Shown here: piece after piece, positions 1 through 64,000 of the stretch | Layout: every line of letters starts with the position of its first letter | Position numbering within the stretch: position 1 is the stretch's first letter | Origin: Pseudofrankia sp. DC12 | GTDB taxonomy: Bacteria > Actinomycetota > Actinomycetes > Frankiales > Frankiaceae | Assembly: GCF_000966285.1 (NCBI RefSeq) | Contig: NZ_KQ031391.1 | Location: 5,084,430 to 5,148,429, forward strand | DNA: 64,000 nucleotides | Direction: 5' to 3' | The notes under the pieces: model-generated | What the model was told of the DNA's origin: nothing | Database searches by the model: none | The model's input: only the letters and a program-made list of their open reading frames with translations | Made by a program: the position numbers and the translations under genes

Positions 1-289
1 CCCCGCGGGGGGGGCCCGCCACTACGCCGGGGCGCTTGACGTGGCCGACCCGCTCGTCAGCCCGCTGAACGGCTCGCTCGCCGGTCTGGCCCCGCTGACC
101 GTGCTGTGCGGCACCCACGACGTCCTGCTGACCGACAGCCGGCGCCTCGCCGCCGGCGCCGCCGAGGCTGGCGTGGCGGTCGACTACCACGAGGCGCCCG
201 GCCTCCCGCACTGCTACCCGCTGGCGCCCATCCCCGAGGCCGCCGCCGCGCGCACGGCCCTCGTCGCTGCCTGCCGCGCCGACCGCTGA
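1..289 (+). CDS. Alpha/beta hydrolase, C-terminal part (cut by window start)
   Basis: The reading frame is open from base 2 to the TGA at 287-289, so the gene begins before the window. The visible ~95 residues resemble the end of an HSL/acetyl-esterase-type alpha/beta hydrolase: a Y-A-G-x-L-D-x-x-D-P-x-x-S-P-L stretch, a strand ending C-G-T-H-D where the catalytic Asp normally sits, and a G-L-P-H-C-Y segment carrying the catalytic His. The substrate cannot be told. An internal GTG at 41 is not a likely start because homology-like sequence runs upstream of it. Confidence 0.7.
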   Translation, partial: PAGGARHYAGALDVADPLVSPLNGSLAGLAPLTVLCGTHDVLLTDSRRLAAGAAEAGVAVDYHEAPGLPHCYPLAPIPEAAAARTALVAACRADR

Positions 290-523
290 GCCGCCACGGC
301 GGCGGACCTCCCAGGTGGGCCGCTTGTATCGCCACCTGGGTTCGAGATATGAACTTATAGGTGATGATCGGGTGCGGTGCTCGAACGGTTGCCTTCAGGC
401 CGGGCGGGGTGACACGCCGGGTTTAGAACCAGGTTTCCCTGCCAAGGCCCGGTTGGGCCGACCGCCGGGTGGCTTTCGGCGAGGCCATCTTCGTCGGGCC
501 GGCCTCCACCCGTCCCGCTGACC

Positions 524-1243
524 GTGCCGAGCTCCCCGGGTCCGCGCTCGTCCAGAGCCCGGAGCCGGATCTCCGAGAAGAACCACACGCACTCGACGCT
601 GAACCCGCTGGCGTCCTACCAGAAGCGGTTCACTCTCGACCAGATCATGAACGATGTCATGATCGCCTACCCGAACACGCGGCCGATGTGCTCGGCGAAC
701 TGCGATGGCGCGGCGGCGGCCGTCCTCGTGTCCGGCGCGAAGCTGAGGACGCTCTCGCTGGAGCAGCAGCGGCGCGCGGTGAAGATCTCGGCGTCGGTCC
801 TGACGACGGACCCGTACGAGGAGGCCTGCCAGGTCCTGCCGAACATCAACACGCTGACCCGGCAGGCGGCGGCCCAGGCCTACGAGCAGGCCGGTATCGG
901 CCCGGGCGAGCTCGACCTCGTCGAGCTGCACGACTGTTTCGCCACCGCCGAGCTGGTGCACTACGACAACCTGATGCTGTGCGAGCAGGGCGGCGCGGTC
1001 GACTTCTTCAACTCGGGGGCGACCTGGCGCGACGGCAGGACGCCCGTCAACGTCTCCGGCGGCCTGGAGTCGAAGGGCCACCCGATCGCGGCCACCGGGA
1101 TCGCCAACGTCTGGGAGATCGCGACCCACCTGCGCGGCGAGGCCGGCGGCCGCCAGCTGCCGAACGCCAAGGTGGGCCTAGCCCACGTGATCGGCCTCGG
1201 GAACGCCTGCGGCGTCCACATCCTCGAGCGTGCCGCCGCCTGA
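524..1243 (+). pseudogene. Thiolase / lipid-transfer-type acyltransferase, C-terminal half only
   Basis: About 225 residues match the second half of a SCP-x-type thiolase (full length near 390 residues): S-E-K-N-H x H-S x x N-P at the front, then V-E-L-H-D-C-F, S-G-G x x S-K-G-H-P-I-A-A-T-G with the catalytic His, and N-A-C-G-V-H-I near the end. The N-terminal half with the nucleophilic Cys is missing, and the first ~16 codons are low-complexity sequence without family resemblance. No ribosome binding site is obvious. I read it as a remnant of a deleted thiolase gene. The 280 bases before it hold nothing recognisable. Confidence 0.65.
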
Positions 1244-1367
1244 CCCCACGCACCCACGGCCGGCCGGAGTGCGCCCGCCGGCCGGGCTCCGGCCCGGCCG
1301 GCAGGCCCGGGACCTTCCGGAGGCCCGGCCAGGCGGCGCCTGCGGGCCGGCTCGTCGACAGATGTCA

Positions 1368-1397
1368 TTGACAGTCGTCAGTCGAAAATGGTACATA
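1368..1397 (+). promoter_or_regulatory. Predicted promoter of the TetR gene, near-leaderless
   Basis: A consensus TTGACA (1368-1373) is followed after 18 bases by TACATA (1392-1397). Transcription should begin about 6-8 bases downstream, which is essentially at the ATG at 1405, so the mRNA would have almost no leader. Consistent with this, no Shine-Dalgarno sequence precedes the ATG. Confidence 0.5.
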
Positions 1398-1404
1398 TCT
1401 ACCC

Positions 1405-2013
1405 ATGGTGCGGGTGCCGGAGAAGTCGCCCGGGCGTGAGGCGCAGCGGCTCGAGACGCGACAGCGCGTGTTCGATGCCGCGATAGCGGAGTTCAGGCGT
1501 TTGGGTATGGGCTACGCGGATATCGGCGCGATTGTCGCCGCCGCGGGCGTGGCGCGAAGCACGTTCTACTTCCACTTCCCGACGAAGGAACACGTCCTCG
1601 CGGCGCTGGAGCGCGGCGAGCAGGAGCAACTGGCTGCGGAGCTTGCCCAGTTCCTTGCCTCGCCTCGCCAGCTGCCGGATCTCCTGGGCGAGGTCGTCCG
1701 CCTGGTGACGGGTATCGAGCAGCGGCTCGGCGCGGTCCTCTTCCGGGATGTGCTCGCCTTCCACTTCTCCCCGACCCGTCCCCGCGACAGCGAGTGGACG
1801 TCGTATCCGATAGTGGTGCTCATGGTCGAGGCGCTCGAACGGGCGCGCGACCGCGGTGAGATCCACCCCGAGGCTGACCTGAGGCACAGCGCGTTCTTCT
1901 TCCTGCTCGGCCTGTACGCCATCCTGGCCGCTGTGCAGGGGCCTACGTCCGACCGCGCCACGATACTCGCCAACTTTGCCGCGACCGTGCTCCGCGGACT
2001 GGAGCCACGATGA
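1405..2013 (+). CDS. TetR-family transcriptional regulator
   Basis: A 202-residue protein with an N-terminal TetR DNA-binding domain (about residues 18-65): T-R-Q-R-V-F-D-A-A, then G-V-A-R-S-T-F-Y-F-H-F-P-T-K-E at the recognition helix. The rest is the variable ligand-binding domain, so the effector is unknown. The ATG at 1405 sits right behind a good promoter. Its neighbours are a thiolase remnant and, after a 1 kb gap, a secreted sterol-oxidase-type enzyme, so a lipid or sterol ligand is possible but not shown. Confidence 0.85.
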   Translation: MVRVPEKSPGREAQRLETRQRVFDAAIAEFRRLGMGYADIGAIVAAAGVARSTFYFHFPTKEHVLAALERGEQEQLAAELAQFLASPRQLPDLLGEVVRLVTGIEQRLGAVLFRDVLAFHFSPTRPRDSEWTSYPIVVLMVEALERARDRGEIHPEADLRHSAFFFLLGLYAILAAVQGPTSDRATILANFAATVLRGLEPR

Positions 2014-2183
2014 TTCAGACTTCACGGTGGCCGGCGTTGCCGTTGTCTCTCCGCCTGTCCTCGCTGCGCTCCTCCGGACCGATAAAGATGCTGCGTCCCA
2101 AGCGGCGCGGCCAACATGCACCCGATCATCTGGATGGGGCCCGCGGCAGAATGCGCGGCCGCCATCCATTTTTTGTTTCGGCC

Positions 2184-2215
2184 GTGCTACGGCGCGCCGC
2201 GGCGCGCCGTAGCAC
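2184..2215. repeat. Perfect 32-bp palindrome
   Basis: Bases 2184-2199 and 2200-2215 are exact reverse complements with no loop (arm begins GTGCTACGGCGCGCCG). It lies 170 bases after the tetR stop. There is no T-run on the 3' side of either strand, so a standard intrinsic terminator is not supported. It could be a rho-independent hairpin without U-tract, a cruciform, or a protein-binding site. Confidence 0.8.
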
Positions 2216-3300
2216 ACCGCGCAGCCTCCCGCCCGCGGAGCGGGGCCGCCGTCTGTCGCGTCCTGACGGGCCCCGGGGGCCCGCGCCGGGAATCGCGGCG
2301 GCGCCGCCCGGGCCCAGCCGGGCCGCCGCTGGCCTGGGCCGCCAGCCGCGCAACACCGCGGGGTCTCCGCGATATCCGCTGGCTCCGCGCCTGCCTGTTC
2401 TCAGATCCGCGGCGCGATCTCCTGTAGAACGCCGGCCGCCGGCCCGCTTGCGCACGCGCGGCCGCGCGCCCCCGGCGCCGCCGCACTGTTCGATGTTCAT
2501 CAGAACCCTCTCCGGCCGCCGGGCTTGCCCGGGCCCGATCGCCGCACCGAGCCGTCACCGCTGGACGGCACCACGATTTCGTGCCGCCGCGGCACCAGGC
2601 CGCACCGATGGATTCTTCTTCTCGCCGGACGTGGAGCCCGCGGACGATGCGAACCCTCCGTAGGAGGGCGTAACCCAGAACGTGGCACCCAGGGCCCGTC
2701 GACCCGCAGCACGTCGCTGTTGTCCTGGCGCGCGGCCCGACCCAATACGACCCGATATAGCGAGGTCCAGTCCGGCCGCCGCGCCGGCGCAATCCCGAGC
2801 AGCGACCCCCGCGGATCGCGCCTGTGCGCCGCGCCATGACGGCGCGGTTACCGTGAATATGTAGCGACGTTCCCGCAACACCAGGAAGACCGGAAACCAA
2901 GTACGGAACGGTCCTCTGCCTGAAGGCCCTCGCGACAGAAATACGGCCGGCCTGCCTGCGTCTCCGGCGCCGCCGGCGTGAATTGGCATGCCCTGCTCGG
3001 GCCAGGAAAAGACGTGGCCGCTCGTCCCTTCCGCGACGTGCGGCGCTTAGTTCTGCCCTGGTCTGGCCCAGGGAACAAGACTTGTATTCGTGTATTGACA
3101 GCGAGCCGTTCGGCCGTCACGCTCGGAATGTCTCCAGGCCGGCTCCGTGACGTCGTCGCGGGCCGCGCGGTGCCCGGTTGAACAGTGGGCTGCGGGCTGC
3201 GGGCTGCCCAATCAAGCGCGAAAGCGGGAGAACGCCGCTGCCTGATATGCCGCCTACCCGTTTCCAGCCGGCGGCGCACACCTCGACGATTGGAGCAGCC
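2216..3300. other. About 1.1 kb without a recognisable gene
   Basis: Open frames on both strands here are Arg/Pro/Gly-rich and mutually overlapping, without family motifs or good ribosome binding sites. The base composition is a little less GC-rich towards 2850-3250 than in the flanking genes. I see no RNA gene or repeat beyond the preceding palindrome. It may be a decayed region. Confidence 0.5.
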
Positions 3301-4965
3301 ATGTCCGACAGCGCTTCCTCCGGTGAGACTTCCAGTGGCGGAGAAGAATCCAGCGGCCCTCGTTTAGGACCCAGCCCGCAGGTCACCAGGCGGGCCCTGT
3401 TCGGCGCGGCGGCAGCCGGCGTCGTCGCGGCGGGCCTGGGCGCCTCGGGACTGGGTGCCTCGCCCGCGCAGGCGGCGACGGCGTCGGCCGGGTCGGCGGC
3501 GGTGACCGAGGTGCGGGCACGGGCGGTCGTCGTCGGCTCCGGGTTCGGCGGCGGTGTCACCGCGCTGCGGCTGGCCCAGGCCGGTGTGCCGACTCTTCTC
3601 CTGGAACGCGGCCTTCGCTGGCCCACCGGGCCCAACGCGACGACCTTCCCGCGGATCACCCAGGGCCTCGACTACCGGGCCTTATGGCTGCCCCCGGCCG
3701 GGGCCGTCCCCTGGGCGCCGTACACGGGTCTGCTCGAGACGCTGCAGGGCAACGGCATGACCGTCAACGTCGGAGCGGCGGTCGGCGGCGGATCGCTCAT
3801 GTACCACGGCATGACCCTGCAGCCCAGCCTCGTCAATTTCGCGCTGTCGCTGCCCCTGATGGCGGGCTTCTACCCGGAGCTGAACCAGTGGGCCTACCCG
3901 AGGGTCGCCTCGATGCTCGGCATCTCCACGATCCCGGACGACGTCCTGAACTCGGATCCCTACCGCTCGTCCCGGTTGTTCCTGAACACGGCGCCGAAGG
4001 CGGGACTGCAGACGTTCCGCGTACCGCTGCCAATCGACTGGTCGTTCGTCCGTGGCGAACTGAACGGCCAGTACGCCCCCACCTACACCACCAGCGATAT
4101 CGGGTTCGGCGTCAACAACGGCGGCAAGCACTCGATCGACGTCACCTACCTGGCGGCGGCGGAGGCCACCGGAAAGGTACAGGTCCAGACGCTGCACGTC
4201 GTCCGTGACATCGCGCTGGACCCGAAGCAGCGCTGGGTGCTTTCCGTCGACCGTATCGATACGGCTGGAGTGGTCCAGGAGAAGAAGTCGATCGTCGCGG
4301 ACGCGGTATTCCTCAATGCCGGGTCGGCCGGCACGACGCGTCTGCTGGTGAAGGCGAAGGCCAAGGGCCTCGTGCCCAACCTGCCCAGTGGCGTCGGCAC
4401 CCAGTGGGGCAACAACGGTGACCAGATCTACGCCTGGACCCAGATGAACGATGACCCCGGGGCCCGGCAGGGCGGGCCGGCCTGCGTCGGCGGCCGTCCC
4501 GCCGTCAGCGCGATCCCGTACACCATCATCCACTCCGGATCGCCGATCCAGACGCCGGGCGTCCGGGAGATGCTCCTGGTGGGCTTCGGGATCGAGCAGC
4601 CCACCGGCACCTGGGCCTACGACGCGAACAAGGACGACGCGACGCTGACCTGGCGGTCGTCGGGAGACGCCGCCCTCCAGCAGCTCATCGCCAACCAGAT
4701 GAAGGCCATCGCGCAGGCCGGCGGCGGGCAGGTGACCGACACCGACTCACCCGCACCGTCGACCTGGCACCCGTTGGGCGGAGTACCCATGGGCACGGCG
4801 GTCGACCTGTACGGGCGCGTTCTCGGCCACCGCGGCCTGTACGTGCTGGACGGCTCGCGGATTCCGGGGTCGACCGGGGCCTGCAACCCGTCGATGACGA
4901 TCGCCGCCCTGGCGGAGCACAGCATCGCCACGATCGTCCGCCAGGACCTGGGGCCGGTCTTCTAG
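3301..4965 (+). CDS. Secreted GMC oxidoreductase, cholesterol-oxidase type
   Basis: A 554-residue FAD enzyme. An N-terminal Tat-type signal has paired Arg (T-R-R-A-L-F-G) and an Ala/Gly-rich hydrophobic stretch ending near A-Q-A-A. The FAD-binding loop G-S-G-F-G-G-G is at about residues 79-85. The C-terminal GMC region has H-P-L-G-G with His490 and G-A-C-N-P-S-M-T with Asn529, corresponding to the His/Asn pair of Streptomyces-type cholesterol oxidase. That family oxidises a 3-beta-hydroxysterol with O2, giving H2O2. The ATG at 3301 is chosen because GGAG lies 7 bases upstream; a longer frame to 3178 lacks this. Sterol as the substrate is inferred from family only. Confidence 0.85.
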   Translation: MSDSASSGETSSGGEESSGPRLGPSPQVTRRALFGAAAAGVVAAGLGASGLGASPAQAATASAGSAAVTEVRARAVVVGSGFGGGVTALRLAQAGVPTLLLERGLRWPTGPNATTFPRITQGLDYRALWLPPAGAVPWAPYTGLLETLQGNGMTVNVGAAVGGGSLMYHGMTLQPSLVNFALSLPLMAGFYPELNQWAYPRVASMLGISTIPDDVLNSDPYRSSRLFLNTAPKAGLQTFRVPLPIDWSFVRGELNGQYAPTYTTSDIGFGVNNGGKHSIDVTYLAAAEATGKVQVQTLHVVRDIALDPKQRWVLSVDRIDTAGVVQEKKSIVADAVFLNAGSAGTTRLLVKAKAKGLVPNLPSGVGTQWGNNGDQIYAWTQMNDDPGARQGGPACVGGRPAVSAIPYTIIHSGSPIQTPGVREMLLVGFGIEQPTGTWAYDANKDDATLTWRSSGDAALQQLIANQMKAIAQAGGGQVTDTDSPAPSTWHPLGGVPMGTAVDLYGRVLGHRGLYVLDGSRIPGSTGACNPSMTIAALAEHSIATIVRQDLGPVF

Positions 4966-5269
4966 ACCGACGCAGGACCGCCTTCGCGGCGACGAAGGGG
5001 CGGATCGCCGGCCGCCGAGCCCGGCGCAGTACCGGCACTGAGCGCTTCGATCGCGTGGACATCGTCCCGCTCGGTCGGGACGTGATCCACGCCGTGCACG
5101 GCGCCCGACGGGGCCGGCAGGCGCGGCCACGGCAACGAAGCCGTCGGCCGCGTTCTGCCCCCCCGCGGCGCCGATTGAGTGACCGTCCCGGCGACCGGGG
5201 CCGTCGCCTTGCCACGGATGGTCGCCCACCCCTGGGCTGACCGGCCCACAACACGTACGGGAGTGACGG
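4966..5269. other. Intergenic stretch before the synthase operon
   Basis: About 300 bases between two same-strand genes. I find no convincing promoter, terminator or small ORF. The only usable signal is GGGAG at 5258-5262, ahead of the GTG start of the first synthase. Confidence 0.5.
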
Positions 5270-8200
5270 GTGGAAGACAGTACCGCGTTCGTCGGCACCG
5301 GCCAGGCGGCCCAGGTGCCGAGCGAGAGCGCGCCGCGGGACCGGATCATCGCCGTGAGCCCGTTCGGCCGGCCGGACGCGAGGCTCGTCGCGGCAGCGTG
5401 CGCGGCCGGCGCGATGGGCGTGCTGGACCTCGGCCTCGACCCCGCCGAGGCCGCCGACGCGCTGCCGCTGACAGCACGGCTGAGCGCCTGCGCGTTCGGC
5501 GTGCGGATCACCGATCCGGGTGTCGTCGATCCCCAGGTGACCGCGCGGTGCCGCGAACGGATCGACACGGTCGTCCTTCCGGCCGCGCTGTTCGCCGACG
5601 CCTCGGCCGGGAGCGCGCTCGAGGTGCTGCTCACGACGTTGCACGGTGCCCGCGTCCTCGCCGAGGTGACGAGCGTGGCCGAGGCGGAGGCGGCCATCGT
5701 GGCCGGAGCGGACGGCGTGCTCGTACGCGGGAACGAGGGCGGCGGGCGGGTGAGCGAGCTCAGCTCGTTCGTCCTGCTGCAGCAGGTGCTGGGCGCGCCC
5801 GGCTGGCGAGGCGCTGACGGACAGGTCCGTCCCGTCTGGTGCTGGGGCGGGATAGGCGTACGTACGGCGGTGGCCGCCGTCGTCGGCGGAGCGGCCGGGG
5901 TGGTCCTGGACACCCAGCTTGGGCTCCTGCGTGAGGCGACTGCTCTCGGGCCGCTCCCCGGCGCGCTGCGCCGGCTCGACGGCACCGAGACGGTGGTGGC
6001 GGCCGGGTATCGGGTCTACCAGCCGCCGGCCGGCAGGCGGGCCGACGGCGACGCCGAGGACTGGCCGCCGGACACAGTCCGCGCGAGAGCCGGCCACGAC
6101 GGTCACGACCGCCAGCTCCTGCCCGTGGGCCAGGACGCCTTCCTGGCCCGGGAGTTCGCCTCCCGGTACGGCACCGTCGCCCGCGCGCTGCGCGCGATCC
6201 GCGGCGCTCTCGACGCGTCGGCCCAGCCGGAGTCGGTCACGGCCGCGGACACCATGCTCTCGGCGCGTTCGCCGCTGTGCGCCGCCTGGGGGACGGCCCG
6301 GCCTGTCGCGCAGGGGCCGATGACCCGGGTGAGCGACCGGCCCGCCTTCGCCCGCCGTGTCGCCGAGGACGGGGCGCTGCCGTTCCTCGCGCTCGCGCTG
6401 GCGGACCGGGAGCAGTCGCGCCGGCTGCTGGCCGAGACCCGGGACCTGCTCGGCGAACGCCCGTGGGGAGTCGGCCTGCTCGGGTTCGCTCCCGAGGACC
6501 TGCGCGCCGCCCAGCTGGACGTGGTGCGTGAGGTCCGGCCGTCCCGGGTCATCATCGCCGGCGGCCGGCCCTCGCAGGCGGCCGAGCTGGACGCCGACGG
6601 CATCCCGACCCTGCTGCACGTCCCGTCGCCGGCCCTGCTCCGGCAGTACCTGGACGCGGGCTGTCGGCGCTTCGTTTTCGAGGGCTCCGAGTGCGGTGGC
6701 CACGTCGGCCCCCGCGCGAGCTTCCCGTTGTGGGAGGCGCAGATCGCGGTGCTGCTCGAACACCTCGACGCCGTAAGTTCCGCGCCGCCGGCCGCGCCGT
6801 CAGGCTCGGCGCGGGGAACCGAGCCGAGCGCGGGCGTCGAGGTGCTGTTCGCCGGCGGCGTGCACGACGCCCGTTCGGCGGCGATGGTGGCGGCGATGGC
6901 GAGCCCGCTGGCCGCACGGGGCGCCGGCGTCGGCCTGCTGATGGGGACCGCCTACCTCTTCACCGAGGAGGCCGTGAAACTCGGCGCGATCCAGGACGAG
7001 TTCCAGCGGCAGGCGCTGGGCGCCACCGGCACGGCACTGCTGCGGACCGGCCCCGGCCATGTCACCCGCTGCGTCACGAGCCCGTTCGTCGACCGGTTCC
7101 ACGCGGCGCGCGACGACCTGCGCGCCCAGGGCGTGCCCGACCGGCAGGTCTGGGAGCGCCTGGAACAGCTCAACATCGGCCGGCTGCGAGTCGCCAGCAA
7201 AGGAGTGGAGCGGCGCGGTGAGGCGTTGCTCCCCGTCGACCGTGAGCGGCAGCGCGACGAGGGCCTGTTCATGGCCGGGCAGGTCGCCGTGCTGCGGTCC
7301 GCGACGACGACGCTGCGGGAGCTGCACGACAGCGTGACCGAAGGTGCGCGCCGGTTCCTGCGCGAACAGTCCGGCGCTTCCCGGCAGACCCGTGACCCCG
7401 CGGGCGCGCCGGTGAGAGCCGAGGCCGCGCCGCTGGACGTGGCCGTCATCGGCATGGCCTGTGTGCTGCCCGGCGCGCCCGACCTGGCGGCCTTCTGGTC
7501 CAACGTGGTTTCCGGCAAGGACGCGATCTCGCTGGTGCCCGCGGACCGGTGGGACCCCGAGATCTACTTCGAGGCCGACGGCGGCGCCGGTCCGAGCGGT
7601 GACCGGACCCCTTCGAAGTGGGGCGGATTCCTGCCCAGGATCTCCTTCGACCCGCTTCGCTATGGCATTCCGCCGGCGGCGCTGGCGAGCATCGAGCCGG
7701 TCCAGGCCCTCGCGCTCGAGACGGCGCGCCGGGCCCTGGAGGATGCCCGGCTCGACTCCGGCGACGTCGACCACGGGCGGACCGGCGTCGTCTTCGGCAC
7801 CGAGACGAACAGCGACCTGTCGGCCGCCCTCACGTTGCGGGCCGTGCTGCCGTCGTACTACGGCGAGGTGCCGCCGGAGCTGGACGGCGTGCTTCCCCGT
7901 GTCACGCCGGAGACCTTCACCGGAATCCTCAGCAACATCATCGCCAGCCGTGTCTCCAACCGGCTCGACCTGGGCGGTCCCGCCTACGTCGTGGACGCCG
8001 CGTGCGCGTCGTCGCTCACCGCCCTGGACGCGGCCTGCAAGGAACTGCGGTCCGGCGGCGCCGACCTCATGATCTGCGGCGGCGCCGACCTGCACAACGG
8101 CGTCTTCGACTACCTGATGTTCTCCTCGGTTGGTGCCCTCTCGCCAACGGGCCGAGCCCGGCCTTTCGCCGCGGGAGCGGACGGCACGACCCTCGGCGAA

Positions 8201-11200
8201 GGTGTCGCCTGCGTCGTCCTGAAACGGCTCGCCGACGCCGAACGAGACGGCGACCGTGTCTATGCGGTGGTCAAGGCTCTTGGCTCGGCGAGCGACGGAC
8301 GTTCCCTCGGGCTGACGGCACCCCGGCCGGAGGGCCAGCAGCGCGCGCTCGAGCGCGCCTACCGCGCGGCCGGTGTCTCGGCCGCCGACGTCGGGCTTGT
8401 CGAGGCGCATGGCACCGGGACCGTCGTCGGCGACCGCACCGAGCTCGAGACCCTCACCAAGGTGTTCAGCGCGGCGGGCGCGGCGCCGGGCAGCTGCGCG
8501 CTGGGGTCCGTCAAATCCCAGATCGGCCACACGAAGACGGCGTCCGGCCTGGCTGCCCTCGTCAAGACCTCGCTGGCGCTGCATCACGGAGTCCTGCCGC
8601 CGACGCTGCACGTCGACGAGCCCAATCCGGCCTGGGAGGAGGGCGTCAGCCCCTTCGTCCTTGCGGGGACCGCGCGGCCGTGGTCCCGGTCCGCGGCCGA
8701 ACGGGTGGCCGGCGTGAGCGCCTTCGGCTTCGGTGGGGTGAACTACCACGCCGTCCTGACCGGGCACCCCAGATCGGTGGACGCCCGGCATGCCCTCGAT
8801 CAGTGGCCCGCCGAGCTGCTGGTCTTCCGAGGCGCCGACCGCGCGGCCGCACTCGATCCCGTCAACGAGATGCGCGAGCTGCTGAGAGCGAACGACGCGG
8901 CGGGCCGGCCATGGCCGCTGCGCGACTTCGCCGCCACCGCGGCGCGCCAGGCCCAGACGCGGCGAGGCGACGTCCAGATCGCCGTCGTCGCGCGTGGCCT
9001 CGACGACCTCGCGCGCCTCCTGGAACGGGCGGCCCTGGGGGAGCCTGACCCAGGCGCGGGGCTGTTCCTGGCCCGCGACCGGCCGTGGTCAGACGGCCTT
9101 GGGCAGGGGGCAGGCGGCAAACTGGCGTTGCTCTTCCCCGGCCAGGGCAGCCAGCACCCGGGCATGCTGGCCGAGCTGTTTGTCGCGTTCCCCGAGCTGC
9201 GCGACTATCTGCGGCTCGGGGACGCCTGGCGGGACGCCATCTTCCCCGCGCCGGCGCCCGGCGGTACGGGCGCCGGCGCCGAGAGGGCGGCACGGCGCCT
9301 GCGGGATACCCGGGTCGCGCAGCCGGCGCTCGGGATCGCCGGCCTCGGGATGCACCACCTGCTGTCCCGCCTGGGACTGGCGCCCGACATGACCGCCGGC
9401 CACAGCTACGGGGAGCTGGTCGCGCTGTGCGCCGCCCGCGCGTACGACGCCGAGACCCTGCTTGCGCTGTCCGCCGCCCGCGGCGAGGCGATCGCCGCGG
9501 CCCTGGCCGGCCAGGGCGGCGCCGAGCAGACGGACCAGGGCGCCATGGCGGCCGTCCGGGCGCCCGTCTCGGCCGTGACCTCGGTGCTGGCTTCCGCCTC
9601 CCTCGCCGGGCAGGTGGTCGTCGCGAACCACAACGCCCCGGACCAGGTCGTGATCTCCGGTCCTACGGCGGCGGTCGAGGCGGCCATCGGGCTACTGCGG
9701 GCCGCTGGGCACAACGCGCTGCGGCTGCCCGTCGCCGGTGCCTTCCACAGCCCCCTGGTCGCCGGCGCTGCCGACCTGTTCGCCCGCGCACTCGCCGAGG
9801 CCCGCCTGGCGGATCCCAGGCTGCCGGTCTGGGCGAACCGCGGCGCCAGCCGCTACCCGGCGACGGCCGGCGGCGCCGCCGGCGACGCCGTCCGGGCCGA
9901 GCTCACGGCGCAGATAGCGGCGCCCGTGCGGTTCGCCGACCAGATCGAGGCGATGTACGGCGACGGGGCCCGCGTGTTCGTCGAGGCTGGCCCCAGCCGG
10001 GTGCTCACCGGTCTGGTCCGCTCGATCCTCGGCAGCCGGCCGCACCTGGCGGTCGCCTGCGACGGGCGCCGGGGCGGTCTGACCGGGTTCCTCGACGCCG
10101 TCGCCGAGCTCGCGGCCGCGGGCGTCGGGCTGCAGACCGACTGGCTGGTCAACGGCCGGCAGGCCGTGGACCGGACCGGCTCGGCCCCGCCCGCCCCGCC
10201 CAGGTGGAGCGTCGACGGGCGCAGCATCTGCTTGGCCGACGGGCAGCCGCTGCCCGGCGGCCTGCTGCCGGCACGCAGAGTGGACCACGCTGCCTCCCCG
10301 GCCGCCGTCGCTGCCTTCGCGGGACAGCCGCCTCCCGGAGCCGCGCTGACGGCCGTTTCCGGCGACGCCGCGACGCGGGACGCGCTGGTCGGCCAGTTCC
10401 TGCGGACCTCACGGGACAACCTGGCCGCGCAGCGCGACGTACTGCTTGCCTACCTCGGCGGTCCACCGGTGCCGGTGCCGGGGGCACCGGCACTCGCGAG
10501 CGCGGTCTCCTTGGCGGCCGCGCCCACCGAGACGGCTGGCATCCCCGCCCTGACGGCCGACACCTTCGAGGCGGTTCCCGTCACGCCCGGCCATGCGCGC
10601 AAGATCCCCTCCAGGGCGGCCGAGCCCGCCGCGACCGTGCCCGGGGCGGGCGTGGACGTGACGGCGGCCGTGATCGGGCTCATCGCCGAGGACACGGGCT
10701 ACCCGACCGAGATGATCGAAATGGACCTCGACCTGGAGACCGATCTGTCGGTCAACTCGCTCAAGCGCACCGAGCTCGCTGGCCGCCTCGCCGAGCGCTT
10801 CGCCATTGCCCGCGGCGAAGCCGACCAGCTCAGCCGGCTGCGGACCGTCCGCGGGATCGCGCGCTGGCTCACCGAGCACAGCGCCATCGCGGACGCGGCG
10901 CGCCCGGGCGGCGTGCCCGGCCCGCTCGCCGAGCCGGCGGGCGCCACTGCCACTGCCACTGCCACTGCCGCGGACCGCCAGCGCGGCCGCGACCCGATGC
11001 GGCTGGTCTCGTCCTGGCAGCCCGCCCCAGCGCCCCCCGTCCCGGCCGACCTGACGGGCACGGCCTGGGTGGTCTTCGGCCGGGCACCCGACGTGCGCGC
11101 GGCCGAGGCCGTCGTGCGCCGGCTCACCGAGCTCGGCGCCGACGTACAGACCAGGACGACGGAGGACCTGGCCGACGCCGGCCCGGTGGCCGTCGACGGC

Positions 11201-12451
11201 GCGCTCTACCTGGCCGGCTGGGAAGACGACGCTGGGGAGCCGGAGCTGCCCGCAGCCTTCGGGGCCGTGCGCGCCGTCGTCGGTGAGCAGCTCCGGTGGC
11301 TGCTGGCCATCACCCCGGCCGGCGCGCCGCGCGCCGCCGGCCTGCGCGGCCTGTTCCGCACACTGCGCCGGGAGCGCCCGACGACGACCGTCAAGCTGGT
11401 GGAGGTCGCCGCGGGCGCGCGGCTGGCGCTTGCCGACATGGTCGCCGTCGAGCTGAACGAGCCTCCGGCGCGGGGCGAGGCCGTCGTCCGCCTCGGCGCG
11501 ACCCGGGAAACCGAGCAGCTGGTGGAGGCAGCCCTGGGCCCGCTCGCGACGGTCGGCGCGGGACCCGCGGATGACGGCACGGCGGAGGCCGCCGCGCTCG
11601 GCCTGGACCGCGGCTCCGTCGTCGTCCTCGTCGGCGGAGCCCGAGGCATCACCGCTGGGTTCACGGCCCTGCTCGCGGGCGCTGCCCGCTGTCACCTGGA
11701 GCTGGCCGGCCGCACCCCAGCCCCGGCCGGCGAGGAGGAGCCCCGGCTGGCGGCGGCGCTCGACCGGCCCGCCGTGCTCGAAGCCGTCCGGGAGCTCGGG
11801 CACCGGACCCCGCGGGAAGCGAGTCGCGCCGCGGGGCAGGTGCTGGCTCAGCGCGAGATCAGGGCGACCCTCGCCGGCGTCGCGGCCCGGGGCGGCCAGG
11901 CGCGCTACCAGCAGCTCGACGTGCTGGACGCGGACGCCGTCCACCAGTTCGTCAAGCACGTGTTCGCCCGGCACGGCCGGATCGACGCGGTCATCTATGC
12001 CGCTGGTGTCATCGAGGACCGCCTCGTCGTCGACAAGGAACCAGAGTCGTTCCGGCGGGTCTTCGACACGAAGGTGGCCGGGGCGCGGGCGCTGCTGGCG
12101 GCGCTCCAGGAGCTGCCGGCCCCGCCACGCACGGTCGCGTTCTTCGGCAGCACCGCCGCCGCACTCGGCAACCGCGGCCAAAGCGACTACGCGGCCGCGA
12201 ACGACGCGCTCGAGACGATCGGCTCGGCCTGGGGCCGCCGTACCGGGTCCCGCGTGCTGACCGTCCACTGGGGCCCATGGGCACCGGACGCTGACCATCC
12301 AGGGATGATCAGCGAGGACCTCGAACGGGACCTCGCCCGGCGCGGCGTGAGCCTGATCGACCCCGAGGCCGGGCACCGGAGCCTGCTGCGCGAGCTCGCC
12401 TGGGGACCACACGACATTTCCGGCGTCGTCTACACAGCCTCCCGGTGGTAG
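5270..12451 (+). CDS. Multidomain lipid/polyketide synthase 1: two NMO/ER-like domains-KS-AT-ACP-KR
   Basis: A 2393-residue synthase. Two FMN TIM-barrel domains like nitronate monooxygenase/PfaD enoyl reductase come first (about 15-270, with R-G-N-E-G-G-G-R; about 345-650, with G-S-E-C-G-G-H-V-G-P and G-T-A-Y-L-F-T-E-E). The ketosynthase (722-1165) has Cys912, His1047 and His1087. The acyltransferase (1284-1590) has G-H-S-Y-G-E with Ser1379 and His1493. One ACP follows with Ser1830 in L-S-V-N-S-L-K, where Asn replaces the usual Asp before Ser. The ketoreductase (about 2115-2390) has G-G-A-R-G-I-T, the F-F-G-S Ser and Tyr2307. GTG start with GGGAG upstream. The stop overlaps the next gene. The order recalls PUFA (Pfa) and heterocyst-glycolipid synthases, with the reductase fused at the N-terminus. 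The product is presumably a reduced long acyl chain. Confidence 0.85.
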   Translation: MEDSTAFVGTGQAAQVPSESAPRDRIIAVSPFGRPDARLVAAACAAGAMGVLDLGLDPAEAADALPLTARLSACAFGVRITDPGVVDPQVTARCRERIDTVVLPAALFADASAGSALEVLLTTLHGARVLAEVTSVAEAEAAIVAGADGVLVRGNEGGGRVSELSSFVLLQQVLGAPGWRGADGQVRPVWCWGGIGVRTAVAAVVGGAAGVVLDTQLGLLREATALGPLPGALRRLDGTETVVAAGYRVYQPPAGRRADGDAEDWPPDTVRARAGHDGHDRQLLPVGQDAFLAREFASRYGTVARALRAIRGALDASAQPESVTAADTMLSARSPLCAAWGTARPVAQGPMTRVSDRPAFARRVAEDGALPFLALALADREQSRRLLAETRDLLGERPWGVGLLGFAPEDLRAAQLDVVREVRPSRVIIAGGRPSQAAELDADGIPTLLHVPSPALLRQYLDAGCRRFVFEGSECGGHVGPRASFPLWEAQIAVLLEHLDAVSSAPPAAPSGSARGTEPSAGVEVLFAGGVHDARSAAMVAAMASPLAARGAGVGLLMGTAYLFTEEAVKLGAIQDEFQRQALGATGTALLRTGPGHVTRCVTSPFVDRFHAARDDLRAQGVPDRQVWERLEQLNIGRLRVASKGVERRGEALLPVDRERQRDEGLFMAGQVAVLRSATTTLRELHDSVTEGARRFLREQSGASRQTRDPAGAPVRAEAAPLDVAVIGMACVLPGAPDLAAFWSNVVSGKDAISLVPADRWDPEIYFEADGGAGPSGDRTPSKWGGFLPRISFDPLRYGIPPAALASIEPVQALALETARRALEDARLDSGDVDHGRTGVVFGTETNSDLSAALTLRAVLPSYYGEVPPELDGVLPRVTPETFTGILSNIIASRVSNRLDLGGPAYVVDAACASSLTALDAACKELRSGGADLMICGGADLHNGVFDYLMFSSVGALSPTGRARPFAAGADGTTLGEGVACVVLKRLADAERDGDRVYAVVKALGSASDGRSLGLTAPRPEGQQRALERAYRAAGVSAADVGLVEAHGTGTVVGDRTELETLTKVFSAAGAAPGSCALGSVKSQIGHTKTASGLAALVKTSLALHHGVLPPTLHVDEPNPAWEEGVSPFVLAGTARPWSRSAAERVAGVSAFGFGGVNYHAVLTGHPRSVDARHALDQWPAELLVFRGADRAAALDPVNEMRELLRANDAAGRPWPLRDFAATAARQAQTRRGDVQIAVVARGLDDLARLLERAALGEPDPGAGLFLARDRPWSDGLGQGAGGKLALLFPGQGSQHPGMLAELFVAFPELRDYLRLGDAWRDAIFPAPAPGGTGAGAERAARRLRDTRVAQPALGIAGLGMHHLLSRLGLAPDMTAGHSYGELVALCAARAYDAETLLALSAARGEAIAAALAGQGGAEQTDQGAMAAVRAPVSAVTSVLASASLAGQVVVANHNAPDQVVISGPTAAVEAAIGLLRAAGHNALRLPVAGAFHSPLVAGAADLFARALAEARLADPRLPVWANRGASRYPATAGGAAGDAVRAELTAQIAAPVRFADQIEAMYGDGARVFVEAGPSRVLTGLVRSILGSRPHLAVACDGRRGGLTGFLDAVAELAAAGVGLQTDWLVNGRQAVDRTGSAPPAPPRWSVDGRSICLADGQPLPGGLLPARRVDHAASPAAVAAFAGQPPPGAALTAVSGDAATRDALVGQFLRTSRDNLAAQRDVLLAYLGGPPVPVPGAPALASAVSLAAAPTETAGIPALTADTFEAVPVTPGHARKIPSRAAEPAATVPGAGVDVTAAVIGLIAEDTGYPTEMIEMDLDLETDLSVNSLKRTELAGRLAERFAIARGEADQLSRLRTVRGIARWLTEHSAIADAARPGGVPGPLAEPAGATATATATAADRQRGRDPMRLVSSWQPAPAPPVPADLTGTAWVVFGRAPDVRAAEAVVRRLTELGADVQTRTTEDLADAGPVAVDGALYLAGWEDDAGEPELPAAFGAVRAVVGEQLRWLLAITPAGAPRAAGLRGLFRTLRRERPTTTVKLVEVAAGARLALADMVAVELNEPPARGEAVVRLGATRETEQLVEAALGPLATVGAGPADDGTAEAAALGLDRGSVVVLVGGARGITAGFTALLAGAARCHLELAGRTPAPAGEEEPRLAAALDRPAVLEAVRELGHRTPREASRAAGQVLAQREIRATLAGVAARGGQARYQQLDVLDADAVHQFVKHVFARHGRIDAVIYAAGVIEDRLVVDKEPESFRRVFDTKVAGARALLAALQELPAPPRTVAFFGSTAAALGNRGQSDYAAANDALETIGSAWGRRTGSRVLTVHWGPWAPDADHPGMISEDLERDLARRGVSLIDPEAGHRSLLRELAWGPHDISGVVYTASRW
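10943..10969 (+). repeat. Hexanucleotide repeat GCCACT x4 in the ACP-KR linker
   Basis: Four perfect copies of GCCACT (plus a trailing GCC) inside synthase 1, encoding an Ala-Thr run between the ACP and the ketoreductase. The unit is a multiple of three, so copy-number slippage would change linker length without a frameshift. Confidence 0.8.
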
Positions 12452-15400
12452 GGGTGCCTACCGGTCCGACGCGTTCGGCCTGGTCGTCCGCGCCAGCGCC
12501 TGCGCCCGGCTGGCGCCAGCCGCCGGTCGCCATCGTCGGCATGGCCGTGCTGCTGCCCGGTGCCCCTGATCTGGACACCTACTGGCGGAACCTGATCGGG
12601 GGGGTCGACGCGATCACCGAGGTCCCGCCCGGTCGCTGGGACCCGGCGTTCTACGACCCCGCCAGCGCGGCCGGGCCGGCCCGGGCCGACCAGATCTACT
12701 GCCGGCGCGGCGGCTTCGTGGACGACCTGGCCTACGCCGACCCGCTCCGGTTCGGCATCCCGCCGCGCGACCTGGCCAGCATCGAGCCCGACCAGCTCAT
12801 CGCGCTGCAGGTCGCGTCGGCGGCGATCGAGGACGCCGGCGGCGCCGACCGCCTGGGCGATCCCGGCAAGGGCGGCGTTGTCCTCGGCCGCGGCGGGTAC
12901 ATCGGCGCCGGCATGGCCCGCCTCGACCAGCGCCTGCGCACGGCGCGCCAGCTCGTCGACACGCTGGGAACCCTGCTGCCGACGCTCGGCCAGGAGGATC
13001 TCGACCAGATCCGCGCCGCCTTCACCGAGCAGCTCGGACCGGAGGCGCCCGCCGCGGCGATGGGCGTGGTGCCGAACCTGGTGGCGTCCCGGATCGCGGC
13101 CAGGCTCGGCTTCGGCGGGCCCGCGTTCACCGTCGACGCCGCCTGCGCGTCCTCACTGGTCGCGGTGGACAGCGCCGTGGCCGAGCTGGCCTCGGGCCGC
13201 TGTGACACGGTGCTCGCCGGCGGGGTCCACCACTGTCACGACATCACCCTGTGGAGCGTGTTCTCCCAGCTCCGCGCCCTGTCGAGGACACAGCGCATCA
13301 GGCCGTTCGACCGGCGCGCCGACGGCATCCTGATCGGCGAGGGCACGGGAGTCGTCGTTCTCCGGCGGCTGGCGGACGCCTACCGCGATGGCAACCGGGT
13401 CTACGCGGTGATCCGCGGGGCCGGAGTGTCCAGCGACGGCCGCGGCGGCAGTCTGGTCCATCCGGATCCGGCCGGCCAGGCAGTGGCCATCGAACGGGCG
13501 TGGCGCTCGGCCGGCCTCGACCCCCGCGAACCCGGCTCGGTCGGCATGATCGAGGCGCACGGCACCGGCACGCCGGCCGGTGACGAGGCCGAGCTGACGA
13601 CGCTGGCCCAGGTCTTCGGGAGCGGCGCCGGGAGCGGCGCCGGCCCATCCTCGGGGGACACCCGGGCCGCCGCGCTCGGCTCGGTCAAGGCGATGATCGG
13701 GCACACGATGGCCGCCGCCGGCGTCGCCGGACTGGTGAAGGCGGCTCTGGCGCTGCACCACAAGGTCCTGCTACCGGCGGTGAACTGCGACGAGCCTCAT
13801 CCGGCGATCGCCGCGACCCGGTTCCGCCCGCTGCCCGCCCCGGTCCCCTGGGAGGCGAGCGGGCCTCGCCGCGCGGGCGTCAACGCCTTCGGGTTCGGCG
13901 GCACGAACGCGCACATCCTGCTCGAGGAGGCCGCGGCCACCGGCTCGCCGCACGCCACGCCGCCGGTTCCCGGCGTGCCGGTGGCGGCGGCCGCGGCAGC
14001 GGTGCCCGGCGCGCCGGCGCCCGCTGAGCCGACAGTGGACCAGGCCCACGCGCCGCGGCTGACGGTGGCCGAGCCAGAGCTGGTGCTGCGGCTCGCGGCG
14101 GCGACCCCGGACGAGCTGGGCGCGCTGCTCGAGGTCGACGACGCGGCGTTGCGGACCGCCGCGGCCGGCTCGCCCGCCCCGGCCGCCGTCGGCGCGCGGC
14201 TTGGCCTGGTGAATCCGACCGGACGGCGACTCGCGGCCGCGAGGCATGCTGTCGGCGGAATCCGCCTGGGGGCGTGGCGGGCGTGGCGCGGCCGCGGTGA
14301 GGTCTGGGCCAGCGCCGAGCCGCTGCTCGCCGGGCCGGTGCCGGGCCGGATCGCCTTCGTGTTCCCCGGGCTGGAAGCGGAGTTCTCCCCCCAGCTCGAC
14401 GACGTCGGCCGGCACTTCGGTTTCTGCCTGCCCGCGAAGCTGTCGGCGGCCGACCTCGGCAGCCACGGCACCAGCGTCCTGCTGGTGAGCCGCGTGCTCG
14501 ACCGGACGCTGCGGCGGATGCGGATCGAGCCCGACGCGCTGGCCGGGCACAGCATCGGCGAGTGGAGCGCGATGTTCGCCGCGGGAATGTTCGACGAGGA
14601 CGAGGTCGACGCCAGCGTCTTCGCCGCCGACCCCTACGGCGGCGACGTACCCGACCTCGACTACGCGTCGCTGGCCTGTTCGAGCGACCAGGCCAGGCTG
14701 TTCCTCGCCGACCAGCCGGACATCGTCCTGTCGCACGACAACGCGCCGCAGAGCACGGTCGTCTGCGGACCGCCCGGCGCGATCGCGGACCTGGCCGCGC
14801 GGCTGCGCCGCGAGAACGTGGTCGTCCAGATCATGCCGTTCCGGTCCGGGTTCCACACCCCGATGCTGCGGCCACACCTGCCGGCTCTCCGGGCGCGGAC
14901 CGACCGGCTCCGGCTGCGGCGGCCCGCGCGGGTCGAGCTGTGGTCGGCGACGACGGCCTCGCGGTACCCGTCCGGTCTGGCGGCCATCCGCGAGCTGTTC
15001 GTCCGCCACCTCGTCGAGCCGGTGCTGTTCCGCCAGACCGTCGAGGCCATGTACGCGGCGGGTGTCCGGGTGTTCATCCAGGTCGGGCCCGGCCGGCTCG
15101 GCGGCCTCGTCGACGGCGTCCTCGAGGGCGCCCCGCACCTGACGATCGCGGCGAACTCCGCCCACCGGGACGGACTTGGCCAGCTGCGCCGGCTCGCGGT
15201 AGCGCTGTGGGCCGAGAACGGCGACCCCGACTTCGCGGTGCTCGACGGGCCCCGCGCCCAGCCTGCCTCTTCGGCCGCGGAGCCGGCCGGGCCGGATGGC
15301 GCGGGCACCGGGAGCCGCCCGAACCGCCTGGTCCGGCTGGACCTGAGCGCGGGCACGGTGGCCATCGACCCGGCCCGGCTGCCCCGGATCGCGCCCGCTG

Positions 15401-17304
15401 GCGTCGGTTGGGCCCGGCCTGGCCTTTCGCAGGGTGACGACGCCACCCCGGTCCCGCGGCCCTTGGCCGGGCAGCCGGCGGGCCGGGCCGCTGCGCCCGG
15501 CCACCCGCTGGCTGGACATCCGCTCGTGGCGTGGGCCGAGCGGAACCCGGTGGCCGGAGAGCTGATGGCGCTGCTGACGGAGACTGCCGACACTGCCGCG
15601 GCCGTGCTGACCCGCGCGGGCGAGGCCGACACCGCCAGGGGCCCGGTCGGCGGCCTGCGCGAGGATCCCACGGGACCAGGCTGGACGGCGACTCTGCGCG
15701 TATCGACGGCGACGATGCCGTACCTGCTCGACCACGCGCTGACGCCGCAGCCGCCTGACTGGCCGGACCTCGCGGACCGGCGCCCGGTGGTGGCCGCGAC
15801 GACCACGGTCCAGCTCATGGCGGACCTCGCGCGGGAGGCCTCGGGCCGGATCCCGGTCGGCGTCTACGACGTCCGCCTCGAGAGCTGGCTGCCGGCCGAG
15901 CCCGCGACCGACGTGGCCGTCCTGGTGCGGCCCGAGGGGCGCGACCGGTTCCGGATCACCTTCGTCGGCTTCGCCACCGCCCTCGTCCGCGTCGCCGACA
16001 GCTATCCGGCCGGCCGGCCGCCGCGGTGGCCCGTCGACCTCGACACCGAGCAGCCGCCGATCCTGACCGGCCGGGAGTTCTACCGGGAACGGTGGATGTT
16101 CCACGGGCCCGCCTTCCAGGGCGTGACCGCGTTTCTCGGGCACGGGCCGTCCCATGTCCGGGGCGTCCTGCGGACGTCCGGCGCGCCGGGAGCGCTGCTG
16201 GACGCCGCGGGCCAGCTCCTCGGCTACTGGCTGCGATCGCGGGAGAACGACCGCTTCGTGATGTTCCCGGTCCGCATCGGGATGACGGAGTTCTTCGGCC
16301 CGGAACCGCCGCCCGGGGCCGCGGTCACCTGCCACGCCTGGGTCGAGAAGTTCGACAGCGAGTGGGCTGAGGCGCACCTGCAGCTCGTCGACGGCCATCA
16401 GGTCTGGGCGGTCGTGCACGGCTGGGTGGACCGGCGGTTCGACCTGCCGGCGGAGCTCGACGAGGCGTTCCGCTGGCCGCAGCGGCACCCCTTCAGCCGG
16501 GTCGTCGCCGACGGCTGGGTCCTGGCCACCGAACGCTGGTCCGACCTGGCTGTCCGCGAGATGGTGCTCAGCCGGTACGTCGGCGCGGCCGAGCGGGCCG
16601 AGTACGAGACGACGCCGCCAGCGGCCCGCCGCGAATGGCTGCTGCGACGGATCGCGATCAAGGACGCGGTGCGTACCCAGCTGTGGGGACCGCGGTCCCC
16701 GGAGATCTTCCCGGTGCAGATCCGGGTGGCGGACCCGTTCGGGCAGTGTCACGTGAGCCCCGGTGCCGCGCCCCAGGTGGCCGTCTCCGGCGTTCGGGGA
16801 TTCGTGCTGCCGCCGGTTGCCCTCTCGGTCGCGAGCACCCCGGACGTGGCTGTGGCGTGCGCGCGCCTGGTCACCGGGCCCGGCCTGCCCCGGCCGCCGG
16901 CGCAGGTCAGCCTCGTCGTCGAGCCGGCCGGGCTCGATGCCGGCCCAGCGGGGCCGGAACCACCGGTCAGTGCCGATCCGGGCGGCCCCTGGTGGCATCG
17001 CCGCCTCGCGGCGGCGAGACAGGCGGTGGCCCGGGCGTCCGGGGCCGACGCGTCCCGGACCCGGATCGCTGGCGCGTCCCGGCTGGCTTCCGACCCGCGG
17101 GTCCTGACGGTGTCCGTGACCGTGCCCGCGGCCGGCGAGCTCGCCGTGGCGGCCCAGCACACGGTGATCTGCGCAGAGGCCGCTATCTGCCGGCCCGGCG
17201 GCGCGGGGGCCGGCGACGGCGGTCGGCGGATCGTCGCCTGGACCACGAATGAGCCCGAGATTTCCGACGAGACACCGACGACCCTGATGGGAGTTCATGG
17301 ATGA
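12445..17304 (+). CDS. Multidomain lipid/polyketide synthase 2: KS-AT-DH-PPTase-like
   Basis: A 1619-residue synthase. The ketosynthase (28-480) has Cys234, His372 and His420. The acyltransferase-like domain (635-935) has G-H-S-I-G-E with Ser703 and G-F-H-T with His804. The hot-dog dehydratase region (about 1075-1370) has L-L-D-H-A-L with His1097, though the usual G-x-x-x-x-P spacing after it is degenerate. The C-terminus has R-I-A-I-K-D-A-V-R (Lys1406-Asp1407), recalling the K-E/D-A motif of 4'-phosphopantetheinyl transferases as in the tail of enediyne PksE synthases. It has no ACP of its own; the next gene supplies one. The start at 12445 (or GTG 12454) overlaps the stop of synthase 1, and the stop overlaps the ACP start, so the genes are translationally coupled. 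Confidence 0.8.
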   Translation: MVGVPTGPTRSAWSSAPAPAPGWRQPPVAIVGMAVLLPGAPDLDTYWRNLIGGVDAITEVPPGRWDPAFYDPASAAGPARADQIYCRRGGFVDDLAYADPLRFGIPPRDLASIEPDQLIALQVASAAIEDAGGADRLGDPGKGGVVLGRGGYIGAGMARLDQRLRTARQLVDTLGTLLPTLGQEDLDQIRAAFTEQLGPEAPAAAMGVVPNLVASRIAARLGFGGPAFTVDAACASSLVAVDSAVAELASGRCDTVLAGGVHHCHDITLWSVFSQLRALSRTQRIRPFDRRADGILIGEGTGVVVLRRLADAYRDGNRVYAVIRGAGVSSDGRGGSLVHPDPAGQAVAIERAWRSAGLDPREPGSVGMIEAHGTGTPAGDEAELTTLAQVFGSGAGSGAGPSSGDTRAAALGSVKAMIGHTMAAAGVAGLVKAALALHHKVLLPAVNCDEPHPAIAATRFRPLPAPVPWEASGPRRAGVNAFGFGGTNAHILLEEAAATGSPHATPPVPGVPVAAAAAAVPGAPAPAEPTVDQAHAPRLTVAEPELVLRLAAATPDELGALLEVDDAALRTAAAGSPAPAAVGARLGLVNPTGRRLAAARHAVGGIRLGAWRAWRGRGEVWASAEPLLAGPVPGRIAFVFPGLEAEFSPQLDDVGRHFGFCLPAKLSAADLGSHGTSVLLVSRVLDRTLRRMRIEPDALAGHSIGEWSAMFAAGMFDEDEVDASVFAADPYGGDVPDLDYASLACSSDQARLFLADQPDIVLSHDNAPQSTVVCGPPGAIADLAARLRRENVVVQIMPFRSGFHTPMLRPHLPALRARTDRLRLRRPARVELWSATTASRYPSGLAAIRELFVRHLVEPVLFRQTVEAMYAAGVRVFIQVGPGRLGGLVDGVLEGAPHLTIAANSAHRDGLGQLRRLAVALWAENGDPDFAVLDGPRAQPASSAAEPAGPDGAGTGSRPNRLVRLDLSAGTVAIDPARLPRIAPAGVGWARPGLSQGDDATPVPRPLAGQPAGRAAAPGHPLAGHPLVAWAERNPVAGELMALLTETADTAAAVLTRAGEADTARGPVGGLREDPTGPGWTATLRVSTATMPYLLDHALTPQPPDWPDLADRRPVVAATTTVQLMADLAREASGRIPVGVYDVRLESWLPAEPATDVAVLVRPEGRDRFRITFVGFATALVRVADSYPAGRPPRWPVDLDTEQPPILTGREFYRERWMFHGPAFQGVTAFLGHGPSHVRGVLRTSGAPGALLDAAGQLLGYWLRSRENDRFVMFPVRIGMTEFFGPEPPPGAAVTCHAWVEKFDSEWAEAHLQLVDGHQVWAVVHGWVDRRFDLPAELDEAFRWPQRHPFSRVVADGWVLATERWSDLAVREMVLSRYVGAAERAEYETTPPAARREWLLRRIAIKDAVRTQLWGPRSPEIFPVQIRVADPFGQCHVSPGAAPQVAVSGVRGFVLPPVALSVASTPDVAVACARLVTGPGLPRPPAQVSLVVEPAGLDAGPAGPEPPVSADPGGPWWHRRLAAARQAVARASGADASRTRIAGASRLASDPRVLTVSVTVPAAGELAVAAQHTVICAEAAICRPGGAGAGDGGRRIVAWTTNEPEISDETPTTLMGVHG

Positions 17305-17609
17305 CCGCGTCCGCCAGCCAGACCAGCTCCGTCCTGGCCGAAACCAACAGCCTGATCAACGAGATCGTGCGCAAGTACGGCTCCCCGCCCGTCCAGGTGA
17401 CCATGGACACGCTGTTTCACGCTGACCTCGAGCTGGAGAGCATCGATCTGGTGACGCTCGGCGTCATGCTGGCCGGCCGGTACGGCGACCAGGTGAGCAT
17501 GGCCGAGTTCCTGGCCGAGAAGGAGCTTGGCGAAGTGATCGCGTTGCGCGTTGGCGAGCTGGTCGACTACGTCGTGTCCCGGCTGCCGCTGCCGGCCAGT
17601 GCCGACTGA
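17301..17609 (+). CDS. Free-standing acyl carrier protein
   Basis: A 102-residue acidic protein with an ACP core. The pantetheine-carrying Ser is Ser47 in D-L-E-L-E-S-I-D-L. It starts in an ATGA overlap with synthase 2, which lacks an ACP, and so probably serves that synthase or receives a starter or finished chain. Glu rather than Asp precedes the Ser-Ile-Asp, which is unusual but tolerated in discrete ACPs. Confidence 0.8.
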   Translation: MTASASQTSSVLAETNSLINEIVRKYGSPPVQVTMDTLFHADLELESIDLVTLGVMLAGRYGDQVSMAEFLAEKELGEVIALRVGELVDYVVSRLPLPASAD

Positions 17610-17614
17610 CGATC

Positions 17615-18430
17615 ATGCCGACTATCCATGTCAACGACACCGACATCCACTACCTGTACATGCGCGGCAAGGCGTCGGACGGCCCCGCTCCGATGCTCGT
17701 CTGCATCCATGGCCTCGGCACTGACAGCCTCGCCAGCTTCTACCTGACGCTCGCCGCGCCGCTGTCCGCGGCCGGCGTCGACATGCTGTTCTACGACCTG
17801 CGCGGGCACGGCAACAGCTCACGGCCTACCAGCGGGTACCGGGTGGCGGACTTCGTCGCGGACCTCGGCGGCCTGCTGACCGCGCTCGGCATCGCGCGAC
17901 CGGTCCATCTGGTCGGCAACAGCTTCGGCGGCACCGTCGCCTTCGCTTTCGCCGCCGAGCATCCGGAGAAGGCGGCCAGCCTTGTGGTGATCGAGTCGGA
18001 GCCGCCGACCGAACAATGGGCGCAGCGGGTGGGGGAGCTGCTGAGGAACACCCAACAGGAGCTGTCCCGCGAGGAGACGTTCCAGCAGATCGCGGTGTTG
18101 TTCGGCGACCACCACGCCAGGCTGTCGCGGCAGGCCTACCGGCGGCTGGCGGAGACCTCGATGGCGGAGGAGATCCCGAGCGGGCCGCTGCTGGATCTCG
18201 TGGACCTGAGCCGGATCACGATGCCTGTTCTGAGCGTCGTGGGCAGCGACGGCTTCCAGGCCGAGGACCCATATCTGCTCGAGGGCGTGCTGCCCGACTG
18301 CCGGACCGTCGTGATCCAGGACCAGGACCATTCCGTCCTCGTCGAGGCCCACCGCCAGGTACGCGACCTGCTGCTCGACTGGATCTTCCGAAAGCCCGTT
18401 GCCACGGCGGCATCGCGGGACCTTCGATGA
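17615..18430 (+). CDS. Alpha/beta hydrolase, possible chain-release thioesterase
   Basis: A 271-residue alpha/beta hydrolase with oxyanion H-G-L-G near residue 32, nucleophile elbow G-N-S-F-G-G (Ser103), a late acidic residue in V-G-S-D-G and the catalytic His in Q-D-Q-D-H-S near 247. It has no signal peptide. It lies 5 bases after the ACP and overlaps the glycosyltransferase by ATGA. Its place between carrier protein and glycosyltransferase suggests release or editing of the acyl chain. This is inference; a C-C or ester hydrolase acting on the product is the alternative. Confidence 0.75.
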   Translation: MPTIHVNDTDIHYLYMRGKASDGPAPMLVCIHGLGTDSLASFYLTLAAPLSAAGVDMLFYDLRGHGNSSRPTSGYRVADFVADLGGLLTALGIARPVHLVGNSFGGTVAFAFAAEHPEKAASLVVIESEPPTEQWAQRVGELLRNTQQELSREETFQQIAVLFGDHHARLSRQAYRRLAETSMAEEIPSGPLLDLVDLSRITMPVLSVVGSDGFQAEDPYLLEGVLPDCRTVVIQDQDHSVLVEAHRQVRDLLLDWIFRKPVATAASRDLR

Positions 18431-19635
18431 CCACATTCCTGTTCGTGGTGCCGCCACTGACTGGACATATCGCGCCGTTGGCCGCGGTCGCCGAACGGCT
18501 GGGGGAGCTCGGCCACCGGGTCGCCTGGTCCGGCGAGCCCGCCCTGATCGGGAAGCTGGCCGGCGAGGACGCGCAGGTGTACCCCTGCTCGTCCGGCCCG
18601 GCCGACCTCCCCGAGCGCGGCGCGGGGCTGCGCGGCTACGCCGCCGTCCGGTTCCTCTGGGAGGAGTTCCTCATCCCGCTCGCCGACGCCACCCACGAGG
18701 CGGTCGGAGACGCGGCCCAGCAGACCGGCGCCGACCTGGTCGTCGCCGACATGCAGGCGCTGGCCGGCCCCGTCGCGGCGGCACGCCTCGGCCTGCCATG
18801 GGTCACGTCCGCCACGACGTCAGGATCGCTGCGCGACCCGTTCGCCGCGACACCCAAGGTCCGGCGGTGGCTCGACACGCTGCTCGCGGACCTGATCGGG
18901 CGCCTGTGCCCGGACGCCGTCCCCCCGCTGACGCCGGCGACGCTGGACCGTTCCCCGCACCTGGTCCTCGCCTTCACCACCGAGGCGCTCGCCGGCCCGG
19001 CGGACCCGGCGGGGCCGCCCACCTTGTGGGCGGGACCCGCGCTGCGTCAGCCCGACGCCGCGCGCGCCTCGTTCGCAGCCGACCTGGGCGAGCTGTTCCC
19101 GCCGGCGTGGCGCGACCCGTCGCGGCCGCTGGTGGTCGTTAGCCTCGGCACCGTCAACAACGAGGCTGGCGCCGATTTCCTGCGTACCTGCTGCGAGGCA
19201 CTGCAGCGGCTCGGCGCGTCCGTCCAGGGCTTCGTGGCCGACCCGCTGGGGGCGCTCGGGCCGGTGCCCGGGAACGTTCTCACCAGGCCGTACCTGCCGA
19301 TGCTCCGGCTGCTGCCGCACGCCGCCGCCGTTGTCTGCCACGCAGGCCACAACACGGTGTGCGAGGCACTCGCGCACGATCTCCCGCTGGTCGTCGCACC
19401 GATCCGGGACGACCAGCCGGTGGTCGCCCAGCAGGTCGTCGATGCCGGAGCGGGCGTGCGGCTCAGCTTCGGCCGGGCCACCCCCGGCCTGGTGACTGCC
19501 GCGGTCACCGACGTGATCGCCGACCCCCGGTACAGCCAGGCCGCGCGTCGGGTCGGCTCCTCGTTCCGGGCCGCCGGGGGTGCCACCGCCGCGGCCGCCG
19601 CCTTGGTGACGCTGGCCGAGGAGCAGGGGAAGTGA
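18427..19635 (+). CDS. UGT-type (GT1) glycosyltransferase
   Basis: 402 residues, GT-B fold. The N-terminal acceptor half starts with a P-P-L-T-G-H-I-x-P-L motif. The C-terminal half has the nucleotide-sugar signature C-H-A-G-H-N-T-V-C-E-A-L followed by P-L-V-V-A-P-I-x-x-D-Q. This is the MGT/antibiotic-macrolide glycosyltransferase group, which transfers a sugar from an NDP-sugar to a hydroxyl. A longer upstream frame exists but the ATG at 18427 overlaps the hydrolase stop (ATGA) and begins exactly at the family N-terminus. No sugar-biosynthesis genes are nearby, so a common NDP-sugar is likely used. Confidence 0.85.
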   Translation: MTTFLFVVPPLTGHIAPLAAVAERLGELGHRVAWSGEPALIGKLAGEDAQVYPCSSGPADLPERGAGLRGYAAVRFLWEEFLIPLADATHEAVGDAAQQTGADLVVADMQALAGPVAAARLGLPWVTSATTSGSLRDPFAATPKVRRWLDTLLADLIGRLCPDAVPPLTPATLDRSPHLVLAFTTEALAGPADPAGPPTLWAGPALRQPDAARASFAADLGELFPPAWRDPSRPLVVVSLGTVNNEAGADFLRTCCEALQRLGASVQGFVADPLGALGPVPGNVLTRPYLPMLRLLPHAAAVVCHAGHNTVCEALAHDLPLVVAPIRDDQPVVAQQVVDAGAGVRLSFGRATPGLVTAAVTDVIADPRYSQAARRVGSSFRAAGGATAAAAALVTLAEEQGK

Positions 19636-21551
19636 GCGGGGCCGGTGGCCCTGGAGCCGCCCCCTCCGGCCGGCCTGGCGGCTCCGCCGGCCTGATCCTG
19701 CGGTACACCTCCGGCCTGCGGCTGCGTCTCGTGGCCGGCGGCGCGCTGATCCTCGCCGGCACCGCGCTGTCGCTGGCCCAGCCGCTCATCGCGCAGCGAA
19801 TCCTTGATCGGCTCGTCCGGGACGAGCCGATCAACAGACTGCTGCTCGTCCTGGCCGGCGCCGTCGTGCTGGGGACCGCCCTGGCAGCCGGCGGCTACTT
19901 CATCGTCGAGTCCGTCGGCGAGTCGGTCGTGCGCTCGGTGCGCAGACACCTCGTCGCCCGCATCCTGGCCCTGAGACCGGCCGTTGCCGACGAGGTCGAG
20001 CCCGGCGACCTGCTGTCCCGGCTGGTCGCGGACACGACCCTGCTGCGGCAGGTGACCACCCAGGCGATGGTCACGTCGATCATCGCGTCGCTCGCGCTTG
20101 TCGGGTCGCTGGTGCTCATGGGTCTGATCGACTATGTGCTGCTCGCCGTGACGGTGGCCGCCGTCACGACGATGACTGTCGCGGTGCGCTGGTCCGCCGC
20201 GAGGATTGGGCGGGCCACAGGCAGGGCGCAGGAAGCTGTGGGCCACATGGCGATGCTGCTCGATCGCGACCTCGGGGCCTTCCGGACGGTGAAGGCCGCG
20301 GGCGCAGAGGAGCACGAGCTCGGTCTTCTGGCCGGCGCGGCGGACACCGCCTGGCGCCGTGGCCTGCGGGTCGCGGGATGGCAGGCGGCCAGCGGTGCGT
20401 CGGCCAGCCTCATGATGCAGACGTCGTTTCTCGCCGTGCTCGGGGTGGGGGGCGCCCGGGTCGCCTCGGGGCAGCTGCCACTCGCGGATCTGATCGCGTA
20501 CCTGCTCTACATGTTCTTCCTGACCCAGCCGGTCACGACCCTGGCCGGCGCCTGGGGCCAGTTCAAAGCCGGTAGTGCCGCCGCTGAGCGCATCCAGGCG
20601 GTGCTCGACCTCGCCGTCGAACCCATCGACGTTCCCCGGCCATGTGCCGGCCGCCGAGGCGACAGTGCGCCGAAGGCCGGGGCGCGGGGCGCCGGCGATC
20701 CGCGCACGTACCGACTGGACCGGCTGGACCGGCTGGACCGGCTGGACCGGCTGGACCGGCTGGACCGGCCGGGCGGCGCCACCGTGGCCTTCCAGCAGGT
20801 GGTGTTCGGATACCGGCCTGGCCTTCCCGCCGTCCACCGGAATGTGACCTTCACGGTCCCGCGGGGTGGCGTGACCGCGGTCGTCGGACCGTCCGGGGCT
20901 GGCAAGACCAGCCTGTTCGCGCTGCTCGAGCGCTTCTACGAGGCGTGGTCGGGGCGGGTGCTCGTCGACGGCCGCGACGTCGCTGACTGGCCGTTGGCCG
21001 AGCTGCGCCGCTCGATCGGCTACGTGGAGCAGGAGTCGGCGGTCCTCGCCGGCACGCTGCGGGAGAACCTGACCCTCGGCCTCGCCGGCGTCGGCGACGA
21101 CCAGCTGTGGGAGATCGTCGGGCTTGCGCGGCTCGGCGACGTCGTCGACGCGCTGCCCGGCGGCCTCGACGGCTGGATCGGACACCGCGGCGGCACGCTG
21201 TCCGGCGGCCAGCGGCAGCGGATCGCGATTGGCCGGGCGCTGTTGCGCCAGCCCCGGCTGCTCCTGATGGACGAGGCGACCTCGGCGCTGGACGCGGCCA
21301 ACGAGGCGGCGCTGCGCGACACCCTCGTGGTCGCTTCGAGGTCCACCACCGTGATCGTCATCGCCCACCGGCTGTCCACCGTCATTGACGCCCGCCAGAT
21401 CGTCGTCATGGAGTCTGGGCGGGTCCGCGCGGTCGGCACCCATGACGAGCTCCTGCGTGGCGACGAGCTGTACCGGGAGCTGGCAACTACGCAGTTCCTC
21501 GCTCCGGCCGGCCCCGAGACGGGGCTCCAACGCTCCGAAGCCGGCCGTTGA
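19632..21551 (+). CDS. ABC exporter (fused TMD-NBD half transporter)
   Basis: 639 residues, MsbA/LmrA type. A six-helix membrane domain spans about residues 20-320, and an ATPase domain about 385-610 has Walker A G-P-S-G-A-G-K (Lys425), signature L-S-G-G-Q near 523, Walker B L-L-L-M-D-E-A near 545 and the A-H-R switch His. GTG start in a GTGA overlap with the glycosyltransferase, last gene of the operon. It would work as a homodimer, and export of the glycosylated lipid is the natural inference. The linker between the two domains contains a six-fold Leu-Asp-Arg repeat (residues 362-379), which is not a normal family feature. Confidence 0.88.
   Translation: MSGAGGPGAAPSGRPGGSAGLILRYTSGLRLRLVAGGALILAGTALSLAQPLIAQRILDRLVRDEPINRLLLVLAGAVVLGTALAAGGYFIVESVGESVVRSVRRHLVARILALRPAVADEVEPGDLLSRLVADTTLLRQVTTQAMVTSIIASLALVGSLVLMGLIDYVLLAVTVAAVTTMTVAVRWSAARIGRATGRAQEAVGHMAMLLDRDLGAFRTVKAAGAEEHELGLLAGAADTAWRRGLRVAGWQAASGASASLMMQTSFLAVLGVGGARVASGQLPLADLIAYLLYMFFLTQPVTTLAGAWGQFKAGSAAAERIQAVLDLAVEPIDVPRPCAGRRGDSAPKAGARGAGDPRTYRLDRLDRLDRLDRLDRLDRPGGATVAFQQVVFGYRPGLPAVHRNVTFTVPRGGVTAVVGPSGAGKTSLFALLERFYEAWSGRVLVDGRDVADWPLAELRRSIGYVEQESAVLAGTLRENLTLGLAGVGDDQLWEIVGLARLGDVVDALPGGLDGWIGHRGGTLSGGQRQRIAIGRALLRQPRLLLMDEATSALDAANEAALRDTLVVASRSTTVIVIAHRLSTVIDARQIVVMESGRVRAVGTHDELLRGDELYRELATTQFLAPAGPETGLQRSEAGR
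20715..20768 (+). repeat. 9-bp minisatellite CTGGACCGG x6 inside the exporter gene
   Basis: Six perfect tandem copies, in frame, encoding Leu-Asp-Arg six times in the linker between membrane and ATPase domains. Perfect identity at third codon positions points to recent slippage expansion. Confidence 0.95.
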
Positions 21552-21904
21552 CCTCGAGCCCCACGGCCAGGGCGGTCGTCGTGGCAGGCGTCCTACCGCC
21601 CTGTCGGCCACTGGTCGAGCACCACGCCGGACGCGGCCGAGCGCGGGCCGTCGGCTCGCGCCGGGCCGTCGGCCCGGCACGGGCCGTTCTCGCGGCCCGG
21701 ACGCAGGCTCAACGAGCCGCGGGCTGCAGGGCGGCCACATTCCCGGCGGCGGCCGCCATCGTCACCGAGGCGTGCTGCCAGGCCACGGCCCCACCTGCCG
21801 GCGAACAGCCGGTACTCCGGCCGTAGGACAAGCGGAATCCGCCACGCGGCTCTTCCTCGAACAGCAGTTTCTCCGTTCGATCTCATGACGATGGAAGGCA
21901 CAAC
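21552..21904. other. Intergenic stretch after the synthase operon
   Basis: About 350 GC-rich bases with several imperfect CGGGCCGT-type repeats but no convincing ORF, promoter or terminator. GGAAGG close to 21890 is the ribosome binding site of the next gene. Confidence 0.45.
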
Positions 21905-23176
21905 ATGATCCTTTGCCGCCTCCGCGCGAGGACCACGGCTGCCACGATCACGGCCGTGCTTGTCGGGCTCTGTACGTCGATGAGTGGATGCGGGCTGTTG
22001 CCGACGTCGACAGCCGGCAAAGCTGAGGACTGCCCGACGCTGGCACCGGGAGTCACTGGCAATTCCGTCAAGATCGGGCTGATCTACCCCGACACCGGGC
22101 CCGCCGAAATCGCCAAAGCCTTCAAGGCGTCCCGCAGCGGTGTCGAGGCCCGCATCGCCCTGCAGAATGCCCACGGCGGCGTCAACGGCCGTACGGTCGA
22201 TCTGGTATGGGGCGACGACCAGTCCGACCCGGGAGCCTTCTCGCTGGTCGCGCACGACCTCGTCAGCAACCAGGGGGTGTTCGGCCTCATCACCCCGTCC
22301 ATTGTCCTCGAAAAGTCAGCTGAGTGGCTCGAGAAGGAAAACGTACCGGTCACCGGAACCGCGACGAGCGCCGCGTGGAGTGATTTCCCCAACCTCTTCG
22401 ACGCCGGGAACCTGTTCAACACCGGCAAGGTCTCCGTCTTCGGCGACTTCGTCAAGGCCGAAGGCGGGACAAAGGCACTGGTCGTGGTCGACCCGAACGT
22501 CGCGGCCTCCCAGAGCCTCGCCGCGCAGTTCGTCCCCAGCCTCCAGAGCCGTGGAGTCGAGGTCGTCGGCGAGGTCACCTACACCGACGGCTTCACCAGC
22601 CCCGCCAGCGTCGCCGGCGAGCTGGAGAAATCCGGCGCTGACGCCCTTATTGGCGCAGCCCAGTCCAACCCCTTCATCGACATCTACGCCCAGGCCAAAG
22701 CCCTCGGCGCCAAACTTAATGTCGCCCTGAGCGCCACTGGCTTCAGCCCCAGCCTGCTCACCCAGCGCGGCAAGGACATGGCCGGAATGTCGATCATGTC
22801 GAGCATCGCGACCCAGGGCTCGCCGGCGCTGAGGGCCTACCAGAGCGCGATGAGCGCCTATGCGCCGGAAATTCTTGACCCAAGCGACGAGCTTTCGCTC
22901 GCGGGCTATGTCGCCGCCGACGAGATGATCGAAGGCCTGCAGCTGGCCGGAGGCTGCCCGAGCCGCGAGGCGTTCATCCAGAACCTCCGCAGGGTCACCG
23001 ACTTCACGGCCAACGGCCTGATCCCCCCGATCGACCTCACCCATCCCAAGCAGCCGACCCTCTGCGAGAACTTCGTCAAGGTCGACCAGAAGGGCCACAG
23101 CTTCGTACCGGTGCCACCGCCCGCCGCCCTCAACCAGGACGGCTACTGGTGCGGCGAGCCCCTTCAGCAGAGCTGA
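21905..23176 (+). CDS. Solute-binding lipoprotein, branched-chain-amino-acid-binding (LivJ) fold
   Basis: 423 residues. N-terminal signal with a lipobox-like M-S-G-C-G at about residue 29, then a type I periplasmic-binding fold: V-K-I-G-L-I-Y-P-D-T-G, A-R-I-A-L-Q-N-A-x-G-G-V-N-G-R and further Leu/Ile/Val-binding motifs. The protein is probably anchored outside the membrane and captures a small ligand. No permease or ATPase genes accompany it, so it is either an orphan that delivers to a distant transporter or a sensor partner for the two-component system that follows. GGAAGG lies at a good distance from the ATG. Confidence 0.8.
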   Translation: MILCRLRARTTAATITAVLVGLCTSMSGCGLLPTSTAGKAEDCPTLAPGVTGNSVKIGLIYPDTGPAEIAKAFKASRSGVEARIALQNAHGGVNGRTVDLVWGDDQSDPGAFSLVAHDLVSNQGVFGLITPSIVLEKSAEWLEKENVPVTGTATSAAWSDFPNLFDAGNLFNTGKVSVFGDFVKAEGGTKALVVVDPNVAASQSLAAQFVPSLQSRGVEVVGEVTYTDGFTSPASVAGELEKSGADALIGAAQSNPFIDIYAQAKALGAKLNVALSATGFSPSLLTQRGKDMAGMSIMSSIATQGSPALRAYQSAMSAYAPEILDPSDELSLAGYVAADEMIEGLQLAGGCPSREAFIQNLRRVTDFTANGLIPPIDLTHPKQPTLCENFVKVDQKGHSFVPVPPPAALNQDGYWCGEPLQQS

Positions 23177-23300
23177 CGGCGGCCGGGATCCCCTGGCCGG
23201 AGCCCCGTTCGCTCTGGGCTGCTCAAGTGATGCGGCATGATCGCATCGCCCACGGCTGCGGACCCGGCTGTCCGGCCGCCTCGGCGCCTCCAGCCGTGGC

Positions 23301-23357
23301 ACAGCCGGCTATGAGAGCACAGCCGGCTATGAGAGCACTGAGGCCATGAGAGCACTG
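23301..23357 (+). repeat. Direct repeats containing ATGAGAG
   Basis: An 18-bp unit (ACAGCCGGCTATGAGAGC) occurs twice in tandem, followed by a third shorter copy. The ATGAGAG cores are at 23311, 23329 and 23346. The same heptamer occurs twice, 11 bp apart, before the response-regulator gene 2.3 kb away. The repeats lie between convergent genes. Confidence 0.75.
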
Positions 23358-23378
23358 ACGGTCGTACAGGTCCTCGGC

Positions 23379-24851
23379 CTAGGCCACAATCCCCCCCTGC
23401 TCGGCATCGGCGTCCGGCGGGAGCGATCTCGCCGGCGCCGGCGCGCCGTTGGGCAGGGAGAGCTCGATTCGCAGGCCGGATGGAAGACTGGGATGGGCGG
23501 TGACGGCGCCGCCGTGGGCGGCGGCCACATCGCCGACGATGGCCAGTCCGAGGCCGGATCCTGGAGGGGTGTCGGATCCTTCGGATCCTTCGGCTCGGTA
23601 GAAGCGGTCGAATAGCCGGGGCAGTGCAGCTGCCGGGACGCCCGGTCCAGAGTCCGCCACCTCTATCAGAATGACGTCGCCGCGCCGGCGGGCGGTCAGC
23701 GTGCAGGCCGTGGCCGGGGGAGTGTGCGTGCGGACATTCATGAGCAGGTTGTCCACGGCCCGGCGGAGCAGCTCTGCGTTCCCCTGCACGCAGAGGCCGG
23801 GCTGGATCCGGGAGCTCCACCTGCGTTCCCGGTCCGCGGCCTGTGCCTCCGCTGCGCTCGCCCTCAGCAGCTCGGTGAGGTCGACGTGCTCGGTGCGCTG
23901 GTCGGGCGTCTGGCCGAGGCGGGCCAGATGGAGCATGTCGTTCACGAGCGCGCTCATCCGCTGGGCGCTGATCCTGATGCGCCGCATGGCCTCGTCGACC
24001 TGCCTTGGCTCGGCCAGCGCTCCTTGGCCGTAGAGCTCGGCGTTGGCGCGCAGCGAGGTCAGCGGTGTGCGCAGCTCGTGGCTGGCGTCAGCGAAGAACT
24101 GGTTGGCCCGTTCCTGGGCGGCTTCCTGCTCACGGATCGCCGTCTCGATGCGGCCGAGCATACGGTTGAGCGCCAGGCCGAGGCGGCCGACCTCCGTGTC
24201 GGGAGTGGACGGAGCCACTCGGTGGGTGAGGTCACCGGCGGTGATCCGGTCGGCCTGGGCGGCCATGGACTCCAGTGGCCGCAGGCTGCGCCGGACAGCC
24301 ACCACTCCGGCGGCGGCAAGGGTGGCGAGGGCCGCGACCGTTACCAGCGCGAGGATGCGCTGTAGCTGTTCCAGGGTGTCGGTCACCTGACGCAGGTTCG
24401 TGGCGACGACGACGATCCGGTCGCCTATCGGGCTCGCGTGCAGCAGGAAGCGGCTCGTGCCGTCGGTGCTGGTGGCGGTGCGGACCTGGCCGGACCGGGC
24501 CAGGGCGGCCAGATCGGTGGGAAGGGCTGGTTGGACCCGCGGGTCGGCGATGGTCACGACCGTGCTGCGGTCCGCGGTGACGACGGCGATGTAGTAGTCG
24601 GCTGGGAGGAAGTCGAGGGCTCCTTGCTGCAGGCTGTCGCCGTCGGCGAGCGTGGCCGCCCGGCCGGGGTTGCTCTGGATGGCCTGGTCGATGCCGGTCA
24701 TGATCTCGTCGGTCCGGCGGGTCAGGAGATGGCGCATGGCGGTCACCGTGGCGATATCGGCGGCGACGATGACCAGCGCGGCGAGCAGCAGGAGGACCGC
24801 GAGCAGCCGGGTGCGCAGACTTGCGCGCCGGCGGGAGAACGGGACGCTCAC
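23379..24851 (-). CDS. Sensor histidine kinase, OmpR-partner type
   Basis: 490 residues. Transmembrane helices at about 15-38 and 166-186 flank an extracytoplasmic sensor of ~125 residues. HAMP follows, then a HisKA box S-H-E-L-R-T-P with His258, and an ATPase domain with N-box N-L-L-M-N, D-S-G-P-G-V and G-S-G-L-G-L-A-I. I place the start at the GTG (24849-24851) whose GTGA overlaps the regulator stop; the longer frame upstream would lie inside the regulator gene. The sensed signal is unknown. Confidence 0.88.
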
Positions 24852-25603
24852 GGTGAGCCGGCCGCGGACGGCGGCAGCCGCAGTCCGTACCCGACCGCGC
24901 GCTCGGTGTGGATCAGGTCTGGACCGAGCGCGGTGACCTTGCGGCGCAGATAGCTGACGTAGGTGGCGACCACCGCGCCGGAGCCGTCGAAGTCGTAGCT
25001 CCACACGTGCGCGAGCAGCTGGTCCCGGGTCAGGATCCGGCCGGGGTTGAGCATCAGATAACGAAGCAGCCGGAATTCTGTTCGCGACAGGTCGATCCGC
25101 TGCCCGGCTCGGCGGACCTCGTAGGTGTCCTGGTTCAGCTCGAGATCGGCGAAGTGCAGTACCGGCCCCGGGCGGTCTGGCCTGGTCCGCCGCAGCACGG
25201 CGGTGACGCGCGCGGCGAGCTCCTCCAGACCGAAGGGCTTGGTGATGTAGTCGTCGCCGCCCAGCCGCAGCCCGCGGACCTTGTCCTCCCGGGTGTCTTT
25301 CGCGGTCAGGAAGATGACCGGGAGGAGGGAGCCCTCCTGGCGGAGCTGCTGCACGACGGTGAACCCGTCGAGGTCGGGCAGCCGCACGTCCAGCAGCAGA
25401 AGATCCGGCTCCGACTCACGGGCCTGTAGCAGCGCGGCCCGGCCGCTGGACGCCACGGTGACGTCGAACCCGCAGAAGCGCAGTGACGCCGAGACGGCGT
25501 CAAGGATGAACGGCTCGTCGTCCACGACCAGCAGCCGAGCGTGCTGCTCGCCGCCGGGGACTGCCCGGCCAGGAGCCGGATCATCTGTACAGGCCTCTGT
25601 CAC
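24848..25603 (-). CDS. OmpR/PhoB-family response regulator
   Basis: 251 residues. The receiver domain has D-D-E at 28-30, phospho-acceptor Asp72 in L-L-L-D-V-R-L-P-D and K-P-F. The C-terminal winged helix (about 155-248) ends R-A-V-G-Y-G-L-R-L. It precedes its kinase with a 4-base overlap. Two ATGAGAG elements 11 bp apart sit 34-51 bases upstream of the GTG start, as expected for autoregulation by this family. Confidence 0.88.
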
Positions 25604-25636
25604 CTGCTCACTACACCACGGCGGTCTGACCTCTCG

Positions 25637-25654
25637 ATGAGAGGTTCATGAGAG
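25637..25654 (-). promoter_or_regulatory. Candidate response-regulator operator (11-bp direct repeat)
   Basis: ATGAGAG at 25637-25643 and again at 25648-25654, an 11-bp spacing on the same DNA face, as bound by OmpR/PhoB-type dimers. The first copy also forms an inverted pair with CTCTC at 25631-25635. The position fits the promoter of the regulator-kinase operon. Confidence 0.5.
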
Positions 25655-25672
25655 TTCTGTGGGAGTTTTCCC

Positions 25673-25704
25673 GGTCTCCCGGTCTCCCGGTCTCCCGGTC
25701 TCCC
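25673..25704. repeat. 8-bp tandem repeat GGTCTCCC x4
   Basis: Four perfect copies lie in the intergenic region between the divergently transcribed regulator and membrane-protein genes. It is followed by a shorter GCCGCCGGTC-type repetition. The copy number could alter promoter spacing. Confidence 0.9.
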
Positions 25705-25895
25705 GGCCGCCGGTCGCCGGCCGCCGGCCGCTGGGTGACGCCCGACACGTCGATGCCGGCACGAGCCGGAAACTCCCAGGCAATTCCCATGCGACTGCCG
25801 GAGATCTCCCACGGGCGCCCGGTTTCCTGAGCTCAGGACCGACGTTGGCAGCCGCGCGCTGCCATTGCCCTGGCGCCCAGCGCTGGAAGGAAGCG

Positions 25896-26957
25896 ATGGT
25901 TGACTCCGGTGTTCACGCGTATCCAGGCTCCAGCCCGAGCGAGCAAGGACCCGCCGCCGGCAGGCTGGGCACCGGGACGTGGGCTTCTGCTGTCGAGCCA
26001 GGCTGGCCCGAAATTCAGCCGGCCACGGTGCGGGATGGCGAGCCGCGCCCACCGTCCCGGCGCGGCCGGCGAATTGGCACCATCGTGCTCTGCATCCTCG
26101 GCTGCCTCCTCTGCGTGGCGTCGGTCAGCGCGGTCTGGCTGCGCGGCGAGGTGCTGGATACCAATCGCTATCTGAAAAGCGTCGGGCCGCTGGCAAGCAA
26201 CCCCGTGATACAGGACGCGGTGGCGACGGAGGTGGCGAAGGCCGTCGGTGAGGAGGCCGTGAAGCAGACACGCGGCCACCTGCCGGCCTCCATCGGCGGG
26301 CTCGTCGCCGAACCGATTGGCGGGGCGACGGAGAAGGCCACGCGGCAGATCGTGCTCAGCTTCGTCCGGAGCGGCGCTTTCAAGGCCACGTGGATCGCGG
26401 TGAACCGGACCGCGCACCAGCAGCTCGTGGCCGCGCTTGAAGGCCGGCCTGGAAGTCTGCTCGCCGTCGACAACGACGGCGTGTTGACGCTGGAGCTCAA
26501 CCCGGTCATCGTCGCTGTAGCACACCAGCTGGCCGGTCTCGGAGTCGCCGAAAGCAAGCTGCGATCCCTGTCCGTCAGGATGCCTATTTCGAGGATCAGC
26601 GGGATCGGCCGAGCCCGGGCGGCGGCAAAATGGCTGGCTCGCGCGGCATTCTGGCTTCCCTTGCTGACGGTCACCGCGCTGGCCGGCGCCGTGCTGACCG
26701 CCGTCAGCCGGCGGCGCATGCTAATCGCCGTCGGAGTGAGTGTGACCGCCACAATGGCGGTCTTCTGGGTGATCCTCTTGACTGGGCGCTCACTGATGGT
26801 GAGCGGTATTTCCGACCCCGTTCTGGCCCGGGCCGCGACGGCCGCTGTTGACCAGGTAAGCCTTTTCCTTCGCGGCGAGATCTGGGTCACAGGGGCTGTG
26901 GGGCTGGCCGTCGCCGGTCTAGGTGCCGCGCTTCTTGCCCTGCGGCCCAGCAGGTAG
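25896..26957 (+). CDS. Actinobacterial integral membrane protein, function unknown
   Basis: 353 residues. A disordered Pro/Gly-rich cytoplasmic N-terminus (~65 residues) is followed by one transmembrane helix near 68-90, an extracytoplasmic part starting D-T-N-R-Y-L and P-L-A-S-N-P-V-I-Q-D-A-V (a pattern I recognise from conserved actinobacterial membrane proteins), and three C-terminal helices. I chose the ATG at 25896, which has GGAAGGAAG upstream; a frame open further to 25659 runs through the 8-bp tandem repeats and is unlikely to be translated. It is divergent from the two-component system and may be its target. Confidence 0.7.
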   Translation: MVDSGVHAYPGSSPSEQGPAAGRLGTGTWASAVEPGWPEIQPATVRDGEPRPPSRRGRRIGTIVLCILGCLLCVASVSAVWLRGEVLDTNRYLKSVGPLASNPVIQDAVATEVAKAVGEEAVKQTRGHLPASIGGLVAEPIGGATEKATRQIVLSFVRSGAFKATWIAVNRTAHQQLVAALEGRPGSLLAVDNDGVLTLELNPVIVAVAHQLAGLGVAESKLRSLSVRMPISRISGIGRARAAAKWLARAAFWLPLLTVTALAGAVLTAVSRRRMLIAVGVSVTATMAVFWVILLTGRSLMVSGISDPVLARAATAAVDQVSLFLRGEIWVTGAVGLAVAGLGAALLALRPSR

Positions 26958-27236
26958 TCGTCGGTCCGCCGCGTTCCGCATCCAACGGCCGATCATTGAC
27001 TGGACCATCGCCCACTACCCCGGGGCCCCGCTCGTCGGCGCGCGCCTCGCCGGGCGGGACCTGACGTTCGCCCGGTGAGCGCCACGACTGACACGTGCGC
27101 GACCGCATCGAACGTCAGTTCTCCATGAGGGGCCCGCCTTGGATGATCACAACCGTGCCGACGTCGGTGGCGTCGACCGATCGCGTCCGCATGATCAATT
27201 TGCTGTCGACGCGGTCAGCCACCGTAGGGTTCGAGC

Positions 27237-28120
27237 GTGCTGACGGTACGGGACATTGTCGAACGCGCTGACTTTCGGCTGACCGTAATCGCGGCTTCGG
27301 AGACGGCCCTCGCGCGTCAGCCGCAGGGAGCCTTTGTGACGGATCTGTCCGACCCGCGGGCGTTCTTGCCGCCTTCCTCGGTGGTGTTCACGAGCGGTTT
27401 GTGGACCCAGACGCCCGCGGGGGTGAGCTCGTTCCTGGACGCGCTGGCCGTGACGAACGCGACGGCCCTCGTCTTTGGGCTGCTCGAGATCGGCACGGTT
27501 CCGAGCGAGGTCCTAGATCGCTGTGCCGCCCTGGACATCCCGGTGATTGTGACTGCGGACGACGTCGTCTACAGCGACGTGCGCGCCCAGATCCTGGCCG
27601 CGCTGGAGTCGCCGGTCCAGGACCGCGTCTTCCGCGAAGTGTCGGTTGTTGAGCGACTCGCGGCGCTGCCAGTCGGCGACGAGCGAGCTGCCGCGGTGCT
27701 TCGCGAGCTCAGCGCCTTCGGATTGGACGCGTGGCTGGTCAGCCGCGACGGATCGCTGTTGACCTGGACGGGCGCTCCTCCCGCGGATGAGGACATGGTG
27801 GCCATGTGGAGCCTGGCCGCGCGATTCCCGGACCGCACTCACGACCGCGCCGACCGCGCCGACCGGCTGATTCGTGCTTGGTCGCTCGACGGTGGCACTG
27901 GCGGCAACCCGGCGCACCTGGCCGTGCGCGCGAACACCAAGGCGGAGCTGCCCAAGCCCGACTCGATCATGATTATGTCGGTGCGGGCCGTTCTGGGTGC
28001 GGAGCTACTCGAGCGGGACATCGTGCGATCCAGCAGACGGGCGAGCGTCGGTCAGCTGGTGGAGCTACTGTCGAGTCCTGCGATCACCCCGGTCGAGCTT
28101 TCGGCGCGATTCCGCCTTGA
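27237..28120 (+). pseudogene. PucR-family regulator, truncated (N-terminal ~295 residues)
   Basis: It starts with the PucR purine-catabolism domain pattern (L-T-V-R-D-I-V near the N-terminus, S-V-V-F-T-S-G-L, a V-F-G-L strand) and runs into the middle region with E-L-L-S-S-P-A-I-T-P-V-E-L. The GTG start is at 27237. Resemblance ends near base 28120, exactly where an inverted piece of an amidase gene begins. The frame continues for 80 codons as antisense of that amidase. The C-terminal PucR helix-turn-helix is absent, so the protein could not bind DNA in the usual way. PucR regulators commonly control nearby amidase or ureide genes, which fits the neighbour. Confidence 0.7.
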
Positions 28121-28123
28121 GGG

Positions 28124-28423
28124 TCGACGTACGACGGGCGCATCCCGCCGGGGGGTTCGCGCGTCGCTGAGTCGTCCTACGGTGGTGCGCCGGCCCGCGA
28201 CGTCGAAGCAGTCCTTGATCGTGACTGGCCAGCCGGCCAGCATCCCCGGCTGCTCGCCCCGTGTGACCTGCTTGTCCACCCTCGCCGCGGCTGCCTCCGC
28301 CGCCGCCACGTCGAGCTCGGTGATCGCGCCGATGGCGGCATCGCGTTTGGCGATGGTCGCAAGGTGAGCGTCGAGGACCTCGCGGGCCGAGACCTCCCTG
28401 GCTACGATCATCTGCCGAATCTG
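28124..28423 (-). pseudogene. Amidase N-terminal fragment, inverted relative to the rest of the gene
   Basis: Read on the minus strand, ~100 codons match the front of an amidase-signature enzyme: R-E-V-S-A-R-E-V-L-D-A-H-L, then G-W-P-V-T-I-K-D-C-F-D-V-A-G with the catalytic Lys, ending D-A-P-V-V-R-R. In an intact enzyme the next residues are L-R-E-A-G-A-L-I-L-G-K-T-N, which is precisely where the plus-strand fragment starts at 28427. Turning this ~300-bp segment round would therefore give one continuous amidase frame across the join. Confidence 0.75.
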
Positions 28424-28426
28424 GTT

Positions 28427-29470
28427 CTCCGCGAGGCGGGGGCACTGATCCTCGGCAAGACGAACGTCCCGCCCCTGCTGGACGACTACACCTCTAGCAA
28501 CGCGGACTTCGGCATCACCCGCAACCCTTGGGATCTCGCACGCACCCCGGGCGGCTCGTCCGGCGGCGCCGCCGCGGCGGTCAGCGCCGGCTTTTCGGTA
28601 GCCGATCTCGGCAGCGACCTGTACGGGTCGACCCGAATGCCGGCGAGCTGGTGCGGCATCTTCGCCCATCGACCCACCAATGGGCTCGTCTCCAAGCTCG
28701 GACACATGCCTGAATTCCCTGACGCTCGCATCGAACCGCCGCTGTCGACAGTCGGCCCGCTCACCCGATGTGCTGGCGACCTTGCCTCGATGCTCGCCGC
28801 CATGACCGGACGGGAAGGGCACACCGCACGCGGCTGGGAGATCGCCCTACCGCCGCCGTCCCGTTCCGTGCTGCCGGGAACACGCGTCGCGCTGTGGCTG
28901 GACGAGCCCGCGGCGCCGATCGACTCCGAGACGCGCGTCGCTTTACTCGCGTTCGGCGAGCGCCTGCGCGATGCGGGCTGTGAAGTCTCCCAGTTGCCAG
29001 CAGGCATCGCGGGTCCCGACGCTGTCGAGTTGCTCGATCGGCTCAAGGCGATCGAACTCGCCCACAACATCGCTGGCCCGCGAAGAGATCTGGCCGCGGC
29101 CTGGGCCGACTGGGAGGAGCAACACCGGCGCAGCGAGCTGTGGACAGGTCGCTTCCGCTACGTCGACATCATCGTTGCCCCGGCGACGTTCAGCGCGGCG
29201 CCGTTGCTGCCCGAGCTGCCTGCCGACCAGCGGTGGGTCGACCATGGCGGCCAAGCGGTGCGGGCCATGGACTTCTACAGCGCTTGGAGCAAGCTGACCA
29301 ACATCGCCAAGGGGCCCGCCACAGTCATACCGCTCGGCCTCGGCCACGAGTCCGGACTGCCGATAGGCGCGCAGCTCCTGGGCCCGTACATGGGCGACCT
29401 CACGACCCTCTGGTTCGCGCGCCAACTCGAATGGGCCGGTGTCGTCTCGTCGATCAGTCCGCCCCGGTGA
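28427..29470 (+). pseudogene. Amidase C-terminal ~350 residues
   Basis: Amidase-signature family: L-R-E-A-G-A-L-I-L-G-K-T-N-V-P, the Gly/Ser-rich T-P-G-G-S-S-G-G loop carrying the cis-Ser, and the nucleophile region Y-G-S-T-R-M-P-A. The catalytic Lys lies on the inverted fragment upstream, so this piece alone should be inactive. An ATG at 28364 gives an open frame, but its first ~20 codons are antisense of the inverted segment. Full length with the inverted piece restored would be ~455 residues, normal for the family. Confidence 0.8.
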
Positions 29471-29632
29471 CAAGCGGTAGCAACGAGATCGACGCCGAGC
29501 TGAGCACCTTTACTGCCATCCCGCAGCGAGCTGACCACCCCCCACCCGCCCGGCCATCGCACCCGCTACGCGCCGTCCGCTACAACCACCCGGTCCGATG
29601 CGCGCCGCGTCGTCACCATCCATAGTCGGGTC

Positions 29633-30382
29633 ATGACACGACTAGCCGTGCTGTCCGACATCCACGGCAACACCCGCGCACTCGAGACCGTGCTCGCGCA
29701 GGTCACCGATGTCGACGCTGTTCTCAACCTCGGCGACATCCTCTCGGGAGCAGTCGACCCCCGCGGAACGCTCGACCTGCTTGCGGCCCGGCCAGACATC
29801 CTGACGATCCGCGGCAACCACGAAAGGCAGATCCTGACCTTCCCCCGCGAGCGGATGGGTGCGTCCGACCGCCATGCGGCGGACCTGCTCACGGACGGGG
29901 ACCGCGCGTGGCTGGCGAACCTGCCGGAGACCCTCGAACCGGCGCCCGGGATGCTCGCGTTCCACGCGAGCCCTGCCGACGACCTGCGCTACCTCAACGA
30001 GACGGTCACCCCCGACGGGCTTCGCCCAGCGACCAAAGCGGAGATCATGGACCGGCTCGGTGACGCCTATGGCGCGTTTCGGCTGTTCCTCTGCGGCCAT
30101 TCACATCTGCCCCGGGTGGTCGAGCTCCCCGACGGTTCGCTGGTCGTCAACCCGGGCAGCGTCGGCTGGCCGGCCTATGACGACGACGAGCCGCTCCCAC
30201 ACATCGTCGAGACCGGATCACCGCACGCACGCTATGCGGTCCTCGACGACAGCGACGGGACCTGGCACGTCGACCTGCGCACAACGACTTATGACGCCGA
30301 ATGGGCGGCGCGGCTCGCCGAGGCCCACGGCCGGTCCGATATCGCCCACCAGCTCCGTACCGGACGCGTCACCCCAGTCTGA
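29633..30382 (+). CDS. Metallophosphoesterase (YfcE/MJ0936-like phosphodiesterase)
   Basis: 249 residues with the full calcineurin-like metal-binding set: D-I-H-G-N, G-D-I-L-S-G, R-G-N-H-E, C-G-H-S-H and a late V-N-P-G-S-V-G. The family hydrolyses phosphodiesters with two metal ions; the natural substrate is unknown. The gene is intact although both sides are occupied by gene fragments. Confidence 0.85.
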   Translation: MTRLAVLSDIHGNTRALETVLAQVTDVDAVLNLGDILSGAVDPRGTLDLLAARPDILTIRGNHERQILTFPRERMGASDRHAADLLTDGDRAWLANLPETLEPAPGMLAFHASPADDLRYLNETVTPDGLRPATKAEIMDRLGDAYGAFRLFLCGHSHLPRVVELPDGSLVVNPGSVGWPAYDDDEPLPHIVETGSPHARYAVLDDSDGTWHVDLRTTTYDAEWAARLAEAHGRSDIAHQLRTGRVTPV

Positions 30383-30665
30383 TCATTCTGACGAGCGTCC
30401 CTGGCGGGCCGCCTACCCGTGCCGCCATCTGGCTGATGAGTTGGTGCGCGACGGCGACGGTGCGCGCTCCGGATCGGGAGATGATCAGCTGGTGGAACTC
30501 CAGGTGTGGCTTGTTCCAGGTCTCGTAGTCGCGGGCCTTGACCGCCTCGTCCATCTGCGCGACCGGCCGGCGGAGCGCCGTCAGGTCAGCGTCGTCGAGC
30601 AGCGGGATGCCGACGAGTGCGGCCAGGCCCTCGACGGTCCGACGAATGGTGGGCCCGTTCCGGCA
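30369..30665 (-). pseudogene. GntR/FadR-type regulator, C-terminal (FCD) fragment
   Basis: About 95 codons resemble the FCD ligand-binding domain: A-L-R-R-P-V-A-Q-M-D-E-A-V-K-A-R-D-Y, then W-N-K-P-H-L-E-F-H-Q-L-I with the metal-binding His region, and S-R-S-G-A-R. No DNA-binding domain precedes it; upstream sequence is unrelated. It is a remnant that overlaps the end of the phosphoesterase gene by a few codons. Confidence 0.6.
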
Positions 30666-30722
30666 AGGCGACCCGGAGCGCCCCGCGGCCCGAAGGACTG
30701 TCCCTTGCCTGCCAGTTCGGCC

Positions 30723-30917
30723 GTGCCCTCGTTCGAGGCGCTGTTCCGGGAGCACCGCGGGGCGGTCCTGCGGTTCGCGCAGCGACGCCTTGGTAGTGAC
30801 GAGGCCGCCTGGGACGTCGTCTCGGAGACCTTCCTCGCGGCCTGGCGGCATTGGCAGCGCCGACCCGCCGCCTCGGAGGAGGCCCGGGCGTGGCTGTACG
30901 GAATCGCCAGACGGGAC
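30723..30917 (+). pseudogene. ECF sigma factor, region-2 fragment
   Basis: From a GTG at 30723, ~65 codons match sigma-70 region 2 of ECF factors: F-E-A-L-F-R-E-H, A-W-D-V-V-S-E-T-F-L-A-A-W and A-W-L-Y-G-I-A-R. The match stops there, with no region 4 and unrelated sequence following. It is a broken gene. Confidence 0.6.
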
Positions 30918-30933
30918 GATGCGGCGCCCGGGC

Positions 30934-31599
30934 TCAGGCGAAGGTCGGTACGCGCTGGAAGAAGGGGCCGAACGCGTAGTCGAGCTCGATCGTCGCGGCC
31001 GAGGAGAGGAGACCGAACAGGTCGGTGCGCACGAAGCACTGGATGATGTGATCCGCGAAGGCGGTGTGTTCGTCCCCGGTGAAGGCGGGAGAGGCCGCCA
31101 TGCGCGCGTCGACCTCCGTGTCGAGTCCGGGCCGGGCACGAAACTTTCTGAGCTGTGCATGCCCGTGCAGTGGGCCTCCAGGCGCAATGTCGCGCTCCAG
31201 CGTTCTGAGCGTCTCCTCCAGCGTCTCGAGGCTCTGGAACTTCACGCCGAAGTGCGGTGCCACCTCGGGCCACATCCCGATCTGCTCCAGGTAGGCGTCG
31301 GCAGCCTCACCCCCCCTCAGCTGTTCCCGCAGCTTCTGCTCCAGAGCCCAGTGCGCGTCCGTCATCTGCGCGAGGTAAAGGAGGTTGTCGTGGTGGTTGG
31401 CCGAGTCCTCGTCGAGCAATGCGCTGCAGAACCCGGGTGGGCCGTTGTCGACGAGGCTGAGCCCGAGGTCCCGTAACAGGGTCCGTGCCGGCTCCTCCAG
31501 TCCTGGGACGTAGTACAGGGCGAGGTGCCCAAGGGTGCGTGTCGCCACGGTCAGAACCCGCCTCTCATGCAGGCCGCTCCAGCGGTCGCGGTACGTCAT
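30934..31599 (-). CDS. Conserved-looking protein of unknown function
   Basis: 221 residues from the ATG at 31599 (an earlier ATG at 31638 is possible). No signal peptide or membrane segment. An N-terminal part reads like a small alpha/beta domain (H-L-A-L-Y-Y-V-P-G-L, N-G-P-P-G-F-C-S-A-L-L-D), which faintly recalls VOC/glyoxalase-type folds, followed by helical Glu/Leu-rich sequence. I do not recognise the family. It is divergent from the TetR gene, and the first TetR-type operator lies between them, so it may belong to that regulon. Confidence 0.6.
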   Translation of the reverse strand: MTYRDRWSGLHERRVLTVATRTLGHLALYYVPGLEEPARTLLRDLGLSLVDNGPPGFCSALLDEDSANHHDNLLYLAQMTDAHWALEQKLREQLRGGEAADAYLEQIGMWPEVAPHFGVKFQSLETLEETLRTLERDIAPGGPLHGHAQLRKFRARPGLDTEVDARMAASPAFTGDEHTAFADHIIQCFVRTDLFGLLSSAATIELDYAFGPFFQRVPTFA

Positions 31600-31648
31600 G
31601 TGACGTGGGCGTGGACACCCTGACAGAAGTCGAACCATGAGTCAAGCA

Positions 31649-31667
31649 ACCAGACTAACGGTTCAGG
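31649..31667. promoter_or_regulatory. Candidate TetR operator, site 1 (half-degenerate)
   Basis: ACCAGACTAACGGTT at 31649-31663: the left half ACCAGAC is identical to that of the perfect site at 35833, while the right half is degenerate. It lies between the divergent unknown gene and the tetR gene, where an autoregulatory site would be expected. Confidence 0.45.
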
Positions 31668-31717
31668 AAGCGGTCGCACTGTACGTCTGACGCCTGGCGC
31701 GTCCGTACACTCACCCC

Positions 31718-32368
31718 ATGCGTTCACCTCAGCCCGCGATGTCCCTCCGCGAACGGCACAAGATGCAGACTCGCGAGCATCTGTTGGCGGTGGCGACCGA
31801 GATCGTCGGCGAACGTGGGTTCGCGGCGACGTCCATCGACGACATCGTGAAGGCGGCCGGCGCCAGCCGAGCGACCCTGTACGCCCACTTCGACAGCAAG
31901 GACGCGATCCTGCGCGAGATCGTCCAGCGGATGTGGGGCGACGTCGAGGAGCAGTATGTCGCCTTCGGCCAGCTCCCGGACTGGTCACGCGAACAGATCC
32001 GGCAATGGCTACAGGGCTTCGCGCTCGCTCACCGCAGGGACATCCGGCGGAATCTGGCCGCGGTCGAGGCCTGGGTGCATGCACTCGTGGGCGAGGCCCA
32101 GGAACAGTACACGCGCCAGATCGCGCACGTTCGCAGCAATAGGGAACTCTGGTCGCACCTTGACACCCAGACGGCGGACGCCCGGGCGTCGATGCTGGTC
32201 AGCATGCTCCAGGGCGAGTTCGCGCGCTACTCCCTCAACCGACTCGACACGATCAACGATCGGGATCTCGAAGCCTTCATCGACCGGCTGACCGACGGGG
32301 TCCGCGACCTGCTGGCTGTGCCCGACGACCAGCCAGCACGCCCCGATCGAGGGCCAACGCCAGACTAA
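31718..32368 (+). CDS. TetR-family regulator of the catabolic cluster
   Basis: 216 residues. The N-terminal TetR helix-turn-helix has T-R-E-H-L-L-A-V-A, G-F-A-A-T-S-I-D-D-I and A-G-A-S-R-A-T-L-Y-A-H-F-D-S-K-D. The rest is the ligand-binding domain. Very similar palindromic sequences occur upstream (31649), over its own stop codon (32359) and before the acyl-CoA ligase operon (35833), so it probably represses these fatty-acid-like catabolic genes and releases them upon binding an acyl-CoA or pathway intermediate (inference). Confidence 0.85.
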   Translation: MRSPQPAMSLRERHKMQTREHLLAVATEIVGERGFAATSIDDIVKAAGASRATLYAHFDSKDAILREIVQRMWGDVEEQYVAFGQLPDWSREQIRQWLQGFALAHRRDIRRNLAAVEAWVHALVGEAQEQYTRQIAHVRSNRELWSHLDTQTADARASMLVSMLQGEFARYSLNRLDTINDRDLEAFIDRLTDGVRDLLAVPDDQPARPDRGPTPD

Positions 32369-32378
32369 CAGTCTATTG
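32359..32378. promoter_or_regulatory. Candidate TetR operator, site 2
   Basis: GCCAGACTAACAGTCTATTG at 32359-32378, with AGACT-AAC-AGTCT as its palindromic core. It overlaps the tetR stop codon and runs directly into TTGACA (32376-32381). It matches the 35833 site at 15 of 20 positions. Confidence 0.55.
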
Positions 32379-33174
32379 ACAAGACTGATGGTGTGCTGGA
32401 GTCTTCGACCGTGGCGCCCGCCGCCCGGACGAGGAGGTTCGACGGTGCCCAAGAACCCAACCAAGAACCCCATGCCGCCGCGGGCAGGCAACGCAGCCAG
32501 TACACCGCCCGAGGCGGACCTGACCACACCGCTGTTTAGTCCCGGCTCAACCAACAGCCAGCTCGGTCGAGCCACAACGTCCACCCCGCATCCGACCCGC
32601 GCTTCAACGCTCGGGGGATCGCTACGTCCCTACCCGCATCCGCGCACGATGCCCTGACCGGCTGGGCTGCCGGCATGACCGGAAGCGCGTATGCGTACAG
32701 CGCCGCTCCAGCTGCCGAGCTTCGCGACGACGTGTTCGCCGGACTCGCAGGCCGCCTCCTTGGTCGGCGGGCCGCCAGGAGCGGTGGCGCTTCCGCGGGA
32801 GCAAGCCGGCTTCGTCACCTGCGTCGAGGCCCTTGACCGGACCCGTTTTGACGAGCGCATTCTCGCCTGAGTCGCCGGCCGGCCCTCTTGGGGCACCACG
32901 GATCTGTTCGACCTGCTCGAGGGCCGCCGCGAGAGGCGGAAGCCTCCGACGCCGCGACTGGTCCCCGAGGCTGTCACCGTCCTGACCGACTTCTCTGGCA
33001 CCACCGCCGCGGACCTCGAGGCTCCCATCAGGGGGGACTTCGCCGCCGACAGGTGCACCCGCCATACCGAGAACGAGCTCCCGAAGGTGGTGACAGGAAA
33101 GAACTCCTCCGTGCGCTGCGCCAGTAGCAGGCTCGACCCGACGATCCGACCACCGTCCGTGACCAGGAGCCCAC
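32369..33174. other. 800-bp region without a confident gene
   Basis: Behind operator site 2 there is a GTG at 32445 with an excellent GGAGG 8-9 bases upstream, opening a 70-codon Pro/Thr-rich frame (to 32657) that I cannot place. Beyond it, short stretches with protein-like composition occur in different frames (for example around 32600-32790 and 32900-33130), as if a longer gene had collected frameshifts. No family motif is recognisable. It would form the leader of the acyl-CoA dehydrogenase mRNA if transcription starts at site 2. Confidence 0.4.
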
Positions 33175-34395
33175 ATGGATTTCGCACCTGATCCCCGCAC
33201 GGAGGAACTCCGCGTGGAGCTGCTCGCCTTCATGGACGAGCACGTCTACCCCGCTGAAGCACAGTTCGAGCGGCGAGACCCGGCCCAGCCATTCTCCTGG
33301 GAGCGGCCCAAGATCATGGCCGAGCTCCAGATGGAGGCACGCCGGCGCGGGCTCTGGAATCTCTTCCTGCCGGACCACGAGCGGGGGGCCGGGCTCACCA
33401 ACCTGCAATACGCCCCACTCGCGGAAATCACCGGTCGCAGCCCTCACGTCGCGCCCGAGGCGCTCAACTGCGCGGCCCCGGACACGGGGAACATGGAGTT
33501 GCTGCACCTGTTTGCCACGCCGGAGCAGCGCGAGCACTGGCTCGAGCCCCTGCTCGACGCCCGGATCCGGTCCGCGTTCTGCATGACCGAGCCGGACGTG
33601 GCCTCCTCGGACGCCTCGAATATCGCATTGGCGATGGCCCCGTCGCCAGGTGGTGGCTTCCGGCTCTCCGGCCGAAAATGGTGGTCCACCGGCGCGTTGA
33701 GCATCGACTGTGCGCTGCTCGTGGTGATGGGGCGCAGCCACCCCGACGCGCCCCCGCACAAACGACACACGATCACGCTTGTGCCCCGTAACGCGCCGGG
33801 GGTTGTCATCCGCCGCGGTCTGTCCGCCTTCGGCTACTGGGACGAAACCCACGGCGGACACGCGGAGATCGAGTTCCACGATGTCGAGGTAGGACCGGAG
33901 GCCGTGCTCGGCGTTCCCGGTCATGGCTTTGCGCTGGCCCAGGCCCGGCTGGGACCAGGTCGCATCCACCACTGTATGCGCCTGATCGGCATGGCCGAGC
34001 GCGCCTTTGACCTGATGTGTGAGAGAGTCACACGCCGCGTCGCGTTCGGCCGCCCCCTGGCCGAGCAGGGGGTGGTCCATGAGGTCATCGCAGACTCGCG
34101 TGTGAAGATCGAGCAGCTGCGCCTGCAGGTCCTGCGCTGTGCCTGGTTGATCGACACCCTGGGCGCGAAGGCGGCCGCGTCCGAGATCTCGGCTATCAAG
34201 ATCTCGGCACCCGAGACGGCTCAATGGGTAATCGACAAGGCCATTCACATGCACGGGGCGGGCGGAATGACCGCCGACAGCCCGCTCGCGATGCTGTGGG
34301 CACAGGCGCGGGGCCTCCGCTTCGCGGATGGCCCGGAAGAGGTACACCGCATGTCGCTCGCACGCCGCGAACTCCGCCGTTTCCAGGTTCACTGA
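33175..34395 (+). CDS. Acyl-CoA dehydrogenase, ACAD10/ACAD11 type
   Basis: 406 residues with the three-part acyl-CoA dehydrogenase fold: M-T-E-P-D-V-A-S-S-D-A-S at the FAD/substrate loop, G-R-K-W-W-S-T-G, then the C-terminal helices with H-M-H-G-A-G-G-M and the R-x-A-D-G-P-E-E-V-H tail. The W-W-S-T-G and A-S-S-D-A patterns fit the ACAD10/11 group, which in mammals (and as LvaC in Pseudomonas) acts on 4-phospho-hydroxyacyl-CoA. A matching kinase gene is almost adjacent. GGAG precedes the ATG. Confidence 0.85.
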   Translation: MDFAPDPRTEELRVELLAFMDEHVYPAEAQFERRDPAQPFSWERPKIMAELQMEARRRGLWNLFLPDHERGAGLTNLQYAPLAEITGRSPHVAPEALNCAAPDTGNMELLHLFATPEQREHWLEPLLDARIRSAFCMTEPDVASSDASNIALAMAPSPGGGFRLSGRKWWSTGALSIDCALLVVMGRSHPDAPPHKRHTITLVPRNAPGVVIRRGLSAFGYWDETHGGHAEIEFHDVEVGPEAVLGVPGHGFALAQARLGPGRIHHCMRLIGMAERAFDLMCERVTRRVAFGRPLAEQGVVHEVIADSRVKIEQLRLQVLRCAWLIDTLGAKAAASEISAIKISAPETAQWVIDKAIHMHGAGGMTADSPLAMLWAQARGLRFADGPEEVHRMSLARRELRRFQVH

Positions 34396-34526
34396 CAGCA
34401 AAGTACCCCCCTCGCTAGGGAAGGCCCGCCACCGGGATCCGGTTTGTAGGGAACCCTTTGCGGCTGGGGGGTGCCGGCTCGGCCAGCGCGGGCGGCGCGG
34501 GATATTCGTCTGAAAGGCGGTAACCA

Positions 34527-34691
34527 ATGGTGGAGTGGGGCGCGCGGATACGCGGGCTGCTCGGGATCTCTCGAGATGTGCCGCCGGGGCAGCTCCCTCA
34601 GGAGACGTGGCCGTCGCGGATCTATGACGGCCCGTCGGAGGAGCACCGGCGGGCGATCACGAAGCGCGTAACGCGGCGAACCGGCGCGTGA
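34527..34691 (+). CDS. Small 54-residue protein, translationally coupled to the kinase
   Basis: A short ORF with AGGCGG 6-7 bases upstream of the ATG. Its TGA overlaps the GTG start of the kinase gene (GTGA). The product is basic at the end, with the segment W-P-S-R-I-Y-D-G-P-S-E-E-H-R-R-A, and has no membrane segment. I do not recognise it. The ribosome binding site, the 4-base overlap and the filled space between two pathway genes argue that it is translated, at least as a coupling peptide. Confidence 0.5.
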   Translation: MVEWGARIRGLLGISRDVPPGQLPQETWPSRIYDGPSEEHRRAITKRVTRRTGA

Positions 34692-35710
34692 CGACCTCGG
34701 TTGTGGGCCTGGACCTACCTGCCCTGCAGGACTACCTGACGACACACGTGCCGGGCGTGGGCAGGCTGCACGCCGAGCTCATCTCGGGGGGGCGGTCGAA
34801 CCTCACCTACCGGCTGACCGATGGGCGTTCGAGGTTGGTATTGCGACGGCCGCCACTGGGCGGACTGACCCCGTCGGCGCACGACATGGCGCGGGAGTAC
34901 ACGGTGGTCGCGGCGCTGCGGGGCAGCGGTGTCCCGGTAGCGGGCGCGGTGGTGCTGTGCGAGGACCCGGCTGTGATCGGTGCGCCCTTCGCGGTCGTCG
35001 AGCACGTTGATGGCCGGGTGCTGCGCAGCCAGACGGAGCTGGACACGCTGTCCCAGGCCGATGTCCGCCGGTGCGCTTTTGCTCTGGTGGACGTGCTCGC
35101 GCGGCTGCATGCGGTGGACCCCGCCGCGGTCGGGCTCGCCGGATTCGGACGTCCAGAGGGCTACCTGTCACGGCAGGTGCGCCGTTGGCGCGACCAGTGG
35201 AACCGGGTCGCTACCCGGTCGCTGGCGGACGTCGATGCACTGTACGCGCGGCTGGCCGAGTCCTGCCCGCCTGAGAGCGGGGCATCGATCGTGCACGGGG
35301 ACTTCCGCATCGACAACGCCATCCTCGACACCGATGACGCCGGGGTTGTACGCGCCCTGGTCGACTGGGAGATGGCCACCCTCGGCGATCCACTGGCCGA
35401 TCTCGGCCTACACCTGGTCTACGCCGATCCCGTGTTCGACCCGGTCCTGGGTGGCGCGGCTGCCTCCACCAGCCCGCGGCTGCCGACGGCGGACGAGCTG
35501 GTGTCCCGGTACGCCGCGCTGTCTGGGCGGGATGTCTCCGGACTCTCGTTCCACGTTGGGTTGGGCTACTTCAAGGCCGCGGTGATCGCCGAAGGTATCA
35601 ACGCCCGGCGCATCGCCGGCAAGACGGTGGGAGAAGGCTTTGACGTGGTGGGCGAAGCCGTCGCTCCGCTCGCCGCGGCCGGGCTCGCGGCATTGCCTGA
35701 CCGATCGTGA
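34688..35710 (+). CDS. Aminoglycoside-phosphotransferase-like kinase (ACAD10/11 N-domain / LvaA type)
   Basis: 340 residues with the APH kinase fold: G-G-R-S-N-L-T-Y near the N-terminus, catalytic loop H-G-D-F-R-I-D-N (His203) and metal-binding D-W-E-M-A-T-L-G-D-P. This kinase group is fused to acyl-CoA dehydrogenase in ACAD10/11 and is separate (LvaA) in levulinate catabolism, where it phosphorylates 4-hydroxyacyl-CoA so that the dehydrogenase partner can eliminate the group. Here kinase and dehydrogenase are near neighbours on one strand. Resistance to aminoglycosides is unlikely. Confidence 0.82.
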   Translation: MTTSVVGLDLPALQDYLTTHVPGVGRLHAELISGGRSNLTYRLTDGRSRLVLRRPPLGGLTPSAHDMAREYTVVAALRGSGVPVAGAVVLCEDPAVIGAPFAVVEHVDGRVLRSQTELDTLSQADVRRCAFALVDVLARLHAVDPAAVGLAGFGRPEGYLSRQVRRWRDQWNRVATRSLADVDALYARLAESCPPESGASIVHGDFRIDNAILDTDDAGVVRALVDWEMATLGDPLADLGLHLVYADPVFDPVLGGAAASTSPRLPTADELVSRYAALSGRDVSGLSFHVGLGYFKAAVIAEGINARRIAGKTVGEGFDVVGEAVAPLAAAGLAALPDRS

Positions 35711-35832
35711 GCCCACTCCTCGGTGCACAGGCTGGCAGGCCGCGTTGCCGACGGCCCGCCGCCGATCCTCGGCCGAGGACGCCGATGCTGGGCGCCAGGC
35801 ATCCAGTCGACCGAACAGACTCCATGAATTTC

Positions 35833-35851
35833 ACCAGACCGACAGTCTGGT
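35833..35851. promoter_or_regulatory. Candidate TetR operator, site 3 (perfect palindrome)
   Basis: ACCAGAC-CGACA-GTCTGGT: 7-bp perfect arms around a 5-bp spacer. TTGACT, a good -35 element, begins 3 bases further (35855-35860), so bound repressor would block RNA polymerase. It commands the small ORF, acyl-CoA ligase and quinone-oxidoreductase genes. Confidence 0.65.
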
Positions 35852-35969
35852 GTCTTGACTGCTAGTACGTCGACGTGCCACTGTCATCGGCATGTGACGT
35901 GGGTCTCGGAGAGGCCCGCGACGAGGCAGGCCCTGCACATAGATCCGCCTGGGCTGACGGAGGCTTCCG

Positions 35970-36179
35970 ATGAGGTGCGTGAACGACTTAGAGAAGGTCG
36001 GGCTGCCCGATCCGGTCTCGGTGTACTCGACCATCCGGCCGGCCGCGGGGCTCCGACACGCGATGCGGCCCTCGGCGAGCGGTGTCGCCTGCGTCATCGA
36101 CACCAAGAACAAAGCTCGTCACATCGGCCGCCCGGCAGCCGTCGGAGATGCCATCCGTGTCAGTGGCGCGGCGGCATGA
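35970..36179 (+). CDS. Small 69-residue protein, coupled to the acyl-CoA ligase
   Basis: The ATG at 35970 has a strong GGAGG six bases upstream, and the TGA overlaps the ligase start (ATGA). The sequence is soluble and mildly basic, with D-T-K-N-K-A-R-H-I-G-R-P. I recognise no family. It sits behind TetR operator site 3 as the first gene of the operon. It may be a real small protein or a coupling leader. Confidence 0.5.
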   Translation: MRCVNDLEKVGLPDPVSVYSTIRPAAGLRHAMRPSASGVACVIDTKNKARHIGRPAAVGDAIRVSGAAA

Positions 36180-37876
36180 GGATGCGGATGACCGCGACAA
36201 CCACGAGCCCGTGGTCGAGGCTCTACCCGAACAGTGTGACGTCGGGTCCTAGCGCGGCGCCCCCGACGATGCTCGATGCCTGGAAGCGCACGGTTGCGGC
36301 CCGCGCGGCAGGGGTCGCTGTCCACTACTTCGACCGGGCGCTCACCTTCGCCCAGCTCGACGGGGCGAGCGACGCGCTGGCGGCCGCGTTCCAGAGCTAC
36401 GGTGTCCAACCCGGCGACAGGATCGCGGTCTACCTGCAGAACGACCCTCAATGGTTGGTCACGCTGCTGGCCGCGTGGAAGTGCGGGGCCGCGGCCGCCT
36501 GCATCAGCCCGATGCTGCGCCAGCACGAGCTGCGCCATCACCTGGGTGACGCCGAGCCGACGATTCTGGTCTGTCTCGACCAGCTCTACGCCGACGTGGT
36601 CGCGGAGGTCCGGCACGAGCTCCCGATGGAGACCGTCATCACCACCGCTCCGTGGGACATGATGAGGGAAGCTGCTCCGCCGAAGGTGTTCAGGGACTCC
36701 TGGGGCCCGCGACAGGAGTTCGCCGAGACGGTGGACTGGCTACAAACGCAGAACGCGTTCACCGGTTCGACGCCCGCGCCGGTGGACGTGGCTCCATCCG
36801 ATGTCGCTCTCCTCACCTACACGTCGGGAACCACGGGGCGCGCGAAGGGGGCGATGAACCTCCACCGCGGCATGGTTCACAGCTCACAGATCTTCGCATC
36901 CTGGTTCGCCATCGACCCGAGTATCGACGTGGTGCTCGGCGTGGCGCCGCTGTTCCACATCACCGGCAGCGTCGCGGGCCTGGGGCTGAGCATTCTGTCG
37001 GGAGCACCGATCGTGCTGCTGCACCGCTTCGACGCGGCGACGACGCTCAGGGCGATCGAACGTCATCGTGCGACCTTCACCGTTGCGGCGAGTACCGCCT
37101 ACAACGCCCTGTCGAGCCACGCCGATGCCGTGACTCGCGACCTGTCGTCGCTGACGAAGACAGCCTGTGGCGGAGCCCCGCTGAGCCCGGCGCTGGTGGA
37201 TCGAGTCCAGGAGCGGACCGGTTGGCGGTTGCGAGGTGTCTACGGGCTGACCGAGACCACGTCGCCGACGACCATATGCCCGCCCGATCGCGAGCCGCCG
37301 GTCCACCCCGAGAACGGGGCGCTGTCCGTCGGGATCCCGGTCCCGGCGGCTGACGTCCGGATCGTCGACGTCGAGACCGGTGCGGAGCTCCCGACCGGCT
37401 CCGTGGGCGAGATCTCCGTCGCCGGCCCCATGGTCGTCCCCGGCTACTGGAACGCCCCCGAGGAGTCGGCACACGCGATCAAGGATGGGCGTCTCTACAC
37501 CGGGGATATCGGCGTCATGGACGAGACCGGATGGCTGTTCGTGATCGACCGCAAGAAAGATCTGATCAACGCGGGTGGCTACAAGATCTGGCCGCGCGAG
37601 GTTGAGGACGTGCTCTACATGCATCCCGCCGTCCGAGAGGCCGCCGTTGTCGGTGTGCCGCATGAGTACCGAGGTGAGACCGTCAAGGCGTTCGTCAGCC
37701 TCAAAGAAGGCATGTCGGCCCGGCCAGAGCAGATCATCGCATTCTGCAAGGACAACATCGCTGCCTACAAGTATCCCCGCATCGTCGAGATCGTCCGCGA
37801 GCTGCCCAAGAACGCAAGCGGCAAGATCCTTCGACGGGAGCTTCGTGACCGGTCGACCACGGGCGGCGCCGCATGA
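36176..37876 (+). CDS. Acyl-CoA synthetase (AMP-forming)
   Basis: 566 residues of the ANL superfamily. P-loop T-Y-T-S-G-T-T-G-R-A-K-G at about 214-225, G-V-Y-G-L-T-E-T-T, Y-T-G-D-I-G-V-M-D, the hinge R-K-K-D-L-I-N-A-G-G-Y-K-I-W-P and the C-terminal catalytic Lys in K-N-A-S-G-K-I-L-R-R-E. It activates a carboxylic acid to the CoA thioester. The frame is open further upstream, but the ATG at 36176 overlaps the preceding small ORF; ATGs at 36182 and 36188 are also possible. The acid is unknown; a hydroxy acid released from a lactone would fit the neighbours. Confidence 0.87.
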   Translation: MRMRMTATTTSPWSRLYPNSVTSGPSAAPPTMLDAWKRTVAARAAGVAVHYFDRALTFAQLDGASDALAAAFQSYGVQPGDRIAVYLQNDPQWLVTLLAAWKCGAAAACISPMLRQHELRHHLGDAEPTILVCLDQLYADVVAEVRHELPMETVITTAPWDMMREAAPPKVFRDSWGPRQEFAETVDWLQTQNAFTGSTPAPVDVAPSDVALLTYTSGTTGRAKGAMNLHRGMVHSSQIFASWFAIDPSIDVVLGVAPLFHITGSVAGLGLSILSGAPIVLLHRFDAATTLRAIERHRATFTVAASTAYNALSSHADAVTRDLSSLTKTACGGAPLSPALVDRVQERTGWRLRGVYGLTETTSPTTICPPDREPPVHPENGALSVGIPVPAADVRIVDVETGAELPTGSVGEISVAGPMVVPGYWNAPEESAHAIKDGRLYTGDIGVMDETGWLFVIDRKKDLINAGGYKIWPREVEDVLYMHPAVREAAVVGVPHEYRGETVKAFVSLKEGMSARPEQIIAFCKDNIAAYKYPRIVEIVRELPKNASGKILRRELRDRSTTGGAA

Positions 37877-38841
37877 AGGCCTACCAGCTGGTGTCCTATG
37901 ACGGGCCGGCCGGCCTCAACCTCGGCGAGGTCGAAGCCCCGACGCCCGCGGACGACGAGCTCCTCGTCAGGGCGCACGCTGTCGGCGTCAACTTCCCAGA
38001 CCTGCTGATGACGCGCGGCGAGTACCAGCTCAAACCCGAACTCCCCTGCGTGCCAGGCTGCGAGGTGGCCGGCACCGTGCTCGAGGCGCCGCCGGGCTCC
38101 GGTTGGGCGACCGGCGACCGGGTCAGTGCGTTCATCTGGCAAGGAGCCTATGCGGAGCAGACGATCGTGCCTGTCGCCACCGCGGCCCGGATTCCAGACG
38201 ACGTCGACCTGGTCTCCGCCGCGGCCATGATCGTCAACTATCAGACCGTGATGTTCGCGTTGGACCGCCGAGCAGCGCTCAAGCCGGGAGAGGCGGTTCT
38301 GGTGCTGGGCGCCGCGGGCGGGATCGGCACCGCGGCGGTGCAGGTCGGCCGAGGACTCGGCGCCCGGGTGATCGCGGGCGTAGCCAGCGAAAGCCAGGCC
38401 GCTGTCGCCGCCGCGGCAGGTGCTGACGACGTTCTTGTTCTCCAGCCGGGTTACGCCACTGAGGTCAAGAGGCTGGCGGGAGGCGGCGCCGACATCGTGG
38501 TGGACCCACTCGGTGACTGGCTGTTCGACGAGGCCATACGATGTCTTCGGCCGGAAGGGCGCATGGTCGTCCTCGGGTTCGCCGCCGGCCAGATTCCAAG
38601 CGTGGCGGTGAATAGGCTCCTGCTCCGCAACATCTCGGTCGTGGGCGCCGCCTTCGGGGCATTCATCGACCAGGAGCCCAGCTTGGTCGCGAAGCAGGCT
38701 GAAAGAATCCACGGCCTCGTTCGCTCGGGGACCATCAGACCGCAGATCGACGGGGTTTATCCGTTCGCCGATCTTCCTGATGTCCTCGAACGGCTCGGCC
38801 GCGGAGAGGTCCGAGGCAAGGCCGTCATCAGCCTCAGCTGA
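37873..38841 (+). CDS. Quinone-oxidoreductase-like MDR enzyme (NADPH-dependent, zinc-free)
   Basis: 322 residues. The N-terminal GroES-like domain has N-F-P-D-L-L-M-T-R-G, and the Rossmann domain has V-L-G-A-A-G-G-I-G-T-A-A-V-Q. There are no zinc-binding Cys. Family members reduce quinones or conjugated enones/enoyl-CoAs with NADPH; here reduction of an enoyl intermediate is plausible. It starts in an ATGA overlap with the ligase gene. Confidence 0.85.
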   Translation: MKAYQLVSYDGPAGLNLGEVEAPTPADDELLVRAHAVGVNFPDLLMTRGEYQLKPELPCVPGCEVAGTVLEAPPGSGWATGDRVSAFIWQGAYAEQTIVPVATAARIPDDVDLVSAAAMIVNYQTVMFALDRRAALKPGEAVLVLGAAGGIGTAAVQVGRGLGARVIAGVASESQAAVAAAAGADDVLVLQPGYATEVKRLAGGGADIVVDPLGDWLFDEAIRCLRPEGRMVVLGFAAGQIPSVAVNRLLLRNISVVGAAFGAFIDQEPSLVAKQAERIHGLVRSGTIRPQIDGVYPFADLPDVLERLGRGEVRGKAVISLS

Positions 38842-38863
38842 CGCGTCCGTCGTCAGCCGGGTT

Positions 38864-38875
38864 GGTCAGCTGACC
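38864..38875. promoter_or_regulatory. 12-bp perfect palindrome GGTCAGCTGACC
   Basis: Located 22 bases after the MDR stop and ~90 bases before the esterase start. The form resembles GntR-type half-sites (TGGTC/GACCA), but no experimental or repeat support exists within this window. It may be an operator or a chance palindrome. Confidence 0.3.
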
Positions 38876-38967
38876 TCCTTCGCACCTTCTGACGGCGCAA
38901 CCACGGCCGCCGGCAATCACGTCCCAGGCGCCGCCACGACTGGCTTCGGCGGATAGGAACGAAACTC

Positions 38968-39966
38968 ATGCAGGTCAACAGCACTCACATCGCGCCACTC
39001 GGCCCTCCACCGCGCATCGACCCTGAACTCGACCAGGTGCTACCCATGATCAACGAGGCGGTGCCGCTCGTCGGCCTGCTTCCTGACATGATCGGTGTAT
39101 TGCGCGCGGCCTTCGCCCAGAAGCCTACTGACACCGAACTCGAGCTCGATGGTCAGTACGCGGTTCAGGAGCATGTCGTTGGATCGTTACCTGGACGGGC
39201 ACCGGTCAGTCTGCTGATCTGCCTGCCGGGTAAATTCGCGCAGCCGTCACCGGCGCTTTATTGTATGCACGGCGGGGGAATGATCGCCGGTCACAACCGT
39301 AGCAACATCATGGACATGCTCGGACTCGCTCGCGAGATCCAAGCCGCCGTCATCTCGGTGGAGTACCGGCTGGCTCCGGAGCATCCGCATCCGGCGCCCG
39401 TGGAGGACTGCTACTCGGGCCTGTGCTGGCTGCGGGAGAATGCGGCCTCGCTTGGCATCGATCCCGCCCGGATCGTCGTCGCCGGCAGCAGCGCTGGAGC
39501 GGGTCTTGCCGCCGCGCTCTCGCTGATGTCGCGTGACCGCGGTGGCGCGGCGATCGCGGGTCAGATGCTGATGTCGCCGATGCTTGACGACCGCAACGAC
39601 ACCACGTCCGCAATCCAGATGCAGGGAGTGGGAGTCTGGGACCGGGTCTGCAATCAAACCGGCTGGGAGGCGCTGCTCGGGTCAGCACGCGGCACCGACG
39701 ACGTGTCGCCGTACGCGGCGCCGGCCCGCGCGACGGATGTCTTCGGTCTCCCACCGGCCTTCGTGGACGCCGGCGAGGCAGAGACCTTCCGCGACGAGGC
39801 TGTCTCCTACGCAAGCCGGATATGGCAGGCGGGTGGAAGCGTGGAGCTACACGTGTGGCCGGGAGGCTTCCACCTCTTCGACACGATGGTTCCCTACGCC
39901 GCTCTCTCCAAGGATGCCAAAGCCGCGCGGCTCTCCTGGCTGCGCCGACTCCTCAGAAGCGGCTGA
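38968..39966 (+). CDS. HSL-family alpha/beta hydrolase (esterase/lactonase candidate)
   Basis: 332 residues. Oxyanion-hole H-G-G-G, Y-R-L-A-P-E-H, nucleophile G-S-S-A-G-A-G, an Asp in V-D-A-G-E-A-E and His in G-G-F-H-L-F. This is the hormone-sensitive-lipase family, which includes esterases acting on Baeyer-Villiger esters and lactones. Its neighbours make ring-opening of the monooxygenase product a reasonable role. Confidence 0.82.
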   Translation: MQVNSTHIAPLGPPPRIDPELDQVLPMINEAVPLVGLLPDMIGVLRAAFAQKPTDTELELDGQYAVQEHVVGSLPGRAPVSLLICLPGKFAQPSPALYCMHGGGMIAGHNRSNIMDMLGLAREIQAAVISVEYRLAPEHPHPAPVEDCYSGLCWLRENAASLGIDPARIVVAGSSAGAGLAAALSLMSRDRGGAAIAGQMLMSPMLDDRNDTTSAIQMQGVGVWDRVCNQTGWEALLGSARGTDDVSPYAAPARATDVFGLPPAFVDAGEAETFRDEAVSYASRIWQAGGSVELHVWPGGFHLFDTMVPYAALSKDAKAARLSWLRRLLRSG

Positions 39967-40252
39967 CAGGCAGAGCCACATAAGGCATTGCTGTCCGCGC
40001 GACATGCACAACATCCACAGTTCCGGCGGGTACTCCAACAAGTCTGGCGGCGGGTCCGGCTGACGTCCTGGCAGATACAGAAGTTTCCAGGGCGGCATCA
40101 ACCGCGACGACAGCGTCCCCAGCGCCCCGAGAAGCGAACTATTACGAACCATCACCAGGCTTGCAGACACCAGCGCGGCGGCCGGCTCTCGCCAGAAGCC
40201 GCAAAGAATCTGAGAACCAGACCAGCGCGTCCCGACGCCAGAGGAGAAAAGA

Positions 40253-41749
40253 ATGTCTCAGCCACGGTTAGCCGGCCCGGCGCCAACATTACCGGCGCCC
40301 GATTCCCGCAGCATCGGCCGCTGGATCGCCGCCCTCGCCTGCCTGGTGCTGCTGACTGAGCAGACCGCGCTTGGCTTCACCCTGATCGCTCCGGCCCTCG
40401 GTGCGTTCGCGGCGAAGTACCACACCACCCAGATCGCCTGGATGATCACAATCTTCATCCTCGTGGCAGCCGCCATCACGCCAGTCCTCGGAAAGCTGGG
40501 TGACCGGTTCGGCAAGAAGCGCGCCCTGGTGGCCGCCGGCCTCCTCGGATTCGCCGGCTCCGTGGTCTGCGCGTTGGCGCCGTCATACAGCATCATGCTC
40601 TTGGGCCGTGCCCTCATGGGCGTCAGCGGAGCTTTCATGCCGCTGGCGTTCGCCCTGATCCGGGATATCTTTCCCGAAAGGTACCGCAACCTCGGCATCG
40701 GCATCGTCACGAACGGCGTCGGTGTGGTCACGATAGCCGGGCCGTTCCTGGCCGGCTTCCTGATCGACCACGTGTCGCTCGAGTCCGTGTTCTGGTTCGT
40801 CGCCGCGATCTCGATCGTCGGTGCGGTCGGAGTCGCGGTCGCGGTCCCGGAGACCCCGAACCGCAACACGTCCAGGATGGACCTGCCCGGAGTCGTCGGG
40901 CTGGTGGGCGGTCTCCTCGCGTTGATGTACGGCATCTCGAATCTGGCGACCTGGCATCTGGTCGACCGACGCACCTTCCTGTACGTCGGTGGCGGCCTGG
41001 TCCTGCTCGCCGTGTGGTGGGTCTGGGAACGTCACGCGACCGAGCCGTTCGTCGACACCAAACTGCTCACGAACCGTGCCGTCGCCACGGTGGTCTTCGC
41101 ATACAGCTTCACGACCGCCGCCATGACGCTCGGCAGCAGCTACCTCCCCACGATGTTGCAGACTCCACGGGCGCTTGGGATCGACTACGGCTTCGGGCTG
41201 AGCGCGACCGGCGTGGCCCGCTACCTGATCCCCGCGGGCATCCTCACCGTCCTCAGCGGACTTGTTGTCGGCGTCCTGGCAAAGCGCCACGGGTTCGGCC
41301 CGTTCCTCACCCTCGCCGCCGTCTTCGTCCTCGGAGGCTCGCTCGTGCTGGGCTTCCTACAGACCGAGTCGTGGATGCCGATACTGGGGTACGCCCTCAT
41401 TGGCCTCGGCGCCATGGTCTACGCGGCCGGCGCCGGACTGCTGATGACACTCGCCCCAGTCGCCTCGCGGGGCATCACAGCGGGCATGCTGAGCGCCATC
41501 GCCGGTGCCATCGGCACGGTGACCGCCCAGGCCGCCGGCCTCATCCTCAACAAGAACATCGGCCAGGTCGCCAACGGCTACCCCGTGTACACCTCGACGG
41601 GGTGGACTCTCATCTTCGGCGTTGCGGCGGGCATCGCGGCCATAGGCATCGTCATCACCCTGTTGATCCCACAGCGGGCACAGCAGACCGAGAGCGGGCT
41701 CGCGGACACGATGGCTAACGCCACCGCCACCGCCACCGCAACCACCTAG
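40253..41749 (+). CDS. MFS transporter, 14-helix DHA2 type
   Basis: 498 residues, very hydrophobic, with about 14 predicted helices and the MFS loop motif G-K-L-G-D-R-F-G-K-K-R after helix 2. The family exports drugs and organic compounds by proton antiport; here it could move the pathway substrate or toxic intermediates. The ribosome binding site GAGGAGAAAAG is ideal. The C-terminus ends in an Ala-Thr run from a short GCCACC repeat. An isolated ACCAGAC half-site lies 31 bases before the gene. The 286 bases before the start contain no gene. Confidence 0.87.
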   Translation: MSQPRLAGPAPTLPAPDSRSIGRWIAALACLVLLTEQTALGFTLIAPALGAFAAKYHTTQIAWMITIFILVAAAITPVLGKLGDRFGKKRALVAAGLLGFAGSVVCALAPSYSIMLLGRALMGVSGAFMPLAFALIRDIFPERYRNLGIGIVTNGVGVVTIAGPFLAGFLIDHVSLESVFWFVAAISIVGAVGVAVAVPETPNRNTSRMDLPGVVGLVGGLLALMYGISNLATWHLVDRRTFLYVGGGLVLLAVWWVWERHATEPFVDTKLLTNRAVATVVFAYSFTTAAMTLGSSYLPTMLQTPRALGIDYGFGLSATGVARYLIPAGILTVLSGLVVGVLAKRHGFGPFLTLAAVFVLGGSLVLGFLQTESWMPILGYALIGLGAMVYAAGAGLLMTLAPVASRGITAGMLSAIAGAIGTVTAQAAGLILNKNIGQVANGYPVYTSTGWTLIFGVAAGIAAIGIVITLLIPQRAQQTESGLADTMANATATATATT

Positions 41750-41764
41750 TATTTCGACAATCGG

Positions 41765-41778
41765 CGTGACGTGTCACG
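41765..41778. promoter_or_regulatory. Palindrome CGTGAC-GT-GTCACG before the monooxygenase
   Basis: 6-bp perfect arms around two bases, 18 bases upstream of the monooxygenase ATG and just before its GAGAGGA ribosome binding site. It could be an operator or an mRNA hairpin next to the ribosome binding site. Confidence 0.35.
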
Positions 41779-41796
41779 CGGAGAGGAAGTCCATCG

Positions 41797-43701
41797 ATGA
41801 CGACAGCCGCGTCGCCGGCGGCCACCGGCCTTCGCTCAATTGTCGCCGAGGCCGATCCGGCCCTCCTGCTGGCCGCGATCGTCTCAGTCACCGGCGAGAC
41901 ATCTCGCATCGCGGAGTTCGCGCCGCATATCACGAACTCGGTGATGAACTTCCGCATCGTGAGTCAGATGCCCGACAACCCCCGGTCGGCCCTCGACGAC
42001 TGGGCAGTGCGGGTGATCTCGAATCTGGACTCCTTTCGCGACCGGGACCCGCTCGAGCTCGATGACGAGTCTTTCCGGGAGTTGGCGTCCAGGCTGGTCG
42101 GCATCCCGGTGGGGCCTGATTCGATCGCATTCCTACGTGAGCAGGGCGGCTTCCGCTCCCTCACCTCCACGGTTCCACGGAGCAGGAAGGCGCCCGAGGA
42201 CTTCAGCGTCATGATCATCGGTGCGGGAATGGCGGGAGTGGCGACGTCGATCGCCGCCCGGCAGGCGGGCTTCCGCTTCACCGTGCTGGAGAAGAACGAT
42301 GGCATCGGTGGTGTGTGGTGGCAGAACTGCTATCCCGGCGTCGGCGTCGACACCCACAGCAAGTACTACTCGTTCTCGTTTGCGATCAACCCCGAGTGGA
42401 CGAACTCCTACCCGGAGGGTGACGAGTTCAGGGAATACCTTGCGCGCGTCGCCCAGGAATACGGCGTGATCGACCACTTCACCTTCGGAGCCGAGGTGAC
42501 CGAGCTCGTCTGGGACGAGGCGAGCGCCCTCTGGAGAATCGTCTACATCAAGGATGGGCAGCGCCGGGAGACTTCGGCGAACGCGGTGGTGACGGCCGCC
42601 GGCTACCTCTCCCGGCCGCTTCTGCCTCAGGTGCCCGGAGTCGAGACATTCGACGGCGCGTGGTTCCACTCCGCCGAATGGGACTCGGGCTACGACTTCA
42701 CGGACAAGCGGGTGGCGGTCGTCGGAACCGGGTGCACCAGCGTCCAGATCGTCGACCGCCTGGCGCCGCGGACCAGGTCCCTGACGCTGTTTCAACGTCA
42801 GCCGCACTGGGTCACCCCGAGCGCCGAGGGGTCGGAGACCCCTGAATCAGAACGCTGGCTGCTGTCAAACGTGCCGAGCTACGCCCAGTGGGCACGCCTG
42901 CACACGTTTCTGGTCATCGGTGACGTCAACTACGAGATGGTTCGATACGATCCGGCCTGGGCGGCCGGGCATGATCTGTCGATCAGCGCCGCCAACGACG
43001 TCGGCATGCAGGTCGCGCTCGGGCACCTCGAGAGCACCTTTGCGGACCGGCCTGATCTGATCGAGAAGATGAAGCCGAACTTCGCCTTCATGGGGAAGCG
43101 CCCGATCCGGGATCCCGGTGCCTACTACGAGACCCTCAAGAAGGAGACGAGCGAAGTAGTCGCTTCGGGACTCGCCGAGGTGACGCCGCGGGGCCCGGTG
43201 GACGGCGATGGCAACCTCCACGAGGTAGATGTCATGGTCTACGCCACCGGCTTCGCCCTCGACTTCCTCTCCCACTGGACGGTCATTGGCCGGGACGGCC
43301 GAAAGCTGAGTGACGTCTGGCATGACCGGCCGCTCGCCTACCTCGGCTGCCAGGTGGCAGGGTTCCCCAACCTGTTCGTGACGTCTGGCCCCAACGCGAA
43401 CCCCTCGCACGGAGGGGGCCACAACTTCTGCGTCGAAGCCGTCGTCCACTACATCATCGAGTGCCTCCAGACCCTGGTTGAAAGGGACGCGCGCACGATG
43501 GAGCCGACTGTTGAGGCCCAGGAACGGTGGCAGAAGGAAATGGACGAGAAGCTCGCCGACTCGATCTGGGTTCGCGAGACCCGCGCCACGACGTACTACC
43601 GCAACAACGCGGGTGACGTCGTTCTCGCAAACCCACTTCGCATGGAGGACTACTGGACTCGGCTGCGTGCGCCTCACCTCGACGACCTCGAGCTGGGTTA
43701 G
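41797..43701 (+). CDS. Baeyer-Villiger-type flavin monooxygenase
   Basis: 634 residues. An N-terminal extension (~130 residues) precedes the FAD motif G-A-G-M-A-G (142-147). The BVMO fingerprint F-D-G-A-W-F-H-S-A-E-W-D is at about 285-296, followed by the NADPH motif G-T-G-C-T-S. The N-terminal extension is typical of the larger BVMOs that act on big cyclic or aromatic ketones. Reaction: ketone + NADPH + O2 gives ester or lactone. The esterase upstream and the alcohol dehydrogenase downstream would supply and consume the flanking intermediates. Confidence 0.9.
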   Translation: MTTAASPAATGLRSIVAEADPALLLAAIVSVTGETSRIAEFAPHITNSVMNFRIVSQMPDNPRSALDDWAVRVISNLDSFRDRDPLELDDESFRELASRLVGIPVGPDSIAFLREQGGFRSLTSTVPRSRKAPEDFSVMIIGAGMAGVATSIAARQAGFRFTVLEKNDGIGGVWWQNCYPGVGVDTHSKYYSFSFAINPEWTNSYPEGDEFREYLARVAQEYGVIDHFTFGAEVTELVWDEASALWRIVYIKDGQRRETSANAVVTAAGYLSRPLLPQVPGVETFDGAWFHSAEWDSGYDFTDKRVAVVGTGCTSVQIVDRLAPRTRSLTLFQRQPHWVTPSAEGSETPESERWLLSNVPSYAQWARLHTFLVIGDVNYEMVRYDPAWAAGHDLSISAANDVGMQVALGHLESTFADRPDLIEKMKPNFAFMGKRPIRDPGAYYETLKKETSEVVASGLAEVTPRGPVDGDGNLHEVDVMVYATGFALDFLSHWTVIGRDGRKLSDVWHDRPLAYLGCQVAGFPNLFVTSGPNANPSHGGGHNFCVEAVVHYIIECLQTLVERDARTMEPTVEAQERWQKEMDEKLADSIWVRETRATTYYRNNAGDVVLANPLRMEDYWTRLRAPHLDDLELG

Positions 43702-43886
43702 TCGCTTGTCCCTTCTCCGGCGGATCGTCGACGAGCGTTGGGAGTGGCCCTGCCGCCCGACGCACTGGTGGCCGGTCGTCTACAGCCACTGCGGTCGCTG
43801 GCCGGCCCGAGATTGGGGAGACGGCGGGGCGGGGCAGGTGCTGTGGATGCACTGCGCTCGCCTCGGAGGCGTGATGTGTTCTGCAA

Positions 43887-43901
43887 GTCATACAGTATGA
43901 C
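43887..43901. promoter_or_regulatory. Palindrome GTCATA-CAG-TATGAC before the alcohol dehydrogenase
   Basis: 6-bp perfect arms with a 3-bp spacer, ending 20 bases before the ATG. AT-rich for this genome, so a regulator site is more likely than chance. Confidence 0.45.
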
Positions 43902-43921
43902 CGAGCTCGGAGTGAGGACGT

Positions 43922-45001
43922 ATGTTCGGAGTAGTCGTGAGGAATGGGACCGTTACGCTGGCGGACGACCTCGAGGTACGCGCCCCGCGGGCGCATGAAG
44001 TCAGCGTCAAGGTGCTGGCGTCCGGAGTCTGCCGAAGCGACCTCCTTCCGATTGATGAGCCGATGCCGGAGGCCATGGTCCTTGGCCATGAGGCCGCTGG
44101 CGTTGTACAGGCTGTCGGATCGGACGTGACGGGGATCAAAACTGGACAGATGGTCGCCGTCTCCTGCCAGGTTCCCTGCAACCGATGCAAGGAGTGTGCG
44201 CGCGGTCTGTTCACTGCCTGTTCGCGCAGTTTCGGGATCGGGGAGACACCGTTCACCTGGCGCGGCGAGCCGGTCCAGTCTCTGGCCCGTGTCTCATCAC
44301 TCGCGTCGAAGATCACGGTCGACGCGTTTCAGGTCCACCCGATCGAGAATCTTGACCCGTCCGCCGCGGCGCTCATAGGTTGCGCCGTTAGCACCGGTTA
44401 CGGCATGACCCACAACGTCACCGCTGTGCGGACCGGCGAGTCTCTTGCGGTCTTCGGAGTCGGGGGAATCGGGATCAACAGTATTCAGACCGCGCGTATG
44501 GTAGGCGCCAGCCGCATCGTTGCTGTCGACATCAATGCATCAAAGGAGTCACTGGCGAGACAGTTCGGAGCCGACAGCTTCGTGCTGATCCACCCGGATG
44601 ACTCCGCGGACGCGGTGGTGGCGACCTTCCGTGCCGTCGTGGGTCATGATGTCGACGCGATCATCGACTGTACGGGACAGGCGTCGATCATCGCGGCGGC
44701 ACAGCGGGTCCTTGCGCCAGGGGGCCGGCTGGGCCTGGTCGGTATCCCACACGCCGGGGGCACCGCAACTCTTGATATCAATATGACGATGTACAGGCAC
44801 ATCACGGTCACGGGCGCGCTGAACGGCGCGAGCAACCCATTCGTCGACATCCCGAACATCGTCCGGCTGGCGGAGCAGGGCCGGTTCAACTTGAGCGATC
44901 AGGTTACTCACCGCCTGCCACTGGACGAGATCGACGAGGCAATCGCGACGCTTCGCGCAGGCAAGGCGCTGCGCGTCGTCATCGACATGCCTGTCGACTG
45001 A
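43922..45001 (+). CDS. Zinc-dependent alcohol dehydrogenase, class-III-like
   Basis: 359 residues. Catalytic zinc ligands Cys37, His56-Glu57 and Cys154; the structural zinc lobe has Cys86, Cys89, Cys92 and Cys100. Nucleotide motif G-V-G-G-I-G. The family resembles mycothiol- or NDMA-type medium-chain dehydrogenases of actinobacteria. It would interconvert an alcohol and the ketone/aldehyde at the entrance of the BVMO pathway (inference). GAGG lies five bases before the ATG, with a palindrome in the promoter. Confidence 0.88.
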   Translation: MFGVVVRNGTVTLADDLEVRAPRAHEVSVKVLASGVCRSDLLPIDEPMPEAMVLGHEAAGVVQAVGSDVTGIKTGQMVAVSCQVPCNRCKECARGLFTACSRSFGIGETPFTWRGEPVQSLARVSSLASKITVDAFQVHPIENLDPSAAALIGCAVSTGYGMTHNVTAVRTGESLAVFGVGGIGINSIQTARMVGASRIVAVDINASKESLARQFGADSFVLIHPDDSADAVVATFRAVVGHDVDAIIDCTGQASIIAAAQRVLAPGGRLGLVGIPHAGGTATLDINMTMYRHITVTGALNGASNPFVDIPNIVRLAEQGRFNLSDQVTHRLPLDEIDEAIATLRAGKALRVVIDMPVD

Positions 45002-45359
45002 AGACGTGCGGTGGGCCGGCTCCACAGCGGCCGGGAGGGAATCCGCTCCCGGCCGCGTCGGTACGAGCCACCGCGACATCGGCAACAGGGCTGGGGGGCC
45101 CAGTGAGCCGAGCGGTAGATCAGCAGCGGGGAGGGTGCACTCCACGAGCGGGAAGGCCTCGATCCGCCGTTGGTCGCAGGCTCGCGGCCAGACCGGCCGA
45201 CAAGGTCATGAATCGGGCCGTCCGTGCACCGCACGGCGTCGGCGAGCTCGAACACGCCAGGCTGAGGTCCTCCCGCACCGACCCGGTGTCGGGATCAGCC
45301 AGCCTCCGTCTTTCACCGGGGTAGGTGATATCCCGGGCTGACGTTGCCGGAACGTGATC
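45002..45359. other. Intergenic stretch, no gene seen
   Basis: About 360 bases between the alcohol dehydrogenase and a transposase remnant. Open frames here are Arg/Ser-rich with no motif or ribosome binding site. Nothing else recognisable. Confidence 0.45.
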
Positions 45360-45567
45360 GGGGTGCAGGTCGGCCGGCAGGTCCGCCACGCCGTGCGTGG
45401 CCACTTCATCAACGAACAAGCGCATTGAAGCACCTCTACCTCACGATCACCAGCCTCGACACGATCACCAGCCTCGACCCCACCGGCAGGGGCCGACAGA
45501 AGTGGATGATCCGCTGGAAGGCACCCCGCAACGCCTTCGACGGACGCCTCTCCGCCGGCCGCAAATA
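45360..45567 (+). pseudogene. Mutator (IS256-family) transposase, C-terminal remnant
   Basis: The translated segments R-G-H-F-I-N-E-Q-A and L-K-H-L-Y-L, then S-L-D-P-T-G-R-G and R-W-K-A-P-R-N-A-F-D-G-R-L, are the end of a mutator transposase. The two parts lie in frames joined by a one-base deletion near 45424, and an 18-base direct duplication (Thr-Ile-Thr-Ser-Leu-Asp twice) is inserted at 45444-45479. GTTACACCGC...CTTGACAG at 45621-45642 looks like the right terminal end of such elements. The rest of the element is gone. Confidence 0.65.
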
Positions 45568-45703
45568 GCTCACCCTCAGTAACCAGCCGCCAGTGGTCCG
45601 CACGTAGCACGACCAACCCAGTTACACCGCAAACTTGACAGCCCCCGGCGCCCACCTGGGAGGGCGGGTCAACTTCGAGGCGGCGGACCCAGAGCCGAGC
45701 GGG

Positions 45704-45733
45704 CTCATGACGGCTCATGACGCCTCATGACGG
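45704..45733. repeat. 10-bp direct repeat CTCATGACGG x3
   Basis: Three head-to-tail copies (the middle one ends in C) exactly one helical turn apart. It lies ~430 bases before the metal-type two-component operon, with no gene in between that I can support. Confidence 0.85.
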
Positions 45734-46021
45734 TGACGACCACGCTGACCGACAGGCCCGGAGGTGGGACCGAGGTGGCCCGCGTGGCGCTGCCGAGTGC
45801 GGATGGCCTCCGGTCGGGCGACGCGGCTGGCCGCGCGTGTACTTGCCCATGCCGGCCCACTCGCCGGGTGTCCGCTGCGGCTCGCTCAATGCCGTCGCAC
45901 CGGGTCGAAGCCGTCAGCACCGTGGAGATCTCGGGGGCGGGCGGCTTGGCCACCGCTGGGCGCTCGGCCCGCGGCTTCATTGAATCGTCACCCCGGGCTC
46001 GGCCGGGCGAAACACGACGCG

Positions 46022-46048
46022 ATCTTCGTCGAATCTTCGTCATTCGTC
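46022..46048 (+). promoter_or_regulatory. Candidate response-regulator operator (ATCTTCGTC repeats)
   Basis: ATCTTCGTC at 46022-46030 and 46033-46041, an 11-bp period, followed by a third partial copy TTCGTC at 46043. It lies about 110 bases before the first gene of the operon that encodes an OmpR-family regulator, and is a good candidate for its autoregulatory site. Confidence 0.5.
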
Positions 46049-46158
46049 GCGGGGGATGTTCGCACCGGCCGGGCAGCCTGGAGAACGGAGGCAGGGCAGA
46101 TGGCCCGGCTGGACGGCACCGGTTGCTGGGCCCGAGCCGAGGTGAAGGGAGCAGGACG

Positions 46159-46425
46159 ATGATGGGTTACGGCGGAGGGATGGGCTGGGGCGGCTGGCTC
46201 GGGATGGGCCTGCTCTGGCTGCTGCTGCTGGGGGTGATCCTGTTCCTGGTGGTGCGGCTGCTGCCCGGAGCAGGGCAGGGGGGCTCCCGCCAGGGTGTCT
46301 CTGGTGGTCCGGCGGCGGAGTCGCCGGAGGAGATCCTGGACCGGCGGTTCGCGCGGGGCGAGATCGACATCGAGACCTACCAGGCGCAGCGCGCGGCGCT
46401 GGCCGAGGTGAGGGGGAGGAAGTGA
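46159..46425 (+). CDS. SHOCT-domain small membrane protein
   Basis: 88 residues. A Gly/Met-rich start, one transmembrane helix (about 14-36) and a C-terminal SHOCT motif (E-I-L-D-R-R-F-A-R-G-E-I-D-x-E-T-Y). GGGAGCAGG lies just upstream; a second ATG follows the first immediately. First gene of a four-gene coupled operon with GTGA/ATGA overlaps throughout. Confidence 0.85.
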   Translation: MMGYGGGMGWGGWLGMGLLWLLLLGVILFLVVRLLPGAGQGGSRQGVSGGPAAESPEEILDRRFARGEIDIETYQAQRAALAEVRGRK

Positions 46426-47207
46426 CCGGGGCGCGGCGGGGCTGGCTGATCGTGGCCCTCGCCTTGGTGGTGCTGGCGCTGGTCGCCAGCGTGGCCGCGG
46501 TCGTCTCGGGGGTGGGCAGGACAACGACGGGCGCGGGCCGGCCGGGCCAGTACGTCACCGGCACCGGGGCCGGCGGCTACGGGCCGGGGATGATGGGCGG
46601 GCCCGGCGCGGGAGCCGGGGAGTACGGGCCCGGCATGATGGGCGGTTCGGGCCCGGGGTCGCTGGGGCCGGGCATGATGCTGGGCGCGGCCGGGTCCTGG
46701 CAGGGCGGGGGCCGGTCCGGGCTGGCCGGCGACGGCCAGGCGGTGACCAGCATGGCCGCGGCCAAGGCCCGGGCGCAGGCGTTCGCCGACCGGCTGGGGG
46801 GCGGGCGGCGGGCAGGCGAGGTGATGCAGTTCTCCAACGGCTACTACTCGGAGCTGCTGGCCTCCAGCGGGCAGGGCGCCACCGAGGTGCTGATCGACCC
46901 GGCGTCCGGGGCGGTGAGCATCGAGCACGGGCCGGCGCTGATGTGGAACACCGGCTACGGGATGCGGGCGGCCGGGGACGTGACGGCCCGGGTGAGCGCT
47001 GCCGAGGCGGTCAAGGACGCCCAGGCGTGGCTGGACGCCCAACACACCGGGCTGACCGCCGGTGAGGCGATGGCCTTCCCCGGCTACTACACGATGCACA
47101 CCCTGTCCGGCGGGAAGATCGTCGGGATGATGTCGGTCAACGCGGTCACCGGCGCGGCCTGGTACCACACCTGGCACGGCACCTTCATCGCCATGGTCGG
47201 CAAGTGA
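46422..47207 (+). CDS. Membrane-anchored Met-rich protein, possible copper-binding
   Basis: 261 residues. N-terminal membrane anchor (about 8-30), then a Gly-rich region with three G-P-G-M-M repeats, suited to soft-metal (Cu) binding, and a C-terminal domain with repeats of PepSY-like appearance (A-K-A-R-A-Q-A-F-A-D-R-L; A-A-E-A-V-K-D-A-Q-A-W-L) and several Met/His/Tyr residues. It probably faces outward. It overlaps both neighbours by four bases and would be a metal-binding accessory or sensor for the kinase. The metal is inferred from the motif only. Confidence 0.65.
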   Translation: MTGARRGWLIVALALVVLALVASVAAVVSGVGRTTTGAGRPGQYVTGTGAGGYGPGMMGGPGAGAGEYGPGMMGGSGPGSLGPGMMLGAAGSWQGGGRSGLAGDGQAVTSMAAAKARAQAFADRLGGGRRAGEVMQFSNGYYSELLASSGQGATEVLIDPASGAVSIEHGPALMWNTGYGMRAAGDVTARVSAAEAVKDAQAWLDAQHTGLTAGEAMAFPGYYTMHTLSGGKIVGMMSVNAVTGAAWYHTWHGTFIAMVGK

Positions 47208-47953
47208 ACGACGCGCGGACGTCGGGCAGCCTCGACGCCGGCATCCCCGGGCCGGCTCGCCCGGGGGTGCGGGCGCTGGTGGTGGACGACGAGCCGGCGT
47301 TGGTGCGGGCGGTGGCCGGCTACCTGGAGCGGGAAGGGTTCAGCGTGGTCTCCGCGGCGGACGGGGAGTCCGCGCTGCGGGCGGCCCGGGCGGACGTGCC
47401 CGACGTGGTGGTGCTGGACCTGATGCTGCCCGGCATCGACGGGATCGAGGTGTGCCGGGTGCTGCGCACCTTCACCGACGCCTACGTGATCATGCTCACC
47501 GCCCGGGCGGACGAGGTGGACAAGCTGGTCGGGCTGTCAGTGGGGGCGGATGACTACCTGACCAAGCCGTTCAGCCCGCGGGAGCTGGTGGCCCGGATCC
47601 GGGCCATGCTGCGCCGCCCCCGGGCCACTGCCGGGCAGGAGGAGCCGGAGGGGGTCCGCCGGTCCGGGGATCTGGCGATCGACCCGTCGGCCCGGGAGGT
47701 CCGCCGCGGGGATGAGGTCGTGGAGCTGACCCGGACCGAGTTCGATGTGCTGGCGGCGCTGGCGGCCCGGCCCCGGCAGGCGTTCACCCGCCGGCAGCTG
47801 ATCGACGCGGTCTGGGGCGGCGACTGGGTGGGCGATGAGCACCTGGTCGACATCCACGTCGGGCACGCCCGCCGCAAGCTCGGCGACGACCCGGCCGACC
47901 CCCGCTACATCCTGACCGTGCGCGGGATCGGCTACCGGATGGGCCCCGGATGA
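47204..47953 (+). CDS. OmpR-family response regulator (metal/envelope type)
   Basis: 249 residues. Receiver with D-D-E at 28-30, phospho-acceptor Asp72 in V-V-L-D-L-M-L-P-G and T-K-P-F. The C-terminal winged helix has the R-R-G-D-E-V-V-E-L-T-R-T-E-F-D-V-L-A-A-L pattern and the G-I-G-Y-R-M ending. GTGA overlap with the Met-rich gene and ATGA overlap with the kinase. Direct repeats at 46022 are a likely binding site. Confidence 0.9.
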   Translation: MNDARTSGSLDAGIPGPARPGVRALVVDDEPALVRAVAGYLEREGFSVVSAADGESALRAARADVPDVVVLDLMLPGIDGIEVCRVLRTFTDAYVIMLTARADEVDKLVGLSVGADDYLTKPFSPRELVARIRAMLRRPRATAGQEEPEGVRRSGDLAIDPSAREVRRGDEVVELTRTEFDVLAALAARPRQAFTRRQLIDAVWGGDWVGDEHLVDIHVGHARRKLGDDPADPRYILTVRGIGYRMGPG

Positions 47954-49281
47954 TCCGCCCGCCCGCTTCCGCCGGGATCCCCGCGGGGGACGGCGCGAGC
48001 GACCGCCCAGAGACCGGAGGGTCGCCGCCCGCATCGGCACCAGCCGGGCGGCGCGAGGTGCGGTGGGCAGGGCTCGGGCTGGGGGCGCGGCTGTTCACGG
48101 CGATGGCCCTGGTCGTTGCCGCAGGGGCGGGCACCCTGCTGGTGGTGGCGCTGCTGGTCGCACCAGCGGTGTTCCTGACCCACCTGCGCCGGGCCGGCAC
48201 CCCGGGCCTCACCCCGGCCGTGGAGACCCACGTCGAGCGGGCCTTCACCCAGGCCATGATGATCTCGTTGACCGCCGGGACCACCGCGGCGGTGCTGGCG
48301 GCCGGACTGGTGACCTGGCTGGTCGCCCGCCGGCTCGCCGCCCCGGTCACCACCCTGGCCGCCGCGACCACCCGACTGGCCGACGGCAACTACGACACCG
48401 ACCTGGCCGACCCCCGCCTCGGCCGGGAGTTCACCGCACTGACCACCGCGGTGAACCGGCTCGGCGACAAGCTCGCCGGTTCCGAGCGGACCCGGCGGCG
48501 GCTGCTGGCCGACCTCGGCCACGAGTTGCGCAGCCCGGTCGCCTCCCTGGAGGCCACCGTCGAGGCAATCACCGACGGGGTGCTGCCGGTGGACGCCACA
48601 ACCCTGGACACCCTGGCCGAGCATGCCTCCCGGCTACGCCGGCTGGTCACCGATCTGGAATCGGTCTCCCGCGCCGAGGAACGCCAACTCGCCCTGCACC
48701 CCCAGCCGGCCCGGCTGGCCGACCTCGTCCAGCGCGCGGCCACCGCCGTGCGCCCCCTCTACCAGGCCGGCGGCGTGGACCTGCAACTCCGTGCCGAGGA
48801 AGCGGGCCCGACGGCCACCGTGGACCACGACCGGATCGTCGAGGCACTGACGAACCTGCTCGACAACGCCCTGCGGCACACCCCCGCCGCGGGTGCCGTC
48901 ACGATCACCGTCGACCAGGCCCCGGGTGGAGCGCGCCGGCCGGCCGATCTCGCGGCCGGCCGGCCAGCGGCGGCGCGGATCCGCGTCGCCGATACCGGCG
49001 AGGGCTTCCCCTCCGAGCAGGCCGGCCAGCTGTTCGAACGCTTCTACCGCACCGACCCCGCCCGCAGCCCCAGCACCCCCACTCCCGCCGCCACGGCGGG
49101 CAGTGCACCGGGCCGGCACGGATCCGGGATCGGCCTGACCATCACCCGGGCCATCATCGAGGCGCACCACGGCAGCATCACCGCCCACTCCGACGGCCCC
49201 GGATGTGGTGCCACCTTCACCATCACGCTGCCAGCCACAACGCCACATGGACCCGCCCGAAGTGGAAGGGGTACGCGGTGA
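47950..49281 (+). CDS. Sensor histidine kinase (BaeS/CopS-like)
   Basis: 443 residues. Transmembrane helices at about 48-76 and 102-126 enclose only a short (~25 residue) outer loop, so sensing probably relies on the Met-rich partner or on membrane state. HAMP, then G-H-E-L-R-S-P with His191, an N-box N-L-L-D-N-A, D-T-G-E-G and G-S-G-I-G-L-T-I. Its 3' end runs 59 bases into a truncated kinase gene on the other strand. Confidence 0.88.
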   Translation: MIRPPASAGIPAGDGASDRPETGGSPPASAPAGRREVRWAGLGLGARLFTAMALVVAAGAGTLLVVALLVAPAVFLTHLRRAGTPGLTPAVETHVERAFTQAMMISLTAGTTAAVLAAGLVTWLVARRLAAPVTTLAAATTRLADGNYDTDLADPRLGREFTALTTAVNRLGDKLAGSERTRRRLLADLGHELRSPVASLEATVEAITDGVLPVDATTLDTLAEHASRLRRLVTDLESVSRAEERQLALHPQPARLADLVQRAATAVRPLYQAGGVDLQLRAEEAGPTATVDHDRIVEALTNLLDNALRHTPAAGAVTITVDQAPGGARRPADLAAGRPAAARIRVADTGEGFPSEQAGQLFERFYRTDPARSPSTPTPAATAGSAPGRHGSGIGLTITRAIIEAHHGSITAHSDGPGCGATFTITLPATTPHGPARSGRGTR

Positions 49282-49519
49282 CGCCACACGCGGCGACCCG
49301 CCGGGCGGCCTGCACCTCCCGCAGGAACCGGCCGCGAAAATCAGGGTCGCTGGCAGGCTCCAGCCGTATCACCTTGATCGCCACGGGCTGGCCGTCGGCC
49401 CGGTGACCGAGGTAGACACTGCCCATCCCGCCCACACCGAGGCGACCGAGCAGCGTGTACGGGCCTACCTCCGGCGGATCGCTCTCCTCGAGCGGCTCCA
49501 CCCCAGCGGTGCCCGCCAT
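49223..49519 (-). pseudogene. PknB-type Ser/Thr kinase, N-lobe fragment
   Basis: About 80 codons match the beginning of a bacterial Ser/Thr kinase: Y-T-L-L-G-R-L-G-V-G-G-M-G-S-V-Y (glycine loop) and V-A-I-K-V-I with the ATP-binding Lys. After R-F-L-R-E-V-Q-A-A-R-R-V-A the match stops and the frame runs antisense through the end of the histidine-kinase gene. The catalytic lobe is missing. The truncation point coincides with the end of the two-component operon, suggesting that the operon, or a deletion ending there, removed the rest. Confidence 0.7.
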
Positions 49520-49534
49520 GACGAGCCCCCCGTC

Positions 49535-50338
49535 TCACCGGAGCCGCGATGGTCCTTCACGTGTGAACGACCCTTGCCAGACCTCTAGGGAACCGTTGCC
49601 GAGTGCGGTGGTGTAGTTGAGGACACGGGCGTAGCCGTCGTCGAGGAGCATCGGCAGCGCCGGTCCGGTGGGCAGTCCAGTCGAGAACGTCTCGGTGATC
49701 CAGGACTGGGCCCAGGCCGTTTCGTTCTTCCACTCGGTGGTGGTGAAGCCGGCTTGCTCGATCGAGGCGTGTAGTGAGCCGGCAGTGACGACGAAGCTGT
49801 CGGTGCCATCAAGGGACCACGGCATCGGCCAGGGCAGGTCAACGTGACGCGGCTGGCAGGCCTCCCAGATAGCCAGGCGCGCGCCGGGGGCGAGGCAACG
49901 GGCGATGTCCGCGAACCAGGCGGTCTTGTCCTGGACGTTCATCTGAACGTGCATCGAGATCGCGGCCTGGAACAGCGAGTCGGGTTCGAACGTGCCGATA
50001 TTGCCCACCTGAAAGTGGACGAGGTCAGCCAGGCCGGCCTTGGCGCTCAGGTCGCGGGCGGCGTCGACGTAGGCCGGGGTGATGTCGATGCCGGTGACGT
50101 GGTGGCCGGTGCGGCGGGCGATCTGGCGCGCGGGTCCGCCGAATCCCGAGCCGATGTCCAGTACACGGTCGCCCTCGGCGAGCGCGAGGACACCGATGAG
50201 CAGGTCGACCGCGCCGGCTCCGCCGATGTGGAACTGGTCGAGATTGTCCAGCGCACCCTCGGCTGACACGTCCAGGTCTGGATGTTCGCTGAGAAGCCGG
50301 TCGATCGTCTGGTCGACCCTCGATTCTCCGTAAGTCAT
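49535..50338 (-). CDS. SAM-dependent methyltransferase
   Basis: 267 residues, class I methyltransferase fold: L-D-I-G-S-G-F-G-G-P-A-R (SAM motif I), G-I-D-I-T-P (motif II) and an acidic Q-V-G-N-I-G-T stretch. It is close to small-molecule/sterol or tocopherol-type methyltransferases; the substrate is unknown. Divergent from an HxlR regulator with palindromes between the two, so probably regulated by it. Confidence 0.82.
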   Translation of the reverse strand: MTYGESRVDQTIDRLLSEHPDLDVSAEGALDNLDQFHIGGAGAVDLLIGVLALAEGDRVLDIGSGFGGPARQIARRTGHHVTGIDITPAYVDAARDLSAKAGLADLVHFQVGNIGTFEPDSLFQAAISMHVQMNVQDKTAWFADIARCLAPGARLAIWEACQPRHVDLPWPMPWSLDGTDSFVVTAGSLHASIEQAGFTTTEWKNETAWAQSWITETFSTGLPTGPALPMLLDDGYARVLNYTTALGNGSLEVWQGSFTREGPSRLR

Positions 50339-50472
50339 CGCACGAGAGCCCTCTCGTCACTTGTGGTTGCCACCAGTTCGACCAGCCGCGAATGATCACG
50401 AACGCGCCATGGGCGAGGTGACCGGGGAGAGCGGCTCCGAAGCGGCGTGAGCACGGCTGACACTATGCCGAA

Positions 50473-50514
50473 GTGGTTGAGTTTTTCAACTATCTAGCAC
50501 AGGAGCTAAACCAC
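50473..50514. promoter_or_regulatory. Nested inverted repeats in the methyltransferase/HxlR divergent promoter
   Basis: GTTGA-GTTTT-TCAAC (50476-50490), TAGC-N6-GCTA (50495-50508) and an outer pair GTGGTT (50473) / AACCAC (50509). The stretch is AT-rich, lies 20-60 bases before the hxlR-like gene and is a likely regulator binding region. Confidence 0.5.
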
Positions 50515-50534
50515 CCTTGCGCTAGGCTTGCCTC

Positions 50535-51221
50535 GTGCGGACCTATGGCCAGTACTGCTCGATAGCCCGCGCCCTCGACATCTTGGGGGATCGGTGGACG
50601 CTCCTGATCGTCCGCGAGCTGCTGCTGCAGGGCCGATGCCGGTTCACCGACCTGAAGAACGGGCTTCCCGGCATCGCGACCAACCTGCTCTCGACCCGCC
50701 TGAAGGAGCTCGAGGACGCCGGGCTCATCGGCCGCGAGGACGCGCCGCCGCCCGTCGCTACCGTCCTGTACACCCTGGCCGCGGACGGTCTGGCGCTGGA
50801 ACCGGTGTTGAAGGCGCTCGGGCTCTGGGGACTGCGGTACATGACCGTCGAACGGCCCGCTGACGCGTTCCAAGCACGCTGGCTCGCCTATGCCGCCTCC
50901 TGGTTCACAACGGATACCGACCCCGACGCCCCGCCGGGGGTCATCCAGCTCCTCGCAGCAGACGAGCGGGCCGTGATCGAGGTCGGCGGAGGGCAGGTCC
51001 ACAGCCGCATTGGCCGCGCCGTCGACCCCGACCTGGTACTGGACGGCCCGCCCCGCGCCATCCTGGGGCTGCTCACGGGCGTGATCGACATCGACCTGGC
51101 CACCCGGATCGGGTTGACCGTCCGCGGCCGCCGCGACCTGCTCGCCCGCCTCCGTCCCGTCACCGACGACGATCGAGCGTCGCAGCCTGGCCGTTGCGCA
51201 GGCTCGCACGTGTGCGACTAG
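50535..51221 (+). CDS. HxlR-family regulator with C-terminal ligand-binding (SCP2-like) domain
   Basis: 228 residues. The first ~100 form an HxlR winged helix: C-S-I-A-R-A-L-D-I-L-G-D-R-W-T-L-L-I-V-R-E-L, F-T-D-L-K, T-N-L-L-S-T-R-L-K-E-L. The C-terminal ~120 residues look like an SCP2-type sterol-carrier fold, found fused to some actinobacterial HxlR proteins, so a lipid ligand is possible. GTG start without a strong ribosome binding site. Confidence 0.8.
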   Translation: MRTYGQYCSIARALDILGDRWTLLIVRELLLQGRCRFTDLKNGLPGIATNLLSTRLKELEDAGLIGREDAPPPVATVLYTLAADGLALEPVLKALGLWGLRYMTVERPADAFQARWLAYAASWFTTDTDPDAPPGVIQLLAADERAVIEVGGGQVHSRIGRAVDPDLVLDGPPRAILGLLTGVIDIDLATRIGLTVRGRRDLLARLRPVTDDDRASQPGRCAGSHVCD

Positions 51222-51290
51222 GCCATGTGGCAGAAGCCGGGCGAGGTAACGGGCTTCTAACGTCGCCGTCACGATGTCAATCAGCGGGGG

Positions 51291-51542
51291 GTGACAGTGA
51301 GCGACGGAACGACAGCCGTGGTGCTGCTACATGGTGAGTGCGAGGACGGCTCCGTGTGGGCGGCTGTCACAAGGCTGCTGCGTGAGGCCGGCGTCGACGT
51401 GACAGCTCCCGCGCTGCGAGGCTCATGGAGCGCCGGATGGTTGCGCGGGATGGCCCCGTCAGGGTTCGCCGAGTCCGGCGCGGCGGGCTTTCAGAATTGC
51501 TGCTGCGCGGTCGGGGGCGTGAAGCTTGGTGAGGATGTTTGA
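51291..51542 (+). pseudogene. Alpha/beta hydrolase, N-terminal fragment
   Basis: About 45 codons match the first strand and oxyanion region of an alpha/beta hydrolase (T-A-V-V-L-L-H-G, then V-W-A-A-V-T-R-L-L-R-E-A-G and T-A-P-A-L-R-G). The resemblance ends at about 51425. The frame then runs antisense into the end of the response regulator gene. No nucleophile elbow is present. Confidence 0.6.
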
Positions 51543-52115
51543 GACATTGTTGGCGACGGTTTTCGGGGTGAGTCCGAGCTGGCGGGCGATGCGGCTGTTT
51601 GGCCAGCCGTTGGCAAGCAGGCCGAGGATCTCACGTTCTCGTTCGGTGAGTTCGGGGAACGGGCCGGTTGTGGGGAGGGGGTCGGTGAAGGTGCGTAGAA
51701 TGCGGCGGGCGACGTCGGGTCCGAACACCGCGTCGCCGCGGGCTACTGCTCCGATGGTGCGTATGACGTCTTCTTGCTGGGCGCCTTTGAGTAGGTAGCC
51801 GCGGGCGCCGGCGCGCAGGGCGGCGAAGACGAATTCGTCCTCGCCGTACATCGTGAGCATGACGACCGCGACCGTCGGCTGGGTGGCGAGGATGCGCCGG
51901 GTCGCTTCGATGCCGCTGATCCCGGGCATCTCGATGTCCATGAGGACGACATCGGGGTGTTCGGAGCGGGTGAGGCTGATCGCCTGTTCGCCGGACGTCG
52001 CCTCGCCGACCACGGTCAGGCCCTCGACGGAGTCGATCAGCGCCGACAGGCCGTCGAGCACGAGGCGGTGGTCGTCGACGATGAGCACCCCGATGGTGGA
52101 CGCGGGTTGGGTCAT
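51459..52115 (-). CDS. NarL/FixJ-family response regulator
   Basis: 218 residues. Receiver with D-D-H, phospho-acceptor Asp60 in V-V-L-M-D-I-E-M-P-G, and Lys in Y-L-L-K-G. The C-terminal LuxR-type helix-turn-helix has L-T-E-R-E-R-E-I-L-G-L-L-A-N-G and P-K-T-V-A-N-N-V-S-N-I-L. I start it at the ATG at 52115, which overlaps the kinase stop (ATGA); the longer upstream frame is inside the kinase gene. Confidence 0.9.
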   Translation of the reverse strand: MTQPASTIGVLIVDDHRLVLDGLSALIDSVEGLTVVGEATSGEQAISLTRSEHPDVVLMDIEMPGISGIEATRRILATQPTVAVVMLTMYGEDEFVFAALRAGARGYLLKGAQQEDVIRTIGAVARGDAVFGPDVARRILRTFTDPLPTTGPFPELTEREREILGLLANGWPNSRIARQLGLTPKTVANNVSNILTKLHAPDRAAAILKARRAGLGEP

Positions 52116-54268
52116 GACTGGTTTCCGGTGAGGGTCTCGGGGATCTGGCCGTGCGCTGGCGGGGGCGACCCACGGTCGTGCTCCGGGGTGGTCTCGGCAG
52201 CTGGCCGGGGGACCGTGCTTCCGGCGAGGGAGAGGGGGAGGTCCGCCTGGACCCGTCCGCCGGTGGGGGTCGGTCCGGCGGTCCAGCTGCCACCGAGCGC
52301 GGTGGCCCGTTCCCGCATCGAGGTCAGGCCGACCCCTGGAGACCACGCTCCGCCGTTTGCCCCGTTTGCCCCGTTGTCGTCGTTGGGCGTTCCGTTGTCC
52401 CGGATATCGATGTGGAGGTGGTCGGTGCAGGTGATCGATACCTCGCAGGCGGAGGCGCGGGCATGTCGGGTGACGTTCGTGACGGCTTCCGTGACGATCC
52501 GGTAGGCGGCTATCTCCACCGCCGCCGGCAGCGGCGGCAGCGCTTCGGGCGCCGTCAGGGTGACGGGTACCGCGGTGTGCCGAAGCTGCTCGTGCAATGC
52601 GGGTAGCAGGCCGAGCTCGTCGAGGACAGGTGGCCGTAGGGCGTAGACCAGGCGGCGCAGGTCGGCGAGTGCCGAGGTGAGGTCCTGGCGGACCGAGACG
52701 AGTAGGTTCCCGGCCCGCGTCGCGTCCCGTTCCGCGAGATTGCGGGCGGCGTCGACCTTGGTCGCAGCGGCGGTCAGCGTCGGTCCGAGGCCGTCGTGCA
52801 GGTCGTGGCGCAGCCGGCGGCGTTCCTCCTCAGCCGCGCTGACGATCCGCTCCCGGGAGCGGATCAGTGCCTCGGTGAGCTGCACGTTGCTGGCCGCCAC
52901 CGCGGTCTGTCGGGCGATGTCGGCGAGCAGGCGGTTCTCCCGAGGCGCCAGTGTGTTCTGCCCGGCTCGTAGGCTGACGACGAGGGCGCCGATGTCCTGT
53001 CCCTGGTGCACCAGGGGGAAGCGGGCCGAGGCGCCGGTCCGGGGGGCTCCGTGGGTGATGGAGCGGATGGCACCGTCGTCGGCGCGTAGCTCGACCGCCG
53101 CGGACGGCAGCCGCAGGGCTCCGGCGAGGGCCTCGAGCAGGCCTGGCAGCAGGGTCTGGACGCTGCCGGCGGTTTCCAGTCGGGCTGCTACGCGGGTGGC
53201 CACGGTGTACGGCTCGTCGCGTTCGCCGTAGAGGAACCGGTTGACCAGGCGCTGTAGCCGCTCGCGTGCGGGGGCGAGGCTGAACGCGGCGCCGAGTGCG
53301 GCGAGCACGGTGGATGTCCCGCCCACCTGCTGGCCGAGGGCGGCGAGCACCGCGACGCCCGCCGCGTACACCAGGGCAACGAACGAGGTGAGCAGGGTGT
53401 AGACGAGCGTGCGGTTGAGTACCACCTCGATGCCGTACACGCGGTTCGCGAGTACCACTGCCACAACGACGGCGAGCTCGACGACCGTGCCGACGCTGCT
53501 GATCAGCTGCCCACCGGGCAACGCGACCACGAACGGCGTCACCAGGATCGCGACGACGTTGACCACGGCCAGCCAGCGCAGTACCCGGCGCAGCTCGCCG
53601 GCCGCCCGCAGCCACCGGGCCACCATCACCACCGCCGCGAGCAGCATCCCCGAGGAGAACAGTGCGGCCTGCACCCAGCCAGGGATCGCGTCAATGCCGA
53701 TCGGGTTCGTGATGCCCATGTAGGCCGCTGGTTCCTGGGTGGGTCTGGCCGGCACCAGCGGCGTGCACAGCCAGCCCGCGGCGCAAAGCCCGACGCTGGC
53801 CCCCGCTGCCCGCCCGGTCCAGCCGCGGGGGAACCGCCCGTGCGGGAACGTCGCCCACGTGACCGCCAGCACCAGCGGCTCCAGCGCCTCACCGGTGCCA
53901 CCGGCGATCAGCGCCGGCCCGGTTCCCTCCAGGTCATGCCCGCCGAACACGGTGAACGCCGCCCAGCCACCGAACGCAGCAGCCAGACCGTGAGCGGCCG
54001 CGGCGGCCAGCGCCAGCCAACCGAACAACACCTCCGGCCGACGCGTGGCCAGCAGCCAACCCGCCGCCGCATACGGGACCGCGAGAAGGATCTGGGTCCA
54101 GCCCGCCAGGCTCGCGGAGTCCCCGGACGGCGTGACAGCCCCGTGCCGGTTCGCGACAGCCAGCACCGCCCCAGCGAGGGCCAACACGAGCGCGAGCACA
54201 GCGAGGACGTCAGCGGCCCGCTGACGCGCCCGCCGCGTCTGCGGCAAGGCTTGTGCGAACCCGTCCAC
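52112..54268 (-). CDS. NarL-partner sensor kinase with multi-helix membrane domain
   Basis: About 718 residues from the GTG at 54268, which has GGGAGGAG upstream; the frame extends 51 codons further. An N-terminal half with about ten hydrophobic helices is followed by a GAF-like region (~340-470), a HisKA_3 box R-R-R-L-R-H-D-L-H-D-G-L-G (His488) and an ATPase domain with D-N-G-T. N-box-like A-V-T-N-V. A small Asn/Gly-rich insertion (G-A-N-G-A-N-G-G) lies in the ATP lid. The signal is unknown; the divergent lipoprotein gene may be its target. Confidence 0.85.
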   Translation of the reverse strand: MDGFAQALPQTRRARQRAADVLAVLALVLALAGAVLAVANRHGAVTPSGDSASLAGWTQILLAVPYAAAGWLLATRRPEVLFGWLALAAAAAHGLAAAFGGWAAFTVFGGHDLEGTGPALIAGGTGEALEPLVLAVTWATFPHGRFPRGWTGRAAGASVGLCAAGWLCTPLVPARPTQEPAAYMGITNPIGIDAIPGWVQAALFSSGMLLAAVVMVARWLRAAGELRRVLRWLAVVNVVAILVTPFVVALPGGQLISSVGTVVELAVVVAVVLANRVYGIEVVLNRTLVYTLLTSFVALVYAAGVAVLAALGQQVGGTSTVLAALGAAFSLAPARERLQRLVNRFLYGERDEPYTVATRVAARLETAGSVQTLLPGLLEALAGALRLPSAAVELRADDGAIRSITHGAPRTGASARFPLVHQGQDIGALVVSLRAGQNTLAPRENRLLADIARQTAVAASNVQLTEALIRSRERIVSAAEEERRRLRHDLHDGLGPTLTAAATKVDAARNLAERDATRAGNLLVSVRQDLTSALADLRRLVYALRPPVLDELGLLPALHEQLRHTAVPVTLTAPEALPPLPAAVEIAAYRIVTEAVTNVTRHARASACEVSITCTDHLHIDIRDNGTPNDDNGANGANGGAWSPGVGLTSMRERATALGGSWTAGPTPTGGRVQADLPLSLAGSTVPRPAAETTPEHDRGSPPPAHGQIPETLTGNQS

Positions 54269-54490
54269 GCCAGCTCCTCCCACCCAGGTCCCGCGGCCGG
54301 CTGGCATCGCCTGATCGCGGCCCGCCGGAGTCCAGTGTGAGGGACCGCTGATCCCGTCCGTATCGGGAATCTCTCCCGACCAGATCGGGAACGCGCACCC
54401 GTGCCGACGGGACGTAACCACCCGAATGATCGCGCTACCACCCGACGGTCAGCCAGCCCGGCCAGGCCAGGGCACGATCAGGAGGAACCG

Positions 54491-55288
54491 ATGAACAACC
54501 ACAGCACGGCCAGCCCCACCAGCCGCCGATGGGCCGCCGTCGCGGGCGCCCTCGGCGTCGGCACCGTCGTCCTTCTCACCGGCTGCTCCGGCTCGTCAGC
54601 TCCGGCGGGACCCGTGGCTGCCCCCGCGGCTACTCGCGCGACCACGCAGGCCGCGTGCGCCGCCCAGCTCGCCAGCGACTGGCTCAACATGCCCGGCCTG
54701 GACCCGGATGCCCCCGCCCCGAGCGCCACCGAGATCCAGGCCTGGGCCGCCTCGATCGAACCCCACCTCGCGGCCCTGCGCGCAGGTGTCCCCGCCAGCG
54801 TGACGGAAAGCGTCGACGTCCTCGACCGGACCGTGCAGGCCGCGAAGACAGGAAAGCCGGTCGCGGACTCGGGCGGCTCGCTGAGCACGGCGCTCACGGC
54901 CGTCGACGCCTGGGCGCACGACTCCTGCGGCTACACCACACTCGACGTGACCAACAGCGACGGCGGCGGCCTCGCCGGCGTCCCGACGTCACTTCCCGCC
55001 GGCCCGGTGGCTATGAAGTTCACCAACACCGGCGATCCGGCGAAGGCCGGGTTCGTCCTCCTGCTCGGCAAGATCCGCGACGGCCAGACCGCCACCGCCG
55101 CCGACGTGCAGTCCGGGAAGACGAACATCGAGGCCGTCGCCGACATCGTCGCGGTGGCTCAACCGGCCGGCCCCAACCCCGCCTACGGCATCGCCACGCT
55201 CAGCGCCGGCCGCTACATCGTCTCGGCGCCGGTCGGAGCGCCTCCGAACTTCAGCGCCATCCTCGCCACCGGCTTCGAGGCCCGCTAA
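54491..55288 (+). CDS. Secreted lipoprotein, cupredoxin-like C-terminal domain
   Basis: 265 residues. Signal peptide with lipobox L-L-T-G-C (Cys near 32), a Ser/Pro/Ala linker, a helical middle part with a Cys pair, and a C-terminal beta-rich portion whose beginning (L-P-A-G-P-V-A-M-K-F-T-N-T-G) resembles plastocyanin-like/cupredoxin domains. The copper ligands are not evident. AGGAGGAACCG gives a strong ribosome binding site for the ATG at 54491. Divergent from the NarL-type system. Confidence 0.7.
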   Translation: MNNHSTASPTSRRWAAVAGALGVGTVVLLTGCSGSSAPAGPVAAPAATRATTQAACAAQLASDWLNMPGLDPDAPAPSATEIQAWAASIEPHLAALRAGVPASVTESVDVLDRTVQAAKTGKPVADSGGSLSTALTAVDAWAHDSCGYTTLDVTNSDGGGLAGVPTSLPAGPVAMKFTNTGDPAKAGFVLLLGKIRDGQTATAADVQSGKTNIEAVADIVAVAQPAGPNPAYGIATLSAGRYIVSAPVGAPPNFSAILATGFEAR

Positions 55289-55562
55289 CCCCGGTCTCGC
55301 CGGCCAGCCGCTCAGGAGCAGCCCGACTCCAGCTGGCCTCGGGTATTCCACGTCAGTTCCGCCCCGGAACCGCCCCGTCTACCGCCCCGGTCCGGGCGCT
55401 CGCTCACCTTGGCGCGGGCCCGCCGTGATCCGTGCGGCGGAACGCGGCCCGACCGCACCCGCCCGGGGAGTTCCCCACCGCGCTGGTCCACGCTGCGCCC
55501 GAGCCGCACCCCCGCCCAGGCCGGCCGCCGTCCAGATCCCGAAACCATGAAGGAGCCCCATC

Positions 55563-56309
55563 GTGTCCGCCTCCACCATCCCCGCGTCCATCCGTTCGGG
55601 CCCCGCCACGCCGATCGGCTCACCCGTCAGCCGATGGCTCGCCGCCGCCTGCCTCCTCATCGTCGGAGCTGGCAGCGTCGCCGCGACAGCGCTGATGCCC
55701 GCGACCGGCGACACCGACGTCGCCGCTGTCAACACCTACGCGGCCCACCTCGGCCGGGTCGACGCCGGACTCGCCGTCGAGACGCTCCTCGTCCTGCTGG
55801 GCCCGGCGGTCGCGGTCGCGGCCCTGCTCGCGCAGCCGCGGTCGCCGAAGCTCGCCGCGGTGGCCGGCTGGCTCGGGATCCTCTGGGGCGCCGCGTGGAT
55901 CGCTCTCATCGGTGTCGACAACGCGGTCCGTGCCGCCGTCGGCACCGACCGCGCCGCGTCCGCGAAGCTGCTGGCGAAAATGACCGACTCGACGCAGTTC
56001 AAGATCTTCGTGGCCCTCGCGCTGCTCGGTGGCCTCGTGGCGATGGTGTGCCTCGGGATCGCGCTGTGGCGCTCCCGGGCGGTGCCCCGACCGGTGGCGG
56101 CCGCGATGATCGCCTACCAGCCGCTCAACATCATCGGCGGCGACTCCGACGTCCTGGGGATCATCGCGAGCGCCGTGCTGCTGGCCGGCTTCGTGGGCTG
56201 CGCCCTCGCTGTGCTGCACCGCGGACTCCCCGGCCTGAGCCCCGCCCGGCCCGCTGACCCACGATCAGCGATGGCCACCCTCGCGACCCACCAGTCGCCA
56301 GCCGGCTGA
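55563..56309 (+). CDS. Four-to-six-helix membrane protein, function unknown
   Basis: 248 residues with hydrophobic segments at about 25-45, 72-92, 98-118, 140-163 and 190-212. I recognise no catalytic motif. GGAGCCCC lies just before the GTG at 55563. It follows the lipoprotein gene by 275 bases and may be transcribed with it. Confidence 0.65.
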   Translation: MSASTIPASIRSGPATPIGSPVSRWLAAACLLIVGAGSVAATALMPATGDTDVAAVNTYAAHLGRVDAGLAVETLLVLLGPAVAVAALLAQPRSPKLAAVAGWLGILWGAAWIALIGVDNAVRAAVGTDRAASAKLLAKMTDSTQFKIFVALALLGGLVAMVCLGIALWRSRAVPRPVAAAMIAYQPLNIIGGDSDVLGIIASAVLLAGFVGCALAVLHRGLPGLSPARPADPRSAMATLATHQSPAG

Positions 56310-56995
56310 CCGAAGCAACCACCGGCTCCCGGGCGACGCCCACCCCGAAAGTCTCCACCGAACCGGCGTTGTCCGGGCGGGCGGTGCCACCGCCCCGCCC
56401 GGACAGCGCTTCTGGGGGCAGACCTCAGCCAGATGGGGCGCGACCCAGCGTGATCGCCTGGGACACCGGCCCCCTCACCGCCGCCGACCTCGACGACCAG
56501 GCCGCCGGGTCACCGTCATCCAGCAGCGACCGCGCGGCAGGCTGACGCAGCCGGACCATCAATCGCGCGCTACTACCCACCGTTGACCTCGCGTATCCGA
56601 GGTGCTGCACTACTCACGCGGAGTACCACAGGGGGGTTGATGCGACGCGGGTTGGGCAGCGGCCGTAGTCCACGAGGGGTAACGACTCATCTCAGGTGTC
56701 AAAGGCTGCAGGCAGCTCTCTGGCTTCTCATCGTTCTGAGCCCGCAGCTGTCGACCAATCAACTCCCCGGGCGCGGCCCGGGCCGCCTGCTCCTCTGCCG
56801 CACCTGCGGCTTCCTGCGGCGGAAGAGCAGCGGAACAGTTCCTTGCCCGGTCGATAGTGACCATCCTCCGATGATGAGGCCACGGCCCGGTGAATCCGTG
56901 CAAATCCGATGCCGGGAGGGAGACGACAGGCATCACAGCCGCAGGGCCGTCCTGACAGCCACACAAATCCTCGGCACCGACCTCATTGAAATTCA
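56310..56995. other. About 690 bp without a gene
   Basis: Scattered open frames without motifs or good start signals. The composition becomes less GC-rich from about 56850 onwards, together with the broken membrane gene that follows, which suggests acquired DNA. Confidence 0.45.
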
Positions 56996-57382
56996 GTGCC
57001 CAATTCATCCCGGGGGATCCATTTGACCATTCCAGCGGAGACCTTCGGTGTTTCCGAAAATGGCCCATCCCGTCGCCTACAGCTCGTAAATATCCTGCCA
57101 GCGACCGCGTTCACCATGCTGATAGCGGCTCTCATCGTGGCAGGCGCACCACAACACAGCCCTTCGGTAAGCCGCCTCAAAAGCACAATCGACGCCGTTG
57201 GCGCCGGTGGCGTCGTCGCGATCACTATTGCAGTCGCCGCCCTTTCTGTAGCCTTTCAGCCCTTCGAGCTCGCACTAATACGAGCACTTGAGGGCTACTG
57301 GCCACATCTCCCGGTACTCGATCGGCTGGCAGCCAGGGCTGCGGCGAGATCGCTCTCGGCAGCGCATGACTACTCAAGGTAG
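56996..57382 (+). pseudogene. Membrane protein, N-terminal part of a split gene
   Basis: About 120 codons with two hydrophobic helices (A-F-T-M-L-I-A-A-L-I-V-A-G-A-P and V-V-A-I-T-I-A-V-A-A-L-S-V-A) followed by F-Q-P-F-E-L-A-L-I-R-A-L-E-G-Y-W. I recognise the pattern of a larger actinobacterial membrane protein whose second half continues in another frame at 57541. The stop at 57382 and ~140 bases of unrelated sequence separate the two. GTG start; GGGGGATCC upstream is only a fair ribosome binding site. Confidence 0.55.
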
Positions 57383-57516
57383 TCGGATTCGGCCGGCACG
57401 GATAGACCGGCAGCGACGTGAACCGCCTGTGGTTGCTGGGTTTCCTGATCAACTCTAAGCACTTCTCCAGGCCCGACCAGACTGGAAGTGTAGTTTGATC
57501 ATTCCGGACTGTTATC

Positions 57517-58188
57517 TTGCCGCGGCCCTGGCTGGCAGCTGATGCCACCTGGCTCCAACGACGAAGGCTTCGTGGTCTTCAGCATACAGAACAGATCCAA
57601 AACAACGGCACAGCACATCAGCCGGCCGCTGCCCGGGCGATCGAAGCGGCCGAGGCGGCTCTCACTAAATTTCCGGCCGACGAGAACCGGCTCCTGCCAA
57701 CGGCGTTGGGTAATTCTCTGCGGGCGATGGAAAGCCAGGCAGGAAGTGCGTACGGAATGGAGGCAATACAAGCGTTTCCCAGGCTTTACTACGCACTGCC
57801 GGCCCACGCCGTGGAAGTTCTGCTCGAGATGCGGAACCAACTCGACGCTTCGGTGCGTTTCTGCGTACTCTCACTAGGCACAGCCTTGGCAAGCAGCATC
57901 CTTCTTGCGCCTCATTCGTGGTGGCTCCTCCTGCCCGCAGCACTACTACTGTTCTCGTACCTCGCCTATCGCGCGTGCCTAATAGCGGCGGCCAACTATG
58001 GAATCTCAGTCATCGCCGCGTTCGACGTATATCACTTGCGACTCTTTGACGAGATGGGGATCAGACGACCTGCCAACACGAATCAGGCACGCGACCTTCA
58101 CATGCTAATCAACGATCTGGGCTCCCCCGGGCTGGGAGGGCGGAATCAAGCGGTCATGGCGACACATGACTTTCCAGCAGCTCGGTAA
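57517..58188 (+). pseudogene. Membrane protein, C-terminal part of a split gene, its end overwritten by IS30
   Basis: Contains R-L-L-P-T-A-L-G-N-S-L-R-A-M-E, P-R-L-Y-Y-A-L-P and two hydrophobic helices (about 120-160), continuing the preceding fragment in a different frame. The last ~16 codons are the left end of the IS30 element. If the IS and one copy of its GAG target duplication are removed, the frame continues in phase for about 20 codons and ends at a TGA near 59286. Confidence 0.6.
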
Positions 58189-59222
58189 AGACCTCGAGCG
58201 GCGTCGCCCATTTGAGCGTCTGCCGTGGCCGCCCATTCAGCTGCGTGGCCACCATATCAAGTTCTTCCTGCGTGTGCAAGGACAGGTCGGTGCCCTTCGG
58301 GAAGTACTGGCGCAGCAACCCGTTGGTGTTCTCGTTCGAGCCGCGCTGCCACGGTGAGTGCGGGTCGCAGAAATACACGGGAATACCGGTGCGGACGGTG
58401 AAATCGGCGTGCCGGGCCATCTCCTTTCCCTGGTCCCAGGTCACCGAGTTCCGCATGAACTCGGGCAGGGTCTCCATCTTCTTGCCCAGCAGGTAGGCGA
58501 CCTTGTCGGCGTTACGGTCGTACGGTATTCGCACCAACATCACGAGCCGGGTCGTGCGCTCGACCAGCGTGGCGATCTGCGACTTGTTGCCCTTCCCGAT
58601 GATCAGGTCGCCCTCCCAGAAACCGGGGACGGCGCGGTCCTCGGCCTCCTTCGGCCGCTCGCTGATGTTGACCATGCCGACGATCCCGCCCCTGGTCAGG
58701 GTGCTGCGCGACCGGTTGACCCGCCTGGCCCGGCCCTTACGCAGCGCGATCTTCAGTTCCGTCCGCAGCTCGCCGCGCGCCTGGAGGTAGAGGCACTCGT
58801 AGATTGTTTCGTGGCTCACGCGCATGCTCTCGTCGTCGGGAAAGTCCGTGCGCAGTCTCTCGCTGATCTGCTTCGGCGACCACTTCTCGACCAGGCCGGT
58901 GTTCACCGCGTCGTGCAGCTCCTTCGACGCGACGAGTTTCCGTTCCTTCGGGCGGGCGCACATCAGATCACACCGTGCCTGCGCATCCACCGCCCGATAC
59001 GCCGCGGCACCGCCGTTACGCTCGATCTCCCGGGAGATCCCCGAATGATGACGACCGAGCACAGCGGCGATATACCGAGCCGAACGCTCCTGACTCAACT
59101 CCCGCGAGATGACCTCGCGGTCCTCCACCGTCAACCGCTCCCGTACGCCCATCCACCATCCAGCCCCTCGACACCATCGCGATCATCCTATCGGGGCGTC
59201 GCTACGACCGTTTGATGCCGCC
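58139..59222. mobile_element. IS30-family insertion sequence
   Basis: About 1084 bp. The terminal inverted repeats are 58141-58165 and 59196-59220, matching at 20 of 25 positions after reverse complementing and extending two more bases outwards. A GAG triplet flanks both ends (58136-58138 and 59223-59225), compatible with the 2-4-bp target duplications of this family. One full-length transposase gene lies inside on the minus strand. The element is probably intact. Confidence 0.8.
58154..59152 (-). CDS. IS30-family transposase
   Basis: 332 residues, full length. An N-terminal helix-turn-helix (L-T-V-E-D-R-E-V-I-S-R-E-L; H-H-S-G-I-S-R-E-I-E-R-N-G-G) is followed by the integrase-type DDE core: W-E-G-D-L-I-I-G, T-W-D-Q-G-K-E-M-A-R-H, and S-P-W-Q-R-G-S-N-E-N-T-N-G-L-L-R-Q-Y. 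The stop codon lies inside the left terminal repeat. Likely active. Confidence 0.92.
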   Translation of the reverse strand: MGVRERLTVEDREVISRELSQERSARYIAAVLGRHHSGISREIERNGGAAAYRAVDAQARCDLMCARPKERKLVASKELHDAVNTGLVEKWSPKQISERLRTDFPDDESMRVSHETIYECLYLQARGELRTELKIALRKGRARRVNRSRSTLTRGGIVGMVNISERPKEAEDRAVPGFWEGDLIIGKGNKSQIATLVERTTRLVMLVRIPYDRNADKVAYLLGKKMETLPEFMRNSVTWDQGKEMARHADFTVRTGIPVYFCDPHSPWQRGSNENTNGLLRQYFPKGTDLSLHTQEELDMVATQLNGRPRQTLKWATPLEVFTELLESHVSP

Positions 59223-59316
59223 GAGTATCAGTCGAATATACGGTCCAGCCATCGACAGTCACCGGGGGTGGCGCATCCGGCGGCTGAACTGTATGTTCAC
59301 GGAGCCGTCCTTATCT

Positions 59317-61029
59317 CTCGAGTTTCGCACTTTTCATGATCGGTTTTGTGGGTCGTCAAGGAGGTTGATGATTTGACTGGTTCAGTGTGGGCATGTTCGC
59401 CGGCTGTTTCCGCGCGTGGCTTCACGCGGAGTGTTGATGAGGGGAAGGTCCAGCTCACGGGGCTGGTGGCGGGAGCATCGGCGTTTCCACACCAACACTC
59501 CGAAGAGTGGGTCGCCGATGCTCCCGCACGTCACGATACCGCCGTCGTTCGCCGTCCTGCTGGAGTACTTCCGGCCGTGTTTCACCGCGCCGAGCTTCGC
59601 CGCGTTCCGGATGCTGGCGACCGGGCTGGTCGCCGCGCCCGGGCGGCGCACCGTCGTCGGGATGCTCGTCGGCGCCGGCCGCCATCGGGACACCCCGCAC
59701 CACCGGGCCCACTACTTCTTCGCGAAGGCCGCCTGGACGCTCGACGAGGTCGGCGACACGCTGGCCCGTCTCGTCGTCGGTCTGCTCACCGGCCCCGGGC
59801 CGATAACCGTCGTCGTCGATGACACCCTTTTCCACCGCGCCGGGCGGAAGGTCTTCGCCGCGGGCTGGTTCCACGACGGCGCCGCGAAGGGCGAGACGCC
59901 GGTCGGCTTCGGCAACAACTGGGTCATCGTCGGTGTCGTCCTGCGCGGCACGGTCTTCGCGCGGCCGATCTGCCTGCCGGTCTACGCGTGCCTGGTTGTC
60001 AAGGGCACCATGTCCGGCTCCCGGCTGTGGCTCGCCGCCCGCGCCGCGGCCCGGCTCGCCCGCCTGTTCCCGGACCGCCAGGTCCACGTCGTGGCGGACT
60101 CCGCCTACGCCGGCGGCGAGCTGAAGTCCCTGCCACGCAACGTGACCTGGACGACTCGACCGCGTGCCGACGCCGCCCTGTTCGCGCCGGCCCCGCCGCG
60201 CACCGGCCGCCGAGGCCGCCCCCGCGTCAAGGGCGACCGGCTCGCCACGATCACCCAGCTCGCCGCCACCGCCGACTTCCGCCCGACCACCGTCACCCGC
60301 TACGGCCGCGTCCACACCGTCGACGTCGCGGTGACCGTCTGCCTGTGGTACTCGGTGTTCGGCCCCCGCCTCGTCCAGCTCGTGCTCGTCCGCGAACCCG
60401 GCCGCCCGCTGCTCGCCCTGATCAGCACGGACCTGTTCAGCCGCCCCGCCACGATCGCCGAGCGGTACGCCGCCCGCTGGGCGGTCGAGGTCGCGATCGC
60501 CGACGCCAAGCAGCTCTTCGGCGTCGGACAGACCCACACCCGCACCGCGCAGGCCGTGCGGCACGCGGTCCCGTTCGCCCTGCTCGCCCAGACCCTCACC
60601 CTGACCTGGTACCTCACCGCCGGCCACCACGACTCCGACGTCGCCGACGCCACCGCCCGCGCACCCTGGTACACGACCAAGACGACCGTCTCGACCGCCG
60701 ACGCCCTCGGCAAGCTACGCCGCGTCCTGATCACCGCGCGTTTTCGCCCAGCTGACCCCGTCACGCCCACCGCCGCGGAAATCCACACCCTCCACCTGGC
60801 CTGGGACACCACCGAGCACGGCCTCGCGGCCTGAACCCGCCCCACCAGCCACCCAGACCGGCCCCTGACCGGCCCACAGCCCCCGGAACAGCCCAAAACA
60901 GGCACCGACCCGAGGCGACAAACCACCCCAAACACCCGCACCACACAAACAGCTCACCACGATCGAACAGAAACCTCATCACGCGAAGACAAACCAACAT
61001 TCCCGATCAAGAAGAACGCGAAAGTCGAG
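59317..61029. mobile_element. IS701/IS4-type insertion sequence with 6-bp target duplication
   Basis: About 1713 bp. The ends begin CTCGAGTTTCGC (left) and CTCGACTTTCGC (right, reverse complement), and the similarity extends about 37 bases inwards with about 27 matches. TTATCT occurs directly outside both ends (59311-59316 and 61030-61035), a clear target-site duplication. It carries one transposase gene on the plus strand. It lies only 95 bases from the IS30 element. Confidence 0.85.
59518..60834 (+). CDS. IS701/IS4-type DDE transposase
   Basis: 438 residues from the ATG at 59518 (the frame is open to 59416). The catalytic triad is recognisable: V-V-V-D-D-T, V-V-A-D-S-A-Y-A-G-G, and the Glu helix Y-A-A-R-W-A-V-E-V-A-I-A-D-A-K-Q. 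The R-W-x-V-E/I signature and length fit the IS701/IS4 supergroup; the exact family is uncertain. The frame is complete. Confidence 0.85.
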   Translation: MLPHVTIPPSFAVLLEYFRPCFTAPSFAAFRMLATGLVAAPGRRTVVGMLVGAGRHRDTPHHRAHYFFAKAAWTLDEVGDTLARLVVGLLTGPGPITVVVDDTLFHRAGRKVFAAGWFHDGAAKGETPVGFGNNWVIVGVVLRGTVFARPICLPVYACLVVKGTMSGSRLWLAARAAARLARLFPDRQVHVVADSAYAGGELKSLPRNVTWTTRPRADAALFAPAPPRTGRRGRPRVKGDRLATITQLAATADFRPTTVTRYGRVHTVDVAVTVCLWYSVFGPRLVQLVLVREPGRPLLALISTDLFSRPATIAERYAARWAVEVAIADAKQLFGVGQTHTRTAQAVRHAVPFALLAQTLTLTWYLTAGHHDSDVADATARAPWYTTKTTVSTADALGKLRRVLITARFRPADPVTPTAAEIHTLHLAWDTTEHGLAA

Positions 61030-61768
61030 TTATCTCAACTCCACCCAGAATTACGAGGGCCGCAATTTCGAGCCGTCCGGTCAGCCGTTCTTCCTGTACC
61101 TCCGGAACCCGGTTGCGACACCGTCCAGCCCAGTCGCGCTGATCGAGCACGACCGACCAGGTCGCCGGAACGATGATGTCAACTCCCCCGAGAACTGCCG
61201 TCAGTTCAAGCCGCGCCCCGTGGCCCGGCAAAGACCGCGTCCAGGGCTCGCTTTGCCTCCGGACCGGGACAGCCTGTCGCAGATCCAGCACGAGGCCACC
61301 AGCCGCGACATAGATTGTCGCTTGGACAAGACCGGTCGCACCACTTACGACATACCGAGAGTCCGCGACGCAGACCTCGCGGGGCCAATTGGCTCGGTCA
61401 CCACTGGCCGGCGCATGTGCGCGTGGGGTGACCAGAAACCAACCTACGGGGAGTAGAGCGAGCGGAAGTCCCGCCCGCGACCAGGTGTCCTGGAACGGAT
61501 TGGCGGTGATCAGGAGCAGCGCTACCCCGGCGACGACAAGCACCAAAGGGCCGCGGAGCGACTGCCTCGCGTCGACCAGCCTCAGGAGCCCGGCGAGGCC
61601 GAGGACTACGATCGCCAGCGGCCACCATTGGCGGATGATTGCGTCGAGATTGTCAGCGAGGGCTGGCTCGGCAGCGAACACCCGGATGAGCTGAAAGCTG
61701 CTCCAGCTCAGAATCGCCACACCAACAAGGATCCGGGCGCGCACGACACCCCCCGTTCTGCAGGTCAT
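61007..61768 (-). CDS. LiaF-like membrane protein, last residues altered by an IS insertion
   Basis: 253 residues. N-terminal helices (about 11-28, 44-62, 70-105) and a C-terminal beta domain with L-G-G-V-D-I-I-V-P and V-I-L-G-G-V-E-I, typical of LiaF/DUF1707-type cell-wall-stress proteins that restrain a two-component system. The final seven residues after V-E-I come from the IS701-type element. Without the IS (and one TTATCT copy) the gene would end V-E-I-R-T-A-P and stop at 59297. The protein is thus nearly intact. A GTG at 61744 is an alternative start. Confidence 0.7.
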   Translation of the reverse strand: MTCRTGGVVRARILVGVAILSWSSFQLIRVFAAEPALADNLDAIIRQWWPLAIVVLGLAGLLRLVDARQSLRGPLVLVVAGVALLLITANPFQDTWSRAGLPLALLPVGWFLVTPRAHAPASGDRANWPREVCVADSRYVVSGATGLVQATIYVAAGGLVLDLRQAVPVRRQSEPWTRSLPGHGARLELTAVLGGVDIIVPATWSVVLDQRDWAGRCRNRVPEVQEERLTGRLEIAALVILGGVEITRLSRSS

Positions 61769-62181
61769 CCACCCGCCCGCGCCTGGCCCTCGCCCTGCCC
61801 GCTCCGGGTTGGCGGCGTCGACCGGTCCAGCCGCGTCGCCACCTCACCTGCAACGGATCATTCAACCAGCCATCTCCTCGGGCCTGCGATCGACCCCGCA
61901 AGTCCGCAGGCGGGTCGCTGTTCGCGTTCGAGCGTGGTCGCATCGCTGATGCTGTGGGGGTGCCAGGAGCCGGCCTGAGCCCGTGATCGGCCCCGCTCCT
62001 GACCCGAAATCCGGCGCAACGTGAGGCAGGCTCGCGCCCCACCGGCGGCGACCACGCTGGAGCGGCTGCCCCGCGGCGGGGACCTGGCCGAGGGCGCGAT
62101 CGGCACCCCGGCCTACAGGGGCGGTGTCGGACGAGGTCCGGTCGCTCCGAGATCGAGGCCAGGCACGCGTAGTCTGCATCT
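61769..62181. other. Intergenic region, no gene seen
   Basis: About 410 bases between divergent genes. Open frames on both strands lack motifs. It must hold the promoters of the LiaF-like and CapA-like genes, but I cannot pick out convincing -35/-10 pairs. Confidence 0.4.
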
Positions 62182-63414
62182 ATGGGTAATCAGTCGATTG
62201 CGGAAAGTACGGTGACGGTCTGCCTCTGCGGGGACGTGATGCTCGGGCGCGGCGTGGACCAGATCCTGGCGCACCCCGGCGACCCGCGTCTCGAGGAGGA
62301 TCAGGTCCGCGATGCGCGCGACTACGTGACGTCGACCGAGCACGCCCACGGCCCGATCCCCCAGCCGGTCGACGACCGCTGGCCGTGGGGAGACGCGCTG
62401 GCGTCACTGGTCGAGGCGGACGGCCCGCGCGTGGTGAATCTGGAGACGGCCGTCACCAGCGGCGGCGAGTTCGCTCCGGACAAGGCGGTCCACTACCGGA
62501 TGAGCCCGCAGAACATCGGATGTCTGACCGCCGCCCGCCTGGACGTGTGCGCGCTCGCCAACAACCACGTCCTCGACTTCGGCCGCCGAGGGCTCATCGA
62601 TACCAGGGACGCGCTCACCGCCGCGGGGATAGCGGCACCTGGCGCCGGGCGGGACGCCGATGAGGCCTGGCGGCCGGCGGTGGTCCCCGTCGTCCCGAAC
62701 GAGGACGGTGACGCCGCCGTCAGTGACGGCCTCGGCGCGAAGCGGGGCAGCGCGCCCGTCCCGCGCGAGGCCAGTCAGCGGGCTGGTCCCAAGGCCCGGC
62801 GGGTGCTCGTGCTGGCGTGCGCCGCCGCGACGAGCGGTGTACCGCCGGGCTGGGCGGCGACGGCGGCGCGGGCCGGCGTCGCGCTGCTTCCGCCACCCTG
62901 GCGCGTTGACGTCGACCGGACCGTCGACGAGGTCCTCGGCCGGATCGCGCCGGCGCACCGGCCGGGAGATATCGTGATCGTCTCGATCCACTGGGGCTCG
63001 AACTGGGGCTATGGCATCGACGACGACCAGGTCCGTCTCGCGCACGGTCTGGTCGACGGTGGTGTCGACGTCGTGCACGGCCATTCGTCGCACCATCCGC
63101 GCCCGGTGGAGATCTACCAGGACCGGCTCGTGCTCTATGGCTGCGGCGACTTCGTCGACGACTACGAGGGGATCACCGGTTACGAGCGGTTCCGCGACGA
63201 CCTGCGCCTGCTGTTCGTCGTCCGCGTGGACGCCGGTACCGGCGCGCTCGTCGACGCCCGGCTGATGCCGCTGCGCGCTCGTCGGCTCCGGCTCGAACAT
63301 GCCGACGCCGAGGATGCGACCTGGCTCGCCGACACCCTCGACCGCATCAGCCGTCCCTATGGCGCCTGCTTCGACCTCGACTCCACCGGTCGCCTCGCCC
63401 TGCATCCGACCTGA
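62182..63414 (+). CDS. CapA-family protein (poly-gamma-glutamate synthesis type, metallophosphatase fold)
   Basis: 410 residues with the family motifs: G-D-V-M-L-G-R-G, N-L-E-T-A-V-T, A-N-N-H-V-L-D-F-G, I-H-W-G-S-N-W-G and V-H-G-H-S-S-H-H. No signal peptide. CapA proteins belong to the calcineurin-like fold and are known from capsule assembly, but lone cytoplasmic versions such as this occur widely with unknown role. It contains an insertion of ~45 residues in the middle (around 165-215). Confidence 0.82.
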   Translation: MGNQSIAESTVTVCLCGDVMLGRGVDQILAHPGDPRLEEDQVRDARDYVTSTEHAHGPIPQPVDDRWPWGDALASLVEADGPRVVNLETAVTSGGEFAPDKAVHYRMSPQNIGCLTAARLDVCALANNHVLDFGRRGLIDTRDALTAAGIAAPGAGRDADEAWRPAVVPVVPNEDGDAAVSDGLGAKRGSAPVPREASQRAGPKARRVLVLACAAATSGVPPGWAATAARAGVALLPPPWRVDVDRTVDEVLGRIAPAHRPGDIVIVSIHWGSNWGYGIDDDQVRLAHGLVDGGVDVVHGHSSHHPRPVEIYQDRLVLYGCGDFVDDYEGITGYERFRDDLRLLFVVRVDAGTGALVDARLMPLRARRLRLEHADAEDATWLADTLDRISRPYGACFDLDSTGRLALHPT

Positions 63415-63660
63415 CCTCCGCTGCGGGATCGGGCCAGCGTGTCGAACAGCCATCCGCGCGGCGGCGATCCGTCGCTGTCGCGGACGCCCGCGCCACAGAT
63501 GGTGGTGAGGAGTGCGCCACGGGCCGACCAGATGGCGGGTGCCAGCACGATCGGCAGGACGAGGATCGCGACGATCAGCAGCCAGCACGCGACCAGCGGC
63601 GCGGACCCGAGCCGGGAGGCCGCGAGTCGCAGGCCGGCCAGCTCCGGCGCCTCGCTGTTC
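63412..63660 (-). other. Possible membrane-protein remnant
   Basis: A minus-strand frame without a usable start shows one strong hydrophobic helix (C-W-L-L-I-V-A-I-L-V-L-P-I-V-L-A-P) and a following P-R-G-W-L-F segment. It opens after a TGA near 63690 and has no ribosome binding site. It may be the decayed start of a membrane gene or chance. Confidence 0.25.
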
Positions 63661-63681
63661 GCCCATCGGCCTGGGTGGAGC

Positions 63682-63700
63682 TTAGGTAAACCTCAGCTCC
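63682..63700 (+). promoter_or_regulatory. DtxR/IdeR-like iron box
   Basis: TTAGGTAAACCTCAGCTCC matches the IdeR consensus TWAGGTWAGSCTWACCTWA at 14 of 19 positions. It is also the centre of a 20-bp inverted repeat (AGCT-T-AGGT-AA-ACCT-C-AGCT, 63679-63698). It lies ~20 bases before the GTG start of the last gene, so that gene may be iron-regulated. Confidence 0.45.
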
Positions 63701-63717
63701 AGAGGCAAGGAGAAGGC

Positions 63718-64000
63718 GTGGCGTCCGCTCCCTCCGCTACTGTCCGAGTTCGCTCGATGCCGCTGGCCGGCTCGGGAACGCCCGGTCGAGCTGGGTCTCG
63801 CGCTGGTCCCATGAGCGGATCGCGGCCCGCGCGTCTGGACGTTCTGGCGCGACCGACACGCGGGCCGACGACGAAACGCGGCCGGACGCCGACCCTGCCC
63901 GCCGCCGAGCGAGATGACCGCGAACTCTCCACCACAGGCGGCAAAACAGCCTCCGAGTATTCGGGCAGAAGCGCGTTTGTCGCGAAAGGATCCCTACGTC
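63718..64000 (+). CDS. N-terminal part of an unknown protein (cut by window end)
   Basis: AAGGAGAAGG immediately precedes a GTG, and the frame is open without a stop to the end of the window (94 codons). The visible part is Ser/Arg/Thr/Pro-rich and probably disordered, so no family can be named. The strong ribosome binding site and the iron-box-like palindrome upstream support it as a real gene, perhaps in iron uptake. Confidence 0.5.
   Translation, partial: MASAPSATVRVRSMPLAGSGTPGRAGSRAGPMSGSRPARLDVLARPTRGPTTKRGRTPTLPAAERDDRELSTTGGKTASEYSGRSAFVAKGSLR

Follow-up and report, generated by a model that had tools for sequence, protein, structure and literature searches.

A six-gene operon (positions 5270-21551, plus strand) was identified in the 64-kb stretch of Pseudofrankia sp. 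DC12 DNA analysed here (referred to as the window), and it probably represents a diverged Type M operon whose product would be a long acyl chain that is glycosylated and exported. The machinery is of a known, chemically uncharacterised kind, here present as a variant.

Operon layout and recurrence of its tail

The six genes, all located on the plus strand where the preliminary description had placed them, were assigned by domain and family matches, in the case of the last three together with comparison to relatives. They encode synthase A (5270..12451; 2393 aa), synthase B (12445..17304; 1619 aa), a free acyl carrier protein (ACP; 17301..17609; 102 aa), an alpha/beta hydrolase representing a candidate thioesterase or acyltransferase (17615..18430; 271 aa), an MGT-like GT1 glycosyltransferase (GT; 18427..19635; 402 aa) and an ABC exporter with membrane and ATPase domains on a single chain (19632..21551; 639 aa). 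The overlaps and the 5-base gap described previously were recovered, although six genes form five boundaries rather than the six reported: overlaps of 7 bases (A/B) and 4 bases (B/ACP, hydrolase/GT and GT/ABC, the last assuming that the ABC gene starts at GTG 19632), and the gap between the ACP and hydrolase genes. A gene encoding a TetR-type regulator (1405..2013, plus strand), retained at relative locus L032, lies upstream of the operon, and a GMC oxidoreductase gene (3178..4965, plus strand), which adjoins the operon in some relatives too, is a possible accessory gene. An Rfam scan of the window returned no match above threshold.

Synthase A was previously described as opening with two enoyl-reductase-like barrels, and profile comparisons bear this out, identifying two TIM barrels of the FabK/nitronate monooxygenase family. 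Barrel 1 (5351..6244) is FabK/NMO-like and lacks the histidine of the GGH motif in 16/16 rows of alignment A1, whereas barrel 2 (6245..7369; PF03060) is FabK-like and retains an intact ECGGH motif. Both profiles matched FabK chains in the PDB (E-values of 2.7e-16 and 1.6e-14 for barrels 1 and 2, respectively), and they matched each other with an E-value of 1.5e-5 over 196 columns (probability 79.5%). Domain matches, together with active-site letters for KS, AT and KR and a row comparison for the ACP, further identified a KS with intact Cys-His-His (7436..8881), an AT carrying GHSYGE and AFHS motifs (9131..10021), an ACP with the motif DLSVNSLK, in which Asn precedes the pantetheine Ser (10667..10870), and a KR (11618..12283). 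From its motifs, we take the AT to be of the malonyl type. In synthase B, the domain and family searches matched KS, AT and DH, and no match to an ACP or a CLF was obtained.

The order of these genes is more than chance, as it recurs in other genomes. Genes surrounding the hydrolase were surveyed at 30 further actinobacterial loci (30 of 80 retained loci, derived from 29 genomes, two being from G038; genome G060 was dropped for its weak hydrolase match, E-value of 3.1e-8), with only same-strand matches near the hydrolase being counted. The free ACP was found at 30/30 loci, synthase B at 29/30 and the GT at 27/30, no GT being observed near the hydrolase in three Micromonospora loci. The GT was followed by a methyltransferase at 19 loci and by an ABC exporter at three, a count that leaves out three weak matches (28-29%, 62-66 bits, ~5 kb off). 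Conversely, the exporter was present in all eight Frankiaceae relatives of the window type whose sequence extends far enough. The GT and exporter are thus upheld as parts of the operon, the former across relatives and the latter within the window type, and the recurrence of B-ACP-hydrolase-GT, followed by a methyltransferase or rarely an ABC exporter, is a new observation of the present analysis. In Streptomyces indicus (L144), a methyltransferase follows the GT, and an ABC protein (49%) is encoded farther on, on the opposite strand.

The GT matched the MGT, OleI self-immunity, Mgt and macrolide-inactivating models, every match being below cut-off, and the listed matches of the double-barrel region include many Streptomyces and Micromonospora, as well as Kitasatospora, genera known for antibiotics. 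These observations would suit synthases that produce a bioactive lipid or polyketide, with the GT and ABC protein providing self-protection, the sugar masking the product in the cell and the exporter removing it. The predominance of a methyltransferase over an exporter after the GT is nevertheless better suited to tailoring than to resistance, and we regard self-protection as unlikely.

Relationship to known lipid synthases

A phylogenetic comparison of 41 KS rows placed the KS of A within a 19-row clade of PfaA-like rows, including the Type P row (support 95/95), while four modular PKS rows and Pks13 formed a separate clade (100/100). The comparison with modular PKSs proposed in the preliminary description therefore left its reading standing, since the KS of A falls among PfaA-like and phenolic lipid synthase rows and apart from the modular PKS and Pks13 rows included; on these five rows, an origin from a modular PKS or Pks13 was ruled out. 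A-type KSs share a 14-row clade with the KS of Beijerinckia indica (93/91), and rows from a Renibacterium MAG and from Streptomyces group with A, in trees whose rows were not identified by name as the Type M members of PMC3098273. Among PDB entries, this KS scored highest against 7zma, the KS of a protein named only 'putative polyketide synthase' (475.8 bits, the next match scoring 334.3). Clusters of this kind are labelled hglE-KS by antiSMASH.

Both A and B had omega_3_PfaA (TIGR02813) as their top NCBIfam model (816.8 and 450.6 bits, respectively), although neither reached the PfaA cut-off of 1010.1 bits. This match, together with the presence of KR, DH and ER, might point to an unmodified membrane fatty acid, long-chain or polyunsaturated, with the GT and ABC genes as mere neighbours. 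The 4-base overlaps that link these two genes to the chain, as well as the position of the GT beside the hydrolase in 27 of the 30 distant loci, render such a product improbable. Moreover, while the KS of A shares a clade with PfaA-like rows, the window operon differs from Pfa omega-3 PUFA synthases in having no CLF match in B, a single DH and a single ACP in A; two PfaA-like rows come with a partner protein that contains a pair of KS-like stretches, interpreted here as KS-CLF.

Based on its sequence features, the nearest published class would be the Type M secondary lipid synthases, an assignment made in the present analysis and probable as part of the overall explanation given above. In the available text of Shulse and Allen (2011; PMC3098273), Type M is listed for Frankia alni ACN14a, CcI3, EAN1pec, Actinosynnema mirum, Renibacterium salmoninarum and Streptomyces avermitilis, and Type M and other types are described as most often having an associated PPTase, which is not stated as a requirement. 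One trait of Type M, a pfaDA protein fused to an ER and, after it, a pfaBC-like protein whose tail is homologous to PPTases, is present in the window. A fused pfaDA and a pfaBC carrying a PPTase domain, said to resemble the Renibacterium cluster, have already been published (PMC13291983, available portion), and the same double barrel occurs in Beijerinckia, so that the initial description of a new machine does not hold. The window copy is distinguished from Type M by the absence of the associated PPTase motifs from the tail of B, by NS in its ACP and by the addition of an ABC exporter; furthermore, the operon includes a GT, a hydrolase and a free ACP, none of which is named in the available text of PMC3098273.

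Beijerinckia indica ATCC 9039, listed as Type P in the same text, encodes a synthase in which the same double-barrel ER precedes KS-AT-ACP-KR within one protein, the ER portion being 42% identical. Genes for a glycosyltransferase and an ABC permease lie downstream, another point of resemblance. Two KAS III-like proteins and a separate protein with a PPTase domain are likewise encoded downstream, and these have no counterpart in the window operon. Type III PKS partner genes, a Type P trait, were not found among the six operon genes. Heterocyst glycolipids are likewise glycosylated and exported products of a long-chain synthase (Type F), a likeness by analogy, as this system was compared by description only. 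Unlike the window operon, Type F has KS-CLF-AT in hglC and is devoid of DH/I domains (PMC3098273, available text).

Loss of PPTase motifs and change in the ACP

The tail of B (16525..17301, plus strand), previously described as PPTase-like, is indeed homologous to the PPTase tails of relatives, yet it lacks their motifs, with VSLVVE in place of GIDIE and RQA in place of KEA; the remaining part of that description, a DH and no ACP, was confirmed. A comparison of the tail with PDB sequences gave a best E-value of 0.39, with no PPTase among the matches. The motifs were missing from all eight complete window-type tails, and the operon is accordingly considered a diverged variant of the Type M lineage rather than a typical member. 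In comparison, of 45 readable rows from outside Frankiaceae, 38 had the Asp of GID and the KE intact, as counted by hand from the alignment table (49 rows in all, four cut or frame-broken rows being set aside); four of the 38 (L069, L096, L111 and L115) differ at the last residue of GIDIE. In tails of the second Frankiaceae type, both motifs were intact in four of seven (not in L031, L042 and L044). All PPTase counts are without cut rows L040 and L041 and duplicates L050 and L051. The alignments thus suggest that the built-in PPTase domain of window-type B proteins has most likely decayed.

The ACP of A carries NS instead of DS in 14/14 window-type rows (11 loci and three duplicate records). 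Among 78 other rows readable at the motif, a number of unreadable rows being uncounted, the same position was occupied by D in 77 and E in one, and NS was observed in none. Lineages with a broken PPTase outside the window type retain DS, indicating that PPTase loss and the ACP change are not coupled in general.

The window's genome encodes two such operons, with no further evident type I KS beyond these, as well as further PPTases. In a tree of 57 of 101 sufficiently long rows (108 in all), the two Frankiaceae operon types formed separate clades, the nearest rows to the window type being two loci from a single Actinomycetota MAG isolate, which rules out a recent duplication within Frankiaceae. 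In the accessible portions of earlier work, a type I PKS is described as conserved in every Frankia strain, two of which have it in duplicate (PMC3848822), and two PKS proteins, possibly of other loci, as overabundant in Alnus nodules (PMC8951365).

A lipid of the Frankia vesicle envelope, shielding nitrogenase as heterocyst glycolipids do, would be consistent with the conservation of Type M in Frankia and with the production of heterocyst glycolipid chains by related synthases (PMC3098273, available text). However, nifD was found neither in the window's genome nor in five of the nine other genomes with a near-full window-type locus (i.e. absent from six of ten), which disfavours a role in nitrogen fixation. 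Given also the many Streptomyces and Micromonospora relatives among the listed matches, we consider such a function very improbable.

Proposed pathway and significance

In the favoured reading, where a long acyl chain is glycosylated and exported, A and B would work jointly and iteratively on malonyl units, with the growing chain held on the ACP of A. The KS would condense, KR and DH would reduce and dehydrate, and barrel 2 would reduce the enoyl group, barrel 1 being perhaps a structural relic or a partner. The hydrolase and free ACP may then release the chain or hand it on, after which the GT would add a sugar to a hydroxyl remaining after a skipped dehydration, and the ABC protein would export the glycolipid. 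As the B tail no longer carries PPTase motifs, activation of the ACPs would fall to a stand-alone Sfp-type PPTase or to the B tail of the second operon.

Fattiviracin, cycloviracin and glucolypsin, glyco-dilactones of actinomycetes, contain glucose-bearing long hydroxy acyl chains (PMC4365757, available portion), and a methyltransferase such as that of many relatives would fit the O-methylated sugars found in cycloviracin, a link that is conjectural; no gene cluster for these three compounds was found in the accessible literature searched. More tentatively, Type M operons across Actinomycetota might encode a single class of secreted glycolipids, widespread yet chemically unrecognised and possibly akin to the glyco-dilactones fattiviracin and cycloviracin, with the sixth gene setting the fate of the product, either methylation of its sugar or export by the ABC protein. 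On this view, the exporting branch in Frankiaceae might have dispensed with the PPTase built into B, the ACP of A having adapted to activation in trans, probably by the PPTase of the sister operon or by the Sfp-type enzyme.

At least 570 relatives of the double-barrel region are present in public genomes, yet in the literature searched, comprising accessible text and few subscription papers, no passage links the lineage with a product, and none describes the GT tail. The conserved ACP-hydrolase-GT tail yields a concrete prediction, namely a glycosylated long-chain product. Furthermore, the window type, whose ACP attachment-site change is shared by no other row examined, represents a natural experiment, in which a synthase lost its own activating domain while one was retained by its sister operon within that genome.

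Operon architecture and genomic setting

The genome of Pseudofrankia sp. DC12 is represented by a single contig of 6.88 Mb, in which the window occupies positions 5,084,430-5,148,429, and the family search sample comprised 35 genomes from seven genera. All six operon genes are located on the + strand. Synthase A (5270-12451, +) yielded matches to a PF03060 nitronate-monooxygenase-type barrel, KS, AT, ACP and KR, and synthase B (12445-17304, +) to KS, AT and DH, while domain matches after B identified, in order and on the same strand, an ACP, an alpha/beta hydrolase, a GT1 glycosyltransferase (GT) and an ABC exporter. The chain of six closely packed genes proposed in the preliminary description was upheld in order and packing, with its boundaries corrected to five, comprising overlaps of 7, 4, 4 and 4 bases and one 5-base gap.

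Active-site letters are intact in the KS and AT domains of both synthases and in the KR of A. The DH residues H1097 and D1253 of B were invariant in 13 of 13 rows. The genome holding the window contains 12 PF00109 matches, four of which lie in type I-size frames (1669-2594 aa), all belonging to the window operon and a second operon of this kind, and the remainder in frames of 388-551 aa. A GMC oxidoreductase gene (3178-4965) adjoins the operon, as it does in the related loci L032 (same strand), L035 and L037 (both divergent); in Streptomyces cylindrosporus (L147), a GMC oxidoreductase 67% identical to that of the window is encoded 4.7 kb past the hydrolase on the other strand.

Reductase region, KS placement and precedents for the fusion

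The two enoyl-reductase-like barrels anticipated at the start of A were corroborated by profile comparison, as barrel 1 (residues 28-325) and barrel 2 (residues 326-700) both matched FabK chains (E=2.7e-16 and 1.6e-14, respectively) and each other (E=1.5e-5 across 196 columns, probability 79.5%). The His of the GGH motif is catalytic in FabK. Barrel 2 carries ECGGH in 16 of 16 rows, and in barrel 1 every one of these rows has R, L, P or V in place of that His. Tandem ACP motifs range from one to three among relatives (A proteins of loci L108, L109, L027 and L039).

The KS of A, whose position relative to modular synthases had been singled out for checking, was placed outside the modular/Pks13 clade and with PfaA-like rows in a 41-row tree, for which long branches (seven rows) and odd composition (four rows) were flagged. 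The 11 A-type rows formed a single clade (100/99), nested within a 19-row clade (95/95) together with eight rows termed PfaA-like, in a tree without rows named PfaA or HglE, because the Persicobacter and S. globosus records encode a further protein containing two stretches that resemble KS. The ten B-type rows formed a separate clade (95/93), and four modular rows and one Pks13 grouped apart (100/100); an Azospirillum row initially labelled modular grouped with the first KS of presumed KS-CLF proteins. Against PDB sequences, the A KS (7436-8881) scored highest with 7zma, a putative PKS (475.8 bits; next, 334.3).

Among 108 loci at which the ER was strongly matched, 107 have KS-AT in frame with it, a count that includes some duplicate loci and leans toward fusion because the set was gathered with fused queries. 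The description of this fused machine as new was not sustained: plasmid records of Beijerinckia indica and Methylosinus show the same double barrel ahead of KS, and PMC13291983 describes a pfaDA fusion alongside a pfaBC that includes a PPTase domain, an arrangement likened to the Renibacterium cluster. PMC3098273 assigns B. indica ATCC 9039 to Type P (phenolic lipids) and lists Type M in Frankia; in PMC3848822, a type I PKS is reported as conserved in every Frankia strain, with two copies in EuI1c and ACN14a.

Loss of PPTase motifs and the carrier protein of A

Of the DH and PPTase-like tail ascribed to B, the DH was matched, and the window tail proved to lack PPTase motifs, with VSLVVE and RQA at the GIDIE-like and KEA-like positions. 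These motifs were kept in none of the eight complete window-type tails, three of which miss the second stretch, and are retained in the second-operon B proteins L025, L027, L045 and L047 and in most Streptomyces B proteins. In the window's genome, the second-operon tail exceeded the PF01648 cut-off and the window's own B tail did not. Outside Frankiaceae, Asp and KE were kept in 38 of 45 readable rows; the seven exceptions (three Kutzneria, Crossiella, Umezawaea and two Streptomyces) represent three changes on the tree beyond the Frankiaceae loss. Both B tails of the MAG with the A genes nearest the window type (L130 and L159) are broken, by different residues. The tails of Streptomyces rugosispiralis (L061) and S. 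iranensis (L081) keep KEA and carry GIALE instead of GIDIE, a further and separate case of PPTase decay.

All 14 window-type rows, from 11 distinct loci plus three duplicate records, have N immediately before the pantetheine Ser of A; among 78 other rows readable at this motif, near-duplicates included, the residue is D in 77 and E in one. As D is present in the nearest MAG row (L056) and kept in other lineages with a broken PPTase, the change to N is confined to the window type of Frankiaceae and is not generally coupled to PPTase loss. The genome holding the window also has a separate frame for a stand-alone, Sfp-like PPTase, which carries GIDAE and KES.

Distribution, operon tail and probable product

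The ER was matched in 33 of 35 family genomes. Near-full window-type matches (≥63% identity) were found in ten, all of which also carry the second type (55-59% identity), and an eleventh (G010) holds fragments (71-73% identity). At least 570 ER relatives were reported outside the family; the 80 retained comprise one Eremiobacterota MAG and others with Actinomycetota names. The operon also occurs on two large, linear Streptomyces plasmids (L160 and L161), typed mobilizable and with transposases close by, where its genes bear the annotations PKS or oxidoreductase, KS protein, ACP, hydrolase, glycosyltransferase and methyltransferase.

Across 30 hydrolase neighbourhoods from 29 genomes, ACP was present in 30, B in 29 and GT in 27, and a methyltransferase follows GT in 19. 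An ABC exporter is encoded immediately after GT on the same strand in L130, L134 and L159, and after GT in all eight Frankiaceae window-type loci extending that far (L032-L035 and L037-L040); a methyltransferase protein follows GT in the second operon (L023, L026 and L028). No locus examined had both in the slot after GT, the ABC protein of L144 lying farther away on the opposite strand. L036 (G033:C60) retains an ER stump, a 979-aa frame at 5954-9590 matching the double-barrel ER of A alone (63%), with the rest of the operon missing; directly after it lies a solute-binding protein gene whose product is 78% identical to that of window 21905-23176, and the locus looks like what a deletion left of another operon of the window type.

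Six of the ten window-type genomes, including that of the window, gave no nifD match, which makes a role in shielding nitrogenase unlikely. Beyond domain content, conservation and placement, all claims are ones that we infer from these observations, and on this basis the product is best read as a glycoside that is exported and whose long chain is partly hydroxylated.
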